From Desulfitibacter sp. BRH_c19 (GTDB lineage: Bacteria; Bacillota; DSM-16504; Desulfitibacterales; Desulfitibacteraceae), in contig LOER01000026.1 of assembly GCA_001515945.1 (NCBI GenBank), positions 62,001 to 126,000 on the forward strand: a stretch of DNA of 64,000 nucleotides, written 5' to 3'. The notes below the pieces were generated by a model, which was given only the letters and a program-made list of their open reading frames with translations, was not told where the DNA came from and searched no databases. Positions 1 to 64,000 of this stretch are shown here, one piece after another (the first letter of the stretch is position 1; each line of letters opens with the position of its first letter). A program made the translations under genes and the position numbers.

Positions 1-2420
1 ATTTTAATACATACAGAGCAATTGGAATGCCACAACTCCCACCAACAGATATATTAATACCTAATTTGATAAATGATATTTCTAAGACATCTAATCAGAA
101 GATTGTGCTTGTTCTGGATGATTATCAAAGAATTAGGCTTGTGCAAATTCACCAAACTATTGAGTTATTGCTTGATCACGGGCCACCAAACCTGCATCTT
201 GTTATGATTACCCGGGAGGATCCACCTCTGGCTCTATCTAGAATGAGAGTACAGGGGGAATTAACAGAGATTCGTGCAAAAAATCTTCGTTTTAACCAAG
301 AGGAATCAGCCCTATTTTTTAACGAAGTCATGAATCTAAAACTTGAGCCAGATTGGGTTGAAACGCTAAAAACTCGCACCGAAGGATGGATTGCAGGCTT
401 ACAGCTTGCAGCATTATCCATTAGAGGCCGTGAAGATATTGCTGAGTTTTTAGAAAAGTTTCGAGGTAGTAACCGTTATGTTATGGATTATTTAATGGAT
501 GAGGTCCTGACACTACAATCTCAGGATATACGGAAATTTCTTTATCAGACATCCATGCTGGAAAAATTTAATGCTGACCTTTGTACGGCTATTACTGGCA
601 GAGAAGACAGTCGGGAAGTATTATCGTATCTTGAACAATCTAACCTTTTCCTTATACCTTTGGATAACGAATTGAAATGGTATCGCTATCATCATATGTT
701 TGCTGATTTCCTTCGTACTGAACTAAATAGTAAAGAGCAAATAGATGCCCTCACAAAAGCCTCTGCCTGGTTTGAGACAAAGGGGTTATCTGCATATGCT
801 GTAGAATATGCACTAGCAACAGGGGATTATGAGCTGGCTGCAGATAAGATTAAGTTAGCCTTGTCTATTCCTCAAACATGGGCTAGTGGTAATGTCTCCA
901 TGTTGGAAAGATGGTTAAACATACTACCGGGGGCATGTGTGCGTTCACGTCCGGAATTACAAGTTCGGGCCTCTCGGGTTTTATATCTATCTGGAAAGAT
1001 CAATCAAGCATCTAATCTTCTAGATCAGGCAGAGCAGACTCTGCAATCTGAGTCAGTAGATGCTAAAGAGGTACAAGTACAACAGCAACAAGTTAATGTT
1101 TATCGGGCGGCAATTGCTGCTATGAACGGTAATATACATCAGGCGGAAGCTCTTATGAAAAAGACTATTACAAATGTACCAAAGGAAGACTTACTTACCC
1201 AGTCCAGGGCTTATGATACCCTAGGGTTAATATATGAGCAGTCAGGAAATCTAGATGAAGCAATTAAGGCCTATTTGACAGCTAGTGATATTGCTTTATC
1301 TGCTGGAGTTCTTTATCTGGCAATAAACGCCCTCTGTGAAGTAGCCATGGTTCAAATTACTAAAGGACAGTTGGCAGAGGCCATGGGAACCTGTCAAGAA
1401 GCACTCAAAATAGCTGGGCAGGAGCAAAACAATATTCCACCAGTTGGATTGGCATGGGTAGTTTTGGGTGAAATCAAGAGAAGGCAAAATGAATTGTCTC
1501 TTTCAGAGGACTATTTATTGAAGGGAATAAATATCTCACAAAATGGAGGTATTATTGATGACATAAGGCACGAATTAGTATTCTTATTCAATTTAAGGCT
1601 ATCTCAAAGGAATTGGAGCGGTGCCCTTGACACACTAGAACAGGCAGAACTAATTCTTAATTCTTACAACATTCCGCGTTTATCTTTATTTTCTTCAGCA
1701 ATGAGGGTGCGTTTATATCTTAAAAACGGAGACAGAGAAAAAGCATCCTACTGGGCAAGGGAATACAAATATGGCATCACTTCAGATGGCACTTCAGATT
1801 CTGTAGAATACCTAATGGAATGCGAAAAAATAACCTTGGCTAGGGTTGGACTGGCTGAGATGTGTTTTAATGAAGCTGCACAAATACTAAAGAGAATAAT
1901 AGCTTCAGCTAGAAATGCAGGTCGTATAGGAACACTAATTGAAGCCTTAATATTATATGCTATTACTGCTAGATCTCAGCATATGCATAATGACGCTTCA
2001 GCTTCATTAAAAGAAGCTCTAACTCTAGCTCAACCAGAGGGATATATCCAGGTTTTTATTGATGAGGGAAATGAGCTGCATTTACTTTTGTCTGAATATG
2101 AAAACCAGCTTAGAGATCCTCTTCTAAACCCTATCATTAATAGATTATGCCTTGCACTTGATAAGATTGGTCAAAATAACCCAAATCATTTAATAACTAA
2201 TCAAAGGCAGAAACATAAGGCTTTGCTGGAACAACTAACTATTCAGGAACATAAGATTTTGCAGTTGCTTTCTGTAGGACTGTCCAACCTGGAAATAGCT
2301 AATGAGCTGGTGGTTACATTAGGAACAGTCAAATGGCATGTCCATAATATCTATGGCAAGTTAGAGGTTAGCAGTCGTACTCAGGCACTAGCCCAAGCAA
2401 AAGACTTAGGCATTCTTTAG
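1..2420 (+). CDS. MalT-type LuxR transcriptional regulator, 5' end outside window
   Basis: This is a large ATP-dependent transcriptional activator of the MalT/LAL type. The frame is open from base 3, and the first visible ATG (27) lies well inside the family, so the gene begins upstream. A Walker-B-like VLVLDDY is seen just after it, whereas the Walker A that should precede it is off the window. A long helical repeat region follows (TPR-like, roughly residues 250-650 of the visible part). The C-terminus is a LuxR helix-turn-helix with LTIQEHKILQLL and GTVKWHVHNIYGKL. It probably senses a small ligand and activates neighbouring genes; the ligand cannot be read from the sequence. An intrinsic terminator and a structured repeat follow the stop. 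Confidence 0.9.
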   Translation, partial: FNTYRAIGMPQLPPTDILIPNLINDISKTSNQKIVLVLDDYQRIRLVQIHQTIELLLDHGPPNLHLVMITREDPPLALSRMRVQGELTEIRAKNLRFNQEESALFFNEVMNLKLEPDWVETLKTRTEGWIAGLQLAALSIRGREDIAEFLEKFRGSNRYVMDYLMDEVLTLQSQDIRKFLYQTSMLEKFNADLCTAITGREDSREVLSYLEQSNLFLIPLDNELKWYRYHHMFADFLRTELNSKEQIDALTKASAWFETKGLSAYAVEYALATGDYELAADKIKLALSIPQTWASGNVSMLERWLNILPGACVRSRPELQVRASRVLYLSGKINQASNLLDQAEQTLQSESVDAKEVQVQQQQVNVYRAAIAAMNGNIHQAEALMKKTITNVPKEDLLTQSRAYDTLGLIYEQSGNLDEAIKAYLTASDIALSAGVLYLAINALCEVAMVQITKGQLAEAMGTCQEALKIAGQEQNNIPPVGLAWVVLGEIKRRQNELSLSEDYLLKGINISQNGGIIDDIRHELVFLFNLRLSQRNWSGALDTLEQAELILNSYNIPRLSLFSSAMRVRLYLKNGDREKASYWAREYKYGITSDGTSDSVEYLMECEKITLARVGLAEMCFNEAAQILKRIIASARNAGRIGTLIEALILYAITARSQHMHNDASASLKEALTLAQPEGYIQVFIDEGNELHLLLSEYENQLRDPLLNPIINRLCLALDKIGQNNPNHLITNQRQKHKALLEQLTIQEHKILQLLSVGLSNLEIANELVVTLGTVKWHVHNIYGKLEVSSRTQALAQAKDLGIL

Positions 2421-2455
2421 AATTTTTGTGTTAACAACTAAACAACTTTACAGTC

Positions 2456-2588
2456 TTTATCCGATGACTATCACCGCTAAGACTCCCATCTTCTATAAGT
2501 GGGAGATAAGCGGTGCTATGTCCCTGGATAACGGTTTCTAACCTTCAGATGGAGTAAAAACTCCACCTGAAGTCAAGAATCCTGTTTA
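2456..2588 (+). repeat. Structured repeat element, compact copy
   Basis: The stretch can fold into nested stems. ACCGCT (2473-2478) pairs with AGCGGT, and inside it CTCCCA pairs with TGGGAG. A CCTGGATAACGGTTTCTAA block follows, and then TTCAGATGGAGT pairs with ACTCCACCTGAA. The same order of elements recurs at 53659-54064, where the outer stem has become ACCACT/AGTGGT, a compensatory change. The shape recalls the 3' right-end/guide-RNA region of IS200/IS605-type tnpB elements, but no tnpB or tnpA is present, so that origin is inference. Confidence 0.6.
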
Positions 2589-2592
2589 TAAG

Positions 2593-2617
2593 GGTGCCAA
2601 AAATGGTACCTTTTTTT
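2593..2617 (+). terminator. Intrinsic terminator after the MalT-type gene
   Basis: GGTGCCA and TGGTACC form a 7-bp stem with one G-T wobble around a short A loop, followed by seven T. It would end transcription of the MalT-type gene just beyond the structured repeat. Confidence 0.75.
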
Positions 2618-2735
2618 ATTTTAAAACCTATTTCAAAATAAATTGAAAGACATATCTTTAGTTAGGTGACACCCCTATCCGAAAATTAGTACATTAATAT
2701 AGAGAAGAGAAAAAATCATTATAGAGGTGAACAAT

Positions 2736-2963
2736 ATGACTAATCAATCAGGAAAAGATAATGGTTGCTGCTATACAATTGTTGTTGATGGTCATCTTGA
2801 GGATCGATGGACAAAATGGTTTCCTGGAATGGAAGTTATACGTTTACCAGAAGGTATAACTAGACTTAGAGGATCTGTTGATCAGTCTGCATTACATGGG
2901 ATGTTCAGTCGCATACGGGATTTACAATTATCTATTTTGTTGGTGAAGCGTGAAGATGATTAA
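2736..2963 (+). CDS. Small MalT-associated protein with VDQSALHG motif
   Basis: This is a 75-residue cytoplasmic protein with no signal peptide or membrane segment. ATG 2736 is chosen because AGAGGTG sits 6-7 bases upstream; an in-frame GTG at 2727 lies inside that ribosome site. The protein carries IVVDGHLEDRW near the start and VDQSALHGMFSRIRDL near the end. From memory, this pattern marks a small family often encoded beside MalT/LuxR regulators in Chloroflexi, Firmicutes and others. Its biochemical role is not known to me. Position right after the regulator suggests it works with it or is its target. The preceding 150 bases hold the terminator and no other gene. Confidence 0.75.
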   Translation: MTNQSGKDNGCCYTIVVDGHLEDRWTKWFPGMEVIRLPEGITRLRGSVDQSALHGMFSRIRDLQLSILLVKREDD

Positions 2964-2983
2964 ATGGAGGTATCTAGTTAAAA

Positions 2984-4768
2984 ATGAATAAACTAACTAA
3001 AATAATACTAATGATTTTCTCTATAGTAATAATAGCATTTATTGCTTATTCATTATTAGGGAATAATGCCATTGCTACTAGCAACAAGAACCAAGAACCG
3101 ATATCAGAAAGAACTTACCCATTAACACAGTTACAGCAGGATTTTAAACAATTCCAAGATACCATAGAAAAAAAACATCCCAAGGTCTATACAAATCAAG
3201 AGGAATTATCAAAACTATATAAAGACCAATACTCTCTATTAAGAGATAATATGAGTGAACTAGAATTTTATCGTATTCTCTCCCCAATCATGGCAAAAGT
3301 AAATTGCGGCCATTCGAATATAACGCTGTCAAAGGAATATGAAACTTATATTCGAGAAAGTGGTAATGTCATACCCCTTGATATGAAGGTAATTGATGAT
3401 AAAATATACATTCTTAAAGATATGTCTGGAGAGGGTATTCCAGCCGGATCAGAGATTTTAACTATCAATGGCTATACATCAAAAGATATCATCTCAACAT
3501 TTCTAGAAAATTTGGCTTCAGATGGATCAATTCTATCAAGAAAATATGAGGTGATTAATCTTCAGTTTAATGACCTGTTTTATACACTTATTGATAATGC
3601 TGATAAATTTGAGATTACATATCAAGAACCCCAAGAACTACAGGTAAACCAAAAAACTTTAGTTGCTATTCCAGTAACTAAAATAAGAGATCGTAAAGAA
3701 GAATTAATCTCCCTCAATATTTATATGGACATGAATGCCTGGGCTGAAGCACCTTCAAAAGAAATAAACCAAAATTATGCAGTCTTGAACGTAAATTCTT
3801 TTATGTCAAATCAGAAACTATTTAAAAAAAATATTGATGAATTCTTTATAGAAGTAGCTGACAAAAAAATACAAAATCTAATAGTAGACTTTAGAGGTAA
3901 CTGGGGTGGTGCACCTAAAGGTTCAGTTCTCCTATATTCTTATTTATTAGAACAACCAGAAAGATACTTTACAGATGATGCTCCCATTTTCTTTTTTAAT
4001 TACAAAAAACCAATAAAACCAGCAGAAAATAAATTTGACGGAAATGTATATTTTCTTGTGAATGGCACCTGTTTTTCTACTACTGGGCATCTAGTTTCTC
4101 TATTAAAACACCATAATATAGGGACTATAATCGGTGAGGAAACAGGCGGTTCATTTCTTTGTTCTGGTAATGCAAGAAATTACACCCTTAAAAATACACA
4201 GCTAAGACTTTACTGCTCACAAGATACTTATGAAGTAGTAACATCTGGAGCAACACCTGGAAAGGGTGTGATACCGGATTATGAGGTTAAACCTACAATT
4301 GATGACTATCTAACTGGAAATGATCCTGTAAAAGACTTTGCAATAGAATTAATTAGCAATAAAAATAGCGAAGCAGAAGCAGATAACCACCAGAACAGTC
4401 TTTATATCAACCAAACCTATAACTTCAACCTATTATTTCCTGAAAGCTGGGAGGGTAAATATTATATTACTGAGGTTGAACCCACGAGGATAGACATATG
4501 CCATATAAATGATATAGAAGATGAAAGAATAGCAAGGCTCTTTACCTTGCATGTGTTTAGCAACAATCATGATTTTGAAGAAAGATATAACAGTCTTCAA
4601 GAGACAATTCCCATGAAGAAGATTTATGAGGATACAGACCTAATTGTGGCTGTGACATATCCAAGTGATATAGCCTATGTCCATTCAGAACAAAAATATC
4701 TGGAAGAGTATAATGGGATGTTAGGAGATATTCCAGAAATACTATCTAGTATTCAAAGAAGCTTTTGA
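2984..4768 (+). CDS. S41 family (tail-specific/C-terminal processing type) peptidase
   Basis: The 594-residue protein has one N-terminal membrane anchor (about residues 7-27), so the catalytic part is outside the cell. The peptidase S41 core has LIVDFRGNWGG, then NGTCFSTTGH with the presumed nucleophile Ser365, then GEETGGSF and a TPGKGVIPDYEV segment typical of the family. About 130 residues after the core do not match a domain I recognise and may bind substrate or envelope. The usual PDZ domain is not obvious. GGAGG precedes the ATG at a normal distance. It is 20 bases after the small MalT-associated gene and may be co-transcribed. The substrate is unknown. Confidence 0.85.
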   Translation: MNKLTKIILMIFSIVIIAFIAYSLLGNNAIATSNKNQEPISERTYPLTQLQQDFKQFQDTIEKKHPKVYTNQEELSKLYKDQYSLLRDNMSELEFYRILSPIMAKVNCGHSNITLSKEYETYIRESGNVIPLDMKVIDDKIYILKDMSGEGIPAGSEILTINGYTSKDIISTFLENLASDGSILSRKYEVINLQFNDLFYTLIDNADKFEITYQEPQELQVNQKTLVAIPVTKIRDRKEELISLNIYMDMNAWAEAPSKEINQNYAVLNVNSFMSNQKLFKKNIDEFFIEVADKKIQNLIVDFRGNWGGAPKGSVLLYSYLLEQPERYFTDDAPIFFFNYKKPIKPAENKFDGNVYFLVNGTCFSTTGHLVSLLKHHNIGTIIGEETGGSFLCSGNARNYTLKNTQLRLYCSQDTYEVVTSGATPGKGVIPDYEVKPTIDDYLTGNDPVKDFAIELISNKNSEAEADNHQNSLYINQTYNFNLLFPESWEGKYYITEVEPTRIDICHINDIEDERIARLFTLHVFSNNHDFEERYNSLQETIPMKKIYEDTDLIVAVTYPSDIAYVHSEQKYLEEYNGMLGDIPEILSSIQRSF

Positions 4769-5094
4769 AATCAATTATAATAATAAAATGCAATATGATA
4801 AATTTTCTAATTGATTTATAGTAATAAGTTGTGATATCATTTTTAGTATATAAGTTTAACTGGTTTAATTTTTGTGACCTATATTTGCAACTTGTTAGTG
4901 TAGGATGGTAGAGCAGTAGGTTTTGCGATTAACAGTTATGGAATTGTTTAAGAAAGTAGAATGGTAGGATGGTAGTTATATGGAATGGTTTGATATTAAT
5001 TGCCTGATTTTATGTGGCAATACTATTAACCTTGTTAATTAACTCCTCCTACGGGGTTTTTTGTTTTTTATAAAACTTTAAGGGGGATTTTTTA
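4769..5094 (+). promoter_or_regulatory. TRAP operon upstream region with TAG(G/A)ATGGTAG repeats
   Basis: No gene is seen here. The 11-base motif TAGGATGGTAG occurs at 4901-4911 and 4965-4975, and a one-base variant TAGAATGGTAG at 4957-4967 overlaps the latter. Such spaced direct repeats upstream of a transporter operon could be a regulator binding site. No clear -35/-10 pair was identified. Confidence 0.35.
5041..5062 (+). terminator. Weak terminator or leader attenuator before dctP
   Basis: AACTCC and GGGGTT can pair (6 bp with one wobble) around TCCTAC and are followed by six T. It lies only about 33 bases before the dctP start. It is therefore either the end of an upstream transcript or a leader attenuator. 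Confidence 0.4.
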
Positions 5095-6192
5095 GTGAAA
5101 AATTTATTGTCAAAAGATCAAAAAAGGTTAAAATTAGGAATTTGTCTAGTAATTATGCTGATGCTGCTTATTACCATTACCAGCTGTTCTTCAGGTAATA
5201 CTCCTGGCAGCAATGACACAGGCTCTGAACAAGATGCCATTGAGCTTAACCTAGCTCATTTCTTTCCTGGTACTCACCCAGCGGAAACTGAATTGATACA
5301 ACCATGGTCAAAAGCTATCGAGGAAGCTACTGAAGGCAAAGTAAAAATTGTCAGTTACCCTGGTGGAACTTTGATTCAAGCTGATGCTATCTACGAAGGA
5401 GTTATTTCAGGCGTTGCTGATATTGGGCTTTCCTGCTTTTCCTATACTAGAGGACGGTTTCCAGTACTAGAGGCCTTTGAGTTGCCTGGTATAATTTACA
5501 GTAATTCCAAGGTTGCTAGCAAAGTCGCTTGGGAGGGTATAAAGGAGTTAGAACCAGAAGAAGTTCAGGATACTAAATTACTGATGGTGTTTGCCACAGG
5601 CCCTGGGGATTTGTTCACCAAGGTTCCTGTTAGAAATCTAGCAGATATGAAGGGACTGGAAATACGGGCTACTGGACTAAGTGCTAAGACAATAGAGGCT
5701 CTCGGAGGAATGCCCGTTGCCATGCCTCAATCGGATGCTTATGAAGCACTATCTAAAGGGGTTGTAAAAGGAAATCTTTCTCCAGTCGAGGTATTAGGAG
5801 GATGGAGACATGCTGAAGTAACTGATTACTTGACCCTAACACCCTTTCTATACAATACTCTATTTTTCATAACTATCAATCTAGATACTTGGAACTCTTT
5901 GTCGCCAGATGTTCAAGTGGCTATAGAGGAAGTTAGTGAGCAGTATTTTGAGCAGGTAGCCATGGGCTTATGGGATATGCAAAATGAAACCGCATTAAAA
6001 TGGGCAGTTGAAGAAACTAAACAGGAGATAATTACTCTTACAGAACAAGAACAACAGCTTTGGATGGAGCTTATTGAACCTATACAAGATGAATATATAG
6101 ATAGTATGGATAAACTGGGATACCCTGGTCAGGAAATACTAGACTCGGTTAAGGCTTTAGCGGATGAAAATAACGAATTGTATCAGGATTAG
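5095..6192 (+). CDS. dctP: TRAP transporter solute-binding lipoprotein (DctP family)
   Basis: The 365-residue extracytoplasmic solute receptor starts at GTG with AGGGGG upstream. The N-terminus has a hydrophobic stretch ending in ITSC, a lipobox, so the mature protein is a lipid-anchored lipoprotein. The rest matches the DctP/YiaO fold: LAHFFPGTHPAE near the start, then the family Arg region (LEIRATG, about residue 195) that normally binds a substrate carboxylate. It delivers a carboxylate-type solute to the DctQM membrane subunits downstream. The exact ligand cannot be told. A hairpin overlaps the stop codon and may keep the receptor mRNA in excess over the membrane genes. Confidence 0.9.
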   Translation: MKNLLSKDQKRLKLGICLVIMLMLLITITSCSSGNTPGSNDTGSEQDAIELNLAHFFPGTHPAETELIQPWSKAIEEATEGKVKIVSYPGGTLIQADAIYEGVISGVADIGLSCFSYTRGRFPVLEAFELPGIIYSNSKVASKVAWEGIKELEPEEVQDTKLLMVFATGPGDLFTKVPVRNLADMKGLEIRATGLSAKTIEALGGMPVAMPQSDAYEALSKGVVKGNLSPVEVLGGWRHAEVTDYLTLTPFLYNTLFFITINLDTWNSLSPDVQVAIEEVSEQYFEQVAMGLWDMQNETALKWAVEETKQEIITLTEQEQQLWMELIEPIQDEYIDSMDKLGYPGQEILDSVKALADENNELYQD

Positions 6193-6209
6193 CGAAGTTT
6201 TTTCGCTAA
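6189..6209 (+). other. Intercistronic hairpin dctP/dctQ
   Basis: TTAGCGAA and TTCGCTAA form a perfect 8-bp stem around GTTTT, overlapping the dctP stop. There is no strong T tract, so it more likely protects the upstream mRNA or causes partial termination. Receptor genes of TRAP systems are typically expressed above the membrane genes. Confidence 0.5.
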
Positions 6210-6252
6210 ATAATATAATTGTGTAGCATAACTTAGGGGATGTGATTGTGAA

Positions 6253-6762
6253 ATGGTATCAATTAAAAAGGGGTCTAATTTATTTTCCGGATTTGTTGGT
6301 GGATTAAGCACCATCTTAGATAGAATAGCTGGCTTCTGTATGTTTTCCATCATGGGATTAATTGTAATAAATGTGTTGCTTAGGACTATTTTCAATAGCT
6401 CCATTCTTGGAACATATGAGTATGTGGGTTTCTTAACTGCTGCAATGATCGGCTTGTCTTTGGCAAACTGTGCTTATGTGAGGGGTCATATTGCTGTGGA
6501 CTATTTTATGGAGCGTTTATCTCTCAAGACACAGAAAGTTACCGACGGCATAACAACCGGCACAGCTCTTTTATTTTGGGTTCTATCAGCATGGCATCTG
6601 AGTAAATACGCATATACCCTATCTCTGAGTGGTGTAGTATCACCCACTACCCAGACCCCTTTTTACTATTTCATTTATGTGCTTGCCTTTGGCCTCTTGG
6701 CCATGGGGCTAGTGTTATTAGCCAATCTAATGGAACACTTAAAAAGGTTGGTGGTAAGATGA
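6253..6762 (+). CDS. dctQ: TRAP transporter small membrane subunit (DctQ family)
   Basis: The 169-residue integral membrane protein has four hydrophobic segments, as expected for DctQ. Family features include IVINVLLRTIFN in the first helix and the charged LANCAYVRGHIAVDYF loop. It bridges the receptor to the large DctM subunit and takes part in sodium-driven uptake. The start ATG 6253 has a rather distant GGGG; no better start is visible. Its last four bases overlap the dctM start (ATGA), showing translational coupling. Confidence 0.88.
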   Translation: MVSIKKGSNLFSGFVGGLSTILDRIAGFCMFSIMGLIVINVLLRTIFNSSILGTYEYVGFLTAAMIGLSLANCAYVRGHIAVDYFMERLSLKTQKVTDGITTGTALLFWVLSAWHLSKYAYTLSLSGVVSPTTQTPFYYFIYVLAFGLLAMGLVLLANLMEHLKRLVVR

Positions 6763-8072
6763 GCACATTAGCTGTAGGTATTAGTGGCGTAGCCGCCTTT
6801 TTTATACTTCTGGTTCTACGAATGCCTATTGCTTTTGCCATGGCTATAGTTGGTTTTGTTGGGTTTAGTTACCTGGTTAATGCCTCAGCTGCATTCAGCA
6901 TGGTGGCCAATGAAATATACTCTGTCTTTTCCTCTCACAGCTTAAGTGTCATTGCCATGTTTGTCTGGATGGGCTTTTTGGCCTATTATTCTGGAATTGG
7001 TACCAGGCTATATGTGTTTGCTTATAAGCTGATAGGACATTATGCAGGGGGATTGGCTATAGCAACTCAGGTAGCTTGTGCTATTTTTGGGGCTATTTGT
7101 GGTTCGAATACGGCAACAGCAGCCACAATGGGTGCTATAGCCCTCCCTGAAATGAAAAAGTATAAATACGACGATTCCCTGGCAGCAGCCAGCGTAGCTG
7201 CCGGTGGTGCACTAGGAGTATTGATACCACCTAGTGTAATCTTAATCGTCTACGGAATAGCAACAGAACAATCCATAGGTAAACTGTTTATGGCAGGAAT
7301 TTTACCTGGAATTCTATTGATGTTTTTGTACATCGGGGTTATAGTTATAATTGCAGCTAGAAACCCTGAACTTGGTCCTCCTGGCCCTAAAGCCAGTTGG
7401 CCCGAGAGATTTAATGCTCTAAAGGGTGGTCTAGGAGAGGCCTTAATCATCTTTGCCCTATCCATGGGCGGCTTGTTTTTAGGCTGGTTTACTCCTACAG
7501 AAGCAGGCGCCATAGGAGCTGCCGGAGTGTTGGCAGTTTCTTTATTAAATAGGAGGCTAAGTTGGAATGGATTGAAAAAATCCATGGTGGATAGCACGAG
7601 AACTACTGCTATGATTATGCTGATGGTCGCTGGAGCAACTATTTTTGGTAGATTTATAGCAATTAGTCAAATCCCCTTTGAGGTGGCTAAATGGGCAGGA
7701 GAGCTAGCACTACCACCATTTGCCGTGATGGTAATAATCCTATCTATCTATTTAATATTAGGATGTTTTATCGATGCTTTGGCATTAGTGCTGCTTACTA
7801 TTCCTATTTTTTTTCCGGTGGTGGTTGATACCTTGGGGTATGATCCTATTTGGTTTGGAATAATAATTGTTATGGTAGTGGCTATGGGTGTGATAACACC
7901 TCCTGTCGGTATGAATGTCTATGTAATCAAGGGTGTGGCACCCGACATCCCACTAGAAGTAATCTTTAAGGGCATTTGGCCCTTTTTATTAGCACTATTT
8001 ATATGTATTGCAGCACTCATCGCCTTTCCTCAGATCGCCACTTATCTTCCAGAAATACTCTTTCGCTTGTAA
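6759..8072 (+). CDS. dctM: TRAP transporter large permease subunit (DctM family)
   Basis: The 437-residue polytopic permease is of normal family length. Typical segments are visible: RMPIAFAMAIVGFVGF at the start, CGSNTATAATMGAIALPEM, then GALGVLIPPSVILIVYGIATEQSIGKLFMAGILPG split over adjacent helices, and a C-terminal PPVGMNVYVIKGV. It forms the sodium-coupled transport channel for the solute captured by the upstream lipoprotein. It overlaps dctQ by four bases and closes the dctPQM operon, ending at the terminator at 8143. Confidence 0.92.
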   Translation: MSTLAVGISGVAAFFILLVLRMPIAFAMAIVGFVGFSYLVNASAAFSMVANEIYSVFSSHSLSVIAMFVWMGFLAYYSGIGTRLYVFAYKLIGHYAGGLAIATQVACAIFGAICGSNTATAATMGAIALPEMKKYKYDDSLAAASVAAGGALGVLIPPSVILIVYGIATEQSIGKLFMAGILPGILLMFLYIGVIVIIAARNPELGPPGPKASWPERFNALKGGLGEALIIFALSMGGLFLGWFTPTEAGAIGAAGVLAVSLLNRRLSWNGLKKSMVDSTRTTAMIMLMVAGATIFGRFIAISQIPFEVAKWAGELALPPFAVMVIILSIYLILGCFIDALALVLLTIPIFFPVVVDTLGYDPIWFGIIIVMVVAMGVITPPVGMNVYVIKGVAPDIPLEVIFKGIWPFLLALFICIAALIAFPQIATYLPEILFRL

Positions 8073-8142
8073 TTGCGTCTCGAATGAAGAAACCATTGTA
8101 TCAGTATCACCATTCTATCAAAACATATGTGTGATGTATGTT

Positions 8143-8166
8143 CCCTCAGACTTGAGGGATTTTTTA
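8143..8166 (+). terminator. Terminator of the TRAP operon
   Basis: CCCTCA and TGAGGG pair around GACT, followed by AT and six T. The T tract touches the stop codon of the convergent VanY-like gene, so the two transcription units meet here. Confidence 0.8.
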
Positions 8167-9030
8167 TAACGCCCCTATTCCCTGATTTGCTAGATATGCC
8201 TCTAAGGTTAAATTGTTTTCGAATATTTCCAAGGCGGTATCCATTCCTACATATCGAAGGTGCCAAGGCTCGTAGCTGTATCCGGTTATATCTTCCTTGC
8301 CCTTTTCATATCTGATAACAAAACCATATTTGTGGGCATTTTCAGCTACCCACTTTCCCTCTATTGTGTCTCCAAAGCTTTTTGATAAAGAGAATTCTAC
8401 ACTTTCGCTTGTGACATCCATTGCCAATCCGGTCTGGTGTTCACTATGGCCTGGTCTTGCGCTGATTTTATCGGCCCCTGCTTGTCCTAGCCTTTTAACA
8501 TGACCCTTATAAACAGATTGCTGCAGGCTATAGGATCTAAATCCTGATACTGCATAGAGATAAGTTCCTTCATCTTCTGCAGCTATAAATAGTTCCTCTA
8601 GTGCTCTAGCTGCTACTTCACGCATGTTTTGTTTCTCATGGGAACCTGCGAAGCTAAATTTCACATCAGGGACAGTCAAATCACCTGGCGTATAATCGGA
8701 TGGTAGCTTAAAGGTTTTGTTTACCAAAATAAGAATATCATTTAAATCTGACAAGGCAATAACTTGTTCAGTATTTGTTTCTAAATCAACCGGCTCTATA
8801 GGTTTCTCTTCTGTGAAAGGTTGTTCATCTATCTTAGAATTATCATCCCAGGTTGTTTCATCCGTAGTGGGAAACTCTCTATTGTCCTCTTGTGGTTCAT
8901 CTTCTGTCACCGAGTTGTTCTCATGCGCCACCATTTCCGCATCTGCTTGTGTATTAGTCCATAAACTGATTGCAGCAAGAATAGAAAGAAATATTACTAT
9001 TGATAAGAGTAATATTTTGTTCCTAAACAT
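8164..9030 (-). CDS. VanY-type D-alanyl-D-alanine carboxypeptidase (M15B)
   Basis: The 288-residue protein has an N-terminal membrane anchor, then an acidic, low-complexity stalk (about residues 30-85) and a C-terminal M15 zinc peptidase domain. Motifs include SGFRSYSLQQSVY, the zinc signature SARPGHSEHQTGLAMD (His and Asp ligands) and EPWHLRYVG (catalytic Glu and third ligand His). It probably trims the terminal D-Ala from peptidoglycan stem peptides on the cell surface. GGGGG lies about eight bases before the ATG on the minus strand. It converges on the TRAP operon. Confidence 0.9.
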   Translation of the reverse strand: MFRNKILLLSIVIFLSILAAISLWTNTQADAEMVAHENNSVTEDEPQEDNREFPTTDETTWDDNSKIDEQPFTEEKPIEPVDLETNTEQVIALSDLNDILILVNKTFKLPSDYTPGDLTVPDVKFSFAGSHEKQNMREVAARALEELFIAAEDEGTYLYAVSGFRSYSLQQSVYKGHVKRLGQAGADKISARPGHSEHQTGLAMDVTSESVEFSLSKSFGDTIEGKWVAENAHKYGFVIRYEKGKEDITGYSYEPWHLRYVGMDTALEIFENNLTLEAYLANQGIGAL

Positions 9031-9084
9031 GGTTATTCCCCCAACAACATGGATCCTCTATAGTAAAGCAAATCATCCCCAGTC

Positions 9085-9137
9085 CCCCTTATGATACTAA
9101 AAAATTTAGCTATTACATTCATTATAAGGGGTTTTTT
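9085..9137 (+). terminator. Long-loop hairpin with T tract
   Basis: CCCCTTAT (9085-9092) pairs with ATAAGGGG (9124-9131), followed by six T. The loop is 31 bases. No gene reads into it from the left on this strand, so it may be a leader attenuator for the secreted protein gene downstream or a relic. A TATAAT at 9265-9270 is a likely -10 for that gene. Confidence 0.4.
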
Positions 9138-9329
9138 CATGCAAATACAACAAAATATCCAGATAATCTTGTTTTTTCGAAAGTTTTTTATTGATGCTGA
9201 ATTTAGAATTTTTTATACTTAAATATTGAAAACATTACCAATGAAAACTTGTCCCTAAAGCTGGTATAATTACCATTGGGGAAACGCGATTTACAAAAAA
9301 ATATCATTAAGAAATAGAGAGGGAGAGCG

Positions 9330-10367
9330 ATGCCAATACATAATGTAAGGGGGATTACCCGTAGCCATTTTTTTATGACGTTTTGTATGATATTCTTACT
9401 TTTTATGAGTTTAAGTATAACAAATATAGCTCTTGGATTTACCGTTGAGGGGAGGGATACTAGTAAGGAAACTGATTTATCCTGGGCGCTAAATCCCATT
9501 GAGGATAAGTGGTTATATGAGGAGATTAACCCAGAGATAAATATTGGTAGAAATATAGAAGTAGAAAAAACACTTGATTTAATTAAGGAATTGGAAGAGC
9601 AAGCAGAAGAAGCTGGTGCTTCGGGAGCCAAAACAGAAAAAGAAGAAGTTAATAAATCAGAAGAGAAGCCGAAAGAGAAATCCGAAGAAAAATCCGAAGA
9701 AAAATCCGAAAAGAAACCTGTACAAAATCTGGGGGACAATTTAAATAGCTATGTTCTAAGTATAATAAAAACATATGAAATAGGTAAATACCCGTACATA
9801 TTAAATACTGACTATCAAAACTATAATGGAGTAACTACTAATCTTTATTATAAGGACAAGCTTTTGCTTAAAGCCCATCCATCTGGCAATAGGGCTAGTC
9901 ATTGTACAGGAATTACCTTTGAAGTACTCTTCAAAGCAATCCAAGAAAGAAATAGAAAATTAGGAATAGATCCTAATGACTTTAATGGAATGACCTATGA
10001 CCAATTGTTTGATTTTGTAATGCAATGGTATTCAGCTTCTGGATCACAAAACGGTAATATTGCAACAGCTGTGGAGCAGTATGGAGTTGGTAAAAGGATT
10101 ACAAACTTTGAAGAACTAAGGCCTGGGGACTTTATACAATTTTTCAGAGAGAATAATACAGGCCATGTTGTTGTATTTCTTGAGTGGATAAGGGAAAACA
10201 ATAGGATAATTGGCTTAAAATATTGGGGAAGTCAGGAATCCACAAATGGAATAGCCTATAGAACTGAATACTTCAATATTACCAATAAGGACGGGAAAAA
10301 ATATGGCAATGTAATTCAAAATAATATCTATCTTGCTACTATATTCCCAGTAAGTCAGTATAAATAA
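9330..10367 (+). CDS. Secreted NlpC/P60- or CHAP-like cysteine hydrolase (putative)
   Basis: The 345-residue protein starts with a signal peptide (hydrophobic about residues 13-35). A charged linker containing three near-identical KSEE repeats follows (12-base DNA repeat near 9673-9713). The C-terminal domain has SHCTGITFEVLF, with a candidate catalytic Cys, and LRPGDFIQFF followed by TGHVVVFLEW, with a candidate His. That order of Cys, then Gly-Asp, then His is the NlpC/P60-CHAP pattern, suggesting a secreted peptidoglycan or peptide hydrolase. The family assignment is by motif only. GGGAG precedes the ATG. It is a single-gene unit ending in a terminator. Confidence 0.6.
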   Translation: MPIHNVRGITRSHFFMTFCMIFLLFMSLSITNIALGFTVEGRDTSKETDLSWALNPIEDKWLYEEINPEINIGRNIEVEKTLDLIKELEEQAEEAGASGAKTEKEEVNKSEEKPKEKSEEKSEEKSEKKPVQNLGDNLNSYVLSIIKTYEIGKYPYILNTDYQNYNGVTTNLYYKDKLLLKAHPSGNRASHCTGITFEVLFKAIQERNRKLGIDPNDFNGMTYDQLFDFVMQWYSASGSQNGNIATAVEQYGVGKRITNFEELRPGDFIQFFRENNTGHVVVFLEWIRENNRIIGLKYWGSQESTNGIAYRTEYFNITNKDGKKYGNVIQNNIYLATIFPVSQYK

Positions 10368-10373
10368 GACATC

Positions 10374-10406
10374 ATACCCCTGTTTGAGGATAGGGGTATT
10401 TTTTTT
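10374..10406 (+). terminator. Intrinsic terminator
   Basis: ATACCCC (10374-10380) pairs with GGGGTAT (10393-10399), followed by a run of T. It closes the secreted hydrolase unit. Confidence 0.85.
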
Positions 10407-10427
10407 GCGCCTGGTAATAAAATATTA

Positions 10428-10488
10428 TTGACAGACAAAGACTATATATATTATACTTAGAACAAATAGTACGGTATACGAAATATAC
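10428..10488 (+). promoter_or_regulatory. marR promoter and candidate operator
   Basis: TTGACA (10428-10433) and TTATAC (10451-10456) are separated by exactly 17 bases, a near-consensus vegetative promoter. Downstream, GTATA and TATAC arms with a 5-base spacer (10474-10488) make a palindrome before the ribosome site, where a MarR dimer could bind for autoregulation. Confidence 0.7.
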
Positions 10489-10501
10489 GGAGGATGCAAC
10501 A

Positions 10502-10981
10502 ATGCAGTTTGATAATTTGATGGACATTTTTTTTGATAATCTTAAAAAATTGTTTTATCCCGAAGAATGGATAGGTTTGGATCTCTCACTTTCCAAAACA
10601 GAGATGTTTACACTCTTGTTAGTAGATAGACATAAGGAAATAATCATGAGCCAGATTGCAGATTATATAAATATACCTATGAGTACTGCTACGGGAATTG
10701 TAGATAGACTTGTCAAAAAGGGATATTTAAAGCGAGATAGAAGTGATTATGATCGTAGAATTGTTGTACTCCAACTTACTGAAGATGGACAGCATTTGCT
10801 GGATAACTTCAAAGTAAGTGTAAATAAATATATTGATATTATTAACCAGGGACTTACTGAGGAAGAAAGAGAGTTTTTATTTAAAATCATGCTCAAAGCA
10901 GTAAAACTAGTTAGTCAAAGTAATGCCAGTGAACTGCAAGAAACAGAAGTAAAAAAGATTAAGAAGATTAATATTGAATAG
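10502..10981 (+). CDS. MarR-family transcriptional regulator
   Basis: The 159-residue protein has the winged-helix MarR fold. LSKTEMFTLLLV precedes a recognition helix in IPMSTATGIVDRLVKKGYL, and the wing signature DRSDYDRRIVVLQLTEDG follows. The C-terminal helix would form the dimer interface, and the tail is Lys/Glu-rich. GGAGG lies eight bases before the ATG. The family usually represses its own gene or a neighbouring exporter, here possibly the downstream genes. A promoter and a palindrome directly upstream support autoregulation. Confidence 0.92.
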   Translation: MQFDNLMDIFFDNLKKLFYPEEWIGLDLSLSKTEMFTLLLVDRHKEIIMSQIADYINIPMSTATGIVDRLVKKGYLKRDRSDYDRRIVVLQLTEDGQHLLDNFKVSVNKYIDIINQGLTEEEREFLFKIMLKAVKLVSQSNASELQETEVKKIKKINIE

Positions 10982-11093
10982 AATAGGCTTTTTGTTTTAG
11001 TTTAGCTAGATAGCCCACCAATAGAGTGGGCCATCTACAAAGCATTTAGTACGAGTAACGTAATATCCTAAATATGAATGAATAATATTAATT

Positions 11094-11143
11094 GGGGACA
11101 GTCCTTTGCCACAAAGCTAGACCTGTAATTGAGGTGTGTCCCC
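11094..11143. repeat. REP-like inverted repeat (GGGGACA...TGTCCCC)
   Basis: GGGGACA (11094-11100) and TGTCCCC (11137-11143) bracket 36 bases that contain an inner CTTTG/CAAAG hairpin. This GGGGACAGTCC type is familiar from Firmicute intergenic repeats linked with REP-associated Y1 transposases. No transposase gene is nearby. Confidence 0.55.
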
Positions 11144-11166
11144 ATACATTAACGGAGGGGATTTAA

Positions 11167-12345
11167 ATGAGAATTATATTATATACTGGAAAAGGTGGCG
11201 TAGGAAAAACTAGTGTTGCTGCTGCATCAGCAGTAAAAATTGCTAACGAAGGGTATAAAACCTTGGTTGTTAGTACTGATCCAGCTCACAGTTTAGGCGA
11301 TTCCTTTGATCTGAAATTATCAGCTGAACCAATTGAAATAACAGAAAACCTATGGGCTCAGGAGATTGATAGCATGCACGAGGTAGAAAAGGGATGGGGT
11401 CAAGTACAAAAATATTTGACTACCCTTTTTACTGCTAAAACTGTAAAAGATATTACTACAGAAGAGCTTACTGTTTTTCCTGGCATGGAAGATCTTTTAA
11501 GTCTGATTAGGATTTTAAAGTATTACAAAGAAAAGACATATGATGTAATAATTATAGATTGTGCTCCAACTGGCGAAACCTTAGCATTTCTAAGCTTTCC
11601 TGATATGTTAAGGTGGTGGATGGATAAATTATTCCCAATAAAGAGAAAAGCTTTGAAGATTTTCAAACCAATAGCTGAGCCTATATTAGGACTACCCATG
11701 CCTACGGATGGAGTTATGGGCGAAATTGAAAATATCTATAATCAGTTGGATGAGATGAGGCATATTTTATCAGATAGAGAAATAACCAGCGTTAGGGTTG
11801 TAGTTAACCCAGAAAAAATGGTTATCAAAGAAGCACAACGTAGCTTCACCTATTTGAATATTTATGACTTTAATGTAGATGCAATTATAGTAAACAGGGT
11901 TATCCCCGACGATGTATCCGATGAGTACTTTAATATATGGAAGGATACTCAAAAAAAGTATAAGGAAATCATTTACGATAGTTTTTCACCTGTACCAATC
12001 TATAATGCTCCACTTTTTGAAAGAGAAGTTGTTGGTCTGCAAATGCTTAAAAGAATGGGAGATACAGTATTTGGCGAGGAAGATCCAGCTAGTATAAAGT
12101 TTAATTCTAGAACCCAATACGTTGAAAAAGATGGAGATGAGTACCTCTTTACAATCCATATGCCTTTTACAGAGAAGGGTGATTTGTCTCTGAATCAAAA
12201 AGGAGATGAGTTAATAATTAAAGTGGGAAGTATCAAAAGGAATATAGTTTTACCTAGAACTCTCTTAAATCTATCAGTAGTAGGTGCAAAATTTGAGGAT
12301 GAAGTGTTAAAGGTTAGATTTGGAGGTGGCGGAGATGAAAAATAG
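11167..12345 (+). CDS. ArsA/GET3-family anion-transporting ATPase with HSP20-like tail
   Basis: The 392-residue protein starts with the deviant Walker A of the family, GKGGVGKTSVA, followed by the switch motif STDPAHSLGDSFD. A second switch, IIDCAPTGETL, lies near residue 135. The last about 80 residues (from YLFTIHMPFTEKG) form a beta-rich segment like the HSP20-type domain attached to many bacterial ArsA homologues. The protein is probably a membrane-targeting or substrate-handling ATPase rather than an arsenite pump, as no arsenic genes are nearby. It overlaps the next small gene by 11 bases. Confidence 0.85.
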   Translation: MRIILYTGKGGVGKTSVAAASAVKIANEGYKTLVVSTDPAHSLGDSFDLKLSAEPIEITENLWAQEIDSMHEVEKGWGQVQKYLTTLFTAKTVKDITTEELTVFPGMEDLLSLIRILKYYKEKTYDVIIIDCAPTGETLAFLSFPDMLRWWMDKLFPIKRKALKIFKPIAEPILGLPMPTDGVMGEIENIYNQLDEMRHILSDREITSVRVVVNPEKMVIKEAQRSFTYLNIYDFNVDAIIVNRVIPDDVSDEYFNIWKDTQKKYKEIIYDSFSPVPIYNAPLFEREVVGLQMLKRMGDTVFGEEDPASIKFNSRTQYVEKDGDEYLFTIHMPFTEKGDLSLNQKGDELIIKVGSIKRNIVLPRTLLNLSVVGAKFEDEVLKVRFGGGGDEK

Positions 12346-12553
12346 CTCAATAAAGGAAATCATAAAGCTTAAGCTTAAATTAGCCGATAACGTAATAGAT
12401 TTGTTTCCAGATCCAATAGGAGACCAGGTAAAGGAATTAAAGAAAACTATGTTAGACGCCATTATTGAAGCTGATCAAGAGAATCAAGACGAAAATCGGG
12501 AGCAAAAAGAAAGAGGTATGATTAAACCAATAAATATTTTAACCCTTTTGTAA
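12335..12553 (+). CDS. Small helical protein coupled to ArsA-like ATPase
   Basis: This is a 72-residue protein. ATG 12335 is preferred because GGAGG lies eight bases upstream inside the ArsA-like gene; an in-frame TTG at 12320 has no such site. The sequence is highly charged and helical (IKEIIKLKLKLADNVIDLFP, then KELKKTMLDAIIEAD), without membrane segment or known motif. The 11-base overlap with the ATPase gene indicates translational coupling, so it probably acts with the ATPase. I do not recognise a named family. Confidence 0.65.
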   Translation: MKNSSIKEIIKLKLKLADNVIDLFPDPIGDQVKELKKTMLDAIIEADQENQDENREQKERGMIKPINILTLL

Positions 12554-12614
12554 CTGGATAGTTTAAAATAGGGATAAGATTTGTTTTTCAGATTCGGTTA
12601 ACGGGGGGATTACT

Positions 12615-13250
12615 GTGATAGGTATTTTTTTCCAATCACTACTTATTGGGTATTCTGGAGCGATGATGCCTGGATCTTTGTTTACATATACAGTAGATAG
12701 AAGTATACGCCATGGAACAAAGACGGGATTGATTGTATCACTTGGACATTCGCTTCTTGAATTGGTTTTAGTAATTTTAATATTTCTAGGAGCTGGAAAA
12801 TATCTCTCTACAGATATGGCCAGAGCCGTCATAGGGCTGATAGGCGGAGTGGTTTTAGGATTTCTGGGATTTGGAATGATAAAAGACGTATATTTGAACA
12901 AAATTTCATTAGATACTGAAGACAACAAAAGTACTAAACAGGGAAATATGTTTTTAGCAGGTGCAGTACTAAGTGCAACCAATCCGTATTTCATCATCTG
13001 GTGGTCAGCGGTAGGTCTTACATTAATAATGAATTCTTACTATGCTTTTGGCATTACCGGTATTGCAATATTTTATATTGGACATATATTAGCTGATATT
13101 TCGTGGTTTACCTTTGTTGCTGCCCTTATAAGCAAGACAAGGCACCTAATAAATATTAAGGCATATAAGGTGATAATTGTTGTTTTAGCAGTTTGCCTTA
13201 TAGGTTTCGGAGTTACTTTCTTCGCAAGCGGTATAAGATATATATCATAA
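12615..13250 (+). CDS. LysE/RhtB-family amino-acid exporter
   Basis: The 211-residue polytopic membrane protein has about six hydrophobic segments. It shows the LysE pattern: PGSLFTYTVDRSIRHG near the start with the family's proline-glycine loop, GHSLLELVLVILI in the second helix, and ATNPYFIIWWSAVG around residue 120. The family exports amino acids or related metabolites. GTG 12615 follows GGGGGG at a normal distance. A terminator follows directly. The substrate is unknown. Confidence 0.88.
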   Translation: MIGIFFQSLLIGYSGAMMPGSLFTYTVDRSIRHGTKTGLIVSLGHSLLELVLVILIFLGAGKYLSTDMARAVIGLIGGVVLGFLGFGMIKDVYLNKISLDTEDNKSTKQGNMFLAGAVLSATNPYFIIWWSAVGLTLIMNSYYAFGITGIAIFYIGHILADISWFTFVAALISKTRHLINIKAYKVIIVVLAVCLIGFGVTFFASGIRYIS

Positions 13251-13263
13251 TTTCTTTAATATC

Positions 13264-13295
13264 AAGCACCTTTCTCTTATTGAGAGGTGCTTTTT
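13264..13295 (+). terminator. Terminator after lysE-like gene
   Basis: AGCACC and GGTGCT pair, with an inner TCTC/GAGA, around TTAT, followed by five T. Confidence 0.8.
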
Positions 13296-13348
13296 GCAAT
13301 TAATTGTCTCTGTATTTTACTTAGAGTAACTGTATGAAGCTAAGAAAC

Positions 13349-13368
13349 TGACAAGATCCTGACAAGAT
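13349..13368 (+). promoter_or_regulatory. Direct repeat upstream of XRE regulator
   Basis: TGACAAGAT occurs at 13349-13357 and 13360-13368, an 11-base period, so both copies face the same side of the helix. The rest of the 245-base region before the regulator is very AT-rich. It may be a regulator binding site; no partner protein is proven. Confidence 0.3.
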
Positions 13369-13495
13369 ATGAAATATATATATTATAAATTGCAATATAT
13401 AATTTACATTAAGACATATATAATATATAATAATGACAAATGTTGCTATAACAGTTTTTTGAAAGCTTTTTTGAAAAGAGACGGGGTTATAGAGA

Positions 13496-13690
13496 ATGAA
13501 GAATATAAAATTGAAGTTAGCAAGAGTTGAAAAGGATTTATCGCAAGAACAACTGGCAGAAAATGTTAATGTGACGAGACAAACTATTGGTTTAATAGAA
13601 GCTGGTAAGTATAATCCTACACTCAAACTTTGTATTGCGATATGCAAAGAACTGAACAAAACTTTAAATGATATTTTCTGGGAGGACTGA
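13496..13690 (+). CDS. XRE-family helix-turn-helix regulator
   Basis: The 64-residue protein is almost entirely one Cro/CI-type helix-turn-helix: LKLARVEKDLSQEQLAENVN, then VTRQTIGLIEAGKYNPTL, then a short NDIFWED tail. Such minimal regulators commonly sit directly upstream of a small membrane protein gene and control that pair. Here the membrane gene starts four bases after the stop. The ribosome site before ATG 13496 is weak. Confidence 0.9.
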   Translation: MKNIKLKLARVEKDLSQEQLAENVNVTRQTIGLIEAGKYNPTLKLCIAICKELNKTLNDIFWED

Positions 13691-13693
13691 GTA

Positions 13694-14134
13694 ATGAAAA
13701 AGATTGAAGATGAAAGAATCATCACAGAGAAAAGAAGGATTAATTCAAATGCATTTGGAATATGTTTTTTATTATTATGGGCGATATTATTAGTTAGGCA
13801 ATTTGTGCTACAGCAGACTATTATGGAATATATTGATATATTTTTGCTAACAATTGGTCTTTCAATATATATTACTGCAAATAGTGTGCTTAAAGGTCTC
13901 TATTTAACATATAGGAGTAAAAATGTTAGAAAAAAATCAAATTTAATAGGTGCTTTTGTCGGGTTATCAACATTTACGATTGTGCAACTTTTTGTAATGA
14001 GTTATGATCTTACCAATTGGCAAGATGTTCTTAATTTGATAGTGTCAGGGATAGCATTTTTTATTGCTTGGATAACGATTCAAAATATTTTATTTAAAAT
14101 TAGTGAAAAAAAGTCAAATAAAGATATAGAATAG
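13694..14134 (+). CDS. Four-helix membrane protein paired with XRE regulator
   Basis: The 146-residue protein has four hydrophobic segments (about residues 22-38, 45-62, 85-102 and 112-132) and a Lys-rich C-terminal tail. It resembles the DUF6773/DUF3796-like proteins encoded after short XRE regulators, but I place it there by context and shape rather than motif. Its GGAGG overlaps the stop of the regulator gene, so the two form one operon. No enzymatic motif is seen, and the function is unknown. Confidence 0.7.
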   Translation: MKKIEDERIITEKRRINSNAFGICFLLLWAILLVRQFVLQQTIMEYIDIFLLTIGLSIYITANSVLKGLYLTYRSKNVRKKSNLIGAFVGLSTFTIVQLFVMSYDLTNWQDVLNLIVSGIAFFIAWITIQNILFKISEKKSNKDIE

Positions 14135-14207
14135 TACGATCAATAGTACCCTCATTAGATTTAGTGAACTCGTTTAGCCAACCTCATTTGCTCGTTGGTT
14201 AAAAGTT

Positions 14208-14465
14208 ATGAATAAGGATTATATTGGTATTGAGGGAATTGTCGGGCAATATGTAGATTTGCTAAATATCAAGTATATTAATATGGACAGGGAAAAGCGT
14301 CTAAAGAATCTAACCAAAATTGCTAAACGAATTGTTGAATTTAGTTCAGATGATGACCACCGAGAAATAAAAGAGGTTGTAGTAAAAGCGGCAAAAGAAT
14401 ATGGCTGCCCAGAGGAACACATTCGCCTTGAGGGCATTGAATACCCTGATGAAATTAGGTGGTAG
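14208..14465 (+). CDS. Hypothetical 85-residue protein
   Basis: This is a soluble, charged protein of 85 residues with REIKEVVVKAAKEYGCPEEH in its second half. No convincing ribosome site precedes ATG 14208, and the upstream in-frame stretch soon meets a stop. It may therefore be a remnant of a longer gene or a poorly translated gene. Base use resembles that of its neighbours. A good terminator follows at 14520. No family is recognised. Confidence 0.45.
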   Translation: MNKDYIGIEGIVGQYVDLLNIKYINMDREKRLKNLTKIAKRIVEFSSDDDHREIKEVVVKAAKEYGCPEEHIRLEGIEYPDEIRW

Positions 14466-14519
14466 GATTAACACTACTTATTCCATACGGTAGAATATCT
14501 GACCCCATCCAAGATTGTA

Positions 14520-14552
14520 CCTTTGCACAATAATATAGTGCAAGGGTTTTTT
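14520..14552 (+). terminator. Intrinsic terminator before the island
   Basis: CTTTGCAC and GTGCAAGG pair around AATAATATA, followed by six T. It separates the 85-residue gene from the McrB-like operon. Confidence 0.8.
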
Positions 14553-14663
14553 GCTATCTACGGAACATATGAAAAATAAAAAACTATAAGTAGGATTATG
14601 AGCATTTTTCCCGAATTACATACAACAAATGTATTAAGAATACTTTTTCAAGGAGAAGGCCAA

Positions 14664-16829
14664 ATGTCAATTATAAAAATGTTTCAGAGTAAATTTAAGA
14701 ATCGCCAAGCTTCATATATGATGGTTACAATTCTAGCTATGCTGGAAAGCTGTTCAGGTGAAGGAGCAGCTAATATTGATGATGTCGTTACATTATTTCG
14801 GAAGTTTTATAAAACCAGAATAGAGAATGATAAGCTGCCTGAAAAAAATGATAGAGACATGGCAAATGTAGATTCAATGTCACTACAGCAAATTAAATCA
14901 CTAGTATTAAGAAATCCGGTACATCATTTAAATGGTCTTATAATTTATGATAGTAATCAGGGTTTATTGAGGTTTAAAAAGGAAATTGCTAACCAGTTAA
15001 ATGGCTCAACAAAAAGGGAATTAAGAATGGTAGCCTATCAGAATTTATATGGTTACTATAAAAGCTTAGATACCTATCAAATAACAACAAAAGACCTAGC
15101 AGATTTACCAATAGGTTATGCAGTTTCTGCAAAAGATATATCATTATTGTCTAAGCAGAATCAGATGAAAGGTATTCATCCAATACAAAATGATAGTTTC
15201 AAAGCCGTCATCATTTTATGCACAATCGGGGGTGAGCAGCATCCCAATGAATGGCTGGACCATGAAAAAACTTTATTAAAATATTATCTAGAAAGCAGAA
15301 CCGGTGCAGAGGGCAAAAAAGTTTATAATGAAAACCTTTCTACAAATAGATCAATAAGCAACTCTTTGCAAGATGGATATCCACTATATGTTTTTGTAAG
15401 AGAACAAAAAGGAGAGCTTTTCCATTATGAAGGCAAATTTCTTTATAAACAACTGGTTACAGAGGATGATGGTGATATGTATTTTGAATTAGAGAGCGAA
15501 AAGGGTGAGGAAATAAGTAATGGTAGTATACCTGATGTTAGCAAAGAAGAAATACTGAAAGCCCTAGAAGAATTTGACCTTACAAAAAGAAATACACCAG
15601 ACTGGATAGATTGGGATAAAAAGAAAAGACAGAAATATGCAATTCTTTTTAAAAACAAAATCTATCCACCTAAATATATTGTAAAAATGGCTACAGGTAT
15701 TAATGTTGGTCTTTTTAGTGGAGGGGAACAAACAAATTCTTACCTTACTAAGAGAGGATTCGAAATAATAGCGTTAAACAATGAGCTTCCAGGAGATGTG
15801 AAAGATATTTTAGGGCATATCTATAAATATATTAAAAGTAAGGGGTTTAATTATGAGCTTAGCTTTATACAGAACTTTCTTCTTAGTTTAAAAACCAAAC
15901 CCTTTTTAATTCTAGCTGGAATATCAGGAACTGGAAAGACTAAAATGGTTGAGCTTTTCGCTGAGGCTGTTGGTGCTACTACTTTAAATGGACGCTATAA
16001 TTTAATTCCAGTAAGACCCGATTGGAATGACAGTACTGATTTGCTAGGCTACAGTAATTTGCAGGGTGAATTTGTGCCGGGAAAACTAACCCAGATTATT
16101 TTCGCAGCCCAAAGCAATTCAAAATATCCATATTTTATATGTCTGGATGAGATGAACTTAGCCAGGGTTGAGTATTATTTTAGTGAGTTTCTAAGTATTA
16201 TGGAGTCGCGTAAAAGTATTAATGGGGTAATTACTAGTGCTCCTATTACAGTAAATGGACTCAAGGATATTATAACTTTTCCAGAAAATCTATACGTGAT
16301 TGGTACTGTGAATATGGATGAAACAACCCATCCATTTAGTCGTAAGGTATTAGATAGAGCTAATACTTTAGAGTTTTCAGAAATTGATTTAAGTAACTTC
16401 CCAGAGCAGTCAGTAGAAAAACAAAAAGTTATGTTAATAGAGAATGACATACTTCGAAGTGAATTCTTGACATTAAAAGACTGTTATGCTGGCAATGAAG
16501 ATTTCATTAAGGAAAAGGTTAAAATTCTTGGTGAAATCAATGAAATCTTAATGCCTTCTGGATTAAGTATAGGATATAGAATCCGAGACGAATTTAGTAT
16601 TTATCTCTTTTACAATAAAAGGTGGAGTCTATTATCAGAAGATAAAGCCATAGACTATCAAATTATGCAAAAGATATTACCCCGTATTCATGGTAGTTCA
16701 ATGGGAGTAGAAGATATTCTAAAAGAACTTGAGCAATTTTTAAGCAGTAAATATCCGATGAGCAAAAGGAAAATTGAGTTTATGTTGAGGAGGTTCTCTG
16801 AAGATGGCTTTACCTCCTTCTGGCTCTAA
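14664..16829 (+). CDS. McrB-like AAA+ NTPase of a McrBC-type restriction system
   Basis: The likely start is ATG 14664, with AGGAG eight bases upstream, giving 721 residues. An earlier in-frame ATG at 14598 has a weak site. The N-terminal half holds a segment with YPPKYIVKMA and LFSGGEQTNSYL (about residues 330-365), a module often attached to restriction enzymes. The AAA+ core follows: Walker A GISGTGKT (about 420), Walker B YFICLDEMNLA (about 490) and GTVNMDE (about 550), the McrB nucleotide-specificity region. It overlaps the partner nuclease gene by 26 bases. It is expected to translocate or remodel DNA for that nuclease. Confidence 0.85.
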   Translation: MSIIKMFQSKFKNRQASYMMVTILAMLESCSGEGAANIDDVVTLFRKFYKTRIENDKLPEKNDRDMANVDSMSLQQIKSLVLRNPVHHLNGLIIYDSNQGLLRFKKEIANQLNGSTKRELRMVAYQNLYGYYKSLDTYQITTKDLADLPIGYAVSAKDISLLSKQNQMKGIHPIQNDSFKAVIILCTIGGEQHPNEWLDHEKTLLKYYLESRTGAEGKKVYNENLSTNRSISNSLQDGYPLYVFVREQKGELFHYEGKFLYKQLVTEDDGDMYFELESEKGEEISNGSIPDVSKEEILKALEEFDLTKRNTPDWIDWDKKKRQKYAILFKNKIYPPKYIVKMATGINVGLFSGGEQTNSYLTKRGFEIIALNNELPGDVKDILGHIYKYIKSKGFNYELSFIQNFLLSLKTKPFLILAGISGTGKTKMVELFAEAVGATTLNGRYNLIPVRPDWNDSTDLLGYSNLQGEFVPGKLTQIIFAAQSNSKYPYFICLDEMNLARVEYYFSEFLSIMESRKSINGVITSAPITVNGLKDIITFPENLYVIGTVNMDETTHPFSRKVLDRANTLEFSEIDLSNFPEQSVEKQKVMLIENDILRSEFLTLKDCYAGNEDFIKEKVKILGEINEILMPSGLSIGYRIRDEFSIYLFYNKRWSLLSEDKAIDYQIMQKILPRIHGSSMGVEDILKELEQFLSSKYPMSKRKIEFMLRRFSEDGFTSFWL

Positions 16830-19350
16830 AGTTCAAGAGCTTTTAGTAATAACTACAGAGGATTTCAACCTAACTATTAAGGGAGTACCCAGCAATAAAA
16901 CAGTTGAAGGGTTCAAGCTTCATTTAGATAATAGTGGAATTCCGATAAAAGCCAACTTGGAGATATCCCCTGGACATAATTCAGTTAAAGTGTATGACCC
17001 TTACTCATCTACAGGGCTTTCAGAATATGATGGAGGGAAGATTTCTCCTTGCTTTTTTGAGCGTACTAATTATGAAATTATTTTGGAGAGAAAAGAAGGA
17101 TGTAAAAAGAAGATTACAATTGACCATCTGAATAGAAAACTGAGAGAAGCAATCACTCCTACTGGAACAAGTGGGAGTATACTTTCAGGTATTGTAAATT
17201 TTAATGATGAAGTAGGATTCTCGCGTTTTGATGTTTTAGGCGATGTTTACATATTGCTCTCATTTGAAATTGAAGTTTTTCCTAGCAAGTTGGATTATAG
17301 GAAGGATTTTTGGATTTTACTCCAAGAAGTCAATGAGGAGATATATAATTTGGCATTTGATTTCTTAATGAAAACTAGTTTTGCTGCTTCCATTAGGAGT
17401 TCTAGAGATGATCCGTCCCAGGCGGAATTTTATTATATTATTAGTTCCATTTTTGATAAATTACATAATTCTCTAAACAGAGTTTGTAATCAACCCCATC
17501 ATAAAATTGTTAGGGTTAATAATATAGTATCACCAGAGAAAGTAAAGAAGACTGATACAAAAACCCTTAGTTGGATTAGCCGTAGGGCTCACCTTTTGCA
17601 GAAGTCTTCAACTGGTATAGATATAAATGGAACAAGATATATTCCAAGAAAGATTATTAACGGTAGAAAAGAATTAACATATGATACATACGAAAATCGA
17701 TTTTTAAAATGGATAATTAAGAAAATAGACAGCAAACTTCATGCCTTCCTACAGAAGTATGAAGGCATTTCAGATAAGAATTTGGAAGGTAAAGTAATCA
17801 ATAGTTGTAGGTTAATGAGAAAAAGGCTTAGAGCATTCTACAACAACAGCTTTCTAAAAGATGTTGGGGATTTATCTCAAATTGAACAGTTTTCATTGGT
17901 GATGCAAAATGCCCCAGGATATAAAGATGTGTATAAGTACTATTTAATGCTTTCAAAAGGTTTGAACATAAAGTCTGATCTATTTGATTTATCTATTAAA
18001 AACTTAGCTGAGCTTTACGAATACTGGTGTTTTCTAAAATTAAATTCTCTGTTACGAAAAAGATATATTATGGAGAAAAACTCTATGCTTTCCATAGATA
18101 GAAATGGTATGGTAGTAACCCTAGCGAAGGGGCAAAAATCCGAGCTAGTATACCTAAATCCAAAGCATAACGAAAGGATTAGGGTTATATATAATAAAAA
18201 GTTTATTGATCTACCAACAATTGCTCAAGCTCCTGATAATATGCTCATTTTAGAAAAGTCCAAATCTAGAACTAATTTTTACTATATTTTTGATGCAAAA
18301 TATCGGATAAGTAATGATGATCAATACATAAGAACTTTTAACCAGCCTGGTCCACCTGAGGATGCAATCAATTCTATGCATCGTTATAGAGATGCTATAG
18401 TTTCTGCAGTTGAAAATAAGTCTGATTTTCAACGAAATATATTTGGAGCATTTATCCTATTCCCCCATAACGATGAATTAATGTTTTCTGGTAGAAAAGA
18501 AAAACAAGCAAACAAGTTTTTTGAGAGTATTGAAAAAGTAAGCATAGGGGCGTTGCCCTTTTTACCTAGCCAAACTACCCTTGTCGAAGAGTTTTTAGAT
18601 GAATTACTGTTGGAATCTCATAATACTTCATTTGAGAGGTCAATAGTCCAAGAAGGAGCAGAGGAATATTCAACAACTGAAGCTAATAAACGTAATGTAT
18701 TAATTGGTCCATTAGGAAGAAAAGATCAGCTTCAGGTTTGCCTTGACAATGACATTTACTACACATATTTAAAGGAAGTACAGTCCATCTTGAAAGATTT
18801 GGAATATGTTGCTATATATCAGTCAAAGGCTAAGTTCAAAAATTCTATAGAACAGGGAATTTTGCATTATGGTAGAATTAAGAATTTGGATATTCTTAGA
18901 AGGTCAGAATTAATAGAAATGCCAGCGAGAGGCAAATATGATCAACTAATTGTAAAGTTCCATGTGGAAAGATGGATAAAAAGGGATCCAAGAATAATAC
19001 CTGCTGGTTACGGTCCTGCTAGCCCTCAATGTACCAGTTGGTCTCTATTTGAGGAAGCCAGAGTTTATCCAGAATTACATTTAGCGAATAAAGCTGAAAT
19101 AAGATTATGGCGAGAACTAAAACGTTTTGATGAAAGAGGCAAGATTAAGTTTCCTAAACAGCAAATAGATAGCCAAGATGTTATAGAATTGCTGGAGTTT
19201 CCTGGGCTTGTAGTGGAGAGAAATAAAAATGATGGGTTTAATATTAATATTAATGGAAAAGAAAAGGAGTATTCTTTTGATACTTTAAATCAACGTCCTG
19301 GAAAAATTATAAAAGAGATATTAAAAATGTGGTATGGGGATTGTGGATAG
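16804..19350 (+). CDS. DUF2357-type PD-(D/E)XK nuclease partner of McrB
   Basis: This is a large 848-residue partner of the McrB-like ATPase. The middle part shows LAELYEYWCFLKL and YYIFDAKYR (Asp and Lys near residues 498-500), then SMHRYRDAI. That is the DUF2357/DUF524 PD-(D/E)XK pattern found in McrC-like subunits. From about residue 635 a separate domain begins (YVAIYQSKAKF, ILHYGRIKN), which resembles PUA/EVE-like modified-base readers only loosely. GAGGAGG lies ten bases before ATG 16804 inside the McrB-like gene. The pair probably cuts foreign or modified DNA; target specificity is unknown. Confidence 0.75.
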   Translation: MALPPSGSKVQELLVITTEDFNLTIKGVPSNKTVEGFKLHLDNSGIPIKANLEISPGHNSVKVYDPYSSTGLSEYDGGKISPCFFERTNYEIILERKEGCKKKITIDHLNRKLREAITPTGTSGSILSGIVNFNDEVGFSRFDVLGDVYILLSFEIEVFPSKLDYRKDFWILLQEVNEEIYNLAFDFLMKTSFAASIRSSRDDPSQAEFYYIISSIFDKLHNSLNRVCNQPHHKIVRVNNIVSPEKVKKTDTKTLSWISRRAHLLQKSSTGIDINGTRYIPRKIINGRKELTYDTYENRFLKWIIKKIDSKLHAFLQKYEGISDKNLEGKVINSCRLMRKRLRAFYNNSFLKDVGDLSQIEQFSLVMQNAPGYKDVYKYYLMLSKGLNIKSDLFDLSIKNLAELYEYWCFLKLNSLLRKRYIMEKNSMLSIDRNGMVVTLAKGQKSELVYLNPKHNERIRVIYNKKFIDLPTIAQAPDNMLILEKSKSRTNFYYIFDAKYRISNDDQYIRTFNQPGPPEDAINSMHRYRDAIVSAVENKSDFQRNIFGAFILFPHNDELMFSGRKEKQANKFFESIEKVSIGALPFLPSQTTLVEEFLDELLLESHNTSFERSIVQEGAEEYSTTEANKRNVLIGPLGRKDQLQVCLDNDIYYTYLKEVQSILKDLEYVAIYQSKAKFKNSIEQGILHYGRIKNLDILRRSELIEMPARGKYDQLIVKFHVERWIKRDPRIIPAGYGPASPQCTSWSLFEEARVYPELHLANKAEIRLWRELKRFDERGKIKFPKQQIDSQDVIELLEFPGLVVERNKNDGFNININGKEKEYSFDTLNQRPGKIIKEILKMWYGDCG

Positions 19351-19406
19351 GAGCACCTCAATATTATAGAAGATATGACTGTCTTCCATGGAAAAGGAGA
19401 AGATGA

Positions 19407-19796
19407 ATGAAACGGTGCGTTTTTTGTGAAATATCCTATAAAGAAATTTTAATAGAAAATGAATTAGCTGTTGCCTTCTATGATAAGTTTCCTGTAAATC
19501 ATGGTCATGTTCTGATAATTCCTAAAAGACATGTAGAAACTTTATTTGATGCTTCTTTCGAGGAATTGCAAGATATTAATAAACTAATATTTGAAGTAAA
19601 AAATTTTTTGGAAGATAAATATAAACCCGATGGATATAATATTGGAATTAATGTAGGTGAAGCAGCTGGACAAACAATATTTCATCTGCATTATCATATA
19701 ATGCCCAGGTATGTAGGTGATGTAGAGGATCCCAGGGGAGGAATAAGAAATATAAAGAAAAGCTTGGTTCAATATTTGGACGATGGGGAGGAGTAG
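19407..19796 (+). CDS. HIT-family (histidine triad) hydrolase
   Basis: The 129-residue protein has CVFCEI at the start (zinc-binding CxxC of some HIT proteins), HGHVLIIPKRH in the middle and the catalytic triad FHLHYHIMPR near residue 98. This is the Hint/Fhit-like fold acting on nucleoside phosphoramidates or dinucleotides. GGAGA precedes ATG 19407. It lies 56 bases after the nuclease gene with no terminator between them, so it may share the transcript. A metabolic role is as likely as a defence role. Confidence 0.92.
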   Translation: MKRCVFCEISYKEILIENELAVAFYDKFPVNHGHVLIIPKRHVETLFDASFEELQDINKLIFEVKNFLEDKYKPDGYNIGINVGEAAGQTIFHLHYHIMPRYVGDVEDPRGGIRNIKKSLVQYLDDGEE

Positions 19797-19843
19797 ATGT
19801 AAGTTAGTCAAAATTGTTTTTTTGTAGTACCGTGCATCATTTA

Positions 19844-19880
19844 GAAGCCTTATATAAGATTATAGGCTTCTTCTTCTGTT
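19844..19880 (+). terminator. Terminator after HIT gene
   Basis: GAAGCCT (19844-19850) pairs with AGGCTTC (19864-19870), followed by a T-rich run. It ends the McrBC/HIT unit. From here to 20201 only the short frame at 19975 is seen. Confidence 0.7.
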
Positions 19881-19974
19881 TTTCTTATAATAGGCTAATT
19901 TAGAAGCAAGTAGTATATTTGCGTTTTTAGTTTGTATTACCAGACATAGAAATAATGTCTTATTTAGGAGGAAT

Positions 19975-20061
19975 ATGGAAAAGTTTGACGAATGTAGCTC
20001 TTATAATGAATATTCATACTTATTTAGCTGTATATTAGGTTTTCTTGACATGAGTAGATGA
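19975..20061 (+). CDS. Possible 28-residue small ORF with strong ribosome site
   Basis: ATG 19975 follows AGGAGGAAT at ideal spacing and opens a 28-codon frame with a short hydrophobic segment (LFSCILGFLDM). It could be a small peptide gene or the start of a gene whose body has been lost, as the downstream sequence is non-coding. Nothing identifies its function. Confidence 0.25.
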   Translation: MEKFDECSSYNEYSYLFSCILGFLDMSR

Positions 20062-20201
20062 TACCGGTGAATATTCAATTATATAAAATCCCATTACACA
20101 AAAAGATAGCAGGATTGATAATCTATTCAGGGATATAACTTGAATCAAGTTGGGGTCTAAATAGAGTTTCAACTAAATGTAGGCAAGCTGGGGGTATAAA
20201 G

Positions 20202-20638
20202 TTGACAAATAAACATAGATCTATAGATACTATATATTCTACAGGTAAAGTGTTTGTTTTGAAGGAATAGATCATGTAGGTAAATCAATGATTGTGACCA
20301 AATTGAGCGAACGCTTGAAAGATATGAATATCGATTATTCTGCTTATAGTTTTCCGGGTAAAGAGAGCCGTACATTAGGTGCAATTGTGTACGATTTGCA
20401 TCACAATCAAGAAGCCTTTGTTGATAAACAAATTGACGCATTAAGCTTACAAATTCTACATGTGGCCGCACATATCGATACGATAAAAAATAGAATTATT
20501 CCCGATTTGAAAGCGGGAAAGATTGTTCTTTTGGATAGATTTTGGTGGTCAACTTATGCCTATGGAGTTGCAAATGGTATTAATAAAAGTATACTTAAGG
20601 ATATTATTTTACCAGAAAAAAAGTACTTAGAAAGGTAG
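20202..20638 (+). pseudogene. Thymidylate-kinase-like gene, frameshifted and short
   Basis: The main frame encodes FEGIDHVGKSM (P-loop of thymidylate kinase) and LDRFWWSTYAYG (the DRX region). It has no start codon in frame and ends after about 130 residues, whereas the family is about 200. A start with a good ribosome site (GGGGG before TTG 20202) lies in another frame, which reads into VFV just before FEGID. One missing T near 20256-20261 would join the two. I read it as a decayed nucleotide kinase that preceded the TIR-like gene, though a sequencing error is possible. Confidence 0.7.
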
Positions 20639-20739
20639 CAATATGATGGTAATTAATAATGCCACTATTAATGTATGTAATATGATGTTTATGATAACAG
20701 TTGAAACACGAACTCGAAAAAATAGAAGGGGGAATTAGA

Positions 20740-21276
20740 ATGTCTGATGTTAAACATCGAGCTTTTATCTCATATCATCATGATGATCAAGAGGAAGTGG
20801 ACGATTTCTTAACTACGTTCAGTGATGAACGAAACGTATTCACTTACAGAGCGGTTGGAGCAATGAGCGACGATATTATCAATAGTGATAATCCCGAATA
20901 TGTGATGAGTCAAATAAGACAGAAATATTTGAAAGATTCTACTGTAACGATTGTACTCATCGGAAAATGTACATGGGCACGTCGTTATGTCGATTGGGAG
21001 ATTAAAACTAGTTTGCGTCGTGGAAGTTATACTCCGAACGGTCTAATAGGTATTTTATTATCTTCAATGGGAAATACAGCTAAGCCCCCCAAACGTCTTA
21101 AAGCTAATTTGATAGGAGACAATGCGGACGAAGGGTATGCAAGGTGGTATACATATCCAAAGCGAAAAGATAGCTTGCAAAACTGGATAGAGGATGCATT
21201 TCAAGCACGACAATCGCGGGCTGACCTAATAATTAATTCAGCAGACATGTTCAAAAATAATCGTTCATGTGATTAG
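20740..21276 (+). CDS. TIR-like (DUF1863/ThsB-type) protein
   Basis: The 178-residue protein starts at ATG 20740 with GAAGGGGG about eight bases before. It shows the TIR-like fold of the MTH538/ThsB family: AFISYHHDDQEEVDDF at the start, then STVTIVLIGKCTW, then YVDWEIKTSL with Glu87 as the likely catalytic residue. Members make a cyclic ADP-ribose-type signal from NAD+ or otherwise act in antiphage signalling (Thoeris ThsB). No ThsA-like effector is seen. The next gene encodes a membrane protein that may be the effector. Confidence 0.8.
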   Translation: MSDVKHRAFISYHHDDQEEVDDFLTTFSDERNVFTYRAVGAMSDDIINSDNPEYVMSQIRQKYLKDSTVTIVLIGKCTWARRYVDWEIKTSLRRGSYTPNGLIGILLSSMGNTAKPPKRLKANLIGDNADEGYARWYTYPKRKDSLQNWIEDAFQARQSRADLIINSADMFKNNRSCD

Positions 21277-21330
21277 TAAGGGGGGATATGTACGAAAGAA
21301 GTAGTTTCAATCACATTTAATGCTTGGAAG

Positions 21331-21930
21331 TTGGAGATTCATATCTCACTACTTTTTTTGCTTGTATTATTATTAATGTTTTTTCTATGGAAGCAAGTTA
21401 CATTACGCCGTTTTGGACATCACGAAGTAGTTGAATTAGAAATTACTCTTGGTGGAATGGGGAGAATGTTAATTAAACCAAGTTATGATGAAATGAGGAT
21501 AGCACATAAGGCTTGGGTAGAGTTATCAACTCGTAAGGCAGGCCTTCTTTTTGATGAAGAAGACGATGTAATTGTTGAAGTTTATGATTCATGGTATCAG
21601 CTATTTCGGGAAATGAGGGTGCTAGTTAAGGAAATCCCTATTGAAAGAATCAGGACACAAAAAAGTACTGGTCAACTTGTTAAAGTGTTAATTGGAGCAC
21701 TAAATAAAGGGTTGCGCCCACATCTTACAAGATGGCAAGCTAAATTTCGTAGGTGGTATGAATGGCGTATAGAACAAGAGAATAAAAATGATGGTATGCT
21801 AACGCCACAGGAGTTGCAACGGGAATATCCTCATTATGAACAGTTAAAAGAAGAGCTAAAAATTATCAATGTTGAGCTAATTCAGTACGTTAATGAACTT
21901 GAAAAGCTTGCACATGGTGATAAACCCTGA
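21331..21930 (+). CDS. Membrane-anchored partner of the TIR-like protein
   Basis: The protein has one N-terminal membrane helix (about residues 6-20) and a soluble part of about 175 residues rich in basic and aromatic residues (RWQAKFRRWYEWRIEQENK), with helical character toward the end. Only TTG 21331 is available in frame. A good GGGGGG-ATG lies at 21288, but it is out of frame by one base. The frame before the TTG is open and reads TKEVVSITFNAWKLE, so a one-base insertion or an error may have hidden the true start. No known family is recognised. It is a plausible membrane effector or anchor. Confidence 0.6.
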   Translation: MEIHISLLFLLVLLLMFFLWKQVTLRRFGHHEVVELEITLGGMGRMLIKPSYDEMRIAHKAWVELSTRKAGLLFDEEDDVIVEVYDSWYQLFREMRVLVKEIPIERIRTQKSTGQLVKVLIGALNKGLRPHLTRWQAKFRRWYEWRIEQENKNDGMLTPQELQREYPHYEQLKEELKIINVELIQYVNELEKLAHGDKP

Positions 21931-21976
21931 TTTATCCTACACAATGATAAGAATTCTAGTAACTAATATTAGAGAT

Positions 21977-22080
21977 ACTTAAACGTGGTTTAAGTGGGAT
22001 GACCCTATAAAGTATGCTTGAAGCCCGGGGTGCGGTAGTCCTGCAAGCCGGGCCAGTCGGGATTTGCAGAATGAGTCTGA
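21977..22080. other. GC-rich structured stretch, possible RNA
   Basis: ACTTAAAC and GTTTAAGT form a perfect 8-bp hairpin around GTG (21977-21995). About 28 bases on, GCCCGG (22023-22028) pairs with CCGGGC (22048-22053), enclosing a GCGG/CCTGC mini-stem. The block is clearly more GC-rich than its flanks, has no coding frame, and lies between two putative defence cassettes. It could be a small RNA, an intron or mobile-element fragment, or a leader; none can be chosen. Confidence 0.4.
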
Positions 22081-22210
22081 TGTTTTAATTGTTGAGCTTT
22101 TGTTTAAGTATTTCATTTAAAATTGGAATAATCTACCTTTGCAATGCTTTTAAATAATTGGGATTATGATATAATAAAATTGATATACATGCTTTGAAAG
22201 GGGTGGAAGA

Positions 22211-23062
22211 ATGAATTCAAATAACAATATAGTTTTGAATAGAGTTTTCACCCGAAATATGTTTACTGATTTGCTCACGGAGCAGTCGAATAGTGCATAC
22301 GGTGAAGTTATTAAACGATATATTGAAAACATTGGTACGAAAAGCAATAAAATCCTCATAAGTGAAATATATAATATTATGTCACATAGTTATAGAAACG
22401 AGTATATATATAAAAATACATTACTAAACAAATTGTTAATTGCCAAACATAGCTTGAGAACGACCACGGCTTTAACGGAGATACCAATTAGTAAATCAAA
22501 AGCTGACTTCTTATTAATAAATGAAAAAGCTGTTATTTATGAGATCAAAACAGAATTGGATAGTTTTGATCGTCTTGAAAGCCAATTGAACGATTACTAT
22601 AAAGCTTTTGATCATGTTTGTGTAGTAAGTTGTGAAGAGAATCAAAAGAAGTTAGAAATATTATTAAAAGACACCCCTGTTGGTATTTATATTTTGACTA
22701 AAAGTAATAGGCTCAGGTACAAAAAAGAACCTGTTAGAGATGGCTCAAACTTAGATTCAAAAGTTATGTTTAAGATTTTAAGGAAAAAGGAATTTGAGAA
22801 TATTATCAATACTGATTACGGAGAACTTCCTAAGGTAACGCAAGTAAATCATTATAATGAATGTTACAAGCTTTTTAAAAATATAAAAATCGACATTGCA
22901 TACCAATATATGTTAAATGAGCTTAAAAAGAGAGCTACAATAGAAATCGAGGAATATAAAGATATTCCTTATGAATTGAAATTTTTAGCATATTTCTCAA
23001 AATATAAAAAGTCTGACTATAGGAAGTTAAATAATTTCTTAAATAATAAATTTGGAGGATAA
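22211..23062 (+). CDS. sce7726-family protein (PD-(D/E)XK-like)
   Basis: The 283-residue protein carries a nuclease-like core: SKADFLLINEKAVIYEIKTE, with Asp99, Glu111 and Lys113 in D...ExK order, followed by LESQLNDYYKAFDHVCVV. This is typical of the sce7726 family. GAAAGGGG precedes ATG 22211, and TATAAT at 22170-22175 may be a -10. The family lies beside sce7725-type genes in many bacteria, as here. It is presumably a nuclease or a nuclease-derived binding protein; its target is unknown. Confidence 0.8.
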   Translation: MNSNNNIVLNRVFTRNMFTDLLTEQSNSAYGEVIKRYIENIGTKSNKILISEIYNIMSHSYRNEYIYKNTLLNKLLIAKHSLRTTTALTEIPISKSKADFLLINEKAVIYEIKTELDSFDRLESQLNDYYKAFDHVCVVSCEENQKKLEILLKDTPVGIYILTKSNRLRYKKEPVRDGSNLDSKVMFKILRKKEFENIINTDYGELPKVTQVNHYNECYKLFKNIKIDIAYQYMLNELKKRATIEIEEYKDIPYELKFLAYFSKYKKSDYRKLNNFLNNKFGG

Positions 23063-23066
23063 CTTT

Positions 23067-24002
23067 ATGTATTTCCCATATTTACGTGGAAGACAATATG
23101 AGTTGCTTGCTTTATGCGAGTTAGTTGATGCTGACCGCATCGGAGATTATATTATACCAATAATTGAGCCAGTAAAACTATCCTCTACATTCAATAGAGT
23201 TCTGAGTTCTTTTATAAATAATGGGAAGAAAATAGCCGTTATTCATAATCCACAGGTAGGATCTTTTCCTAATGACCTAGAAGATGAAAAGAAAAATGTA
23301 TATAGAGAGAAATATGAAGATTTATTGAAAAATGATTTAATTATTAAAGCTCATATTTTAAATAGCAGTTCAAAGAGAGAAATTAAGGATTTTGAAACAC
23401 AAGGGTTTGATAAAAAAGATTTATTGGTAATATGTAATAACCGCGATTATATAGATTTATTTTTCGAAGTATTTTCCGTAGTAATTCCATATTATACGCT
23501 TATCCCGGACGAAAGTGTTTTTAGACGTAAAATTAAAAGAAACAAGGTTCTCCTCGATGATAAATTTGAAAAACAAAATAGGAATATTGATTATGTAGAG
23601 GTTTTTGATGAGGCCTTCTCAGATGATCATTTGTATTATAAAGATGATGGTTTTATAGCATTTTCAGACTATTCTATTGTAGGGGACAATTATTTAGAAG
23701 CAGGCTTTGCACCATATGCTGTAGCATTACATATTGTGTATTTTGCTGAAGATCAGAGTTTACGAGTTAGGCACTTCGTATCTAATTCCAATGAAGATAT
23801 AACAAACCCAGCAGGAAAGTTTTATGAAGCATTAATAAAACTAAATGATTGGGATAAGGCACATGAAATGGATACAGCTGGCTTGACAGGACTATTAACT
23901 CATTTCGAGAATGAAACATATCCAGGTTTAGGAACGGTAAAGAAACTCTCAATGATGCATCATATCGAATTGCTTGGGCAATATCTTGATGGAGTGGAGT
24001 AA
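23067..24002 (+). CDS. sce7725-family protein
   Basis: The 311-residue protein starts at ATG 23067, with GGAGG at the end of the preceding gene and four bases after its stop. It begins MYFPYLRGRQYELLAL and shows IIPIIEPVKL, PYYTLIPDES and a conserved-looking GDNYLEAGFAPYAVALHI block. These are hallmarks of the sce7725 family, reminiscent of TIM-barrel or beta-family proteins of phage and defence loci (inference). It always seems to travel with sce7726. It probably recognises or processes something for the cassette. Confidence 0.75.
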   Translation: MYFPYLRGRQYELLALCELVDADRIGDYIIPIIEPVKLSSTFNRVLSSFINNGKKIAVIHNPQVGSFPNDLEDEKKNVYREKYEDLLKNDLIIKAHILNSSSKREIKDFETQGFDKKDLLVICNNRDYIDLFFEVFSVVIPYYTLIPDESVFRRKIKRNKVLLDDKFEKQNRNIDYVEVFDEAFSDDHLYYKDDGFIAFSDYSIVGDNYLEAGFAPYAVALHIVYFAEDQSLRVRHFVSNSNEDITNPAGKFYEALIKLNDWDKAHEMDTAGLTGLLTHFENETYPGLGTVKKLSMMHHIELLGQYLDGVE

Positions 24003-24004
24003 AG

Positions 24005-25072
24005 ATGATATGTTGTGAAAAGTGCTTTAGTGATATAGAAATCAAAGCTGTGGTTAGTAGCTTAGGGGAAAAGGGTATATGTGAATTATGCGGAAAAAGG
24101 AATGTATTTATTTATAATACAGATACAAACAATGAATTAGCTGAGATGTTTGATGATTTGTTGAATATATATACTACTAAAGAAGATTTACCTGTTGATT
24201 ATCCTCTTGAGAATGTAAATCTTTTGAAAGATGAGCTTTGTAGACGGTGGAATATTTTCAGTATTGAAAGCGATCTAGCATATAGAGCAATTACTAGTAT
24301 CTGTCAGGAGAAATATGAAGAACATCCAGAAATATTTGATGGTCCAATAGGGATTTTAGAATTAAATCAAAAAGAATTTCTTAAAGAACATTCTATTATA
24401 AAAAACTTTGAATGGGAAAATTTTGTTGAAGGGATCAAGACTCAAAATCGTTTCCATACAGATTACATAAACAAAGAAGTATTATTCTCTTTCTGCAATT
24501 ATATAAGAAAAACATATAAGGTCGGGACTGAATTCTACAGAGCAAGGATCTGCTCAAATGAGTTGGGATTTACTATTGACCAAATGGGTGCACCTCCTGT
24601 TGGAAAAGCCACAGCTGGAAGAGCCAACCCTATGGGAATAAGTTGTCTATATCTTGCAGATAGCGGTGAAACAGCTCTTAATGAAATAAGAGCGGGTGTT
24701 TATGACTATGTGGCTATAGGAAAGTTTGTACTTCAAAAAGAGATTGAAGTTGTCAACCTAACCCTAGTGGATCAGATTAGCCCTTTCTGGGGGATGGACA
24801 ATACAATTCATGCAGTAAATAAAAAATATCTACAGAAAATAGGTATAGATATCGCAAAACCTCTCCGTAGATATGACAGTCCGCTTGATTATTTACCAAC
24901 ACAATATATTAGTGATTTTATAAAAAGCAGAGGTTTTGACGGCATAGAGTATAAAAGTACGATGAACAAAGATGGCTTTAACCTTGCCATATTCGATGAA
25001 AGACTATTTAAATGCATAACGGTAGGCGTTTATGATATTCGAGAGTTGAAGTATACTTATGATAAAATATAG
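24005..25072 (+). CDS. RES-domain protein with zinc ribbon and HEPN/RES N-terminus
   Basis: The 355-residue protein opens with a zinc-ribbon-like CxxC...CxxC (CCEKC and CELCGK), then a helical N-terminal region of about 130 residues. A RES domain follows: FYRARICSNE (Arg, about residue 180), YLADSGETALNEIRAG (Glu, about 225) and DGIEYKSTMN (Ser, about 318). RES domains of toxins such as MbcT degrade NAD+, so this is a likely NAD+-depleting effector. It begins two bases after sce7725. No separate antitoxin gene is seen, so control may lie in sce7725/sce7726 or the N-terminus. A terminator follows. Confidence 0.82.
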   Translation: MICCEKCFSDIEIKAVVSSLGEKGICELCGKRNVFIYNTDTNNELAEMFDDLLNIYTTKEDLPVDYPLENVNLLKDELCRRWNIFSIESDLAYRAITSICQEKYEEHPEIFDGPIGILELNQKEFLKEHSIIKNFEWENFVEGIKTQNRFHTDYINKEVLFSFCNYIRKTYKVGTEFYRARICSNELGFTIDQMGAPPVGKATAGRANPMGISCLYLADSGETALNEIRAGVYDYVAIGKFVLQKEIEVVNLTLVDQISPFWGMDNTIHAVNKKYLQKIGIDIAKPLRRYDSPLDYLPTQYISDFIKSRGFDGIEYKSTMNKDGFNLAIFDERLFKCITVGVYDIRELKYTYDKI

Positions 25073-25082
25073 TAATTATTAG

Positions 25083-25137
25083 CAAGTCTTAGGGTTTATG
25101 AGATATTTCCTGTTCCTCAAAGACTTGTTTTATTTTT
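25083..25137 (+). terminator. Terminator of the RES cassette
   Basis: CAAGTCTT (25083-25090) pairs with AAGACTTG (25120-25127), followed by TTTTATTTTTT. The loop contains a small inner stem. Confidence 0.65.
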
Positions 25138-25292
25138 TCAGCAAGAGATGCTCAGACAGCTTAAGGGTGCGATGTCCTGTCGAATATTCTAGCTTAGGGG
25201 GACTCATCCTTCAGATAACGAGCATTTATAAAAGCCTCTAAAGCACTCAGTAATAATAAAGAAGGCAAGCAGAATAATATAAATTAAAGGCT

Positions 25293-25428
25293 AATTGGAT
25301 GGATTTTGATGCAAGTCCAATTGCAGCAGGTAAAAGCATGGATGAGGTACTGGTTGGTTTCTAACCAAAATCTGAAAAATTAATTCTTTAGAGAAATAGC
25401 AATTAGTAATACTGGAGCTACGTTGTAG
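25293..25428 (+). pseudogene. C-terminal remnant of UxaA/GarD-type dehydratase
   Basis: In one frame the DNA reads NWMDFDASPIAAGKSMDEV and then a stop (25362-25364). In another frame it reads REIAISNTGATL and then a stop at 25426. These match in order the last about 45 residues of altronate/galactarate dehydratases (FDAG.IAEGKS.EEV and REIAIFKTGVTL). The gene has lost everything upstream and carries a frameshift. The 150 bases before it show nothing else I can read. It is a scar of a sugar-acid catabolic gene. Confidence 0.7.
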
Positions 25429-25569
25429 CACAATAGTCATTAAAATGGATATTACTGTTTTGTCATTAGAAAACTAAATAAGGAATAAAAGACCTAATTA
25501 TACGAAAGGTATTCCATTCTTGGTGAAGAATAATCTATAATGCAAAAAAAAGCGGGAGGTCTAAATAAT

Positions 25570-25755
25570 ATGCCTATTGTACAGATTGATTTATTAGAAG
25601 GAAGAACATTAGAACAAAAAAGGGCTATGGTTGAGAAAGTTACTGAGGCTATCTCTGAAACTGCCACTTGTCCTAAGGAAAATGTAACAATTATTATTAG
25701 AGAGATGGCACAACAACATCTAGGAAAAGCAGGAAAATTAAAATGTGACCAATAA
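25570..25755 (+). CDS. 4-oxalocrotonate tautomerase-family protein
   Basis: The 61-residue protein starts at ATG 25570 after GGGAGG, so that after Met removal Pro1, the catalytic base, is N-terminal (MPIVQIDLLEGRT). It has the usual family length, with LEQKRAMVEKVTEAISE and a VTIIIREM strand. It catalyses keto-enol tautomerisation of 2-oxo acids or related compounds as a hexamer. It stands alone between gene remnants and ends in a hairpin. The substrate is unknown. Confidence 0.9.
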   Translation: MPIVQIDLLEGRTLEQKRAMVEKVTEAISETATCPKENVTIIIREMAQQHLGKAGKLKCDQ

Positions 25756-25765
25756 ACCTACTACA

Positions 25766-25791
25766 ATTAAGCCAGCCTCTGCTGGCTTAAT
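25766..25791 (+). terminator. Hairpin after tautomerase gene
   Basis: ATTAAGCCAGC and GCTGGCTTAAT form a perfect stem around CTCT. The T tract is short, so it may terminate only in part. Confidence 0.6.
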
Positions 25792-25839
25792 CTATTCAAG
25801 AAGCAAGATAATCGACCATTTGCTTCTCCACATTTTTCT

Positions 25840-26075
25840 TTGAATGATAATATCACAATTACAATCGGGGAAAAAATCAGTATATTTGGTACCAATGGAG
25901 CTGGCAAAACTTCTTTTTTGCGAGTTTTATCTTGTCTTAATCCGAAAAAGCTTACTATCCGGATTAGAGAACTGTTAAATCAATTTGATTTAACAGAAAA
26001 ATGTATCAGAAGGTATCCCAGCTTTCTAAAGGAATGAAACAGCGCCTAATTATTACAAAAGCATTGTCTTTATGA
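25840..26075 (+). pseudogene. ABC-transporter ATPase remnant, deleted and frameshifted
   Basis: The first part encodes a Walker A region (FGTNGAGKTSFLRVLS). After about 30 further codons the frame stops. In a second frame the ABC signature region LSKGMKQRLIITKAL follows and then stops at 26073. The distance between Walker A and the signature is about half of normal, and no Walker B is present. The gene is an internally deleted, frameshifted relic and has no start with a ribosome site. Confidence 0.75.
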
Positions 26076-26256
26076 TAAGTTATGACTTTTTATTAATAAC
26101 TATAGCATTCTTAAGTGAGTGAAAAAATTACAGCTATGGCAATTCAAAACATACTATAAAACTTGCAGTCAAATTTAATAGAAGTATACCATTTTAAATA
26201 GATTGTGCATTTAACTAATAATAGATATTCATTTAGCAAATTGGATTGTCAAAAGA

Positions 26257-26282
26257 CTTGGCGAAAATGCCAAGCCTTTTTG
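26257..26282 (+). terminator. Intrinsic terminator
   Basis: CTTGGC and GCCAAG pair around GAAAAT, followed by CC and a run of T. It shields the PaaX-like gene from upstream reading. The 180 bases before it show no gene. Confidence 0.75.
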
Positions 26283-26325
26283 CATTTTTTATAGAATTTT
26301 ATGGGCATAATATTCGCAAAAGAAC

Positions 26326-26355
26326 TTGACAATATTTAGTGTTATAACGTATAAT
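26326..26355 (+). promoter_or_regulatory. Promoter of the PaaX-type gene
   Basis: TTGACA (26326-26331) and TATAAT (26350-26355), both consensus, have an 18-base spacer. The start is about 50 bases upstream of ATG 26405. Confidence 0.75.
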
Positions 26356-26404
26356 AAAAAATAGGAAACAAATGTTACAAAACTTCAAAAGAGGAGGAAT
26401 TTTT

Positions 26405-27256
26405 ATGAAAGTAATATTACGAAAGAGTGATAGTGCAACTAGTTTATTGTTATTTATCTACAATAATTGTATTACCCAATACAACAAGGATACTCTGAAG
26501 TTATCTAGCCTTCTTGAAATCATGAAGGCCTTTGGAAAAAGTGAAACTGCTACAAGAATGTCACTATCAAGAACTGTGAAAGCAGGTATCCTTATCAACA
26601 AAACTGATGGCAGGGAAGTACACTACAGTTTAGCTCCAAGTGGTAGAGAGGCCATCAACATATGGAATGAAGGGATACATCAATTCTGGAAAAGGTATAC
26701 GTTAAGAAATAAAACATGGGATAAAAAATGGCATTTACTTAATTTAAATTTTGGAGAAGAGAATAAAGAAAACAGGCCTGTCGTACTAGAACGATTGCAG
26801 CAGATTGGATTTGGTGTCCTAGGTACCAATACATGGATTACCCCTTACTGCCAAACCAATGATATTCAAAATATATTAACTGAATTTAATATGAACACAG
26901 GGGTAGTCGAAATGTATGGAGAGCTTACTATTTATCAAGACATGTACTCGTTTGTAGAGAGTGTTTTTCATCTTAAAGAACTAGAGAAACTCTATAAAAA
27001 CTTTATAAATACATTTAGTGAAAAGTTTGAAGAGATTAAGAAAATATATCAGGAAGAATGGTTCATAGGGGGAGGGAAGGCTCTGCCGTTATTACATTCT
27101 CTTGGTTGGGAGTTTTTTAATATAGCCTCAGAGGATGTTATGCTGCCTAAAGCATTATACCCTGAATGGGAAGGCGATGAAGCAGCACAACTAATGTTGG
27201 AATTTAGGAGCATTCTTTTAGAGTCAACTATTAAGTACCTTAAAAAGTACGAGTGA
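26405..27256 (+). CDS. PaaX-family transcriptional regulator
   Basis: ATG 26405 is chosen over the frame-opening ATG 26372 because GAGGAGG lies eight bases before it. This gives 283 residues, near the PaaX length. The N-terminus is a winged helix (LLEIMKAFGKSETATRMSLS, then AGILINKTDGREVHYSL). The middle shows KKWHLLNLNFGEENKENRP and LGTNTWITP, as in PaaX repressors of phenylacetate catabolism. No paa genes are nearby, so it may control the membrane gene that follows or distant genes. Confidence 0.88.
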   Translation: MKVILRKSDSATSLLLFIYNNCITQYNKDTLKLSSLLEIMKAFGKSETATRMSLSRTVKAGILINKTDGREVHYSLAPSGREAINIWNEGIHQFWKRYTLRNKTWDKKWHLLNLNFGEENKENRPVVLERLQQIGFGVLGTNTWITPYCQTNDIQNILTEFNMNTGVVEMYGELTIYQDMYSFVESVFHLKELEKLYKNFINTFSEKFEEIKKIYQEEWFIGGGKALPLLHSLGWEFFNIASEDVMLPKALYPEWEGDEAAQLMLEFRSILLESTIKYLKKYE

Positions 27257-27291
27257 ATAAGAAGACAAATGTTTAATAGGAGGGTTTTATA

Positions 27292-27927
27292 ATGCATTCA
27301 CAAACAATTATAAAATATCTTGAAATGGTAGCAAACAATAATTTACTGGTTAATTTATTAATGCATATTGTGGTTTTTACAGCAATTGCATCAATATTTA
27401 TTGTAACTAAAGAAAACTTAAGGCGATTTATATTCCATGCGGCGGTAGGTATTCTATTCACATCTGTAACATTAAATGCAGTTATTTTTGGCAACCCTTT
27501 TCATGCTGTTACATTTGGGATATTAGCATTAACAGCATTAGTTCAGCCATTTGTTAGAAAGAATAATATTCAAATATCAAGTAGTAAATGGAATATAGTC
27601 GTTGCCCTTTTCTTTATACTTATTGGGTTATGGTATCCAGAATTTGTAGAGAAAAATGCATTAATGCTTTTGATGGTATCACCTGTAGGAATTATCCCCT
27701 GTCCAACTCTTCTAACCGCTATAGGGCTATTACTGATTATTTTACCAAGCGTGAGTAGGGTTCAATATGTAATTACAATCATAATGGGTATTGTATATGG
27801 AGTAATAGGTGTGATGGTTTTTAAAGTATACCTCGACATTGCATTACTGGTATTAGCTTTGTATGCAATTTACATTTGCTTTAGAGGTGTTAAGATAATC
27901 AATTATGAATGGCAAAATATATCTTAA
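27292..27927 (+). CDS. Multi-pass membrane protein (DUF6064-like)
   Basis: The 211-residue protein has about seven hydrophobic segments. A short conserved-looking segment, GIIPCPTLLTAIGLLLI, resembles the PCPT signature I associate with DUF6064 proteins; this is a recollection, not a search. GGAGG precedes ATG 27292, 35 bases after the PaaX-like gene, so the two are probably one unit. No transport or enzyme motif is visible, and the function is unknown. Confidence 0.6.
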   Translation: MHSQTIIKYLEMVANNNLLVNLLMHIVVFTAIASIFIVTKENLRRFIFHAAVGILFTSVTLNAVIFGNPFHAVTFGILALTALVQPFVRKNNIQISSSKWNIVVALFFILIGLWYPEFVEKNALMLLMVSPVGIIPCPTLLTAIGLLLIILPSVSRVQYVITIIMGIVYGVIGVMVFKVYLDIALLVLALYAIYICFRGVKIINYEWQNIS

Positions 27928-27932
27928 GGAAT

Positions 27933-28100
27933 ATGAAAGAGTCTATTGATATACTACTGATTAGTATGCAGATACCATTTATGCAAATGGTGCTAAGCGT
28001 TGAACCTATACCTCCTACTCAGTGGTTACAGACTTTAGCTCTAGGAGCAACAATCCTGGTCTGTATGGAAGTGTTTAAATTTATAAACAGCAAACTATAA
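27933..28100 (+). pseudogene. P-type ATPase C-terminal fragment
   Basis: This frame of about 55 residues reads MQIPFMQMVLSVEPIPPTQW, then LQTLALGATILVCMEVFKFI. That matches the end of calcium/proton-type P-type ATPases, namely the last two membrane helices and the loop between them. Everything upstream (phosphorylation DKTG site, ATP domain) is absent. AAGGA precedes ATG 27933, so it could still be translated as a small two-helix membrane protein. The frame also opens at 27909, overlapping the previous gene. Confidence 0.65.
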
Positions 28101-28116
28101 TGGTTTGCTGTTTTTT
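28086..28116 (+). terminator. Terminator with perfect stem
   Basis: AACAGCAAAC and GTTTGCTGTT pair, followed by T. It overlaps the end of the ATPase fragment and faces the convergent tetR. Confidence 0.85.
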
Positions 28117-28123
28117 GCGGAGA

Positions 28124-28744
28124 TTATGTTTTTTTCTTGTTATTTTTCATGGGGGGCTTTTCCAATAGTCCATAAAAAAACAAGTTGGTAATATCCAGTA
28201 GGGCTGTTTTGTCTAACTTAGCATAAATCTCAGGGCGGTTGAGTGTTTCCTTAAACAAACCTATGTAAAACCAAATTGCATCTGTAGAAAGATCATGATT
28301 AATGTAACCTAGCTCTTTTCCTTGTTCTATAATTTTCTTCATCATGGGAATTGTCCTATTATTATAATATTCCTCAATAAATCCTTGAATTTCTGGATCT
28401 TTTGATAAAAAAGCATTAATAAAATCCTGGTTTAACATTTTTCCTAATTCTCTCTTATTAAAAACTATTTTTTCTATTTTTTCTGGAAAGGGGAGATTGC
28501 TTTCCACTATTTCTTCGAAATCCTTCCATTTATTATTTGCAAATTCAAATAACACAGCTTTGAACAACTCATCTTTACTGCCAAAATGATTATATATTGT
28601 CACCTGAGATACATTAGCCTTTTTTGCAATTTCAGCAATAGTAACCTTTTGTATTCCAAAGGTTGAAAATAATTCAAATGCGGCCTGCCGGATTATTTCT
28701 TTCTTTTTTTCTCGGCGACGTTGAAATCCATCCATATTATCCAT
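28124..28744 (-). CDS. TetR-family transcriptional regulator
   Basis: The 206-residue protein begins MDNMDGFQRRREKKKEII. Its helix-turn-helix (TIAEIAKKANVSQVTIYNHF, then GSKDELFKAV) is typical of TetR. The C-terminal ligand domain ends in a Lys-rich tail. GAGGTGG lies upstream on the minus strand. It is divergent from the ABC exporter operon with 200 bases between, and that layout is usual for a repressor of the exporter. A TATGA/TCATA palindrome in the gap is a candidate operator. Confidence 0.92.
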   Translation of the reverse strand: MDNMDGFQRRREKKKEIIRQAAFELFSTFGIQKVTIAEIAKKANVSQVTIYNHFGSKDELFKAVLFEFANNKWKDFEEIVESNLPFPEKIEKIVFNKRELGKMLNQDFINAFLSKDPEIQGFIEEYYNNRTIPMMKKIIEQGKELGYINHDLSTDAIWFYIGLFKETLNRPEIYAKLDKTALLDITNLFFYGLLEKPPMKNNKKKT

Positions 28745-28833
28745 ATGCCCACCACCTCTACTTTTAGAATACTAAAAGATATGAAATAAATCAATAAAGA
28801 AATTTCAAAAAATATATTGCCAAAACCAATGTA

Positions 28834-28847
28834 TATGAATTATCATA
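28834..28847. promoter_or_regulatory. Candidate TetR operator
   Basis: TATGA and TCATA form a palindrome around ATTA in the gap between the divergent tetR and ABC genes. The arms are short, so the assignment is tentative. Confidence 0.3.
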
Positions 28848-28944
28848 AACATAAGATTAATCTCACAATCAGGATATCTTAAATTCTGTCTTTTGAGCTA
28901 CATGCATATAGATTTAGTAGTATGTCTAAGGGGGAGGGCTACCG

Positions 28945-29649
28945 GTGAAGCCAGTTATAATAGCAAAAGATATGTGTAAGACCTATCAAATGGGGGAAGT
29001 GAAAGTAGAAGCCCTAAAGGGAGCTACCTTTGAATTATATGAGGGTGAGCTGGTTGTAGTTCTGGGCCCTAGTGGTTCTGGAAAAAGCACCTTGCTCAAT
29101 ATTGTGGGGGGAATGGATAAAGCTAGCTGTGGTGAACTCCACTTTAAAGGGACACCATTGCACGAAGCAAATTCTAAACAACTAACATATTATCGAAGAA
29201 ATGATGTTGGTTTTGTATTCCAATTCTATAACTTAATGCCCAACTTAACAGCATTTGAAAATATAAACCTTTCGGTCCAAATTTCTGAAAACCCCCTTTC
29301 CATAGATGAATTACTGGGAAAAGTGGAATTAATAGACCGTGCAGATCATTTTCCATCCCAATTATCTGGAGGGGAGCAGCAGCGGATAGCATTGGCTCGA
29401 GCATTAGCTAAAAATCCAACTATGTTATTATGTGATGAACCTACTGGGGCACTAGATTTTCAGACGAGCATTATAGTGTTAAAGCTTCTTAAAGATTTCT
29501 GTAAAGACTACTGTAAAACTGTAGTAGTAATTACTCACAATACGGCAATTTCTCAGATAGCTGACCGTGTTTTCTATCTAAAGGACGGTATGATAGATAG
29601 GATAGAAAGCAATGAAAACCCACTTCCTCCTGAGAGGGTGAGCTGGTAA
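28945..29649 (+). CDS. ABC transporter ATP-binding protein (MacB/LolD type)
   Basis: The 234-residue ATPase has Walker [11 protein letters not shown]-loop [12 protein letters not shown], signature [15 protein letters not shown], Walker [13 protein letters not shown] and the H-loop VVVITHN. The short length and the PTGALD form place it with the LolD/MacB/FtsE group that drives FtsX-type permeases. GTG 28945 follows GGGGGAGGG. Its stop overlaps the permease start. It powers the exporter encoded by the next two genes. Confidence 0.95.
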
Positions 29650-32012
29650 TGCTATGGAAAAAGGTATTACGAGACTTAAATCAAAATAAGGGAGCATATT
29701 TGGCATGCGTTGTGATTGTAGTTATTGGACTAATGGTATTCACGGCGTTCTCTATGGTATTAGATAATCTAAATATGTCCCAGAAAAGTTTTTATGAGAA
29801 TCAAAATTTTGCCGATGGTTTTATTCAAATTGAATCATTACCTTTTACTAAAGTAGAAGACCTGGAAGAAATAGATGGAATTGCTGATATTCAAGGGCGT
29901 TTGGTAAAAGATGTTAGAGTTTTATTTCCTGATAGGAATGAAAATGTTTATTTAAGACTTGTTTCCATGGACCCTATTAAAGAAAATCCCATTAATGGAG
30001 TTCTCCTAAGCCAGGGAATAGCTCTGGGTGACAGGGATGCAAGCATTTGGATAGATAACACTTTTTTTGAAGCCAATAGCTTGGAATTAAATGATAAAAT
30101 CGATATTATTGCAAGTGGGAAGAAAAGAGAATTGCAGATTCTGGGTGTGGGGCAGAGTCCAGAGTTTATATATGCTTTAAGAACATCAGCTGATGTATAC
30201 CCAGATCCTGAAACCTTCGGGATTGCATTTGTACCACTAGAAATTATGAAATCACTATTTCCACAGGAGAAAGCATTTAACGATGTAGTTTTTACACTAG
30301 AACCAGAAGCTAACTATGATGATGTGGAAGAATTGCTTGAATATGAATTAAAGCCTCATGGTCTAACAGCAATCTTTCCACGTGCTGACCAAATAAGTCA
30401 TCTTTTATTAATGGGTGAGCTTGATGGTCTAGATGCCATGGCAAAGGCCCTGCCTATAATGTTTTTATCTATAGCAGCCATGATCTTATATATTGTTTTG
30501 AAAAGACTTATAGAACAACAAAGAGGTCAAATAGGAATACTAAAAGCTCTTGGTTATACTCAACGGGAAATAGTTATTCACTATCTGTCCTATGCGGTTG
30601 TTATTGGTTTAACTGGAGGAATATTAGGGGCACTATTGGGGATTTTTCTATCCTACCCATTTACCTCTCTTTATGAGTTGTTTTTTAATATGCCAGGTTT
30701 GGTAGGGACCTTCACGCCTAAGTATTTGATTTTTAGTATTGTACTTTCCGTAGGCTTCTCCTTGATTGCGGGTTATCAAGGCTGTAAGCGGGTTCTTACT
30801 TTAGAGCCTGCCGACGCAATGCGGCCCCCTGCACCTCCCATAGGCGGAAAGATACTCTTAGAAAAAATCACTTTTATGTGGAATATGCTTACTGTTCAAG
30901 GTATGATGGCGGTAAGAAATTTATCACGTAACAAGGGGCGTAGTATTTTTATATTTTTAGGTATTATGGTGTGTTTTTCTATATCCACATTTACATGGTC
31001 CATGAATGATCTATTTCAAAAGATGTTGTATGACCAGTATGAAATAGTAGAGGTATATGATGTAAAGGTAACTTTATCCAGGCCTCTAAATGGAAAGAAT
31101 GTGATAAGAGACTTAGGTAGTTTTCCTGGTGTTAATAATGTAGAGGCCATGGCAGAGATACCAGTAACATTAAAAAACAAATGGAATAAAGAGGATACAT
31201 TGTTGCTGGGTCTTCCTGAGGATAGTCAGTTATATAACATTGTAGATAAAGAATACAATAAGGTAGAACCACCCAAAAGTGGATTACTGCTTTCGGAAAG
31301 ACTAGCAGATCTTCTTGATGCAGATATAGGAACCAAATTAAATGTAGAGAGTCCAATGCTGTATAATAAAGAGAGTGAACAATTGGAGGTTGTAGGGATT
31401 ATTCCTCAATATCTGGGAATGAGTTCATATATGGAATTAACTTCTGTGCAGAGTTTTCTAAAACAGGGTGAGCTAGCAACCTCGATTATGGTAAATATGG
31501 AGGATCAAAGTGTTCTTCCCTTTCAGGAGAAATATATGCAAAGTGATGTAGTTGCTGGTGTGGACGAACAGAGCCAGAGACTTGAAAAGGTACAAGAAAT
31601 GATGGAGTCATACGGTAGCATGATCTATATCTATATGATTATTGGCGTTATAATTGGATTTGCTATTATTTACAGTTCTTCAATCATTACTGTATCAGAA
31701 AGAAGCCGTGAATTAGCCTCTATGATGGTACTTGGAATGACACCAGCAGAAGTACTTTCTGTGATTACTTTTGAACAATGGTTTATCGGAGTATTGGCAA
31801 TGATTGCGGGAATTCCCCTTGCAACTCTTATGCTATCGGGGATATCTCAGGCTGTAAGTACTGATGTGTTTACTATGCCGGTATTCATAACCTCTTCCTC
31901 ATATGTGCTTGGTGCAGTCGTTACTGTCATGTCAATTTGGATTGCCCAAAGGGTTGCAGCTAGGAAAATAAGTAAATTGAGTCTTGTAGAGGTCTTAAAA
32001 TCTAGTGAGTAG
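29649..32012 (+). CDS. ABC transporter permease with two FtsX modules
   Basis: The 787-residue membrane protein has an N-terminal helix, a large extracytoplasmic domain, three helices (about residues 265-380), another N-terminal-type helix (about 425-445), a second outside domain and three final helices (about 660-780). This is a duplicated FtsX/MacB layout. LGYTQREIVIHYL and LGMTPAEVLSVI are the cytoplasmic coupling segments. It overlaps the ATPase stop by one base. It probably exports a lipid, peptide or drug, or passes mechanical signals. Confidence 0.92.
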   Translation: MLWKKVLRDLNQNKGAYLACVVIVVIGLMVFTAFSMVLDNLNMSQKSFYENQNFADGFIQIESLPFTKVEDLEEIDGIADIQGRLVKDVRVLFPDRNENVYLRLVSMDPIKENPINGVLLSQGIALGDRDASIWIDNTFFEANSLELNDKIDIIASGKKRELQILGVGQSPEFIYALRTSADVYPDPETFGIAFVPLEIMKSLFPQEKAFNDVVFTLEPEANYDDVEELLEYELKPHGLTAIFPRADQISHLLLMGELDGLDAMAKALPIMFLSIAAMILYIVLKRLIEQQRGQIGILKALGYTQREIVIHYLSYAVVIGLTGGILGALLGIFLSYPFTSLYELFFNMPGLVGTFTPKYLIFSIVLSVGFSLIAGYQGCKRVLTLEPADAMRPPAPPIGGKILLEKITFMWNMLTVQGMMAVRNLSRNKGRSIFIFLGIMVCFSISTFTWSMNDLFQKMLYDQYEIVEVYDVKVTLSRPLNGKNVIRDLGSFPGVNNVEAMAEIPVTLKNKWNKEDTLLLGLPEDSQLYNIVDKEYNKVEPPKSGLLLSERLADLLDADIGTKLNVESPMLYNKESEQLEVVGIIPQYLGMSSYMELTSVQSFLKQGELATSIMVNMEDQSVLPFQEKYMQSDVVAGVDEQSQRLEKVQEMMESYGSMIYIYMIIGVIIGFAIIYSSSIITVSERSRELASMMVLGMTPAEVLSVITFEQWFIGVLAMIAGIPLATLMLSGISQAVSTDVFTMPVFITSSSYVLGAVVTVMSIWIAQRVAARKISKLSLVEVLKSSE

Positions 32013-32066
32013 TGTAAAGGATTTGCATGAAAAGAATGGGATAAAAGGAAAGTGGGTGAGGTTTAA

Positions 32067-33317
32067 ATGAAGAAGAAATGGAAGATTATTTTAGGGGTTC
32101 TAGTGGCAATTATTATAATTGGATTTATGGTGTATGAAAATACTAAAGGATTAGAAGCAACTGTTCTTGAAGTACAGCCTAATACAATTGCTACCACGTT
32201 TAAAGAAGAAGGAAGAGTGGTTCCCGAGGTTGAACAGCCTATTTATTCTATCTATGGTGGAGAAATAATTGAAGTAGCTGTTCAGGAGGGGCAAGAAGTA
32301 AAAGCAGGGGATTTATTAGCTGTTACAAATTCTAAAGAACTAGATTATCAATTACAACAATTATATGCTCAGTTGAAAAGTGTTGAGGGTGAAAGAACAG
32401 GAACATTTCAGGAACCACATGAGTCACAAATAACTAGCCAAGAACTGCTTGTAGAACAAGCACAAAGGGACTTGGAAGCTTATAAAATAAATTTTGAAAG
32501 AATAGAACAATTATATGAAGCAGGAGCTGTAACAGCAAAGGATTTTGAAGATGCAAAAAATATGATAGAATCAGCTCAAAACCATTTAGAACTTCAAAAG
32601 CAGGCACTTACATTATTACATGAATCTACAAGTCCTGGAAGTGGCACGGGGCAGTTTTACGCTGGAAGGATTGAAGCACTACAGGCACAAATTAACTTAC
32701 TTGAATATCAAAAAGATAAAACAAATATTTTTGCACCTGTAGATGGAATTGTAAGTAATCTTTCTATAAAAAAGGGAGAAATTGCTAGTCCAGCCTTAAC
32801 GCTAATGAACATATTTAAGAAAGACTCATATGTAGTTGAAGTATATGTTCTTACTGCAGATATACGTAGTATCAATACCGGAATGACAGTAGACTTAGTC
32901 CTAGATGGTAAGGGCGAAGATATGATTTTTAAAGGTACCGTAACAAGAATAGCTCCATCTGCTGTAGAGAGGATGTCTGCCTTAGGTTTAGAAGAGCAAC
33001 GCGTTAAGGTTACTGTTGAACTTAATGATTCTAGTGATGTTGAAATTTTCCCGGGTTATAGGCTAGATGTAGAATTCACTACTGATAAAAGGGAAAATGT
33101 ACTTACTGTTCCAAGAACGGTTCTTTTCCCATATGAAACAGGGGATGCCGTCTGGGTAGTAAGAGATGGAAAAGCAGAGGTTCAGCCTGTTGAAACTGGC
33201 TTTGACAATAATAGAGATGTAGTGATTATTGATGGACTAAACGAAGGTGACTTAATTATCCTTAATTCCCAACTGGATGGACTTAAGGAAGGAAAAAAAT
33301 TAGTGGTAAGTAATTAA
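32067..33317 (+). CDS. Efflux adaptor subunit (HlyD/RND-type membrane fusion protein)
   Basis: The 416-residue protein has one N-terminal membrane helix (residues 6-22), then a split biotinyl-lipoyl domain: EVAVQEGQEVKAGDLLA, and later FAPVDGIVSNLSIKKGEIA. A long coiled-coil hairpin (about residues 110-220) lies between. Beta-barrel and membrane-proximal parts follow. It is the extracytoplasmic adaptor of the MacAB-like exporter upstream. GTGAGG lies before ATG 32067, and a strong terminator ends the operon. Confidence 0.92.
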   Translation: MKKKWKIILGVLVAIIIIGFMVYENTKGLEATVLEVQPNTIATTFKEEGRVVPEVEQPIYSIYGGEIIEVAVQEGQEVKAGDLLAVTNSKELDYQLQQLYAQLKSVEGERTGTFQEPHESQITSQELLVEQAQRDLEAYKINFERIEQLYEAGAVTAKDFEDAKNMIESAQNHLELQKQALTLLHESTSPGSGTGQFYAGRIEALQAQINLLEYQKDKTNIFAPVDGIVSNLSIKKGEIASPALTLMNIFKKDSYVVEVYVLTADIRSINTGMTVDLVLDGKGEDMIFKGTVTRIAPSAVERMSALGLEEQRVKVTVELNDSSDVEIFPGYRLDVEFTTDKRENVLTVPRTVLFPYETGDAVWVVRDGKAEVQPVETGFDNNRDVVIIDGLNEGDLIILNSQLDGLKEGKKLVVSN

Positions 33318-33344
33318 GTAAAAAACTATTCAATTTTAGATTAT

Positions 33345-33378
33345 AAAACGGCCTCACTTCAAATTGTGAGGCCGTTTT
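33345..33378 (+). terminator. Strong terminator of the ABC exporter operon
   Basis: AAAACGGCCTCAC pairs perfectly with GTGAGGCCGTTTT around TTCAAATT. The outer A and T runs make it usable on both strands. Confidence 0.9.
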
Positions 33379-33479
33379 AAATTAATAGGCATTTACCTTG
33401 GGTCCTGGAAATATATATCTCTTAGGATTATTAAATTGGGGATATTTGTGTCCCTTTTTTATAAAATGGAGGTCAGTAA

Positions 33480-34184
33480 ATGAGAGATATCAGAAACCTC
33501 TTAGTTATTAAATGGGCTATTTTTATAGTTGCTTTAATTGGGTTGGTAGGGGGAACTATATTTGTTTTCACAGGGAGGATGCCAGAAGAGGCAAAGGTTC
33601 CAGAGGAACCTAAAATAGAAATGCGGACTGATATCAAAGTAGTAATTGACCCGGGGCATGGGGGGAAGGATTCCGGAACTCATGATGGGCATGGAGTCTT
33701 AGAAAAGGATATTACCTTAGATATCGGCCTAAGAATGCGTGATTTTCTTCATAAACAAGGAATTCCAGTAATTATGACCAGGGAAACAGATGAAGATCTT
33801 AGTGATATTGACGGACGGGGACGCCATCTTAGAGACTTGCAAGGGCGTGTCAAAATAATTGACCAGGGAACAATAGCTATTAGCATTCATATTAATTATA
33901 TTAGTGATCCACAAGAAAATGGGGCTGTGGTATTTTACGCTAAGGGCAGCGAGCAGGGTGAGGTAGTGGCTAATAAAGTACTTCAGGCTTTATCTTCAGT
34001 TCAGCATCTTAATCATGATTTTCCTGTTCCTCGTAGTAATTTATATATTCTTAGCAAATCCCAAATACCAATAGTACTGGTAGAAGTGGGTTTTATTTCT
34101 AATGCAGAGGATAAACAGAAGCTTCAAGACCCAACTTATCTGCAAACTATAGCTGAGGCGCTAGGAAAGGCAATAATAGATTAG
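33480..34184 (+). CDS. N-acetylmuramoyl-L-alanine amidase (Amidase_3, CwlD-like)
   Basis: The 234-residue protein has one N-terminal anchor (about residues 12-32) and an Amidase_3 domain. The zinc and catalytic elements are visible: VIDPGHGGKDSG (His), GVLEKDITLDIGLRM (Glu), AISIHIN (His) and the final IVLVEVGFISNAED (Glu). It cleaves the amide between muramic acid and the peptide stem. Its single domain and N-terminal anchor resemble CwlD, used in spore cortex maturation. GGAGG precedes ATG 33480. It is a stand-alone gene. Confidence 0.9.
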   Translation: MRDIRNLLVIKWAIFIVALIGLVGGTIFVFTGRMPEEAKVPEEPKIEMRTDIKVVIDPGHGGKDSGTHDGHGVLEKDITLDIGLRMRDFLHKQGIPVIMTRETDEDLSDIDGRGRHLRDLQGRVKIIDQGTIAISIHINYISDPQENGAVVFYAKGSEQGEVVANKVLQALSSVQHLNHDFPVPRSNLYILSKSQIPIVLVEVGFISNAEDKQKLQDPTYLQTIAEALGKAIID

Positions 34185-34256
34185 AAAAAATATAAAAAAA
34201 CTTCACTAATAACTGCTATAATATAGAGTATTGAATTAGTGAGGTGCTATTAATCT

Positions 34257-35186
34257 ATGGGGAACAAAAACATTATATATTTCTTATGCCTAAGTTTTGT
34301 GATGATTTTATGGGGTCTTAATATGGTTGCTCTTAAAGTTTTAGTTCAGGTTTTTCCGCCTTTTACTATGACATCTTTACGGGTTTTTGTTGCAGGTCTA
34401 GTAATTGGATTGTTTATGTATTTTAAGAAGGAGTTTAGGAAGCCTACTAAAAAAGAGTGGTTCTTAGCTGCTGGTGCTGCACTATTAGGTGTACTTGGGC
34501 ATCATTCCTTTTTAACAATTGGGCTAGTACATACTACTGCATCAAATGCAGCTATCATCATAGCACTATCGCCTTTAGCCACGTCTCTATTTGCGGCTAT
34601 GCTTATCAACGAAAGGCTTACTTTAATGAAGTTAGTAGGTATAACATTGGGTATCTTTGGTGTTTACTTAGTAGTATTTCAAGGGACAATTAATGTTTTA
34701 AGTGTTTCCATTGGTGATTTATATGTTTTCGGTGCAATGCTTACCCAGGCTTTAAGTTATATTTTAATAAAGAAAGCAACCGATTCAATTGATCCTAAAG
34801 AGCTAACAGCAATAATGTTTTTTATTGGTTCTATATTATTATTTATGTTAAGTTTTTTTATCGAGCCAAATGGAGTATCACAAATAAATACAAGCAGTAT
34901 TGCTATCAAGTATTGGTTACTTTTCTTTGGATCTGGTGTCCTGGCAACGGGATTTGGGCATTTAATGTATAATGCTACTATCCACAAGGTTGGTGCAAGT
35001 CAAACTGCGATATTTTTAAACATGGTACCTTTATTTGCCCTAATAGGATCCTCAGTATTTTTAAAAGAGGAAATTAGTTATATTCAAATAGGTGGGTTTT
35101 TACTAATAGTGACAGGAGTCATTATTGGTGTAGGAGGAGCCCTTATTAAAAAAAGCATAGGTACATATCTACATAAACCAGCTTAA
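34257..35186 (+). CDS. EamA-family (DMT superfamily) transporter
   Basis: The 309-residue protein has ten predicted membrane helices in two EamA repeats: the first with MILWGLNMVALKVLVQVFPP, the second beginning at GDLYVFGAMLTQALSYILIKK. The second ends with GASQTAIFLNMVPLFALIG and KEEISYIQIGGFLLIVTGV. The family exports amino acids, nucleotides or other small metabolites. GAGGTG precedes ATG 34257. It is separate from the bkd activator downstream. The substrate is unknown. Confidence 0.9.
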   Translation: MGNKNIIYFLCLSFVMILWGLNMVALKVLVQVFPPFTMTSLRVFVAGLVIGLFMYFKKEFRKPTKKEWFLAAGAALLGVLGHHSFLTIGLVHTTASNAAIIIALSPLATSLFAAMLINERLTLMKLVGITLGIFGVYLVVFQGTINVLSVSIGDLYVFGAMLTQALSYILIKKATDSIDPKELTAIMFFIGSILLFMLSFFIEPNGVSQINTSSIAIKYWLLFFGSGVLATGFGHLMYNATIHKVGASQTAIFLNMVPLFALIGSSVFLKEEISYIQIGGFLLIVTGVIIGVGGALIKKSIGTYLHKPA

Positions 35187-35283
35187 GAAATGGATATCTA
35201 ATGAAAGAGGATATCATAATTCATATCTCGAAATACTATCTTAATCTTACTTGAAGTAACAATGGTGAAAAGGAGTATAAAAA

Positions 35284-37002
35284 ATGGATGTTATTAAAAA
35301 GGAAGATATTGAAAATATCCTTAAGTATACTCACGATGCTATCATTGTTGTGAATAAAAGGGGCATTATTACCATATTTAATGCCGCAGCTGAGAAATTT
35401 ACAGGGGTGGATGCAGGTGATGCTTTGGGCAAGCCTGTGGGTGAGATTATCCCTAACACAAGGCTGCATCAAGTTTTAGAAACAGGAGCACCTGAACTGA
35501 ACAGGCAGCAGGAACTCAGGGATGTTACCATTATTACCAACAGGGTACCCGTTATAAATAGGGATGGAAAAATTATTGGAGCTGCAGCAGTATTTCGTGA
35601 CATCGCTGAAAGAATTGCCATGACAGCAGAGATTTCTAACCTCAAGGAGATACAGATACTTCTAGAGGCTATTATTAATTCTACCCAGGATGCTATTTCA
35701 GTAGTCAATGAAAAAGGCATCCATGTTTTGATTAATTCTGCTTATACTCATTTATCCGGTCTTTCCAGAGAGGAAGTTTTGAATAAACCAGCAGATGTTG
35801 ATATCGCGGAAGGAGAAAGCATGCATCTCGAAGTGTTGCGTACCGGCAAGCCGGTTCGGGGGGGGCGTATGAAGGTTGGCCCACAAAAGAAAGAAGTTGT
35901 AGTAAATGTTGCCCCTGTCATTGTTGGTGGAAAGTTAAAGGGTAGTGTTGGTGTAGTTCGTGACATTTCAGAAATTATTGAATTGAATGAAGAATTAAAA
36001 AAAGCCAAGAGACTAATCAGGCATTTGGAAGCGAAATATATGTTTGAAGACATCATTGGTGTGAGTGACCATATTCTAGGGGTTATTGAGCAGGCCAAAA
36101 AAGCTGCTTCAACTCCGGCAACGGTTTTGCTTAGGGGTGAAAGCGGTACTGGTAAGGAGCTATTTACTCATGCCATACATAATGCCAGTAAAAGAAGTAA
36201 AGGGCAGTTCATCCGTGTAAATTGCGCTGCCCTAACTGACAATTTATTGGAAAGTGAGCTTTTTGGCTATGTTGAAGGAGCTTTCACGGGGGCTAAAAAG
36301 GGTGGTCACAAGGGCATTTTTGAAGAAGCAAACGAGGGTACTATTTTTCTGGATGAAGTAGGTGAAATGTCCCTGCATCTCCAGACAAGGCTTTTGCGTG
36401 CTCTGCAGGAAAAGGAGATTACCAGGGTGGGGGATAGTAAGCCTATCCAGGTTGATGTGAGGGTAATTGCAGCAACCAATGCCAAGCTGGAGGAACTCAT
36501 TCAAAAGGGTATGCTGCGAGAGGATTTGTATTATCGTCTTAATGTTCTTCCTATATTTATTCCACCCCTGCGCCATAGAAAAGAGGATATTTTACCCCTG
36601 GTAAACTACTTACTGCCCAAATATAATCAGGAATATGGTCGCAATGTAGAAACTATAGCAGACGAAGCTGTGGAGATACTTAAAGGCTATGACTGGCCGG
36701 GTAATGTACGTGAATTAGAAAATGTGCTGGCCCGGGGTATAATTAATATGAAATTTAAGGAGACTGTCCTTGAAGCGTATCACTTGCCTGTATTAGATGT
36801 GAAAAACAATCATAGTGGGGTAATAATATATCGGGAAGAAGAGCCTCTAATGTCTTATGAAGAATTACATCAGAGATGGGAAAAGTATACCTTACAGAGG
36901 GCCTTGGCCAAAACTGGGGGTAGCAGGAAAGAAGCGGCAAAACTGTTAAAAATATCTCTACGCAATCTGTATTACAAGATCCAAATGCATGGTCTTAGCT
37001 AA
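35284..37002 (+). CDS. bkdR: Sigma-54-dependent activator with two PAS domains (BkdR-like)
   Basis: The 572-residue enhancer-binding protein has two N-terminal PAS domains (about residues 5-115 and 120-225), then an AAA+ core with Walker A GESGTGKE and the sigma-54 contact loop GAFTGA at 332-337. Walker B is [11 protein letters not shown] Fis-type HTH ([20 protein letters not shown]) ends it. It lies immediately upstream of a sigma-54 promoter and the ptb-bcd-buk operon, the position of BkdR in Bacillus. The PAS domains may sense a metabolite or redox state. GGAG precedes ATG 35284. Confidence 0.92.
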
Positions 37003-37052
37003 TTATATCTGCATTGGTGATTTCCAGTATGTCAAATGGATTTTACAAAAAA

Positions 37053-37110
37053 GTGCAAAATAGTTCTTTTTTGCAATAATTTGCACTTGTACAACTGCAA
37101 AAGTTTGCAC
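37053..37110. promoter_or_regulatory. TTTGCAC repeat cluster, likely activator binding sites
   Basis: GTGCAAA (37053-37059) is inverted to TTTGCAC at 37080-37086. TTGTACAA is a palindrome (37087-37094), TGCAAA follows at 37096-37101 and TTTGCAC again at 37104-37110. These lie about 100-150 bases upstream of the sigma-54 promoter, the normal place for an enhancer-binding protein. Confidence 0.55.
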
Positions 37111-37133
37111 CCCAAGGTTATGGGGTGCTTTTA
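37107..37133 (+). terminator. Terminator of the bkdR-like gene
   Basis: GCACCCC and GGGGTGC pair around AAGGTTAT, followed by TTTTAT. It also overlaps the last TTTGCAC repeat. Confidence 0.75.
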
Positions 37134-37204
37134 TATTTTTAGTAACATCATTGAGCCTTTGCGTAACAAGAGAGTAAATAATAATTACTGCCTTATGCTT
37201 TTTA

Positions 37205-37218
37205 GGCATGTATTTTGC
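37205..37218 (+). promoter_or_regulatory. Sigma-54 (-24/-12) promoter of the ptb operon
   Basis: GG at 37205-37206 and GC at 37217-37218 are separated by ten bases within AGGCATGTATTTTGCAC, matching the GG-N10-GC rule. The start would be near 37230, about 100 bases before ptb. The activator gene just upstream supports it. Confidence 0.75.
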
Positions 37219-37329
37219 ACTGTTATCTATTGATAGTAAAAGACAGGATGATAATTATTTTCCTCCTGTATGTAATAGCCCTTTAGCACGAAGACAATCA
37301 AGTAATGAAAGACACAGGAGGAGTTGCTT

Positions 37330-38241
37330 ATGAAAAATTTTCAGGAATTATTGGCAGTAGCAAAAAGTTATGATACCCCAAGGTTAGCTGTTGCAGTGGC
37401 CCAGGATGAAGATGTGATGCGTGCTGTAGATGAAGCTTTTAAGGCAGGTCTGGTTGAGCCTGTTTTAGTTGGTGACGAAGAACTGATTGCCTCGGTGGCT
37501 GCTAAATTGGAAATAGATTTAGACTCATACAGAATAATTAATGAACAGGATAGCCTGCTGGCGGTCAAAGAAGCAGTTGCCCTGATACGTAATGGAGAGG
37601 CTGACATCCTTATGAAGGGAATTGTAGGAACTGCTGATTTATTTAGAGAGGTTTTGGACAGGGAGAGAGGCTTACGCACGGGAAGAATCTTAAGCCATGT
37701 TGCTGTGATACAGCTGCAGCGATATCCTAAATTCATTTTAATGACTGATGCTGCCATTAACATTGAGTATAGTATTAGCCGCAAGGTTAATTTAGTTAAT
37801 AACGCTCTTGAAGTGGCCAGGTTTTTAAAGATTGAAAGGCCCAAGGTGGTCCCTATAGCTGCTATTGAAGTGGTTAATCCTGATATGCAGGCAACGGTGG
37901 ATGCAGCTGTGCTGTCTAAGATGTGCGAGCGTGGGCAGATTAGGGATTGCATAATTGACGGACCCTTTGCTTTTGATGTGGCTATTTCAGTCGAGGCTGC
38001 ACTCCATAAGGGTATTCAAAGCCAGGTGGCTGGGGATGCTGACATACTGCTGATGCCCAATATTGAAAGTGGCAATGTCATGTACAAATCTCTGGTTAGC
38101 TTTGGAGGGGCCAAGACAGCGGGAATTGTAATTGGTGCAAGTGCACCTATACTTGTTACATCAAGGTCTGATTCAGCAGAAACAAAACTTTATTCCATTG
38201 CTTTAGGGGTTTTAATGGCTGCAGACAAGCAGATTTACTAG
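37330..38241 (+). CDS. ptb: Phosphate butyryltransferase (branched-chain acyl)
   Basis: The start is ATG 37330, with AGGAGG eight bases upstream; a TTG at 37324 falls in the spacer. The 303-residue protein matches the Ptb/Pta family: MKGIVGTADLFREVLD, LSHVAVIQL, FILMTDAAINI, IDGPFAFDVAIS and the C-terminal ILLMPNIESGNVMYKSL. It exchanges CoA for phosphate on butyryl-, isobutyryl- or isovaleryl-CoA, giving the acyl phosphate used by buk for ATP. It is the first gene of the sigma-54-controlled operon. Confidence 0.93.
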   Translation: MKNFQELLAVAKSYDTPRLAVAVAQDEDVMRAVDEAFKAGLVEPVLVGDEELIASVAAKLEIDLDSYRIINEQDSLLAVKEAVALIRNGEADILMKGIVGTADLFREVLDRERGLRTGRILSHVAVIQLQRYPKFILMTDAAINIEYSISRKVNLVNNALEVARFLKIERPKVVPIAAIEVVNPDMQATVDAAVLSKMCERGQIRDCIIDGPFAFDVAISVEAALHKGIQSQVAGDADILLMPNIESGNVMYKSLVSFGGAKTAGIVIGASAPILVTSRSDSAETKLYSIALGVLMAADKQIY

Positions 38242-38319
38242 GAAATTATGCTGCCCGAGAAGGTTGAGCTGAGTTAGTTGAGACTAAGCTGAGAGTGTAT
38301 TCATGAAAGGAGAAATTTT

Positions 38320-39378
38320 ATGAAAATGCTTGACAATTTCTTTAAGTATGACTATGAACAGCTTGTACTTTGCCAAGATCAAACATCGGGACTTAAGGCC
38401 ATAATTGCCATCCATGATACCACATTAGGACCAGCTCTGGGTGGAACTAGAAAGTGGAATTATGCATCTGAAGAGGAGGCAGTCATTGATGCTTTACGCC
38501 TTTCCAGGGGAATGACATACAAAGCTGCAGCTGCTGGTTTAAATCTGGGGGGAGGAAAGGCCGTGATTTTTAACTCACCCCAGTTAAACAACGAACAGGT
38601 ATTTAGAGCTTTCGGTAGATATGTAGAAAGCTTAAATGGTCGCTACATCACTGCAGAGGATGTAGGCACATCGGTACAGGACATGGAATATATCAGGAAG
38701 GAAACTAAATATGTTACTGGGATTTCCAATGGTAGTGGGGATCCTTCACCAGCTACAGCACTTGGAGTCTGGTATGGAATGAAAGCTATGGCCCAGGAAG
38801 TCTATGGTAGTGATTCCCTGGAAGGAAAAACAGTAGCTATGCAGGGAGTAGGGCATGTGGGGTACTATTTATGCAAACATATTGCAAAGGAAGGGGGAAA
38901 GTTAATTGTAACTGATATTAATCAGGAAGCCATTAAAAAAATAACAAATGAAGTTGCTGCCGAAGTAGTAAAACCTGAAGAAATATTTGGCGTAAAATGC
39001 GATATTTTTGCACCGTCTGCTTTAGGAGCTGTGGTTAATGAGCACACTCTACCGCAGTTTAAGTGTGATATAATTGCCGGCGCTGCTAATAATGTTCTTG
39101 AAGATGATCGCCACGGTGAACTTTTGATGCAAAAGGGAATTCTGTATGCACCAGACTTTGTGATAAATGCAGGAGGCCTGATTAATGTTTCAGAAGAACT
39201 CCATGGATACAATAAAGAGCGAGCTTATAAAAAGATTGAAACAATTTATTCAAATATTCAGAAAGTACTTGCCATTTCCAAGGAACGTCAGATTCCCGCC
39301 AACATAGCTGCTGATAGGATGGCAGAAGAACGCATTGAGAAACTCGGACGCATTCGGAATATATATTTAAATCACTAA
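38320..39378 (+). CDS. bcd: Leucine/valine dehydrogenase
   Basis: The 352-residue protein belongs to the Glu/Leu/Phe/Val dehydrogenase family. It shows [21 protein letters not shown] with the catalytic Lys, [15 protein letters not shown] and the NAD-binding [20 protein letters not shown]. The length is that of leucine dehydrogenase. It deaminates branched-chain amino acids to 2-oxoacids with NAD+, feeding the oxidoreductase genes downstream. AGGAG precedes ATG 38320. It lies between ptb and buk, as in the Bacillus bkd operon. Confidence 0.93.
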
Positions 39379-39411
39379 ACAGGTAGGAATAAGAAGTGGG
39401 AAGTGAGTTGT

Positions 39412-40491
39412 ATGTTAGATTTAGGCTATGAATGGCTGCTTGTGATTAACCCTGGTTCAACTTCAACAAAAACTGCAGTATTTAAGGGTGATGACTTGAA
39501 GTGGTCAGGGTCTCTCGAGCATACTGTGGATGACCTAAAACCCTATGACCGGATTGTTGAACAGTTTTCTTTTAGAAAGCAGGTTATTGAGAGAGCTTTG
39601 ATTGAACAGGGTTTTGATTTGCAAGGGTTTTGCGCAGTTGCGGCCAGGGGTGGATTGTTAAAACATGTTCAGGGCGGGACTTATCTAGTGAATGAGCAAA
39701 TGCTGACTGACCTAAAGGAATGTAAATATGGGGAGCATGCATCCAATTTAGGGGCTTTGGTAGCCAACGAACTCGCATCATCCCATAGGCTGCCGGCTTA
39801 TATAGTTGATCCAGTTGTAGTTGATGAATTAAATCCATCAGCAAGGATTTCAGGGATGCCTGGAATTTCCCGTAAAAGTATCTTTCACGCGTTAAATCAA
39901 AAGGCTGTAGCCAGGCGTTACTGCAGGGAACATAACAAGAATTATGAGGAAGTGAATTTGATTATTGCCCATTTAGGTGGAGGAATTAGTGTAGGAGCTC
40001 ATGAAAGGGGCAGAGTTGTGGATGTCAACAATGCTCTTAATGGTGAGGGACCTTTTTCACCTGAAAGAGCAGGGGGGCTGCCTGTAGGGGAAGTAATAGG
40101 AATGTCCTTTTCGGGAGATTTTACCCAGGATCAACTAAGGAAACAATTTGTAGGGCAGGGAGGTATGGCAGCTTATCTCGGGACTAATGACGCCCGTATA
40201 GTTGAGGAAAGAATCCAGGATGGAGATGAAAAAGCAAAGCTTATTTATCATGCCATGGGATACCAAGTAGCTAAAGAAATCTGTGCCTGTGGAGGGGTAT
40301 TGTTAGGAAAGATGGAAGCAGTGATACTTACCGGCGGGCTTGCCTACAGCAAGATGCTGACAGGTTGGATTAAAGAAAGGGTCAAGTTTCTTGCACCGGT
40401 CGTGCTCTATCCTGGAGAGGACGAGATGGACGCATTAGCGCAAGGAGTATTGCGGGTTTTAAGGAGAGAGGAAGAGGCTTTAATTTATTAA
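39412..40491 (+). CDS. buk: Butyrate kinase (branched-chain acyl kinase)
   Basis: The start is ATG 39412, the one aligning with the family's N-terminus (LLVINPGSTSTKTAVF); GTG 39403 is possible. The 359-residue kinase of the ASKHA fold has LIIAHLGGGISVGAHERGR and FSPERAGGLPVG. It converts acyl phosphate plus ADP to the carboxylic acid and ATP, the energy-yielding step. With ptb and bcd it is the core of branched-chain amino-acid fermentation or oxidation. The next gene follows after about 85 bases. Confidence 0.93.
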   Translation: MLDLGYEWLLVINPGSTSTKTAVFKGDDLKWSGSLEHTVDDLKPYDRIVEQFSFRKQVIERALIEQGFDLQGFCAVAARGGLLKHVQGGTYLVNEQMLTDLKECKYGEHASNLGALVANELASSHRLPAYIVDPVVVDELNPSARISGMPGISRKSIFHALNQKAVARRYCREHNKNYEEVNLIIAHLGGGISVGAHERGRVVDVNNALNGEGPFSPERAGGLPVGEVIGMSFSGDFTQDQLRKQFVGQGGMAAYLGTNDARIVEERIQDGDEKAKLIYHAMGYQVAKEICACGGVLLGKMEAVILTGGLAYSKMLTGWIKERVKFLAPVVLYPGEDEMDALAQGVLRVLRREEEALIY

Positions 40492-40577
40492 TAATACATA
40501 AGTAAAATAATAAGGTCATATGGGCTGAAGTTACATGACTAGAATTAAAGGTATTTGGGATTAAGGAGGAGAGTACT

Positions 40578-40790
40578 ATGGCAAGAGTTACTTTTCATGA
40601 AGATTGGTGTAAAGGGTGCGAACTGTGCAGTGCCTTTTGTCCCAAAAATTTAATAAGTCTAGCTGACAGGATAAATGAAAATGGCTATAGGCCGGCTGCA
40701 ATTGTTGAAATTGAAAAGTGTACTGGATGTATGGCATGCGCCATTGTTTGTCCGGATGTGGTAATTAAATTGGAGAGAGAGGTGAGTTAA
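40578..40790 (+). CDS. 2-oxoacid:ferredoxin oxidoreductase, ferredoxin-like delta subunit
   Basis: The 70-residue protein has two 4Fe-4S clusters: CKGCELCSAFCP and CTGCMACAIVCP. It is the small electron-transfer subunit of the VOR/KOR-type enzyme, passing electrons from the thiamine-diphosphate site to external ferredoxin. AGGAGG precedes ATG 40578, and it is two bases before the alpha gene. A very similar protein is encoded at 62346. Confidence 0.93.
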   Translation: MARVTFHEDWCKGCELCSAFCPKNLISLADRINENGYRPAAIVEIEKCTGCMACAIVCPDVVIKLEREVS

Positions 40791-40792
40791 GG

Positions 40793-41953
40793 ATGGTAAA
40801 AGTGCTAATGAAGGGAAACGAAGCTATTGGAGAAGCCGCTATAAGGGCTGGCTGCAGATACTTCTTTGGTTATCCTATTACGCCTCAGACGGAATTACCT
40901 GAATACTTGGTTAGGAGACTTCCTAAGGTAGGCGGTGTTTTTTTACAAGCTGAGAGTGAAATTGCGGCCATCAATATGGTATATGGAGCAAGTGCTGCTG
41001 GGGCGAGAGTCATGACCTCTTCCTCGAGCCCAGGCATTAGTTTGAAGCAAGAGGGAATTTCCTATTTAGCCGGTTCTGAGCTGCCATGCGTAATAGTAAA
41101 TATAATGCGAGGTGGACCTGGACTTGGTGGTATCCAGCCTGCCCAGGGTGATTATTTTCAGGCAACAAGGGGTGGGGGGCATGGTGATTACAGATTATTG
41201 GTTTATGCCCCTGGTTCCGTACAGGAATTAGCTGATCTAACCATAAAAGCCTTTGATAGAGCAGATGCCTATCGCAATCCGGTAATGATTTTAGGAGATG
41301 GTATTCTAGGCCAGATGATGGAACCTGTAGAATTTAAGGAATATAAGGCTAAAGGCGTCTATCAAAAACCCTGGGCGACTACAGGTACCAGGGAAGAAAG
41401 AAAACCGAATATTGTGAATTCCCTTTATCTTGACCCGGAGGAATTAGAAGAGCATAACTATTCCCTATTAAGCAAGTATGAAACTATAGAAGCAAAAGAA
41501 AGGCTTTATGAGCAGTATCTTACATCGGATGCGGATATAGTTTTAGTTGCTTTTGGAACAACTGCAAGGATAGCTAAAGCTGCGGTTAAACAAGCTAGGG
41601 AAAGGGATATCAAGGCAGGACTGTTTAGACCTATTACCTTATGGCCCTTTCCAGACACGGAATTAATCAGGGCTATGGTTCCAGGAGCTAAAGCCGTCTT
41701 GACTGTTGAACTTAGTATGGGGCAGTTGGTTGATGATGTACGTCTAGCGGTTGGTAGCGAGATGCCTGTTTACTTCTACGGGCGTGCTGGTGGTATGGTA
41801 CCTAGTACCAAGGGCATATACCAGGAAATTTGCCGTATTCTCGGAATTTCAAGTGAAGTACCACCAGTATTAGAAAAAGGTGTTAGGTATTCCTTCCAAG
41901 GAGGAGGCAAGGTATATGATAAAGGCATTTCAAAAATCCAAAGTGCTATCTGA
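40793..41953 (+). CDS. 2-oxoacid:ferredoxin oxidoreductase, alpha subunit
   Basis: The 386-residue protein begins VLMKGNEAIGEAAIRAGCRY, then [16 protein letters not shown] and [19 protein letters not shown], the signature of VorB/KorA subunits. It forms the 2-oxoacid and CoA-handling half of the active site with the beta subunit. In this operon the substrates should be 2-oxoisovalerate, 2-oxoisocaproate and 2-oxo-methylvalerate, an inference from ptb-bcd-buk. The paralogue at 62567 is about 37 residues shorter. It overlaps the beta gene by 38 bases. Confidence 0.92.
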   Translation: MVKVLMKGNEAIGEAAIRAGCRYFFGYPITPQTELPEYLVRRLPKVGGVFLQAESEIAAINMVYGASAAGARVMTSSSSPGISLKQEGISYLAGSELPCVIVNIMRGGPGLGGIQPAQGDYFQATRGGGHGDYRLLVYAPGSVQELADLTIKAFDRADAYRNPVMILGDGILGQMMEPVEFKEYKAKGVYQKPWATTGTREERKPNIVNSLYLDPEELEEHNYSLLSKYETIEAKERLYEQYLTSDADIVLVAFGTTARIAKAAVKQARERDIKAGLFRPITLWPFPDTELIRAMVPGAKAVLTVELSMGQLVDDVRLAVGSEMPVYFYGRAGGMVPSTKGIYQEICRILGISSEVPPVLEKGVRYSFQGGGKVYDKGISKIQSAI

Positions 41954-42665
41954 TGTGAAGTTTCATTATTGTCCAGGATGTACCCATGGGATAATACATC
42001 GCCTGGTAGCAGAAGTTATAGAAGAGCTTGGAGTCATGGGGAGGGCTGTGGGTATTGCTTCTGTGGGATGTTCGGTATTTACTTATAAATATTTCAAAGT
42101 AGACATGATCCAAGCTGCCCATGGTCGCGCTCCTGCAGTTGCTACTGGAGTTAAAAGGGTGCACCCGGATAGTGTAGTCTTTTCTTACCAGGGCGATGGA
42201 GATTTGGCTGCTATTGGAGCTGCAGAGATTGTTCATGCAGCTGCCCGTGGAGAAAACATTACCATAATTTTTGTGAACAATGCCATTTATGGAATGACAG
42301 GAGGGCAAATGGCGCCAACAACTCTTGTCGGTCAAAACAGCACCACCACAGGACCAGATGGACGAGAAAAAGGCCATTCCGGTAGTCCGCTGCGTGTATC
42401 TGAAATGTTGTCAACTATAGAAGGTTCTGCGTATATAGCTAGGGTGTCCTTGCACAATCCGGGTAATATTAACAAGGCTAAAAAGGCCATCAAGAAGGCC
42501 TTTGAAGTTCAGCTTCAGGGAAAAGGATTTTCCCTGGTGGAAGTCTTATCTACCTGCCCCACCAACTGGAAAATGACACCCATTGCTGCCATGCAGTGGC
42601 TTAAAGATAGTATGGTTCCTCAGTTCCCCTTGGGTGAATTCAAAATACCTGTGGAGGTGGGCTAA
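41916..42665 (+). CDS. 2-oxoacid:ferredoxin oxidoreductase, beta subunit (TPP-binding)
   Basis: ATG 41916 is chosen, with GGAGG within the alpha gene upstream; an in-frame GTG at 41880 is less likely. The 249-residue protein has [14 protein letters not shown], with cluster- or TPP-associated Cys, and the thiamine-diphosphate motif GDGDLAAIG...NNAIYGM. It carries the cofactor and performs the oxidative decarboxylation with alpha. Its stop abuts the gamma gene. Confidence 0.92.
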   Translation: MIKAFQKSKVLSDVKFHYCPGCTHGIIHRLVAEVIEELGVMGRAVGIASVGCSVFTYKYFKVDMIQAAHGRAPAVATGVKRVHPDSVVFSYQGDGDLAAIGAAEIVHAAARGENITIIFVNNAIYGMTGGQMAPTTLVGQNSTTTGPDGREKGHSGSPLRVSEMLSTIEGSAYIARVSLHNPGNINKAKKAIKKAFEVQLQGKGFSLVEVLSTCPTNWKMTPIAAMQWLKDSMVPQFPLGEFKIPVEVG

Positions 42666-43199
42666 ATGCTGCATGAGATTATTATAGCAGGGTTTGGCGG
42701 ACAAGGAGTCATGTCAATGGGACAACTGCTTACCTATGCCGGTATGCTCGAAGGAAAGCATGTATCCTATATTCCCTCTTACGGACCGGAAATGCGGGGA
42801 GGAACGGCTAATTGTACCGTGGTCATTTCTGATGATGAAATTGGTTCGCCAATTGTAACAGAACCCAACTGTGTAATTGTCATGAATTTGCCTTCCTTGA
42901 CAAAATTTGAACCGGCTCTTGTGCCAAAAGGAGTGCTGCTTGTAAATTCTTCCATGATTAAAGAGGAATATTTGAGGAGAGATATCAAGGGTTACCAGGT
43001 TGCTGCTAATGAGCTGGCAGGTGAGTTGGGAAATGACAAGGTGGCCAATATGGTTATGCTGGGGGCTTTCTTAAAAGCAACGGCAGCTGTTTCTCCCAAA
43101 GCTGTGATTGAATCACTAAAAAAGGTCTTGTCCAAAAGGAGGCATAACCTTATTCCTTTAAATAAGAAAGCTTTGGAACTAGGTGCTAGTATAGTCTGA
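42666..43199 (+). CDS. 2-oxoacid:ferredoxin oxidoreductase, gamma subunit
   Basis: The 177-residue protein begins [20 protein letters not shown], then [16 protein letters not shown], the typical gamma (CoA-side) subunit. It completes the four-subunit enzyme delta-alpha-beta-gamma. ATG 42666 follows the beta stop directly, with GGAGG in that gene. It ends the operon before a strong terminator. Confidence 0.92.
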
Positions 43200-43239
43200 C
43201 AGAATTCTAGCAACCCATGTTCTCTATATATAGGTCATG

Positions 43240-43279
43240 AAAGACCCCCGTTTCGCAAGATAAACAGATGGGGGTCTTT
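43240..43279 (+). terminator. Terminator of the ptb-bcd-buk-oxidoreductase operon
   Basis: AAAGACCCCC pairs with GGGGGTCTTT across a 20-base loop. Confidence 0.85.
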
Positions 43280-43352
43280 ACATTGGGTTATGCTAATAGA
43301 GATTTTCAAATTTAATTCGCAAATAAATATTTACAGCGAAATACTGGTATAG

Positions 43353-43373
43353 TATACTCTTAAATAGAGTATA
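43353..43373. promoter_or_regulatory. Palindrome upstream of the reductase gene
   Basis: TATACTC and GAGTATA form a perfect inverted repeat with a 7-base spacer, about 75 bases before the ATG. It is a plausible dimeric regulator site; no partner is known. Confidence 0.4.
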
Positions 43374-43445
43374 TCAGGAAGCTTTCTTATTGCTAAAATG
43401 GCTAGCTTTAGTGTATGCGTAAATCAACAAAGGGGAGTGTTCATC

Positions 43446-44906
43446 ATGGAAGCAAAATTTTTTATTAAAACAAATCGTATTTTTACTCCATTAAGAAATT
43501 GGTCGTGGGTATTTATCCTATTGGTAGCTTTTGCTGGGCTTTGGTATCCAAAATTAGGACTACTTATGATTCCGGTAATGATAGCGTTACCAATATTTGG
43601 TTTCAAAAAAGGAAAGTTTTGGTGTGGCAATATTTGCCCTCATGGAAGTTTATTTGATCGTTTTATTCTTCAGGTAAGTGCTAATAAGAGGATTCCTTCT
43701 TGGGCTATATCAAAAATTACCATAGGGTTAGCACTATTTTGGTTCATGTATATGCTGGGCAATAGACTTGTAAAAGTATCTGAATTATGGGGTTCTACAC
43801 CATTTCTTGATAAACTAGGATTTATATTTGTAATGAATTACCTAGTAGTAACAATAGTCGGTACAATTTTGGCAGTTTTTATATCGCCAAGAACATGGTG
43901 TAGATTTTGCCCCATGGGTAGCGTGCAAATTCTTTTATATAAATTAGGAACATTATTAGGAATGAATAAAGCTAGTGATGAAAAGGTTACTATTGCAAGC
44001 ACAGAAGCCTGTCATAAATGTGCCAAGTGTTCAAGAGTTTGTCCGGTTCAATTAACTCCATATCTTGAGGTTTCGGAAAACAACCAGTTAAATAATGCTG
44101 CCTGCATCAGATGTGGTACTTGTGTTGTAAACTGTCCAGCTAAAATTCTTTCACTTAATAGTGAAGAAGAGGCCATAAACATTTCAAAAACTATCAGTCT
44201 TGATGGCTACAGAAATAGAAAAGAAATCCTAGCAACAATAAGTGATATCAATTATTTGGATAATAATGTACGAGAGTATATTTTTGAACTCCGAGCTAAG
44301 CTAGACTTTAAGCCAGGTCAATTTATTCTAGTAAAAATTCAAGATAATCCTGAGATGTATAGAGCATATTCAGTCTCAGACTATGATGAAAATTCGAAAA
44401 AGGTAAGAATAACAATTAAGCAAGCTCCAAATGGTTACGGTACAGGCATTATCTTTAATAGTTTTAAGAAAGGTGATAGTGTTCAAATATCTGGACCGAT
44501 GGGCAATGAACTTGTGGTCGATAAGGATGCAGACAAAGTTGTCTTTGTAGCAGGTGGAATAGGAATTACACCTTTTGTTCCTCTAGTAAGAGAAATGATA
44601 GAAAAGAGAAGTAATATCAAAGACGTTAAGTTAATATATGGAGTGAATAAAGAAGATGAGTTTCTGTATGATGAATTCTTCAAAGAAATAGAAAATAAAA
44701 ATGACAATTTTGAGTATATAAAAGTGGTTGCCATGGATGAGCAATGGCAAGGCAGAAAAGGTTTTGTTACAGATGTTTTAAAAGAAATGCAATTTGAAGA
44801 TTATAAGATTTATCTTTGTGGCCCACTACCCATGACCAATGCAACTTTAACTGTATTGTCACAATTAGGTGTAAATAACCAAGATATCAACTATGAAAGT
44901 GCGTAG
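43446..44906 (+). CDS. Membrane 4Fe-4S protein fused to FAD/NAD(P) reductase
   Basis: ATG 43446 follows AAGGGGAG, giving 486 residues. The first half is a NapH/YccM-like membrane part with several helices and Cys motifs WCGNICPHGS and WCRFCPMGS. Two 4Fe-4S clusters follow (CHKCAKCSRVCP and CIRCGTCVVNCP). The C-terminal half is ferredoxin-reductase-like: YRAYSVSDYD (FAD), GGIGITPFVPL (NAD(P)) and YLCGPLPM. It probably passes electrons between NAD(P)H and a membrane or ferredoxin partner. The fusion itself is unusual. It is a single gene, ending inside a TAGGGTCAGG repeat. Confidence 0.85.
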   Translation: MEAKFFIKTNRIFTPLRNWSWVFILLVAFAGLWYPKLGLLMIPVMIALPIFGFKKGKFWCGNICPHGSLFDRFILQVSANKRIPSWAISKITIGLALFWFMYMLGNRLVKVSELWGSTPFLDKLGFIFVMNYLVVTIVGTILAVFISPRTWCRFCPMGSVQILLYKLGTLLGMNKASDEKVTIASTEACHKCAKCSRVCPVQLTPYLEVSENNQLNNAACIRCGTCVVNCPAKILSLNSEEEAINISKTISLDGYRNRKEILATISDINYLDNNVREYIFELRAKLDFKPGQFILVKIQDNPEMYRAYSVSDYDENSKKVRITIKQAPNGYGTGIIFNSFKKGDSVQISGPMGNELVVDKDADKVVFVAGGIGITPFVPLVREMIEKRSNIKDVKLIYGVNKEDEFLYDEFFKEIENKNDNFEYIKVVAMDEQWQGRKGFVTDVLKEMQFEDYKIYLCGPLPMTNATLTVLSQLGVNNQDINYESA

Positions 44907-44930
44907 GGTCAGGCTTGACAAATTGACATT
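44904..44930 (+). repeat. TAGGGTCAGG dispersed repeat, copy 1
   Basis: TAGGGTCAGGCTTGACAAAT then TGACATT begins exactly with the TAG stop of the preceding gene. Two more copies lie at 51839 and 52695. Confidence 0.7.
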
Positions 44931-44969
44931 TTTTCTTCCAATCTTCTGTGACTACAATTGAAAACAAAC

Positions 44970-45021
44970 ACCCCCAGCTAACCTTGGGAGCAATATGCTC
45001 CTAGGGGCTGGGGGTTTTTTT
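44970..45021 (+). terminator. Strong branched terminator
   Basis: ACCCCCAGC pairs with GCTGGGGGT, enclosing a second GGGAGCA/TGCTCC stem, followed by seven T. From here to 45254 I see no gene or clear promoter. Confidence 0.85.
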
Positions 45022-45254
45022 ATTAGGCAAGAAATACTCTTTAAGTTTCTTTGTTATAATTCTTTTGTCATTATTAGTATTCATTCCATCACTTCCATAT
45101 CAATTTGATAATTAACCTGATTATATCTTAATTACCTTTTTCTAGCAATAAGGTCAATGGTGGGACAATAGAAGTATTTTGTTAAAAAATGTTTGGGAGA
45201 TTCAATAGACTTTTGTCGTAGTAATATATAGGAGACAGTTGAAGGGGGTTCAAG

Positions 45255-45803
45255 ATGGAAATTACTGACGAAAATGTAATACAACAATTAAAATATAAAA
45301 ATCAAGATGCCTTAGAGTACATAATGGATACTTATTCTGCTGGTGTTTATGGATTAGCCTGTAACATCCTTAAGGATCTTGGGCAGCAGGAAGATATAGA
45401 GGAATGTGTTAGCGATGTTTTTGTGTCTGTTTGGGAAGACTGTCACCATTATAACCCAATCAAAGGTTCAATAAAAACCTGGCTGCTTATCTTAACAAAG
45501 TATAAAGCCTTAGATTATCGTAGGCAGATGTATGGAGAGAAAAGGATTACTAGAGCAGATAATGTTGAAAAATTAGTTTCTCCTAAAATGGTGGAAAATG
45601 AGATTATTTTGAAAGAGGAAATAAGCCAGATTACTGCAATTATCGATCAACTAGGAGATAAAGATCAGCAAATTTTCTATAAGCGATATTTTTTGTATGA
45701 AACCATAGACAAAATTGCTGGGCAGCTAGGATTAACTAGACACGCAGTAGATAATAGGCTGTGGCGTATTCGAAAGATTTTAAAAGAAAACGTAGCAGAG
45801 TAA
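45255..45803 (+). CDS. ECF-type RNA polymerase sigma factor
   Basis: The 182-residue protein has region 2 (YIMDTYSAGVYGLACNIL, then ECVSDVFVSVWED) and region 4 (LTRHAVDNRLWRIRKIL), with no region 3, as in ECF sigma factors. AGGGGG precedes ATG 45255. The next gene encodes a DUF4179-type anti-sigma factor, so the sigma factor is held at the membrane until a signal. Targets may include its own operon and the secreted gene at 47413. Confidence 0.92.
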   Translation: MEITDENVIQQLKYKNQDALEYIMDTYSAGVYGLACNILKDLGQQEDIEECVSDVFVSVWEDCHHYNPIKGSIKTWLLILTKYKALDYRRQMYGEKRITRADNVEKLVSPKMVENEIILKEEISQITAIIDQLGDKDQQIFYKRYFLYETIDKIAGQLGLTRHAVDNRLWRIRKILKENVAE

Positions 45804-45818
45804 AAAGGAGGGATCTAA

Positions 45819-47249
45819 GTGAAAGACTATGAGGATAAAGATATTATTTCTTTAATGGATAGGGTGGAGGAACAAAAAATGGTACAAATTATGGAGCAGA
45901 ACAAGGGAGATGTTTCTAACGAGCTTCCAGATGATATTTTAAATAACATAAAAGCTAAAACCTATAAAAAAATTGGAGTAAGTAGTATGCCTCAGCCTCA
46001 AAAGAAAAGCAATTTGTCTTTTAAGAGCTCTGCAAAAATGTGGAAAAACTTAGTTGCTTCCTTGTTGATTTTGGCTCTATTGGGAATTACTATTGTAGGT
46101 TATGAGCCGGCATTGGCAAAGGTTAAGCACTTTCTTCAATATATTCCTGGAATGGGTATTGTCCTCGAAGATGAAGGTGAAGCCCCAAGGTATGTTTTAG
46201 AGAAATCTATAGTAGAGAATATAGGAAATGGCATGATAGAAATTAAAGGAGTTATTATTGATAATGATAGGACCATTGTTACTATTTCCGGTAGCAATTT
46301 ACCCATATATAAAGATATTAGGTTTAAAGATATTGATGGTCTAGAATACAAAGCAGATGGTTATTCAATAAGTAGTAGTGGAGCAGGCCCAAGCCTAGGT
46401 AAACCCAACATTTGGGAGGGCACTTATGTTTATGAAGGTACAATAACTAACATTAATGGTCTTAGAGTAGTATTATTAGATGGTGAGATTATTGATCTAC
46501 CCATACCTTTGGTTAAAGCAGAAACCTATAAAAGCTATGCTGAAATGGGGCCTACAGTTACTGTTGAAGATCTAAGTGTAACTGCCATTACTACATTAAT
46601 GGATGATAAACTACAGGTTAATCTAATCTCTCCTCCACAGGCAGGCAGGAAAATAAATGCTTATGGTGGTAATCCTAATGTCTCTAATGATGGAGAGGTA
46701 ATGACGCTCAAAAATATAAACAATGAGGAGTTTAAAATATCAGCACCAGGAATGTATTCTCCGCCTTTAAGCGAATTCTATTTTGATATAGATGGTAGTG
46801 CAGAAAAAGAATATTTGTTGTCAATTCCATTCATAGAGACTGTTTATGAAGCTAATGCATCGCTTAGTCTAGATATTCCAAAAGAAGGGTTAGTAGAAAT
46901 TAATGAAGAAGTGGAATTAGCTGGTTATCCAATAAGCTTTAAAAGCGTTGAACGAACTGATGAGGGACACATACGTATATTTGTAGATTTAAATTATGAT
47001 GAAAAAAAGGATAACAACCTTATTGGCTTTAGGATGGATAAGACAAAGGTGTCATTTAGCTTAACTGAGATGAAGCCTCCCAAACGAGTTACGGGATGGG
47101 GGTATACTATAAATGAAAAAACGAGAGCAATGGAATTTTTAGATATATCATTACCAGGAGATGCTGACGTGAGAAAACTCAAACTGTATTTACATGAACC
47201 AGTAGTAGTAAAAAATGGTCCTTGGGATTTAGAAATAGCTCTTCCATAG
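45819..47249 (+). CDS. DUF4179-type anti-sigma factor
   Basis: The 476-residue protein has a cytoplasmic part of about 70 residues, then one membrane helix (about 72-92, LVASLLILALLGITIVGY). A large outside region opens with VKHFLQYIPGMGIVLEDEG, the DUF4179 signature. The cytoplasmic part should bind the upstream sigma factor and the outside part should sense envelope conditions. GGAGG precedes GTG 45819. It starts 15 bases after the sigma gene. Confidence 0.85.
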   Translation: MKDYEDKDIISLMDRVEEQKMVQIMEQNKGDVSNELPDDILNNIKAKTYKKIGVSSMPQPQKKSNLSFKSSAKMWKNLVASLLILALLGITIVGYEPALAKVKHFLQYIPGMGIVLEDEGEAPRYVLEKSIVENIGNGMIEIKGVIIDNDRTIVTISGSNLPIYKDIRFKDIDGLEYKADGYSISSSGAGPSLGKPNIWEGTYVYEGTITNINGLRVVLLDGEIIDLPIPLVKAETYKSYAEMGPTVTVEDLSVTAITTLMDDKLQVNLISPPQAGRKINAYGGNPNVSNDGEVMTLKNINNEEFKISAPGMYSPPLSEFYFDIDGSAEKEYLLSIPFIETVYEANASLSLDIPKEGLVEINEEVELAGYPISFKSVERTDEGHIRIFVDLNYDEKKDNNLIGFRMDKTKVSFSLTEMKPPKRVTGWGYTINEKTRAMEFLDISLPGDADVRKLKLYLHEPVVVKNGPWDLEIALP

Positions 47250-47412
47250 AATTGTCGTAACCTATTTTGATGAGATAGCCTCACACATATAATTGGCAGA
47301 TACCTATGCAATGCTTATATAAAAGGATAAATTTGGCTGGAACAAGAGGGTGTTTCTTTTCGTCTATAATACTGTAAGGCCTAAAATAAAATCACTTAAG
47401 TGGAGGTCAAAG

Positions 47413-48546
47413 ATGAAAAGTAAAATATTTATTGTTATCACGCTTCTGCTAATATTTATTCCTAACATTGTAGGAGCTGCTGAAAGTGAGTTTCGTATCT
47501 TTATCAATGATGAACAATTGAGCATTACTAGTGACATGGGGAGACCTTTTATTGACGATCAATCTAGAACTCAAATTCCATTAAGGGCAGTTAGTGAAGG
47601 GTTAGGAAAAGAAGTTAGGTGGGATGGTATCAATAAAAAGGTTACTATTGTCAACTCTAATAATCAAGAAATCCTTCTTGCTATTGGTAGTAACAAGGTA
47701 ATTACCCCTAATGATACTATCACAATGGATACAGAGGCTGTAATTGTAGGAAGTAGGACTTATGTACCTTTAAGATTTGTTAGTGAAGCATTAGGATATG
47801 TTGTTGATTACCAGAAGAAAGGGTATCATAGCATAAGTATTACGGATGCTATTGCTGAAACCAAATTTTATAGGCCTGATTATCAAGCTTTGTCTGCTGA
47901 GATTTCAGATTGGATAGAGTTTTCCAAGGAACTACCCCTAGTCCAGGAAAAGGAATACGATGGCAAAAGATTTATCCTGATTACTGAAGGAATGAAACCA
48001 ACAGGCGGATATTCGGTAGAGGTAGAGGAAGTAGAAATTGTTGACCAAGAATTAGTAATAAAAGTAAAATCAATTGAACCTGGAGAAGATGACGTTGTAA
48101 CTCAAGCAATTACCCATCCATACGATTTAATTGTAGTTGAAAATACAGAACTGCCTTTAAAGTTCGTGGATGTAGACGATGAAGACAGGTATTTTATGGG
48201 TTTATTAGGTATTGATGAGATTGATAGCCCTATCGTGGCTTCATCAGACTGGATTAAAGTTTTTGAGCCAGAACTAAATGAAGAAGTTGAGGGAACATTT
48301 AAATTAGCAGGAATTGCAAGTGTATTTGAAGGGACTGTCAGCTATGAGCTGATAACCGATACAGGCGATGTAGTGCTTGAAGGTTTTACAACAGCAGCTA
48401 TGGGTGACTGGGCTTATTTTGAAGAGGAAATCCAAATTCCCGAGGATTTGGATGATACTGAGTTATTCTTAGAGTTGTATAGTGAGAGCATGAAAGATGG
48501 TTCAAAAATGTTTACAGTTACTATTCCATTAACTATAGAGCTCTAA
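47413..48546 (+). CDS. Secreted copper-amine-oxidase-N / PrcB / Gmad2-like protein
   Basis: ATG 47413 follows GGAGG; the frame extends upstream without a site. The 377-residue protein has a signal peptide, then a copper amine oxidase N-terminal type domain (IPLRAVSEGLGKEVRWD and VPLRFVSEALGY). A PrcB-like segment follows (MKPTGGYSVEVEEVEI), and the end resembles a Gmad2 immunoglobulin-like domain (VEGTFKLAGIASVFEGTVSYEL). Such proteins are structural or regulatory in the wall or in spore germination. It closes the sigma/anti-sigma group. Confidence 0.82.
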   Translation: MKSKIFIVITLLLIFIPNIVGAAESEFRIFINDEQLSITSDMGRPFIDDQSRTQIPLRAVSEGLGKEVRWDGINKKVTIVNSNNQEILLAIGSNKVITPNDTITMDTEAVIVGSRTYVPLRFVSEALGYVVDYQKKGYHSISITDAIAETKFYRPDYQALSAEISDWIEFSKELPLVQEKEYDGKRFILITEGMKPTGGYSVEVEEVEIVDQELVIKVKSIEPGEDDVVTQAITHPYDLIVVENTELPLKFVDVDDEDRYFMGLLGIDEIDSPIVASSDWIKVFEPELNEEVEGTFKLAGIASVFEGTVSYELITDTGDVVLEGFTTAAMGDWAYFEEEIQIPEDLDDTELFLELYSESMKDGSKMFTVTIPLTIEL

Positions 48547-48560
48547 AGTTTTCACTAAAA

Positions 48561-48596
48561 AGGGGGCGTAACGAAGCTTTAGTTTCGTCGCCCCCT
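48561..48596. terminator. Shared bidirectional terminator
   Basis: GGGGGCG pairs with CGCCCCC and an inner ACGAA pairs with TTCGT. A on one side and T on the other serve both convergent genes. Confidence 0.85.
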
Positions 48597-48622
48597 TGTT
48601 TTACTTTATGTCCTAAGAGCAC

Positions 48623-49210
48623 TTAAGCTCCAGGGATCTTAGGTTGTTCTTCAGGTTTTTCCCTTTTGATAAGTCTTTTTCTCCCGTTTCTAGTAATAAA
48701 AAGGGAAAATATTATCAGACAGATGGCAAGGGTAACTCCAATCATATTTATAAATACATCAACCGTACTTGAGTACCTACCATCTACAAAAGACTGCCTA
48801 TATTCATCCAGAAAGGATAAAACGCCCCCTCCTATAAAAGAGAGTACCAATGCAAAGGCTGACTTTCTAATATATTGATGAAGTAGAAAGAATATGGCAG
48901 TAGTAATTATAAAGAAAATAGATATGTGAGCTAACTTACGTAGAAAGAATTCTATAATAATGGGGTTTTCGCTGGCATATCTAAAAAAATCTCTAGTTAA
49001 AGTGTCAATGTGTCCTAATTCTCCAAAGTTAAGAGGGATACGTGCTGCTATCCACTCAGAAAACCTTACAACAGTAAGATCTAACCTTAACAGTATTGAG
49101 TTGATAAACTTCAGTACTGGTAGCACTCTTAAACCTGGAATTGATGATAAAAAATATAAAGTTCCTATTAAAAATAATACTACAATCCATGCACTCTTCT
49201 TCATAAGCAT
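48623..49210 (-). CDS. VanZ-like membrane protein
   Basis: The 195-residue protein has about four or five membrane helices. The VanZ pattern is visible: FLRKLAHISIFFIITT, then LDEYRQSFVDGRYSSTVDVF and INMIGVTLA. ATG 49210 is chosen with GGGG near it; the frame reaches 49258 without a ribosome site. VanZ homologues influence teicoplanin resistance and envelope function, but their activity is not established. No van genes are nearby. Confidence 0.85.
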   Translation of the reverse strand: MLMKKSAWIVVLFLIGTLYFLSSIPGLRVLPVLKFINSILLRLDLTVVRFSEWIAARIPLNFGELGHIDTLTRDFFRYASENPIIIEFFLRKLAHISIFFIITTAIFFLLHQYIRKSAFALVLSFIGGGVLSFLDEYRQSFVDGRYSSTVDVFINMIGVTLAICLIIFSLFITRNGRKRLIKREKPEEQPKIPGA

Positions 49211-49295
49211 AGCCCCATTTCGCATATCTACATATAGTTTATAATAATATAATATCATATGGCTGCTAAGATGAATAACCAGTTATTTTGTGCTA

Positions 49296-50294
49296 TCAAA
49301 TATTAAGTGGGTATTTCCCATACTTCTTAACACCCCTTGCCATGGCTAGGACATTTTCAGTCTTAACATAATGGGGCAAGCAATTTGCACTTCCTAAAAT
49401 ATAACCACCATTTGCTCCAGCTGCTTTTATACACCTTAGTACTTCTTCCTCCACATCTTCAGGAGTGCCACGTGTTAGTGCATAAGTGAGATCTACATTG
49501 CCCCATAGACACACTTTATGGCCATAGGTTTCTTTAATAACTTTAAGATTCATAGATAAGGGGTCGATTGGATGAATGCAGTCCATTCCCAAGGTTAATA
49601 AATCATCCATTATGGGTATTATATTTCCGTCACTATGAAAGACCCAAGGTATTTTACATGAATCAGAAATCTGTTTGACCTTGGGAACAAAAACATCTCT
49701 AAAGATCTGTGGGGACACTAATGGACCACTATTATATGCGATGTTATTATAGGTGCTAATAAAATCAATCCCGACAGAATTTAACCGTTCAACAATGCTA
49801 CAATTCCATTCAATATAACGATCTAATACCTTTTCAACTAACCTCAAATTATCGTATAATGCGTAGGAGAATGTTTCGATTCCCATTGAATGAAGAACAC
49901 AATCAATCCCCCAAGTCATATATACATAAAGTGCTAAATCTTCCTTCCCATAATGCTCAACAAACTTCTTTACAGGTTCGTACAGCTTTTCATCATGGGG
50001 GTCAGGAAAAACCATTATCTCTAAATCATTTTCTGTTTTTATTAATCCATCCATAAGAAATTCATGTCCATCCTTAACTATTTTATTACAGAATAGTGGA
50101 GACCAATATTCCAGAGTTCTTAAATCCATGGCATCCAATCCTAATCTACGAGAAAACTCTAAATCACTATACTCAGTAGTACCCATTATTTTCTCTCTTA
50201 CTTCTAGACCTACGTCATCCATAAAAGGTATCTGATCTGGTTGTTTTAATTGAAATGCGGCCAAAACTCTTTCTCTTGATGTCATTTGTTTCAC
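49296..50294 (-). CDS. Uroporphyrinogen-decarboxylase-family protein (methyltransferase-like)
   Basis: The 332-residue protein begins MTSRERVLAAFQLKQPDQIPF, then has a UroD-type barrel with FHSDGNIIPIMDDLLTLG and CIHPIDPLSMNLKVIKETYG. Clostridial members of this group, such as MtaA/MtbA-like proteins, transfer methyl groups between corrinoid proteins and coenzymes or act on demethylation. No haem genes or corrinoid protein genes are nearby, so a haem role is unlikely and the methyltransferase role is inferred. It is a single minus-strand gene with GGGGGC upstream. Confidence 0.85.
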   Translation of the reverse strand: MKQMTSRERVLAAFQLKQPDQIPFMDDVGLEVREKIMGTTEYSDLEFSRRLGLDAMDLRTLEYWSPLFCNKIVKDGHEFLMDGLIKTENDLEIMVFPDPHDEKLYEPVKKFVEHYGKEDLALYVYMTWGIDCVLHSMGIETFSYALYDNLRLVEKVLDRYIEWNCSIVERLNSVGIDFISTYNNIAYNSGPLVSPQIFRDVFVPKVKQISDSCKIPWVFHSDGNIIPIMDDLLTLGMDCIHPIDPLSMNLKVIKETYGHKVCLWGNVDLTYALTRGTPEDVEEEVLRCIKAAGANGGYILGSANCLPHYVKTENVLAMARGVKKYGKYPLNI

Positions 50295-50467
50295 GTATAT
50301 GCCCCCTAGAATATCAACAGTATCTTAGCGCGGAAATCTGTGCTTATTAGTTTCTCCAAAGTAGTTATATTTCCTGTAGGAATTTAGTAGAAAATCTACT
50401 TCTTTAAGGAGGAATACCCCTCCCATAATGGGAATTATTAATAAAGAACAAATTAAAGGAGTCAGCC

Positions 50468-51175
50468 ATGAAAATATTAAAAAACGACTGGAATGAGTTA
50501 TTGGGACAAGAGTTTCAGAAGCCTTATTACATAGAATTAAAAGAGTTTCTTATAAGTGAATATCAATCCCGGGCTATCTATCCAGATAAGCATCATATTT
50601 TTAATGCGCTGCATTTTACCCCATATTCTCAGACAAAGGTAGTAATTTTGGGGCAGGATCCATACCATGGTCAGGGACAGGCCCATGGTCTCAGCTTTTC
50701 TGTTCAGCCTGGTGTTGCACCACCCCCATCTTTGAAAAACATTTTTAAGGAGCTAGAAGCTGACCTGGGTTGTACAATTCCCAACCATGGATATTTAGTA
50801 CCCTGGGCTAACCAGGGGGTATTACTGATAAATGCAGTATTGACTGTTCGTGCTAGTGAAGCAAATTCCCACAGGGGAAAGGGCTGGGAGATCTTTACTG
50901 ATAAAGTTATTTCGTTATTAAATCAGAGGGAGCAGCCAGTTGTCTTTATTCTATGGGGTAAGCATGCTCAGGAAAAACAGGCGCTAATTTCAGCTCCTAG
51001 GCATTTAATAATTAAAAGTCCCCATCCAAGTCCATTTTCAGCAACTGGAGGATTTTTCGGAAGCAGACCTTTTTCTAGAACTAATAGATTTTTAAAGAAA
51101 AATGGGCAGGATGAAATTAGCTGGCAACTACCAAGCTTAAGTGAACTGCAGAGCAATATTGATAACCATAAATGA
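50468..51175 (+). CDS. ung: Uracil-DNA glycosylase, family 1
   Basis: The 235-residue enzyme is of normal length. It has the catalytic [18 protein letters not shown] (Asp64), [10 protein letters not shown], and the DNA-intercalating HPSPFSA near residue 188. It excises uracil from DNA in base-excision repair. AAAGGAG precedes ATG 50468. It is a single gene, divergent from the UroD-family gene. Confidence 0.95.
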
Positions 51176-51247
51176 TATAATATACAAGATTTTTCATATT
51201 AAGAATTTTAATATAACAAAAGTAATTATTGTTGGGAGGAATGGCAG

Positions 51248-51841
51248 GTGGGTGAAAGTGAAGGTGGACTGTTTAATGTTATTGCCCCGATTTATAACCT
51301 GTTTTTCAATTATCAAGTAAAATATTATGAAAAAATACTAGCTAGGGTTAAAAATGAAATTGATGTATCCCAATATGAAAGTATAATAGATATAGGGTGT
51401 GGAACTGGCGCTCTAAGTCAGGTATTATACGAAGAAGGACTTAAGGTTACTGGAATTGATGCCGCACAAAAAATGATAAAACAAGCAAAGAAAAGATTAA
51501 ATAAAGACATCAATTTGGTTCATGCAAGTGCATTAGAACCCATTCCTTTTGAGGATAAAAGCTTTGATATTGCAATCTCATCCTATGTAATACATGGAAT
51601 GAAAGGATATGAACGACAAAAGGCTTACGCCCAAATGAGTAGAATTGCAAAGCACCGGGTAATTGTTCATGATTACAATGCAAATAGAGCAATTCCTACT
51701 GACCTAGTTGAATGGCTCGAAGGAGGGGATTATTTTAACTTTATAAAGAATGCTAAGGCTGAAATGGCCCAAAGTTTTGAAGAAGTTCAGGTAATCAACG
51801 TGGGCACACGCGCAGCATGGTATATCTGCACCCCACAATAG
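51248..51841 (+). CDS. Class I SAM-dependent methyltransferase
   Basis: The 197-residue protein starts at GTG 51248 with GGGAGG seven bases upstream. The SAM-binding fold shows IIDIGCGTGALSQVL, VTGIDAAQKMIKQAKKRL and a following FDIAISSYVIHGM. The small size and ubiE-like layout suggest a small-molecule substrate that cannot be named. It ends exactly at the TAG of a dispersed TAGGGTCAGG repeat. The patatin gene follows. Confidence 0.88.
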   Translation: MGESEGGLFNVIAPIYNLFFNYQVKYYEKILARVKNEIDVSQYESIIDIGCGTGALSQVLYEEGLKVTGIDAAQKMIKQAKKRLNKDINLVHASALEPIPFEDKSFDIAISSYVIHGMKGYERQKAYAQMSRIAKHRVIVHDYNANRAIPTDLVEWLEGGDYFNFIKNAKAEMAQSFEEVQVINVGTRAAWYICTPQ

Positions 51842-51870
51842 GGTCAGGCTTGACAAATTGACATTTTTTT
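51839..51870 (+). repeat. TAGGGTCAGG dispersed repeat, copy 2
   Basis: It matches copy 1 over about 30 bases, including the T run, and again begins with the stop codon of the upstream gene. Confidence 0.7.
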
Positions 51871-51908
51871 CGACCGCTATGTGCGTAGTGAAAGGAGGTG
51901 TGAGAAAA

Positions 51909-52694
51909 TTGAGAATTGGTTTAGCTTTAGGAGCAGGTGGTGCCAAGGGGATGGCTCACTTAGCTTTTCTCCAGGCAATGGAAGACTTGGGGGTAAGACC
52001 TACAATAATATCTGGTTGTAGCATAGGAGCTCTCATTGGAGCTTATTATGCTGCTGGGTTATCGCCTAAAGATATAAATAGTATCTTACTTGATATCGAC
52101 TTAAAGGATATGACCAAATTTTTGGATTTCTCATTTTTTGACTCTTCAGGAATTATTAAAGGAAAGGGTGTCGAAAACTTTATTCGAAATACTTTGCCAG
52201 TACATGAATTTAAGGAATTAAATATTCCACTAAAAATTGTGGCTACAGACTACTGGAAAAGGGAAGATGTTATTTTCGAAAGTGGAGATTTGATAAAACC
52301 AATTAGAGCTAGTATATCCATCCCAGTTTTGTTTGAAGCAGTATCACATAACGACACAATCTTAATAGATGGGGCCACAACTAACCCAGTTCCATATGAT
52401 ATTTTAAAAGATAAATGTGATCTAATAATTGCTATTGATGTAACTGGGAAATATACTCCATCACCTACAAGGGGTATTTCTAGTAGGATAGAAATGATTA
52501 TAAATACTCTTCAGATTATGCAATCAGCTATCGTTAAATGCAAGGGAGTTGACACGGCTGTTGCCATATTTGCACAACCTGAATTAGAAAATATAAATGT
52601 GTTAGACTTCCATAAACATGAGGAGATTATGCTGAGTGTCATGCCTCATGTAGTAAAATTTAAAAAGGATTTAAAAAGTAAACTAAACCTATAA
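51909..52694 (+). CDS. Patatin-like phospholipase
   Basis: TTG 51909 is chosen, with AGGAGG about ten bases before; the frame also runs back through the repeat to 51858, which is not credible coding. The 261-residue protein has LALGAGGAKGMAHLAFL (oxyanion region), GCSIG with Ser38 and IDGATTNPVPYD with the catalytic Asp. It is a cytoplasmic serine/aspartate-dyad lipase of the RssA/patatin type. The natural lipid is unknown. A third repeat copy begins one base after its stop. Confidence 0.9.
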   Translation: MRIGLALGAGGAKGMAHLAFLQAMEDLGVRPTIISGCSIGALIGAYYAAGLSPKDINSILLDIDLKDMTKFLDFSFFDSSGIIKGKGVENFIRNTLPVHEFKELNIPLKIVATDYWKREDVIFESGDLIKPIRASISIPVLFEAVSHNDTILIDGATTNPVPYDILKDKCDLIIAIDVTGKYTPSPTRGISSRIEMIINTLQIMQSAIVKCKGVDTAVAIFAQPELENINVLDFHKHEEIMLSVMPHVVKFKKDLKSKLNL

Positions 52695-52720
52695 TAGGGT
52701 CAGGATTGACAAATTGACAT
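52695..52720 (+). repeat. TAGGGTCAGG dispersed repeat, copy 3
   Basis: TAGGGTCAGGATTGACAAAT then TGACAT directly follows the TAA of the patatin gene. It has one base change against copies 1 and 2 and lacks the T run. Confidence 0.7.
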
Positions 52721-52727
52721 CCAAAAT

Positions 52728-53183
52728 TTAAGCCAGAGGTTTACTATAATATCGGATAATGTAGCTACTAACCAGGAAGGTTAAGGGGAATAAGATCAAA
52801 AGCTGCAAAACAGGTACTAGTCCAATGGGACTTTCTAGAACTAATGGCATAAAGTCACTATACACCCATCTTCCCTGATCTAAGGCGCTTATTTCAAAGT
52901 AAAAACTCAGGAATAGTGCGTATAAAATCATTATTACACGGTCCTTCGAACTCCATCTATGCAATAACCAATTAGAATTTTTGTTAAGTACTGCTAATAG
53001 GCAGAACAATATCACGGACATAACCATATCTCCAAAGGTTGCACTTACCATTAGCAATAGATGTTCGGTACTGTTAGTGTCGTCCATCGCATAAAAAGTA
53101 CCACATACCCAGTATTCCCATAGCCCCTGAAAAATGAGAGAAACAATTATCACGATTAAAATGTTCCTTAAAAAGTACTTCAT
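52728..53183 (-). CDS. Four-helix membrane protein of unknown function
   Basis: The true start is taken as ATG 53183, with GGGAG about nine bases upstream on the minus strand. The frame runs on to 53405 only because it crosses the inverted repeat at 53281. The 151-residue protein has four hydrophobic segments and a short HRWSSKDRVIMIL loop, then ISALDQGRWVYSDFMP and SPIGLVPVLQLLIL. I do not recognise a named family, although the GRWVYSDFMP-like block seems conserved. No partner gene is evident. Confidence 0.6.
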   Translation of the reverse strand: MKYFLRNILIVIIVSLIFQGLWEYWVCGTFYAMDDTNSTEHLLLMVSATFGDMVMSVILFCLLAVLNKNSNWLLHRWSSKDRVIMILYALFLSFYFEISALDQGRWVYSDFMPLVLESPIGLVPVLQLLILFPLTFLVSSYIIRYYSKPLA

Positions 53184-53280
53184 AATTTTTTTAACTCCCT
53201 TACCATATTTTTCTGATATGTTTATTATACATTTTCTCAACCCTTTGTGGGAGGTTCCTAAGAAAACTTTAGTAGGGCTA

Positions 53281-53332
53281 TAAACAGGATTCTTGACTTC
53301 AGGTGGATTTTCCCACAGGATTAGTTCAACTA
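53281..53332 (-). repeat. Inverted copy of the structured-repeat 3' end (left)
   Basis: The minus strand carries the ACTAATCCTGTGGGA and CCACCTGAAGTCAAGAATCC blocks, matching the end of the repeat at 54014-54064 over about 50 bases in opposite orientation. Both end in CCTGTTTA, facing outward. Confidence 0.7.
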
Positions 53333-53746
53333 CAGTACAATAAATTTGGCAATAGAAAGTTTTGGAAGAATTAATATCATGGTATAATAAATTTATTGAA
53401 AACACAAAATATTTATTTGTAAAAAATCATAAAAATTCTATAAGAGTCTAACATAATAATTATTTTTTAGGTAAAACAGTAGATAGGCAAATAGTGATGT
53501 TCTGGTCATTTAAAGTAAATCAAATAATTTTAAGAACATGAAATCAAGTGAAAAAGGAAGCAACTAGTATTTTAAATCATAGGGGAATGGTAGCTAAAAT
53601 GTTAGAGAAAAAATAACAAAAGCTTAATAAATTGCGAAGCTGTAAGAAAGGATAAAATTTTATCCGATGGCTAACTACCACTAGCCTTGCATGGGTTCAG
53701 CTATGCCAACAAGTTGACAAGTTTCACTCCAAGACTCCCACCTCTT

Positions 53747-53914
53747 GCTCTGCACTGGTATTTCTACGTATTGTAAAAAACACAATACTAGAACTACTGG
53801 CGGCTCTGCACTGGTATTTCTACGTATTGTAAAAAACACAATACTAGAACTACTGGCGGCTCTGCACTGGTATTTCTACGTATTGTGAAAAACACAATAC
53901 TAGAACTACTGGCG
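53747..53914 (+). repeat. Three 56-bp tandem hairpin repeats
   Basis: The unit begins GCTCTGCACTGGTATTTCTA and repeats at 53747, 53803 and 53859 with only one base change (in the third). Each contains GTATTGT and ACAATAC pairing around an A-rich loop, with the stem extending through TTCTA/TAGAA. They fill the loop of the first hairpin of the structured repeat. Confidence 0.9.
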
Positions 53915-54013
53915 TAGTGGGAGATAAGTGGTACTAAGCCCCTGGATAACGGTTTCTAATATTCAGATGGAGTCATTCAGTGAAACTTAGTTCAGGTGCT
54001 TTTTCCTGAACTC

Positions 54014-54064
54014 TAGTTGAACTAATCCTGTGGGAAACTCCACCTGAATAAAAAATCCTGTTTA
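54014..54064 (+). repeat. Structured-repeat 3' end (right partner of the inverted pair)
   Basis: TAGTTGAACTAATCCTGTGG continues to AATCCTGTTTA and is the inverse of 53281-53332. The pair flanks about 785 bases like terminal inverted repeats. Confidence 0.65.
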
Positions 54065-54081
54065 TTATTAGGGAGGAGCAA

Positions 54082-56076
54082 ATGTTATTAAAAGAATTGC
54101 AGTCAGCACTTGATTTTTCCTATGATGGAATCTACATTACAGATAGAAATGGTATTACAGTCTATGTGAATAATTCATATGAGCGAATAACGGGTATTAG
54201 GAGAAGTGAGTTTGTTGGTAGACATATTCAGGAACTTGAAAAAAGCGGAATGTTTTCGCCGATTATAACTCCTTTTATATTAGAGAAAAAAACTCCCATC
54301 ACTATAAATCAGATTATGAAAAACGGTAAAAAAGTTGTAATTACAGGTAACCCCGTCTTTGATGAAAAAGGAAAAATATCTTTCGTAGTCACTAATGTAA
54401 GAGATGTCACAAAAATAGAAACACTCTCTGCAGAAATAGCAAGGCACAAAGAACTAAATAGCGAGTATCTAAATAAACTGACACAACTTAAGAAAGAAAA
54501 GGAAATTTCAGAAAGTATTGTTTTCCGAAGTTCCATAATGAAGAATGTGATTAGTTTAGCATCTAAAGTGGCAAAACTTGACACTACAGTATTAATTACA
54601 GGAGAAACAGGCGTTGGCAAAGAGGTACTAGTGAACTATCTGCATCACTTAAGCGATAGAATGAATAAGAGGATAGTTACGGTTAACTGTGGGGCCTTAG
54701 CACCCAATCTATTGGAAACTGAGTTGTTTGGTTATGTAAAAGGTGCTTTTACTGGAGCTATATGTAAAAATAAACTTGGGCTGTTTGAAGTTGCGGATAA
54801 GGGGACAGTTTTTCTTGATGAAATTGGAGATATGCCTTTGGGCTTGCAAGTGAAAATCTTGCGTGTATTGCAGGAAGGTGAGATTAAAAGAGTAGGTAGT
54901 ACGGATACAATCAAGGTTGATGTGCGTATCATAGGTGCAACCAATAAAGATCTTTACCAAATGGTAGCAGATGGCAAGTTTCGTAAGGACTTGTTCTATC
55001 GTTTAAACGTGGTAAATATTGAAATACCGCCATTAAGAAATAGAACTGACGATATTGCACCATTAGCTTACCACTTTTGCAAGTATTTTAACAATAAATA
55101 TCAATTAAATAGAAAATTAACAACGGACTTAGTTGATGTATTGATGGAATATTCATGGCCTGGCAATGTAAGAGAACTTCAAAATACTATGGAAAAACTA
55201 GTTGTTCTATCAAGTGAAAATGAACTTTCAATTCAGGATCTTCCAAAAACAATAAGGGAGGGCACAAGTGAATTACATTCTAAGGATGAAAAACTTACAA
55301 CAGATAAATTGATAGTAATAGAAGTTGAAAACCATGATGATATAGAAGTAGCAGTTAAAAACATGCACAAAATTAGTGACAAAAGAAATTATCCATTACT
55401 TATTATTGACAGTCAAAAAACATCACTACAGGAAATGCAAACACTATTTAACAGTAAGAGTGGCGGTACTATATACATATCCCAAGTTAATGTAGAAGCT
55501 CTAACGATATTAATAGAACTTTTAAATGCAAGCAGAAATAGTATGCGTATTATATGCTCAGTTAATAGAAATGTAATGAATAGTATTAAAGAAAAAAAGA
55601 AATACGAAAGATTGCTCAAGAGCATTGAAATGATTAAGCTTAGTCTTCCAGTACATAATCATCCTAATGGGTCTGATATTACTACTCAAATAAAATATTA
55701 TTTTGATTATTTTTGTAATAAGTATAATATTCAAAGTGAGTTGCCTACCACTATTCAAGTTATTTTGGCTAATCACCCGTGGCAGGATAAAGATGAGCTA
55801 AAAGGAGTTGTGGAAAGTTTAGTGCTTAAGAATGCTAAGGAGATAGAACTATATCATTTACCAGAGAATATTTATGATATATACTCTAAAAATCAGGTTC
55901 CTATAGCTGTAAATTGCATAATGCCTCTAAAAGAGGCTGTGAAATTGTTAGAAGAACAACTAATAGAAATGGCAATAAAGAAACATGGTTCTAAAAGAAA
56001 AGCCGCTATGAAATTGGGAATGAGTCCATCAGCTGTATTAAGAAAACTTGAAAAACACAAGAAGTATGATAAATGA
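54082..56076 (+). CDS. Sigma-54-dependent activator with PAS and a second, degenerate AAA+ module
   Basis: The 664-residue enhancer-binding protein has a PAS domain (about residues 5-110), a coiled linker, then a complete AAA+ core: Walker A GETGVGKE, GAFTGA at 221-226, VFLDEIGDM and RLNVVNIEIPPLRNR. A region of about 180 residues (410-600) follows. It echoes the second half of the core (GGTIYISQVN, then IICSVNRN, IKLSLPVHNHP, ILANHPWQDKDELKGVVESL) but lacks Walker A and GAFTGA. A Fis-type HTH (KKHGSKRKAAMKLGMSPSAVL) ends it. GGGAGGAG precedes ATG 54082. It should activate the promoter at 56250. Confidence 0.88.
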   Translation: MLLKELQSALDFSYDGIYITDRNGITVYVNNSYERITGIRRSEFVGRHIQELEKSGMFSPIITPFILEKKTPITINQIMKNGKKVVITGNPVFDEKGKISFVVTNVRDVTKIETLSAEIARHKELNSEYLNKLTQLKKEKEISESIVFRSSIMKNVISLASKVAKLDTTVLITGETGVGKEVLVNYLHHLSDRMNKRIVTVNCGALAPNLLETELFGYVKGAFTGAICKNKLGLFEVADKGTVFLDEIGDMPLGLQVKILRVLQEGEIKRVGSTDTIKVDVRIIGATNKDLYQMVADGKFRKDLFYRLNVVNIEIPPLRNRTDDIAPLAYHFCKYFNNKYQLNRKLTTDLVDVLMEYSWPGNVRELQNTMEKLVVLSSENELSIQDLPKTIREGTSELHSKDEKLTTDKLIVIEVENHDDIEVAVKNMHKISDKRNYPLLIIDSQKTSLQEMQTLFNSKSGGTIYISQVNVEALTILIELLNASRNSMRIICSVNRNVMNSIKEKKKYERLLKSIEMIKLSLPVHNHPNGSDITTQIKYYFDYFCNKYNIQSELPTTIQVILANHPWQDKDELKGVVESLVLKNAKEIELYHLPENIYDIYSKNQVPIAVNCIMPLKEAVKLLEEQLIEMAIKKHGSKRKAAMKLGMSPSAVLRKLEKHKKYDK

Positions 56077-56087
56077 TTCAAAGTGAT

Positions 56088-56143
56088 GCAAATTAGCAAC
56101 ACTATGATGCTATTAAGCACCATGGTGTTGCTAATTTGCTTTT
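56088..56143 (+). terminator. 15-bp perfect inverted repeat after the activator
   Basis: GCAAATTAGCAACAC (56088-56102) pairs perfectly with 56125-56139 across 22 bases, followed by TTTT. It works as a terminator of the activator gene and, about 150 bases above the -24 site, could also be an activator binding site. Confidence 0.65.
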
Positions 56144-56249
56144 GAGAGGTAGGAATTTTCCAGGCTATATATTTTGGGTTAAATGGATTAAGATTACCAG
56201 ATACTCCCAGAGTAAGTGTCTAAGATTTTTTTGGTGAATAAGCAGTTTT

Positions 56250-56263
56250 GGCACATTGATTGC
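56250..56263 (+). promoter_or_regulatory. Sigma-54 (-24/-12) promoter of the second catabolic operon
   Basis: TTGGCACATTGATTGCAT fits the TGGCAC-N5-TTGCW consensus almost perfectly. GG is at 56250-56251 and GC at 56262-56263. The start would be near 56275. Confidence 0.85.
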
Positions 56264-56350
56264 ATTTGTTATATGATTAAGTCTTCATTGAGTAAATTAG
56301 CAAAATTACTTAAAGGGTTTTAAGAAAAATGTAAGGGAGGAGTAGTTAAA

Positions 56351-57304
56351 TTGAATGTACAGAGCATAAATACAATTGGTATAGCAGGAGCCGGAACAAT
56401 GGGGGCGACAATTGCTCAGATTTTTGCCCAATTCCAATATGAGGTTATTGTTTATGATTATGCTGAGGAAGGTTTAGTAAGAGGTAAAGAAATTGTCAAA
56501 AATAATCAAAATAATCTGATTAATCAATCCTTGTTGAGTGAGGATAAAGCTCAACAGGCTATAAATAGAATCGTGTTTACAACAGATATAAATAGTCTCT
56601 CCAGCGTAGATTTGTTGGTAGAATGCATTAGTGAAAATCTAAATCTAAAACAAGATTTTTTTGAAGAGATAAGTAATGTGGTTAGGGAAGAAGCCATACT
56701 CACTACTAATACATCAGGGTTAAGTATTAACAAAATTGCTATGAAAACAAAAAACAAGATAAGGTTTGCAGGAATGCATTGGTGGAATCCTCCTCATCTT
56801 ATTCCTTTAGTAGAGATAATTAAAGGGGATTATACTTCTATAGATATTGTAAATATCTTGATTGACATAACAAAACAACTTAAAAAAATGCCAGTTATTG
56901 TGAAAAAGGATATACCTGGTTTTATAGGAAATCGATTGCAGTATGCTTTGCTAAGAGAAGCTTTACACATTATACAGGAAGAGGCAGCATCCCCAGAGGA
57001 TGTAGATAATACAATGAAATACGGTTTAGGTTATAGATATGCAGGCTTAGGTCCGATTGAAACCTGTGATCTTGGTGGAATAGATGTTTTTAATAATGTT
57101 GGGTCATATTTGTTTAAGGACTTAAATAAAGATATTGAAATACCTAAAAAACTTCAAGATTTATACTTGCAGAATCATCTAGGAATTAAAACTGGCAGGG
57201 GGTTCTATGAATACTCTGGAGATAAAGACAAAGAAGCGTTAAGAAGAAGAGACACCCATTTTGTTAAGATGTTGAAATACATATATTCTGACTTACTAGT
57301 ATGA
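56351..57304 (+). CDS. 3-hydroxyacyl-CoA dehydrogenase family protein
   Basis: The 317-residue protein starts at TTG 56351 after GGGAGGAG. The NAD-binding GIAGAGTMGATIAQIFAQ opens it, and NTSGLSINKIA, HWWNPPHLIPLVEIIKG and PGFIGNRLQYALLREALH follow, with GLGYRYAGLGPIET near the end. The length and the NRLQYA...GPIET pattern lie as close to gulonate-3-dehydrogenase (lambda-crystallin) members as to Hbd, so the substrate may be a hydroxy acid or its CoA ester. It is the first gene of the sigma-54 operon. Confidence 0.85.
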   Translation: MNVQSINTIGIAGAGTMGATIAQIFAQFQYEVIVYDYAEEGLVRGKEIVKNNQNNLINQSLLSEDKAQQAINRIVFTTDINSLSSVDLLVECISENLNLKQDFFEEISNVVREEAILTTNTSGLSINKIAMKTKNKIRFAGMHWWNPPHLIPLVEIIKGDYTSIDIVNILIDITKQLKKMPVIVKKDIPGFIGNRLQYALLREALHIIQEEAASPEDVDNTMKYGLGYRYAGLGPIETCDLGGIDVFNNVGSYLFKDLNKDIEIPKKLQDLYLQNHLGIKTGRGFYEYSGDKDKEALRRRDTHFVKMLKYIYSDLLV

Positions 57305-57356
57305 GTATTAGAGTTTAAAGGGCTATTTAAAAAAAATTAAAAGGGGGTAGTGAAAA

Positions 57357-58445
57357 TTGTCAGATAAGACGGAAATTGTGCGTAGTGATGGAAGAGGAAT
57401 TTTGGCTGGAGATTATTTAAATGAAGAAAGAGACATTACTAGGGAACAATGGCTAGAAGATAGCTTCCCAGAATGGGGGACGTTTTTAAACAAGCAGATT
57501 GAGTCTTTTGAAGTTCCTAAAGAGCAGGTAGCCCTATGGTGGCTAGGCGGTCCTTCATGGGTTTTAAAAACAGATGCAGGGGGAATTTTCTTTATTGATG
57601 TGTATTCAGGTCCTTCTATGTATACTTCCTATTATTATTGTGGTGTTTGCAAACAGTCAGGAGCTGAAAGTATTGATTGGTTACGATTGAACCCTCAACT
57701 AATAGATCCATGGAAGTTCAATAGGCTTGACGGAGTATTCTGTACTCATAAACATCAAGATCATTGTGATATTTATACGACCAAAGCCACACTAAAAACA
57801 ACGAGTTGTAAGTTCTATGGACCACCTGATACTGCTGAAAAACTTCGCCGCTTCAAGGTTCCAGAAGATAGATTAGTTGTGACACGGGTAGGTGAGTCAA
57901 TTAAGGTACCTGGAGCAGAAGTAGAATTCTTAATCAACTATGATGAAACAGTCATCCGTACTGGTACGACTAATGAGGTACAACCATACGAGCACATGGC
58001 AACGAGCTTTCTGTTTAAAACCTCTGGGGGGAATATTCTCTTTCTTGGTGATACTTGGTACCACGATGGATATAGAGCGGTTGGTGAAAATCATGATATC
58101 GATGTGGCAATATTTGATATGGGTTCTAATGCCCCTGGAGCTACTGATAAAATGCCACCTTATGACTGTGCCAGACTTGGGGCTACCCTTGATGCAAAAT
58201 TACTAATTCCGGATCACTATGATAACTGGGCCAACACGGCTGGTGATCCTGAACTGCTTGTTAACCAATTTGAAAGAATAGTATCTGAAAATACACCTCA
58301 TATTAAAACAGCTATTTTACGTCCTGGTGCCTGCTTCTTGTATCCCAAAGATCAAGATATCAAGCGCTATCGGTACCCAGATTGGAGAGAAAGATATAAT
58401 GTACAACGATCCTTATTGTACGGACCAAGGGCTAAGGATAAATAA
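57357..58445 (+). CDS. UlaG-type metallo-beta-lactamase-fold hydrolase
   Basis: The 362-residue protein starts at TTG 57357 with AAGGGGG nine bases before. The zinc motif is THKHQDHCDIY. Other family features are WWLGGPSWVLKTDAGG near residue 60, LGDTWYHDGY and LLIPDHYDNWAN. It resembles L-ascorbate-6-phosphate lactonase (UlaG). No ascorbate phosphotransferase genes are present, so it probably opens another cyclic ester or amide, fitting with the neighbouring molybdenum hydroxylase. Confidence 0.85.
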   Translation: MSDKTEIVRSDGRGILAGDYLNEERDITREQWLEDSFPEWGTFLNKQIESFEVPKEQVALWWLGGPSWVLKTDAGGIFFIDVYSGPSMYTSYYYCGVCKQSGAESIDWLRLNPQLIDPWKFNRLDGVFCTHKHQDHCDIYTTKATLKTTSCKFYGPPDTAEKLRRFKVPEDRLVVTRVGESIKVPGAEVEFLINYDETVIRTGTTNEVQPYEHMATSFLFKTSGGNILFLGDTWYHDGYRAVGENHDIDVAIFDMGSNAPGATDKMPPYDCARLGATLDAKLLIPDHYDNWANTAGDPELLVNQFERIVSENTPHIKTAILRPGACFLYPKDQDIKRYRYPDWRERYNVQRSLLYGPRAKDK

Positions 58446-58471
58446 TAAGAATATAAGGGAGGTAAAAAATA

Positions 58472-59329
58472 GTGGCTGAAACTTCCTATCTTAATGCAAA
58501 AGATGTTAATGAGGCTGTTGATTTGCTATCCAGCTATCATCATAAAGCGAAGATAATTGCTGGGGGAACGGACCTTATGGTTAGCTTCAATAGAGGCGGA
58601 CAACTACCGGAGGCTTTAATTTATATCGGAGATATTAATTTGAATTATATTAACCAAGATGAAGAAAACCTGGTAATTGGGTCAACTACTACACTCTCAG
58701 ATTTGTTGAAGTCGGGAATTATAAAAGAACATGCGGGAATTTTAGGTGAGGCAATAAAGAATATGGCCTCAGTAGCTGTTAGAAATAGTGGAACCATAGG
58801 TGGCAATATTTGCAATGCTTCACCAGCTGCCGATACTGCAGTTCCGTTGCTAGCTTTGGGTGCCAGCTTAATATTGATTTCAAAAAGTGGGGAAAGAGTA
58901 ATAGATTGTGAAAAGTTTTTTGTTGGACCCGGTGAAACAGTACTGACCTCTGATGAAATTTTAAAAGAGATCATTATTCCTAAAAAAGTTAATATCAAAT
59001 GGGCTTATAAAAAACTCGGTCGCAGGTTAGCGGATACTTTGTCTGTCGCTTCGTCAGGGGTGACAATGCAAATAGAAAATGGTAAATGTAAAGACGTTAG
59101 GATTGTACTTGGAGCAGTAGCGCCAATTCCACTTGTGTCTAACAATGCAGCAAAAATATTGGAGGATAAAGTCCTTGATACATTAGCTATTGAGGCTTCT
59201 GCTTCTGCTGCTTCTGAGGAAACTAAACCTATAGATGACGCAAGATCAACAGCTTGGTACAGAAAACGTGTGAGTAAGGCTCTGGTAAAAAGTTTACTTA
59301 ATCAAATTGCTGGAGAGGGGGACGAGTAG
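58472..59329 (+). CDS. Molybdenum hydroxylase, FAD-binding subunit
   Basis: The 285-residue protein has the FAD site AKIIAGGTDLMVSFNRGG and the second IGGNICNASPAADTAVPLLAL typical of CoxM/XdhB/NdhF subunits. GTG 58472 follows GGGAGG. It passes electrons from the iron-sulfur subunit to NAD+ or another acceptor. Its length matches NdhF of clostridial nicotinate dehydrogenase (about 296). The iron-sulfur gene begins directly after its stop. Confidence 0.9.
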   Translation: MAETSYLNAKDVNEAVDLLSSYHHKAKIIAGGTDLMVSFNRGGQLPEALIYIGDINLNYINQDEENLVIGSTTTLSDLLKSGIIKEHAGILGEAIKNMASVAVRNSGTIGGNICNASPAADTAVPLLALGASLILISKSGERVIDCEKFFVGPGETVLTSDEILKEIIIPKKVNIKWAYKKLGRRLADTLSVASSGVTMQIENGKCKDVRIVLGAVAPIPLVSNNAAKILEDKVLDTLAIEASASAASEETKPIDDARSTAWYRKRVSKALVKSLLNQIAGEGDE

Positions 59330-59893
59330 ATGCAAATGCTAAGTATAAAGGTTAATAACCAAAGCTATAGGGTTGAAGTAGAGGAAGACATGAATCTATT
59401 GGAAGTATTACGGGATAAGCTATTTATTACTAGTCCCAAAGCAGGTTGTAATACTGGAGATTGTGGTGCGTGTTCTGTTTTGCTCAATGGGAAACTTGTT
59501 AAATCGTGCATTACTAATGCTCTAAGCACTCAAGGTAAAGAAGTTTTTACAGTTGAAGGATTGGGTAGACCAGGTAATTTACATCCTCTTCAGAAGGCGT
59601 TTCATGAGGTATATGCATCTCAATGTGGTTTTTGCACACCGGGTATGCTTTTGGCTGCCAAGGCTTTATTAGACGAAAATCCTTCTCCAAATGAAGAAGA
59701 AATAAAAGAAGGTTTAGCAGGAAACCTTTGCCGTTGTACAGGGTATGAAAACATTATTAAAGCTGTAAAAGAAGCGGCTAAAGAAGTATCCGAAACTGGT
59801 AATCACTGTCGTTGCAATATGATTAGTAATGTCTTAGACACAGTTATGCCTGCTATTAAGAATGAGAAATGTATTAAGGGGGGTGAAATATAA
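59330..59893 (+). CDS. Molybdenum hydroxylase, 2Fe-2S subunit with Cys-containing tail
   Basis: The 187-residue protein has the plant-type 2Fe-2S motif CNTGDCGACSVLLNGKLVKSC and the second cluster CGFCTPGM...CRCTGY. The usual protein ends near residue 160; here about 25 extra residues follow, including HCRC, which is unusual. It passes electrons from the molybdenum site to the FAD subunit. GGAGAGGGGG precedes ATG 59330, and its stop overlaps the next start. Confidence 0.9.
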   Translation: MQMLSIKVNNQSYRVEVEEDMNLLEVLRDKLFITSPKAGCNTGDCGACSVLLNGKLVKSCITNALSTQGKEVFTVEGLGRPGNLHPLQKAFHEVYASQCGFCTPGMLLAAKALLDENPSPNEEEIKEGLAGNLCRCTGYENIIKAVKEAAKEVSETGNHCRCNMISNVLDTVMPAIKNEKCIKGGEI

Positions 59894-61185
59894 TGGAACA
59901 AAGACTGGTTGGTAAAAGCGTACCTAGACACGAAGGACTAGATCATGTAACAGGAAACACTAGATATGTTGATGATGTTATTATTCCTGGAGTTCTGGTC
60001 TGTAAAGGCTTAAGGAGTCCAGTAGCTAAAGGTACGGTTCAAAGAATTGATACTTCAGTTGCTGAAAGGCTGCCAGGTGTTTTTGCAGTTATAACCAGCA
60101 AGGATGTTCCCAGTAATGTTTATGGAGGGGATCAACCTGTTTTTGCAAAGGATATTCGCTTTAGAGGTGAATTGTTAGCGGCAGTAGCAGCTGTAGATGA
60201 AGATACTGCTGAGGAAGCAATTAAACTGATAAAAGTTGATATTGAAGAGGGAACTCCTGTGTTTGATCCTCTAGAAGCAGTAAAACCTGGTGCTCCTAAG
60301 GTCAGACCAGAGGGCAATATATTACCAGTTGGAGATAAAAATCATAGACTGGTTTACCTTGGTGACATAGAAAAGGGTTTTAAAGAAGCAGATATAATTG
60401 TGGAGAATGATTTCTTTTTCCCGGTTGCTGAGCATACCCCCTTGGAGACACAAACTAGTTTAGCCATACCTAATGCCAATGGTAGACTTACAGTATACAC
60501 CACCAGCCAATGTTTATATTTTCACTTGGGAGCTTTGTGTAGTGTGTTGCAAATGCCAATGAATAAAATAAAGTATGTTGGAGGTACTGTAGGTGGTGGA
60601 TTCGGCTCAAAAAATGATCTGCATGCTGATCCTGTGACAGCCTTACTGGCACTCAAAACTGGCAAACCAGTAAAATGGCGTTGGACTCGTGAAGAAGAAC
60701 TAAATTCCTCGACCGTAAGAGGTGCATGGAGCATTAAGATCAAAGATGGCGTTAAGAAAGATGGACGTATAATAGCACGTCAAATGGAAAGTATCATCGA
60801 TGGAGGTGCATATATATCTTTTAACCCTTATGTTGTTGATAAACATGCATTTTTGGCAGCTGGGCCATATTATATACCCAATGTCCATACCACAGTATCT
60901 TGTGTTTTCACTAACAAGCAGCCTGCCAGTTCCATGCGCGGGTTTGGAATAACTTCTTGTTCTTTTGCAAATGAAGTACAAATAAACAAGATCGCTGACC
61001 AATTAGGTATAGACTATTTTGAAATTCGCTTTATTAATGCTTTGAGATATGGTGAGCCAATAGCAATTGGGGATTCGCCTGATAGTGTAAGTACAATAGA
61101 GGTATTAAAAACTTTGGCAGATAAAGCAGGGATAGCTCTGCCTAAAAACCTCATGGACATGACATCCCAATACAGGAGGTTTTAA
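59893..61185 (+). CDS. Molybdenum hydroxylase, molybdopterin subunit, N-terminal half
   Basis: The 430-residue protein matches the first half of XdhA/CoxL-type subunits: GKSVPRHEGLDHVTG, VGGTVGGGFGSKNDLHAD and SSMRGFG, which contact the molybdenum cofactor. A TAA then stops it, and the rest is encoded from 61189 in the same frame. AGGAGG lies before the second ATG, so two subunits are made. This is the arrangement of NdhL (about 425 residues) in the Eubacterium barkeri nicotinate dehydrogenase. Confidence 0.88.
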   Translation: MEQRLVGKSVPRHEGLDHVTGNTRYVDDVIIPGVLVCKGLRSPVAKGTVQRIDTSVAERLPGVFAVITSKDVPSNVYGGDQPVFAKDIRFRGELLAAVAAVDEDTAEEAIKLIKVDIEEGTPVFDPLEAVKPGAPKVRPEGNILPVGDKNHRLVYLGDIEKGFKEADIIVENDFFFPVAEHTPLETQTSLAIPNANGRLTVYTTSQCLYFHLGALCSVLQMPMNKIKYVGGTVGGGFGSKNDLHADPVTALLALKTGKPVKWRWTREEELNSSTVRGAWSIKIKDGVKKDGRIIARQMESIIDGGAYISFNPYVVDKHAFLAAGPYYIPNVHTTVSCVFTNKQPASSMRGFGITSCSFANEVQINKIADQLGIDYFEIRFINALRYGEPIAIGDSPDSVSTIEVLKTLADKAGIALPKNLMDMTSQYRRF

Positions 61186-61188
61186 ACA

Positions 61189-62190
61189 ATGAAAAAACGC
61201 GGATCTGGGATTTCTTTAGTGTATTATCCAGTAGGTATGAGTGGTGGTGGTGATACTACTCAGGCTATAATTAAAATTAAACCTGATGGTGGAGTTGATC
61301 TATACATCGGTTCATGTGATTTAGGGCAGGGCATAAAAACAATTGCTGCTCAAATTGTAGCAGAAGAATTGGGAATTAGCATGGATGAGGTAGTTATTCA
61401 CAATGAAGATACCGATGTTGCAGGCATCTGTACGGGCAGTTTTGCTAGTAGGGTAACGTACTTTGCAGGTAATGCAATAAAACGGGCTGCCGAAGATGCG
61501 AGAAAGCAAATGTTTGAATTAGCTACTGAAGATTTAGGAGTTGAGTTTGATGCAATGTCGGTGTCAGATGGTAAAATTTTTGTTACTGTCAATCCTGAAA
61601 AATTCATAAAAATTAGTGACTTTGCCAATAAGATAAATTTCGGATTAGGTAAAATCATTGTTGGCAAGGGATATTTTTGGAAGGAACCTGCTTGTTATAC
61701 TGATGTAGACAAAGGACAAATAAATGCAATTAATACTTTGGCGTATGGGGCGAGCTTGGCAAATGTGGAGGTTGATACTGATACTGGTGAGGTAAGAGTA
61801 TTGAAAATGATCAACGTTTTTGATGCAGGAAAAGCTATTAACCCAATGGGCGTACTAGGGCAGATTGATGGAGGTGTAATGATGGGGCTTAGTTCAACAT
61901 TAATGGAAGATTTGTTGCCTAATTACCCCAACATTGAGATGCAACCTAAAACACTAGGAGAGTATATAACACCAACTTCCATGGATAAGCCAGAATTAAT
62001 ATCGTTAATTTATGAGAATCCTTCTACACATGGACCTTATGGGGCAAAAGGCTTAGGAGAGATGACAAACAATACTGCTGCACCAGCCATTGTAAACGCA
62101 ATACATGATGCAGTAGGAATATGGATTGACAAAATTCCAGTAACACCTGAGAAGGTATTAAAGGCTCTCGAAGAACTGGGTAAAAATTAA
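61189..62190 (+). CDS. Molybdenum hydroxylase, molybdopterin subunit, C-terminal half
   Basis: The 333-residue protein supplies the second half: VDLYIGSCDLGQGIKTIAAQ, a selenium/sulfur-ligand-like region, and GPYGAKGLGEMTNNTAAPAI with the conserved active-site Glu. It corresponds in size and position to NdhM (about 330). AGGAGG, 10 bases upstream of ATG 61189, is inside the upstream gene. The substrate cannot be deduced; nicotinate-pathway genes are not seen in the window. Confidence 0.88.
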   Translation: MKKRGSGISLVYYPVGMSGGGDTTQAIIKIKPDGGVDLYIGSCDLGQGIKTIAAQIVAEELGISMDEVVIHNEDTDVAGICTGSFASRVTYFAGNAIKRAAEDARKQMFELATEDLGVEFDAMSVSDGKIFVTVNPEKFIKISDFANKINFGLGKIIVGKGYFWKEPACYTDVDKGQINAINTLAYGASLANVEVDTDTGEVRVLKMINVFDAGKAINPMGVLGQIDGGVMMGLSSTLMEDLLPNYPNIEMQPKTLGEYITPTSMDKPELISLIYENPSTHGPYGAKGLGEMTNNTAAPAIVNAIHDAVGIWIDKIPVTPEKVLKALEELGKN

Positions 62191-62220
62191 TAAGCATCAT
62201 AGTACAGATTATTCGGAAGA

Positions 62221-62305
62221 ATGTTCTTGAACGAGAACATCTAAATTGAAGGTTTGTAAATTATAGTTCAAAATATTGAGCTTGGTACTATAGGCCAGGC
62301 TCAAT
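62221..62305 (+). other. Two hairpins between the hydroxylase and second oxidoreductase genes
   Basis: ATGTTCT/AGAACAT (62221-62240) and ATTGAGCTTGG/CCAGGCTCAAT (62275-62305) are both near-perfect stems. T tracts are weak, so partial termination or mRNA processing is more likely than full stop. Confidence 0.5.
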
Positions 62306-62345
62306 TATTTGAAATCTTGGAAATTTACAAGGGAGGGGTTAGTTT

Positions 62346-62552
62346 TTGGCTACAATCATAGTAAATGAAGAAAGATGTAAAAGCTGTGGGCTATGTATCA
62401 GTAATTGTCCTAAAAATCTACTAGAATTTGTTGAGTATAACAACAAACATGGATTTAAGCCGGTAAAACTAACGGATGTTGGGATTTGTAACGGTTGTGG
62501 AACCTGTTATAAGATGTGCCCTGACTGTTGCATAGAAGTATATCGCTGTTAA
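62346..62552 (+). CDS. Second 2-oxoacid:ferredoxin oxidoreductase, ferredoxin-like delta subunit
   Basis: The 68-residue protein starts at TTG 62346 after GGAGGGG and has two 4Fe-4S motifs: CKSCGLCISNCP and CNGCGTCYKMCP. It parallels the protein at 40578 in size and cluster spacing. It carries electrons from the enzyme to ferredoxin. The alpha gene follows after 14 bases. Confidence 0.92.
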   Translation: MATIIVNEERCKSCGLCISNCPKNLLEFVEYNNKHGFKPVKLTDVGICNGCGTCYKMCPDCCIEVYRC

Positions 62553-62566
62553 GGATGTGATGATGC

Positions 62567-63616
62567 ATGGAAAAGGTATTAATTAAAGGAAGTGAGGCAA
62601 TAGCTGAGGCAGCAATTTTGGCTGGATGCAGATATTTTTTTGGATATCCTATAACTCCACAAAATGAAATACCAGAATATTTTTCACAAAGATTACCACA
62701 GGTAAATGGGGTGTTTTTGCAAGCTGAAAGTGAAATAGCTGCTATCTATATGGTCTATGGAGCAGGTGGGACTGGGGCTAGGGTTATGACATCTTCTTCA
62801 AGTCCTGGCATGAGTCTTAAACAGGAAGGTATTTCTTACCTTGCAGGAGCAGAGGTGCCTTGTGTCATTGCTAACATGATGAGAGGTGGTCCGGGGTTAG
62901 GGGCAATCCAAGGGGCCCAACCAGATTATTTTCAGGCTGTAAAAGGAGGCGGGCATGGTGATTATAGACTGTTAGTATTTGCGCCAGCTTCTGTACAGGA
63001 AGCGGCTGATTTAACCTATGAGGCTTTCGACTTGGCTGATAAATATCGAAATCCTGTAATAATATTAGGGGATGGGGTTTTATCCCAAATGATGGAACCG
63101 ATATTATTACCCGAGACAAAAACAGACTTTCCGAGAAAGGACTGGGCTCTAGATTATAATCCCCATAGAAAAAGAAATATCATTAGTTCCTCTTATCCAC
63201 AGATAGAAGAACTTGAAAAAGTGATTATTAGGTTAAAAAATAAGTCGGAAGAAATGAAAAAAGAAGTTCGTTGGCAAACATATAGAACCGAAGATGCAGA
63301 ATATATTATTGTAGCTTATGGAACATCTGCTAGAATAGCTGAAAGTGTAGTTAATATTGCACGAGAGCAGAATATCAGGTTAGGTTTATTTAGGCCTGTC
63401 ACCGTATGGCCATTTCCTTATGACCCACTATTTTCTTTTGTACATCAAGTGAAGGAATTTTTGGTTTTAGAAATGTCTACTGGGCAAATGATTGAGGATG
63501 TTCAAATAGCTGTAGGTAAAGCAAAACCAGTTTTACATTTAGGGAGATATGGAGGGGTAATACCACTTCCTTCTGAATTATTGGATAAGATTAAAGAGTT
63601 AACCATGGAGGATTGA
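62567..63616 (+). CDS. Second 2-oxoacid:ferredoxin oxidoreductase, alpha subunit
   Basis: The 349-residue protein has [36 protein letters not shown] and [19 protein letters not shown], closely parallel to the copy at 40793. Its middle section diverges and its C-terminus is shorter, suggesting a different 2-oxoacid. AAGGATG precedes ATG 62567. It works with the beta subunit starting two bases on. Confidence 0.92.
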
Positions 63617-63617
63617 A

Positions 63618-64000
63618 ATGGAAAAAATAATGTCGAGACCAAAATCTTTGATAGACGTTCCCATGCACTATTGTCCTGGATGTACTCATGGTATTATCCA
63701 TCGAATAGTGGCTGAAATTATTGATGAAATGGATATAAGAAACAATACTGTTGGGATTGCTTCAGTAGGTTGTTCTTGCTTTTGTTACGATTATTTTGAT
63801 ATAGATATGTCTGCTACAGCTCATGGCCGTGCTCCTGCTACGGCTACAGGTGTTAAGAGAGTACAACCGGACAAATTAGTTTTTACCTATCAGGGAGACG
63901 GAGACCTATGTGCTATAGGTTGTTCCGAAGTTATTCATGCGGCTGTAAGAGGTGAAAACATAACTGTAATATTTGTAAACAACGGTATTTATGGCATGAC
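63618..64000 (+). CDS. Second 2-oxoacid:ferredoxin oxidoreductase, beta subunit, 3' end outside window
   Basis: ATG 63618 lies after GGAG and right after the alpha stop. About 127 residues are visible: [36 protein letters not shown] and the thiamine motif [11 protein letters not shown], with NNGIYGM at the edge. It parallels the beta subunit at 41916. The gene runs off the window, and a gamma gene is expected next. Confidence 0.93.

Follow-up and report, generated by a model that had tools for sequence, protein, structure and literature searches.

A conserved sce7726-sce7725-RES gene trio related to gop-beta-cII, a candidate abortive-infection cassette

Introduction

Two described three-gene systems come close to the locus presented here. 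The gop-beta-cII system of satellite phage P4 defends E. coli from lambda and P1, and its Gop protein is toxic without Beta (PMC9122126). PD-lambda-2 is a toxin-antitoxin-like abortive-infection system with a Beta-related third component (Vassallo et al. 2022, PMC9519451). This component, PD-lambda-2C, is described as related to a P4 antitoxin; it is dispensable for toxin neutralisation and required for defence against lambda (PMC9519451). A further point of comparison is given by the RES enzymes, which phosphorolyse NAD+ to ADP-ribose-1''-phosphate and act as toxins in RES-Xre modules (PMC9503650). In a Delftia island, RES was described together with an 'ATP-binding protein', sce7726 and NADAR, the group being given no function (PMC8248536). 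No paper on a function of sce7725 or sce7726 was found in the literature searched, nor was a RES-bearing version of gop-beta-cII found in that literature, which was mostly without subscription papers and preprints.

Gene layout of the trio

The window analysed here is a stretch of 64,000 nt from Desulfitibacter sp. BRH_c19 (contig LOER01000026.1, positions 62,001-126,000), and all coordinates in Table 1 are positions within it. The three genes of the trio are complete and co-directional, and each of them is preceded by a purine-rich ribosome site. Their tight spacing, with gaps of 4 and 2 bases as given in the preliminary description, was borne out. The start of the sce7725 gene was set at an ATG because its homologues begin with MYFPYLRG; the mechanical ORF begins upstream at TTG 23052. 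The GC content of the trio is 31%, against 36-37% in the window stretches 1-14000 and 26000-64000. A promoter scan gave a number of sites no greater than that obtained in shuffles.

Table 1. Coordinates of the trio and of its upstream neighbours in the window
Feature	Position	Strand	Remarks
McrBC-like pair	14598-19350		two overlapping genes
Thymidylate-kinase-like ORF	20288-20638		116 aa
ThsB-type TIR gene	20701-21276		
TIR gene and 199-aa protein gene	20701-21930		possible separate pair
sce7726 gene (gene A)	22211-23062	+	283 aa, ATG start
CTTT spacer, genes A/B	23063-23066	+	4 bases, from sequence
sce7725 gene (gene B)	23067-24002	+	311 aa, ATG start
AG spacer, genes B/C	24003-24004	+	2 bases, from sequence
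RES gene (gene C)	24005-25072	+	355 aa

A single RES domain is present in the BRH_c19 genome. The Xre/MbcA antitoxin domain (PF09722) is absent from the whole genome, and no such gene lies in the operon. Two further genomes of the genus have neither sce7725 nor sce7726, and a search of same-genus genomes with the DNA of a neighbouring gene gave no counterpart.

The McrBC-like and TIR-like genes that had been named as neighbours are real and lie upstream of the trio. The McrBC-like restriction pair consists of a McrB-like AAA protein and a DUF2357/PDDEXK_7 protein, the gene of the latter having no PADLOC match. No ThsA was found alongside the ThsB-type TIR protein. The TIR gene is followed by one for a 199-aa protein of no family with an N-terminal hydrophobic stretch, and the two may form a separate pair of TIR and membrane protein. 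The short thymidylate-kinase-like ORF covers only part of the family profile and is perhaps a fragment.

Conservation and distribution

Among genome contigs, the best 80 sce7725 loci were inspected; as the closest matches they form a biased sample, in which a few genes are broken up by frameshifts or truncated at contig ends. All of them have sce7726 upstream and 78 have RES downstream, with gene order and strand the same throughout these 78. They include Bacillota, Spirochaetota, Actinomycetota, Pseudomonadota, Synergistota and Melainabacteria. Such recurrence of the ordered trio in 78 of the best 80 loci shows that the arrangement is not due to chance: the three genes form a genuine conserved unit. 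Conserved linkage to RES, which the preliminary description had proposed to look for, is supported for the clade of the window trio.

The two exceptions without RES are L059 and L088. In L059 (9142-12909), the sce7726-sce7725 pair is followed by a gene for a 354-aa Macro-domain protein, which overlaps sce7725 by 8 bases, and then by an ADP-ribosylglycohydrolase gene, possibly an effector swap inside an NAD+/ADP-ribose theme. Another variant is represented by sce7725 genes of the Listeria/Enterococcus type (L003:3108-4957, L002:4306-5957, L102-L104 and L128), which occur without sce7726 and RES. The gene preceding them encodes, by inspection, a D...ExK (MmcB-like) nuclease look-alike with no Pfam match.

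Sampling was extended to 399 Bacillota genomes drawn evenly. Nine of these contain sce7725, eight with RES and one as a broken fragment without it. Matches to sce7726 above the cut-off were obtained in 23 genomes, the gene lying beside sce7725 in 9, beside Beta in 11, beside neither in 3 and beside both in none. Each of the 20 genomes with a Beta-superfamily gene has sce7726 as its neighbour, and RES adjoins sce7725 only, never Beta. In E. coli, the whole trio was found in 18 of 5,426 genomes at 95-99% identity, using a Salmonella copy as query.

A looser picture emerged from viral contigs: of 33 distinct sce7726-sce7725 loci, 9 have RES and 23 lack it, the last one being truncated where its contig stops. 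The preliminary description had also named the opposite outcome, homologues mostly without RES and without defence genes nearby; this does not hold in the clade of the trio, while RES-less pairs are common in viral contigs. A P4-like satellite (L115:4559-8909) carries a RES-less pair near a primase gene, the product of which is 88% identical to P4 alpha over the part compared. A comparison limited to the C-terminal part of P4 alpha did not support an assignment of the L138-type loci to P4 satellites.

RES switches between present and absent at least 5 to 7 times on the sce7725 tree, and yet its presence is strongly clustered there. Pairwise distances among the three proteins correlate with r values of 0.90-0.91 (45 loci); the near clade alone gives 0.76-0.80, and shuffles do not exceed 0.36. 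These correlations partly reflect the shared descent of the hosts.

The sce7726 and sce7725 proteins

The gene A protein scored 177 bits against NCBIfam sce7726 (NF033832, cut-off 70) and matched PADLOC cll with an E-value of 9e-15. Residues E64, D99, E111, K113, D117, R121 and Q125 are invariant across 75 sce7726 proteins, P4 cII included. The AlphaFold model (pLDDT 94) resembles restriction-endonuclease-like folds (ACE1/Cas4-like, SfsA, NucS, Hjc) at marginal E-values, the best being 2e-3. The invariant D99...E111-x-K113 and E64, together with these fold matches, fit a D...(D/E)xK site within a core like that of restriction endonucleases. The earlier view of the first gene as D...ExK nuclease-like is supported by the invariant motif and the predicted fold, and sce7726 is predicted to be a PD-(D/E)xK nuclease-like protein.

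For the gene B protein, 338 bits were obtained against NCBIfam sce7725 (NF033831, cut-off 60). The Pfam Beta_protein model (PF14350) does not match sce7725. HHalign, on the other hand, aligned sce7725 with P4 Beta at 95.6-97.1% probability over 302-304 columns and at 97.9% in global mode, two unrelated profiles used as control giving 0.1%. A Beta-only HMM matched 30 of 173 sce7725 proteins at E < 1e-3. Beta and sce7725 both have the motif Y-x-P-x-L...E close to their N-terminus, and they also share a P, a D (D201) and an H late in the sequence (H299). By profile comparison, sce7725 is remotely homologous to P4 Beta over its full length, and the two are best described as a homologous superfamily, not as the same family.

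The sce7725 model (pLDDT 95) is TIM-barrel-like. Solved structures matching the model are mostly beta/alpha barrels with low TM-scores; among viral proteins, an uncharacterised one from a Gordonia phage matches the model best (E 2e-9). When all three trio families were searched by sequence against solved structures, no credible relatives came up. From its model and by analogy with Beta, sce7725 is predicted to be a TIM-barrel-like protein with a control function.

With such a nuclease site, invariant across 75 proteins, the sce7726-sce7725 pair could be the defence system itself: a barrel-controlled nuclease would attack phage DNA, and RES would serve as a fail-safe when the pair is inhibited or fails. 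RES-less pairs are indeed common in viral contigs and occur in the P4-like satellite, but the window clade nearly always keeps RES (78 of the best 80 loci, eight of nine in the Bacillota sample) and RES co-diverges with the pair. The Listeria/Enterococcus variant, in which sce7725 lies beside the D...ExK look-alike recognised by inspection, would also fit. However, the nuclease activity is a predicted one, and the killer of gop-beta-cII is Gop, not cII (PMC9122126). Overall, this explanation is considered unlikely.

The RES protein

The gene C protein scored 59 bits against Pfam RES (PF08808, cut-off 23), the RES domain being C-terminal (residues about 179-351). Residues R179, R181, R206, Y216, E227, Y296, S318 and N326 are invariant across 65 RES proteins; the catalytic roles assigned to them follow the RES literature. 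A zinc ribbon of the type CxxC...CxxC (C4, C7, C26, C29) is near-invariant in the same 65 proteins. The HEPN/RES N-terminal model (PF18870) matched the middle region of the window protein with an E-value of 0.016, below the curated cut-off, and 23 of the 65 relatives at E up to 0.01. The third gene had been presented as encoding a RES protein with a zinc ribbon and a HEPN/RES-type N-terminus; the first two elements stand, while the HEPN label is weak. Homology to RES and the conserved residues suggest that the trio's RES protein depletes NAD+, and the gene C protein is thus a predicted NAD+ phosphorylase effector.

Mobility and neighbouring genes

Seven E. coli loci, some of them probably closely related, were inspected. 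Tyrosine recombinases and a relaxase adjoin the trio there, an arrangement typical of a mobilisable integrative element, and further copies are borne on plasmids and an ICE. Kiwa was found near the trio in six of the seven loci and a type III-A retron in the seventh; caspase, TIR and cyclase (Pycsar-like) genes adjoin it in three. Farther out, single loci contain BREX with AbiE, or type I restriction with McrBC. Known defence genes accompany the trio in all seven loci, which supports the defence-island setting suggested at the outset. PADLOC reported 178 families in 150 flank proteins and 91 in 140 controls, figures that count families and not proteins and include one control stretch with a type III CRISPR locus.

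In an E. coli locus (L265:14004-16869), PADLOC recognises the sce7726 gene alone, as cll, with sce7725 and RES unmatched. As a result, the trio would be missed or displayed as an orphan cll. In E. coli UTME-9 (L266:15844-16868), a single case, the RES gene is annotated as frameshifted with both partner genes intact, as would be expected if RES were the costly toxic part.

The nature of the carriers (plasmids, an ICE, integrative elements) and the tight operon raise the question of a toxin-antitoxin module for stability, in which RES would be the toxin and sce7725, with or without sce7726, the antitoxin. Such a module would retain mobile elements, any phage defence being incidental. RES enzymes are toxins in RES-Xre modules (PMC9503650), but defence has been shown for two three-gene systems with relatives of the pair's proteins, and the E. 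coli neighbours are mostly defence genes. The invariant nuclease residues of sce7726 also exceed the needs of an antitoxin, and a stability module appears improbable.

Still less credible, and in our view very improbable, is a housekeeping or metabolic operon for NAD+/ADP-ribose turnover with no role in conflict. The trio has a sparse, patchy distribution (9 of 399 Bacillota genomes, 18 of 5,426 E. coli genomes, absent from the two same-genus genomes), differs in GC content from its surroundings (31% versus 36-37%) and is borne on mobile elements. These features argue against a metabolic role, in spite of the one locus where a Macro-domain gene replaces RES next to an ADP-ribosylglycohydrolase gene and of the NADAR gene adjoining RES in the Delftia island (PMC8248536).

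Proposed mechanism

The reading favoured here, which we consider reasonably probable, is that the trio is a cassette for phage defence by abortive infection, toxin-antitoxin-like in kind and related to gop-beta-cII, with RES replacing the toxin Gop. The basis of this reading is the gene order, the conservation, the homology that links sce7726 to cII and sce7725 to Beta, the intact active-site residues, the mobility and the defence neighbours. The control pair would be formed by sce7726 (cII-like, with a nuclease fold) and sce7725 (a Beta-like barrel). In the uninfected cell, sce7725, alone or with sce7726, would hold the RES enzyme inactive. Upon infection, a phage-borne signal sensed through the pair would free the RES enzyme, which would then split NAD+ with phosphate. 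NAD+ would drop, and the cell would stall or die ahead of phage release. The restraint by sce7725, the phage trigger, the NAD+ phosphorolysis and the nuclease role are the parts of this scheme that we infer.

Several observations bear on how the RES protein is attached to the pair. The absence of RES from 23 of the 33 distinct viral-contig pairs indicates that the pair may act alone and that RES may be an addition. Zinc-ribbon RES proteins occurring in phage contigs without the pair suggest that such proteins do not always depend on sce7725. Taken together, RES-less pairs and pair-less RES point to recombinable parts, so that RES could be a second line behind a working pair. Restraint by sce7725 is uncertain, as PD-lambda-2C does not neutralise its toxin. 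Since relatives of Beta are found in two validated systems, they may serve as triggers as well as restraints.

More tentatively, cII/sce7726 and Beta/sce7725 could be a general phage-sensing control module wired to unrelated killers, namely Gop, RES and perhaps the Macro-domain protein of L059; we rate this as less likely than not. If true, the Beta superfamily would be the shared sensor-inhibitor of gop-beta-cII, PD-lambda-2 and the RES system, and the conserved barrel residues E12, D201 and H299 would form a ligand or partner site.

The homology ties sce7725 and sce7726, two widely annotated NCBI families named by serial number, to a system whose role in defence has been shown by experiment and whose mechanism is unexplained. 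The predicted toxic output, loss of NAD+, offers a measurable read-out for the Beta/cII pair, and the natural copies of the trio in E. coli make the role of the pair directly testable there.

Comparison with known systems

With the RES-Xre modules (Res-Xre, MbcTA, NatTR), the trio shares the RES domain, its invariant Arg, Tyr, Glu, Ser and Asn residues and a predicted NAD+ phosphorolysis. It differs from them in its partner genes, in a genome without the Xre/MbcA antitoxin domain, and in the extra zinc ribbon and N-terminal region of its RES protein, for which no solved chain was found by sequence. The trio was rejected as a RES-Xre module, PF09722 being absent from the genome and from the operon.

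Stand-alone zinc-ribbon RES proteins of Bacillus-type phages (L209, L219, L222, L225, L227) resemble the gene C protein in their zinc ribbon, PF18870-type region and RES domain, the PF18870 match of the L209 protein being at the cut-off, and differ in having no adjoining sce7726 or sce7725. A possible partner for RES is the HTH/MerR-like protein encoded ahead of it in L219, L222 and L225, which is similar in all three.

PD-lambda-2 is close in its Beta-related third component and in being a toxin-antitoxin-like abortive-infection system (Vassallo et al. 2022, PMC9519451). P4 Beta itself matches PADLOC's PD-lambda-2 C component. The partners in PD-lambda-2 are, however, a HigB-like toxin and an Xre-peptidase fusion instead of sce7726 and RES; the PD-lambda-2 gene set is absent from the trio, where only the Beta-like element has a counterpart.

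The closest likeness is to gop-beta-cII. P4 cII belongs to the same NCBIfam family as the gene A protein (151 versus 177 bits), and the P4 record itself names cII as an sce7726 protein. P4 Beta is the remote homologue of sce7725 found over its full length with HHalign, and both systems have three genes and are borne on mobile elements, the P4-like satellite L115 carrying the RES-less pair. The views that no described system resembles the trio and that no separate antitoxin is seen are not supported as they stand: sce7726 and sce7725 are homologous to cII and Beta of an experimentally shown system, and Beta, to which sce7725 corresponds, is a known antitoxin.

The differences concern content and layout. 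The window operon contains no Gop-like gene and has a RES protein instead. In P4, gop lies upstream of Beta, and Beta and cII are arranged tail to tail, whereas the trio genes lie in series with sce7726 first; the same contrast between Beta/cII and sce7726/sce7725 is seen among the Bacillota loci. A Gop-like membrane protein is encoded upstream of Beta in P4, in L174 (E 1e-8) and, weakly, in L176. In the same position, an ImmA/IrrE-type peptidase was found in L228 (Pfam) and, by inspection, in L199, L200 and L232, and some Beta loci have nothing evident upstream. Lacking Gop and being arranged differently, the trio is not gop-beta-cII in the strict sense; by analogy, it probably works like gop-beta-cII.
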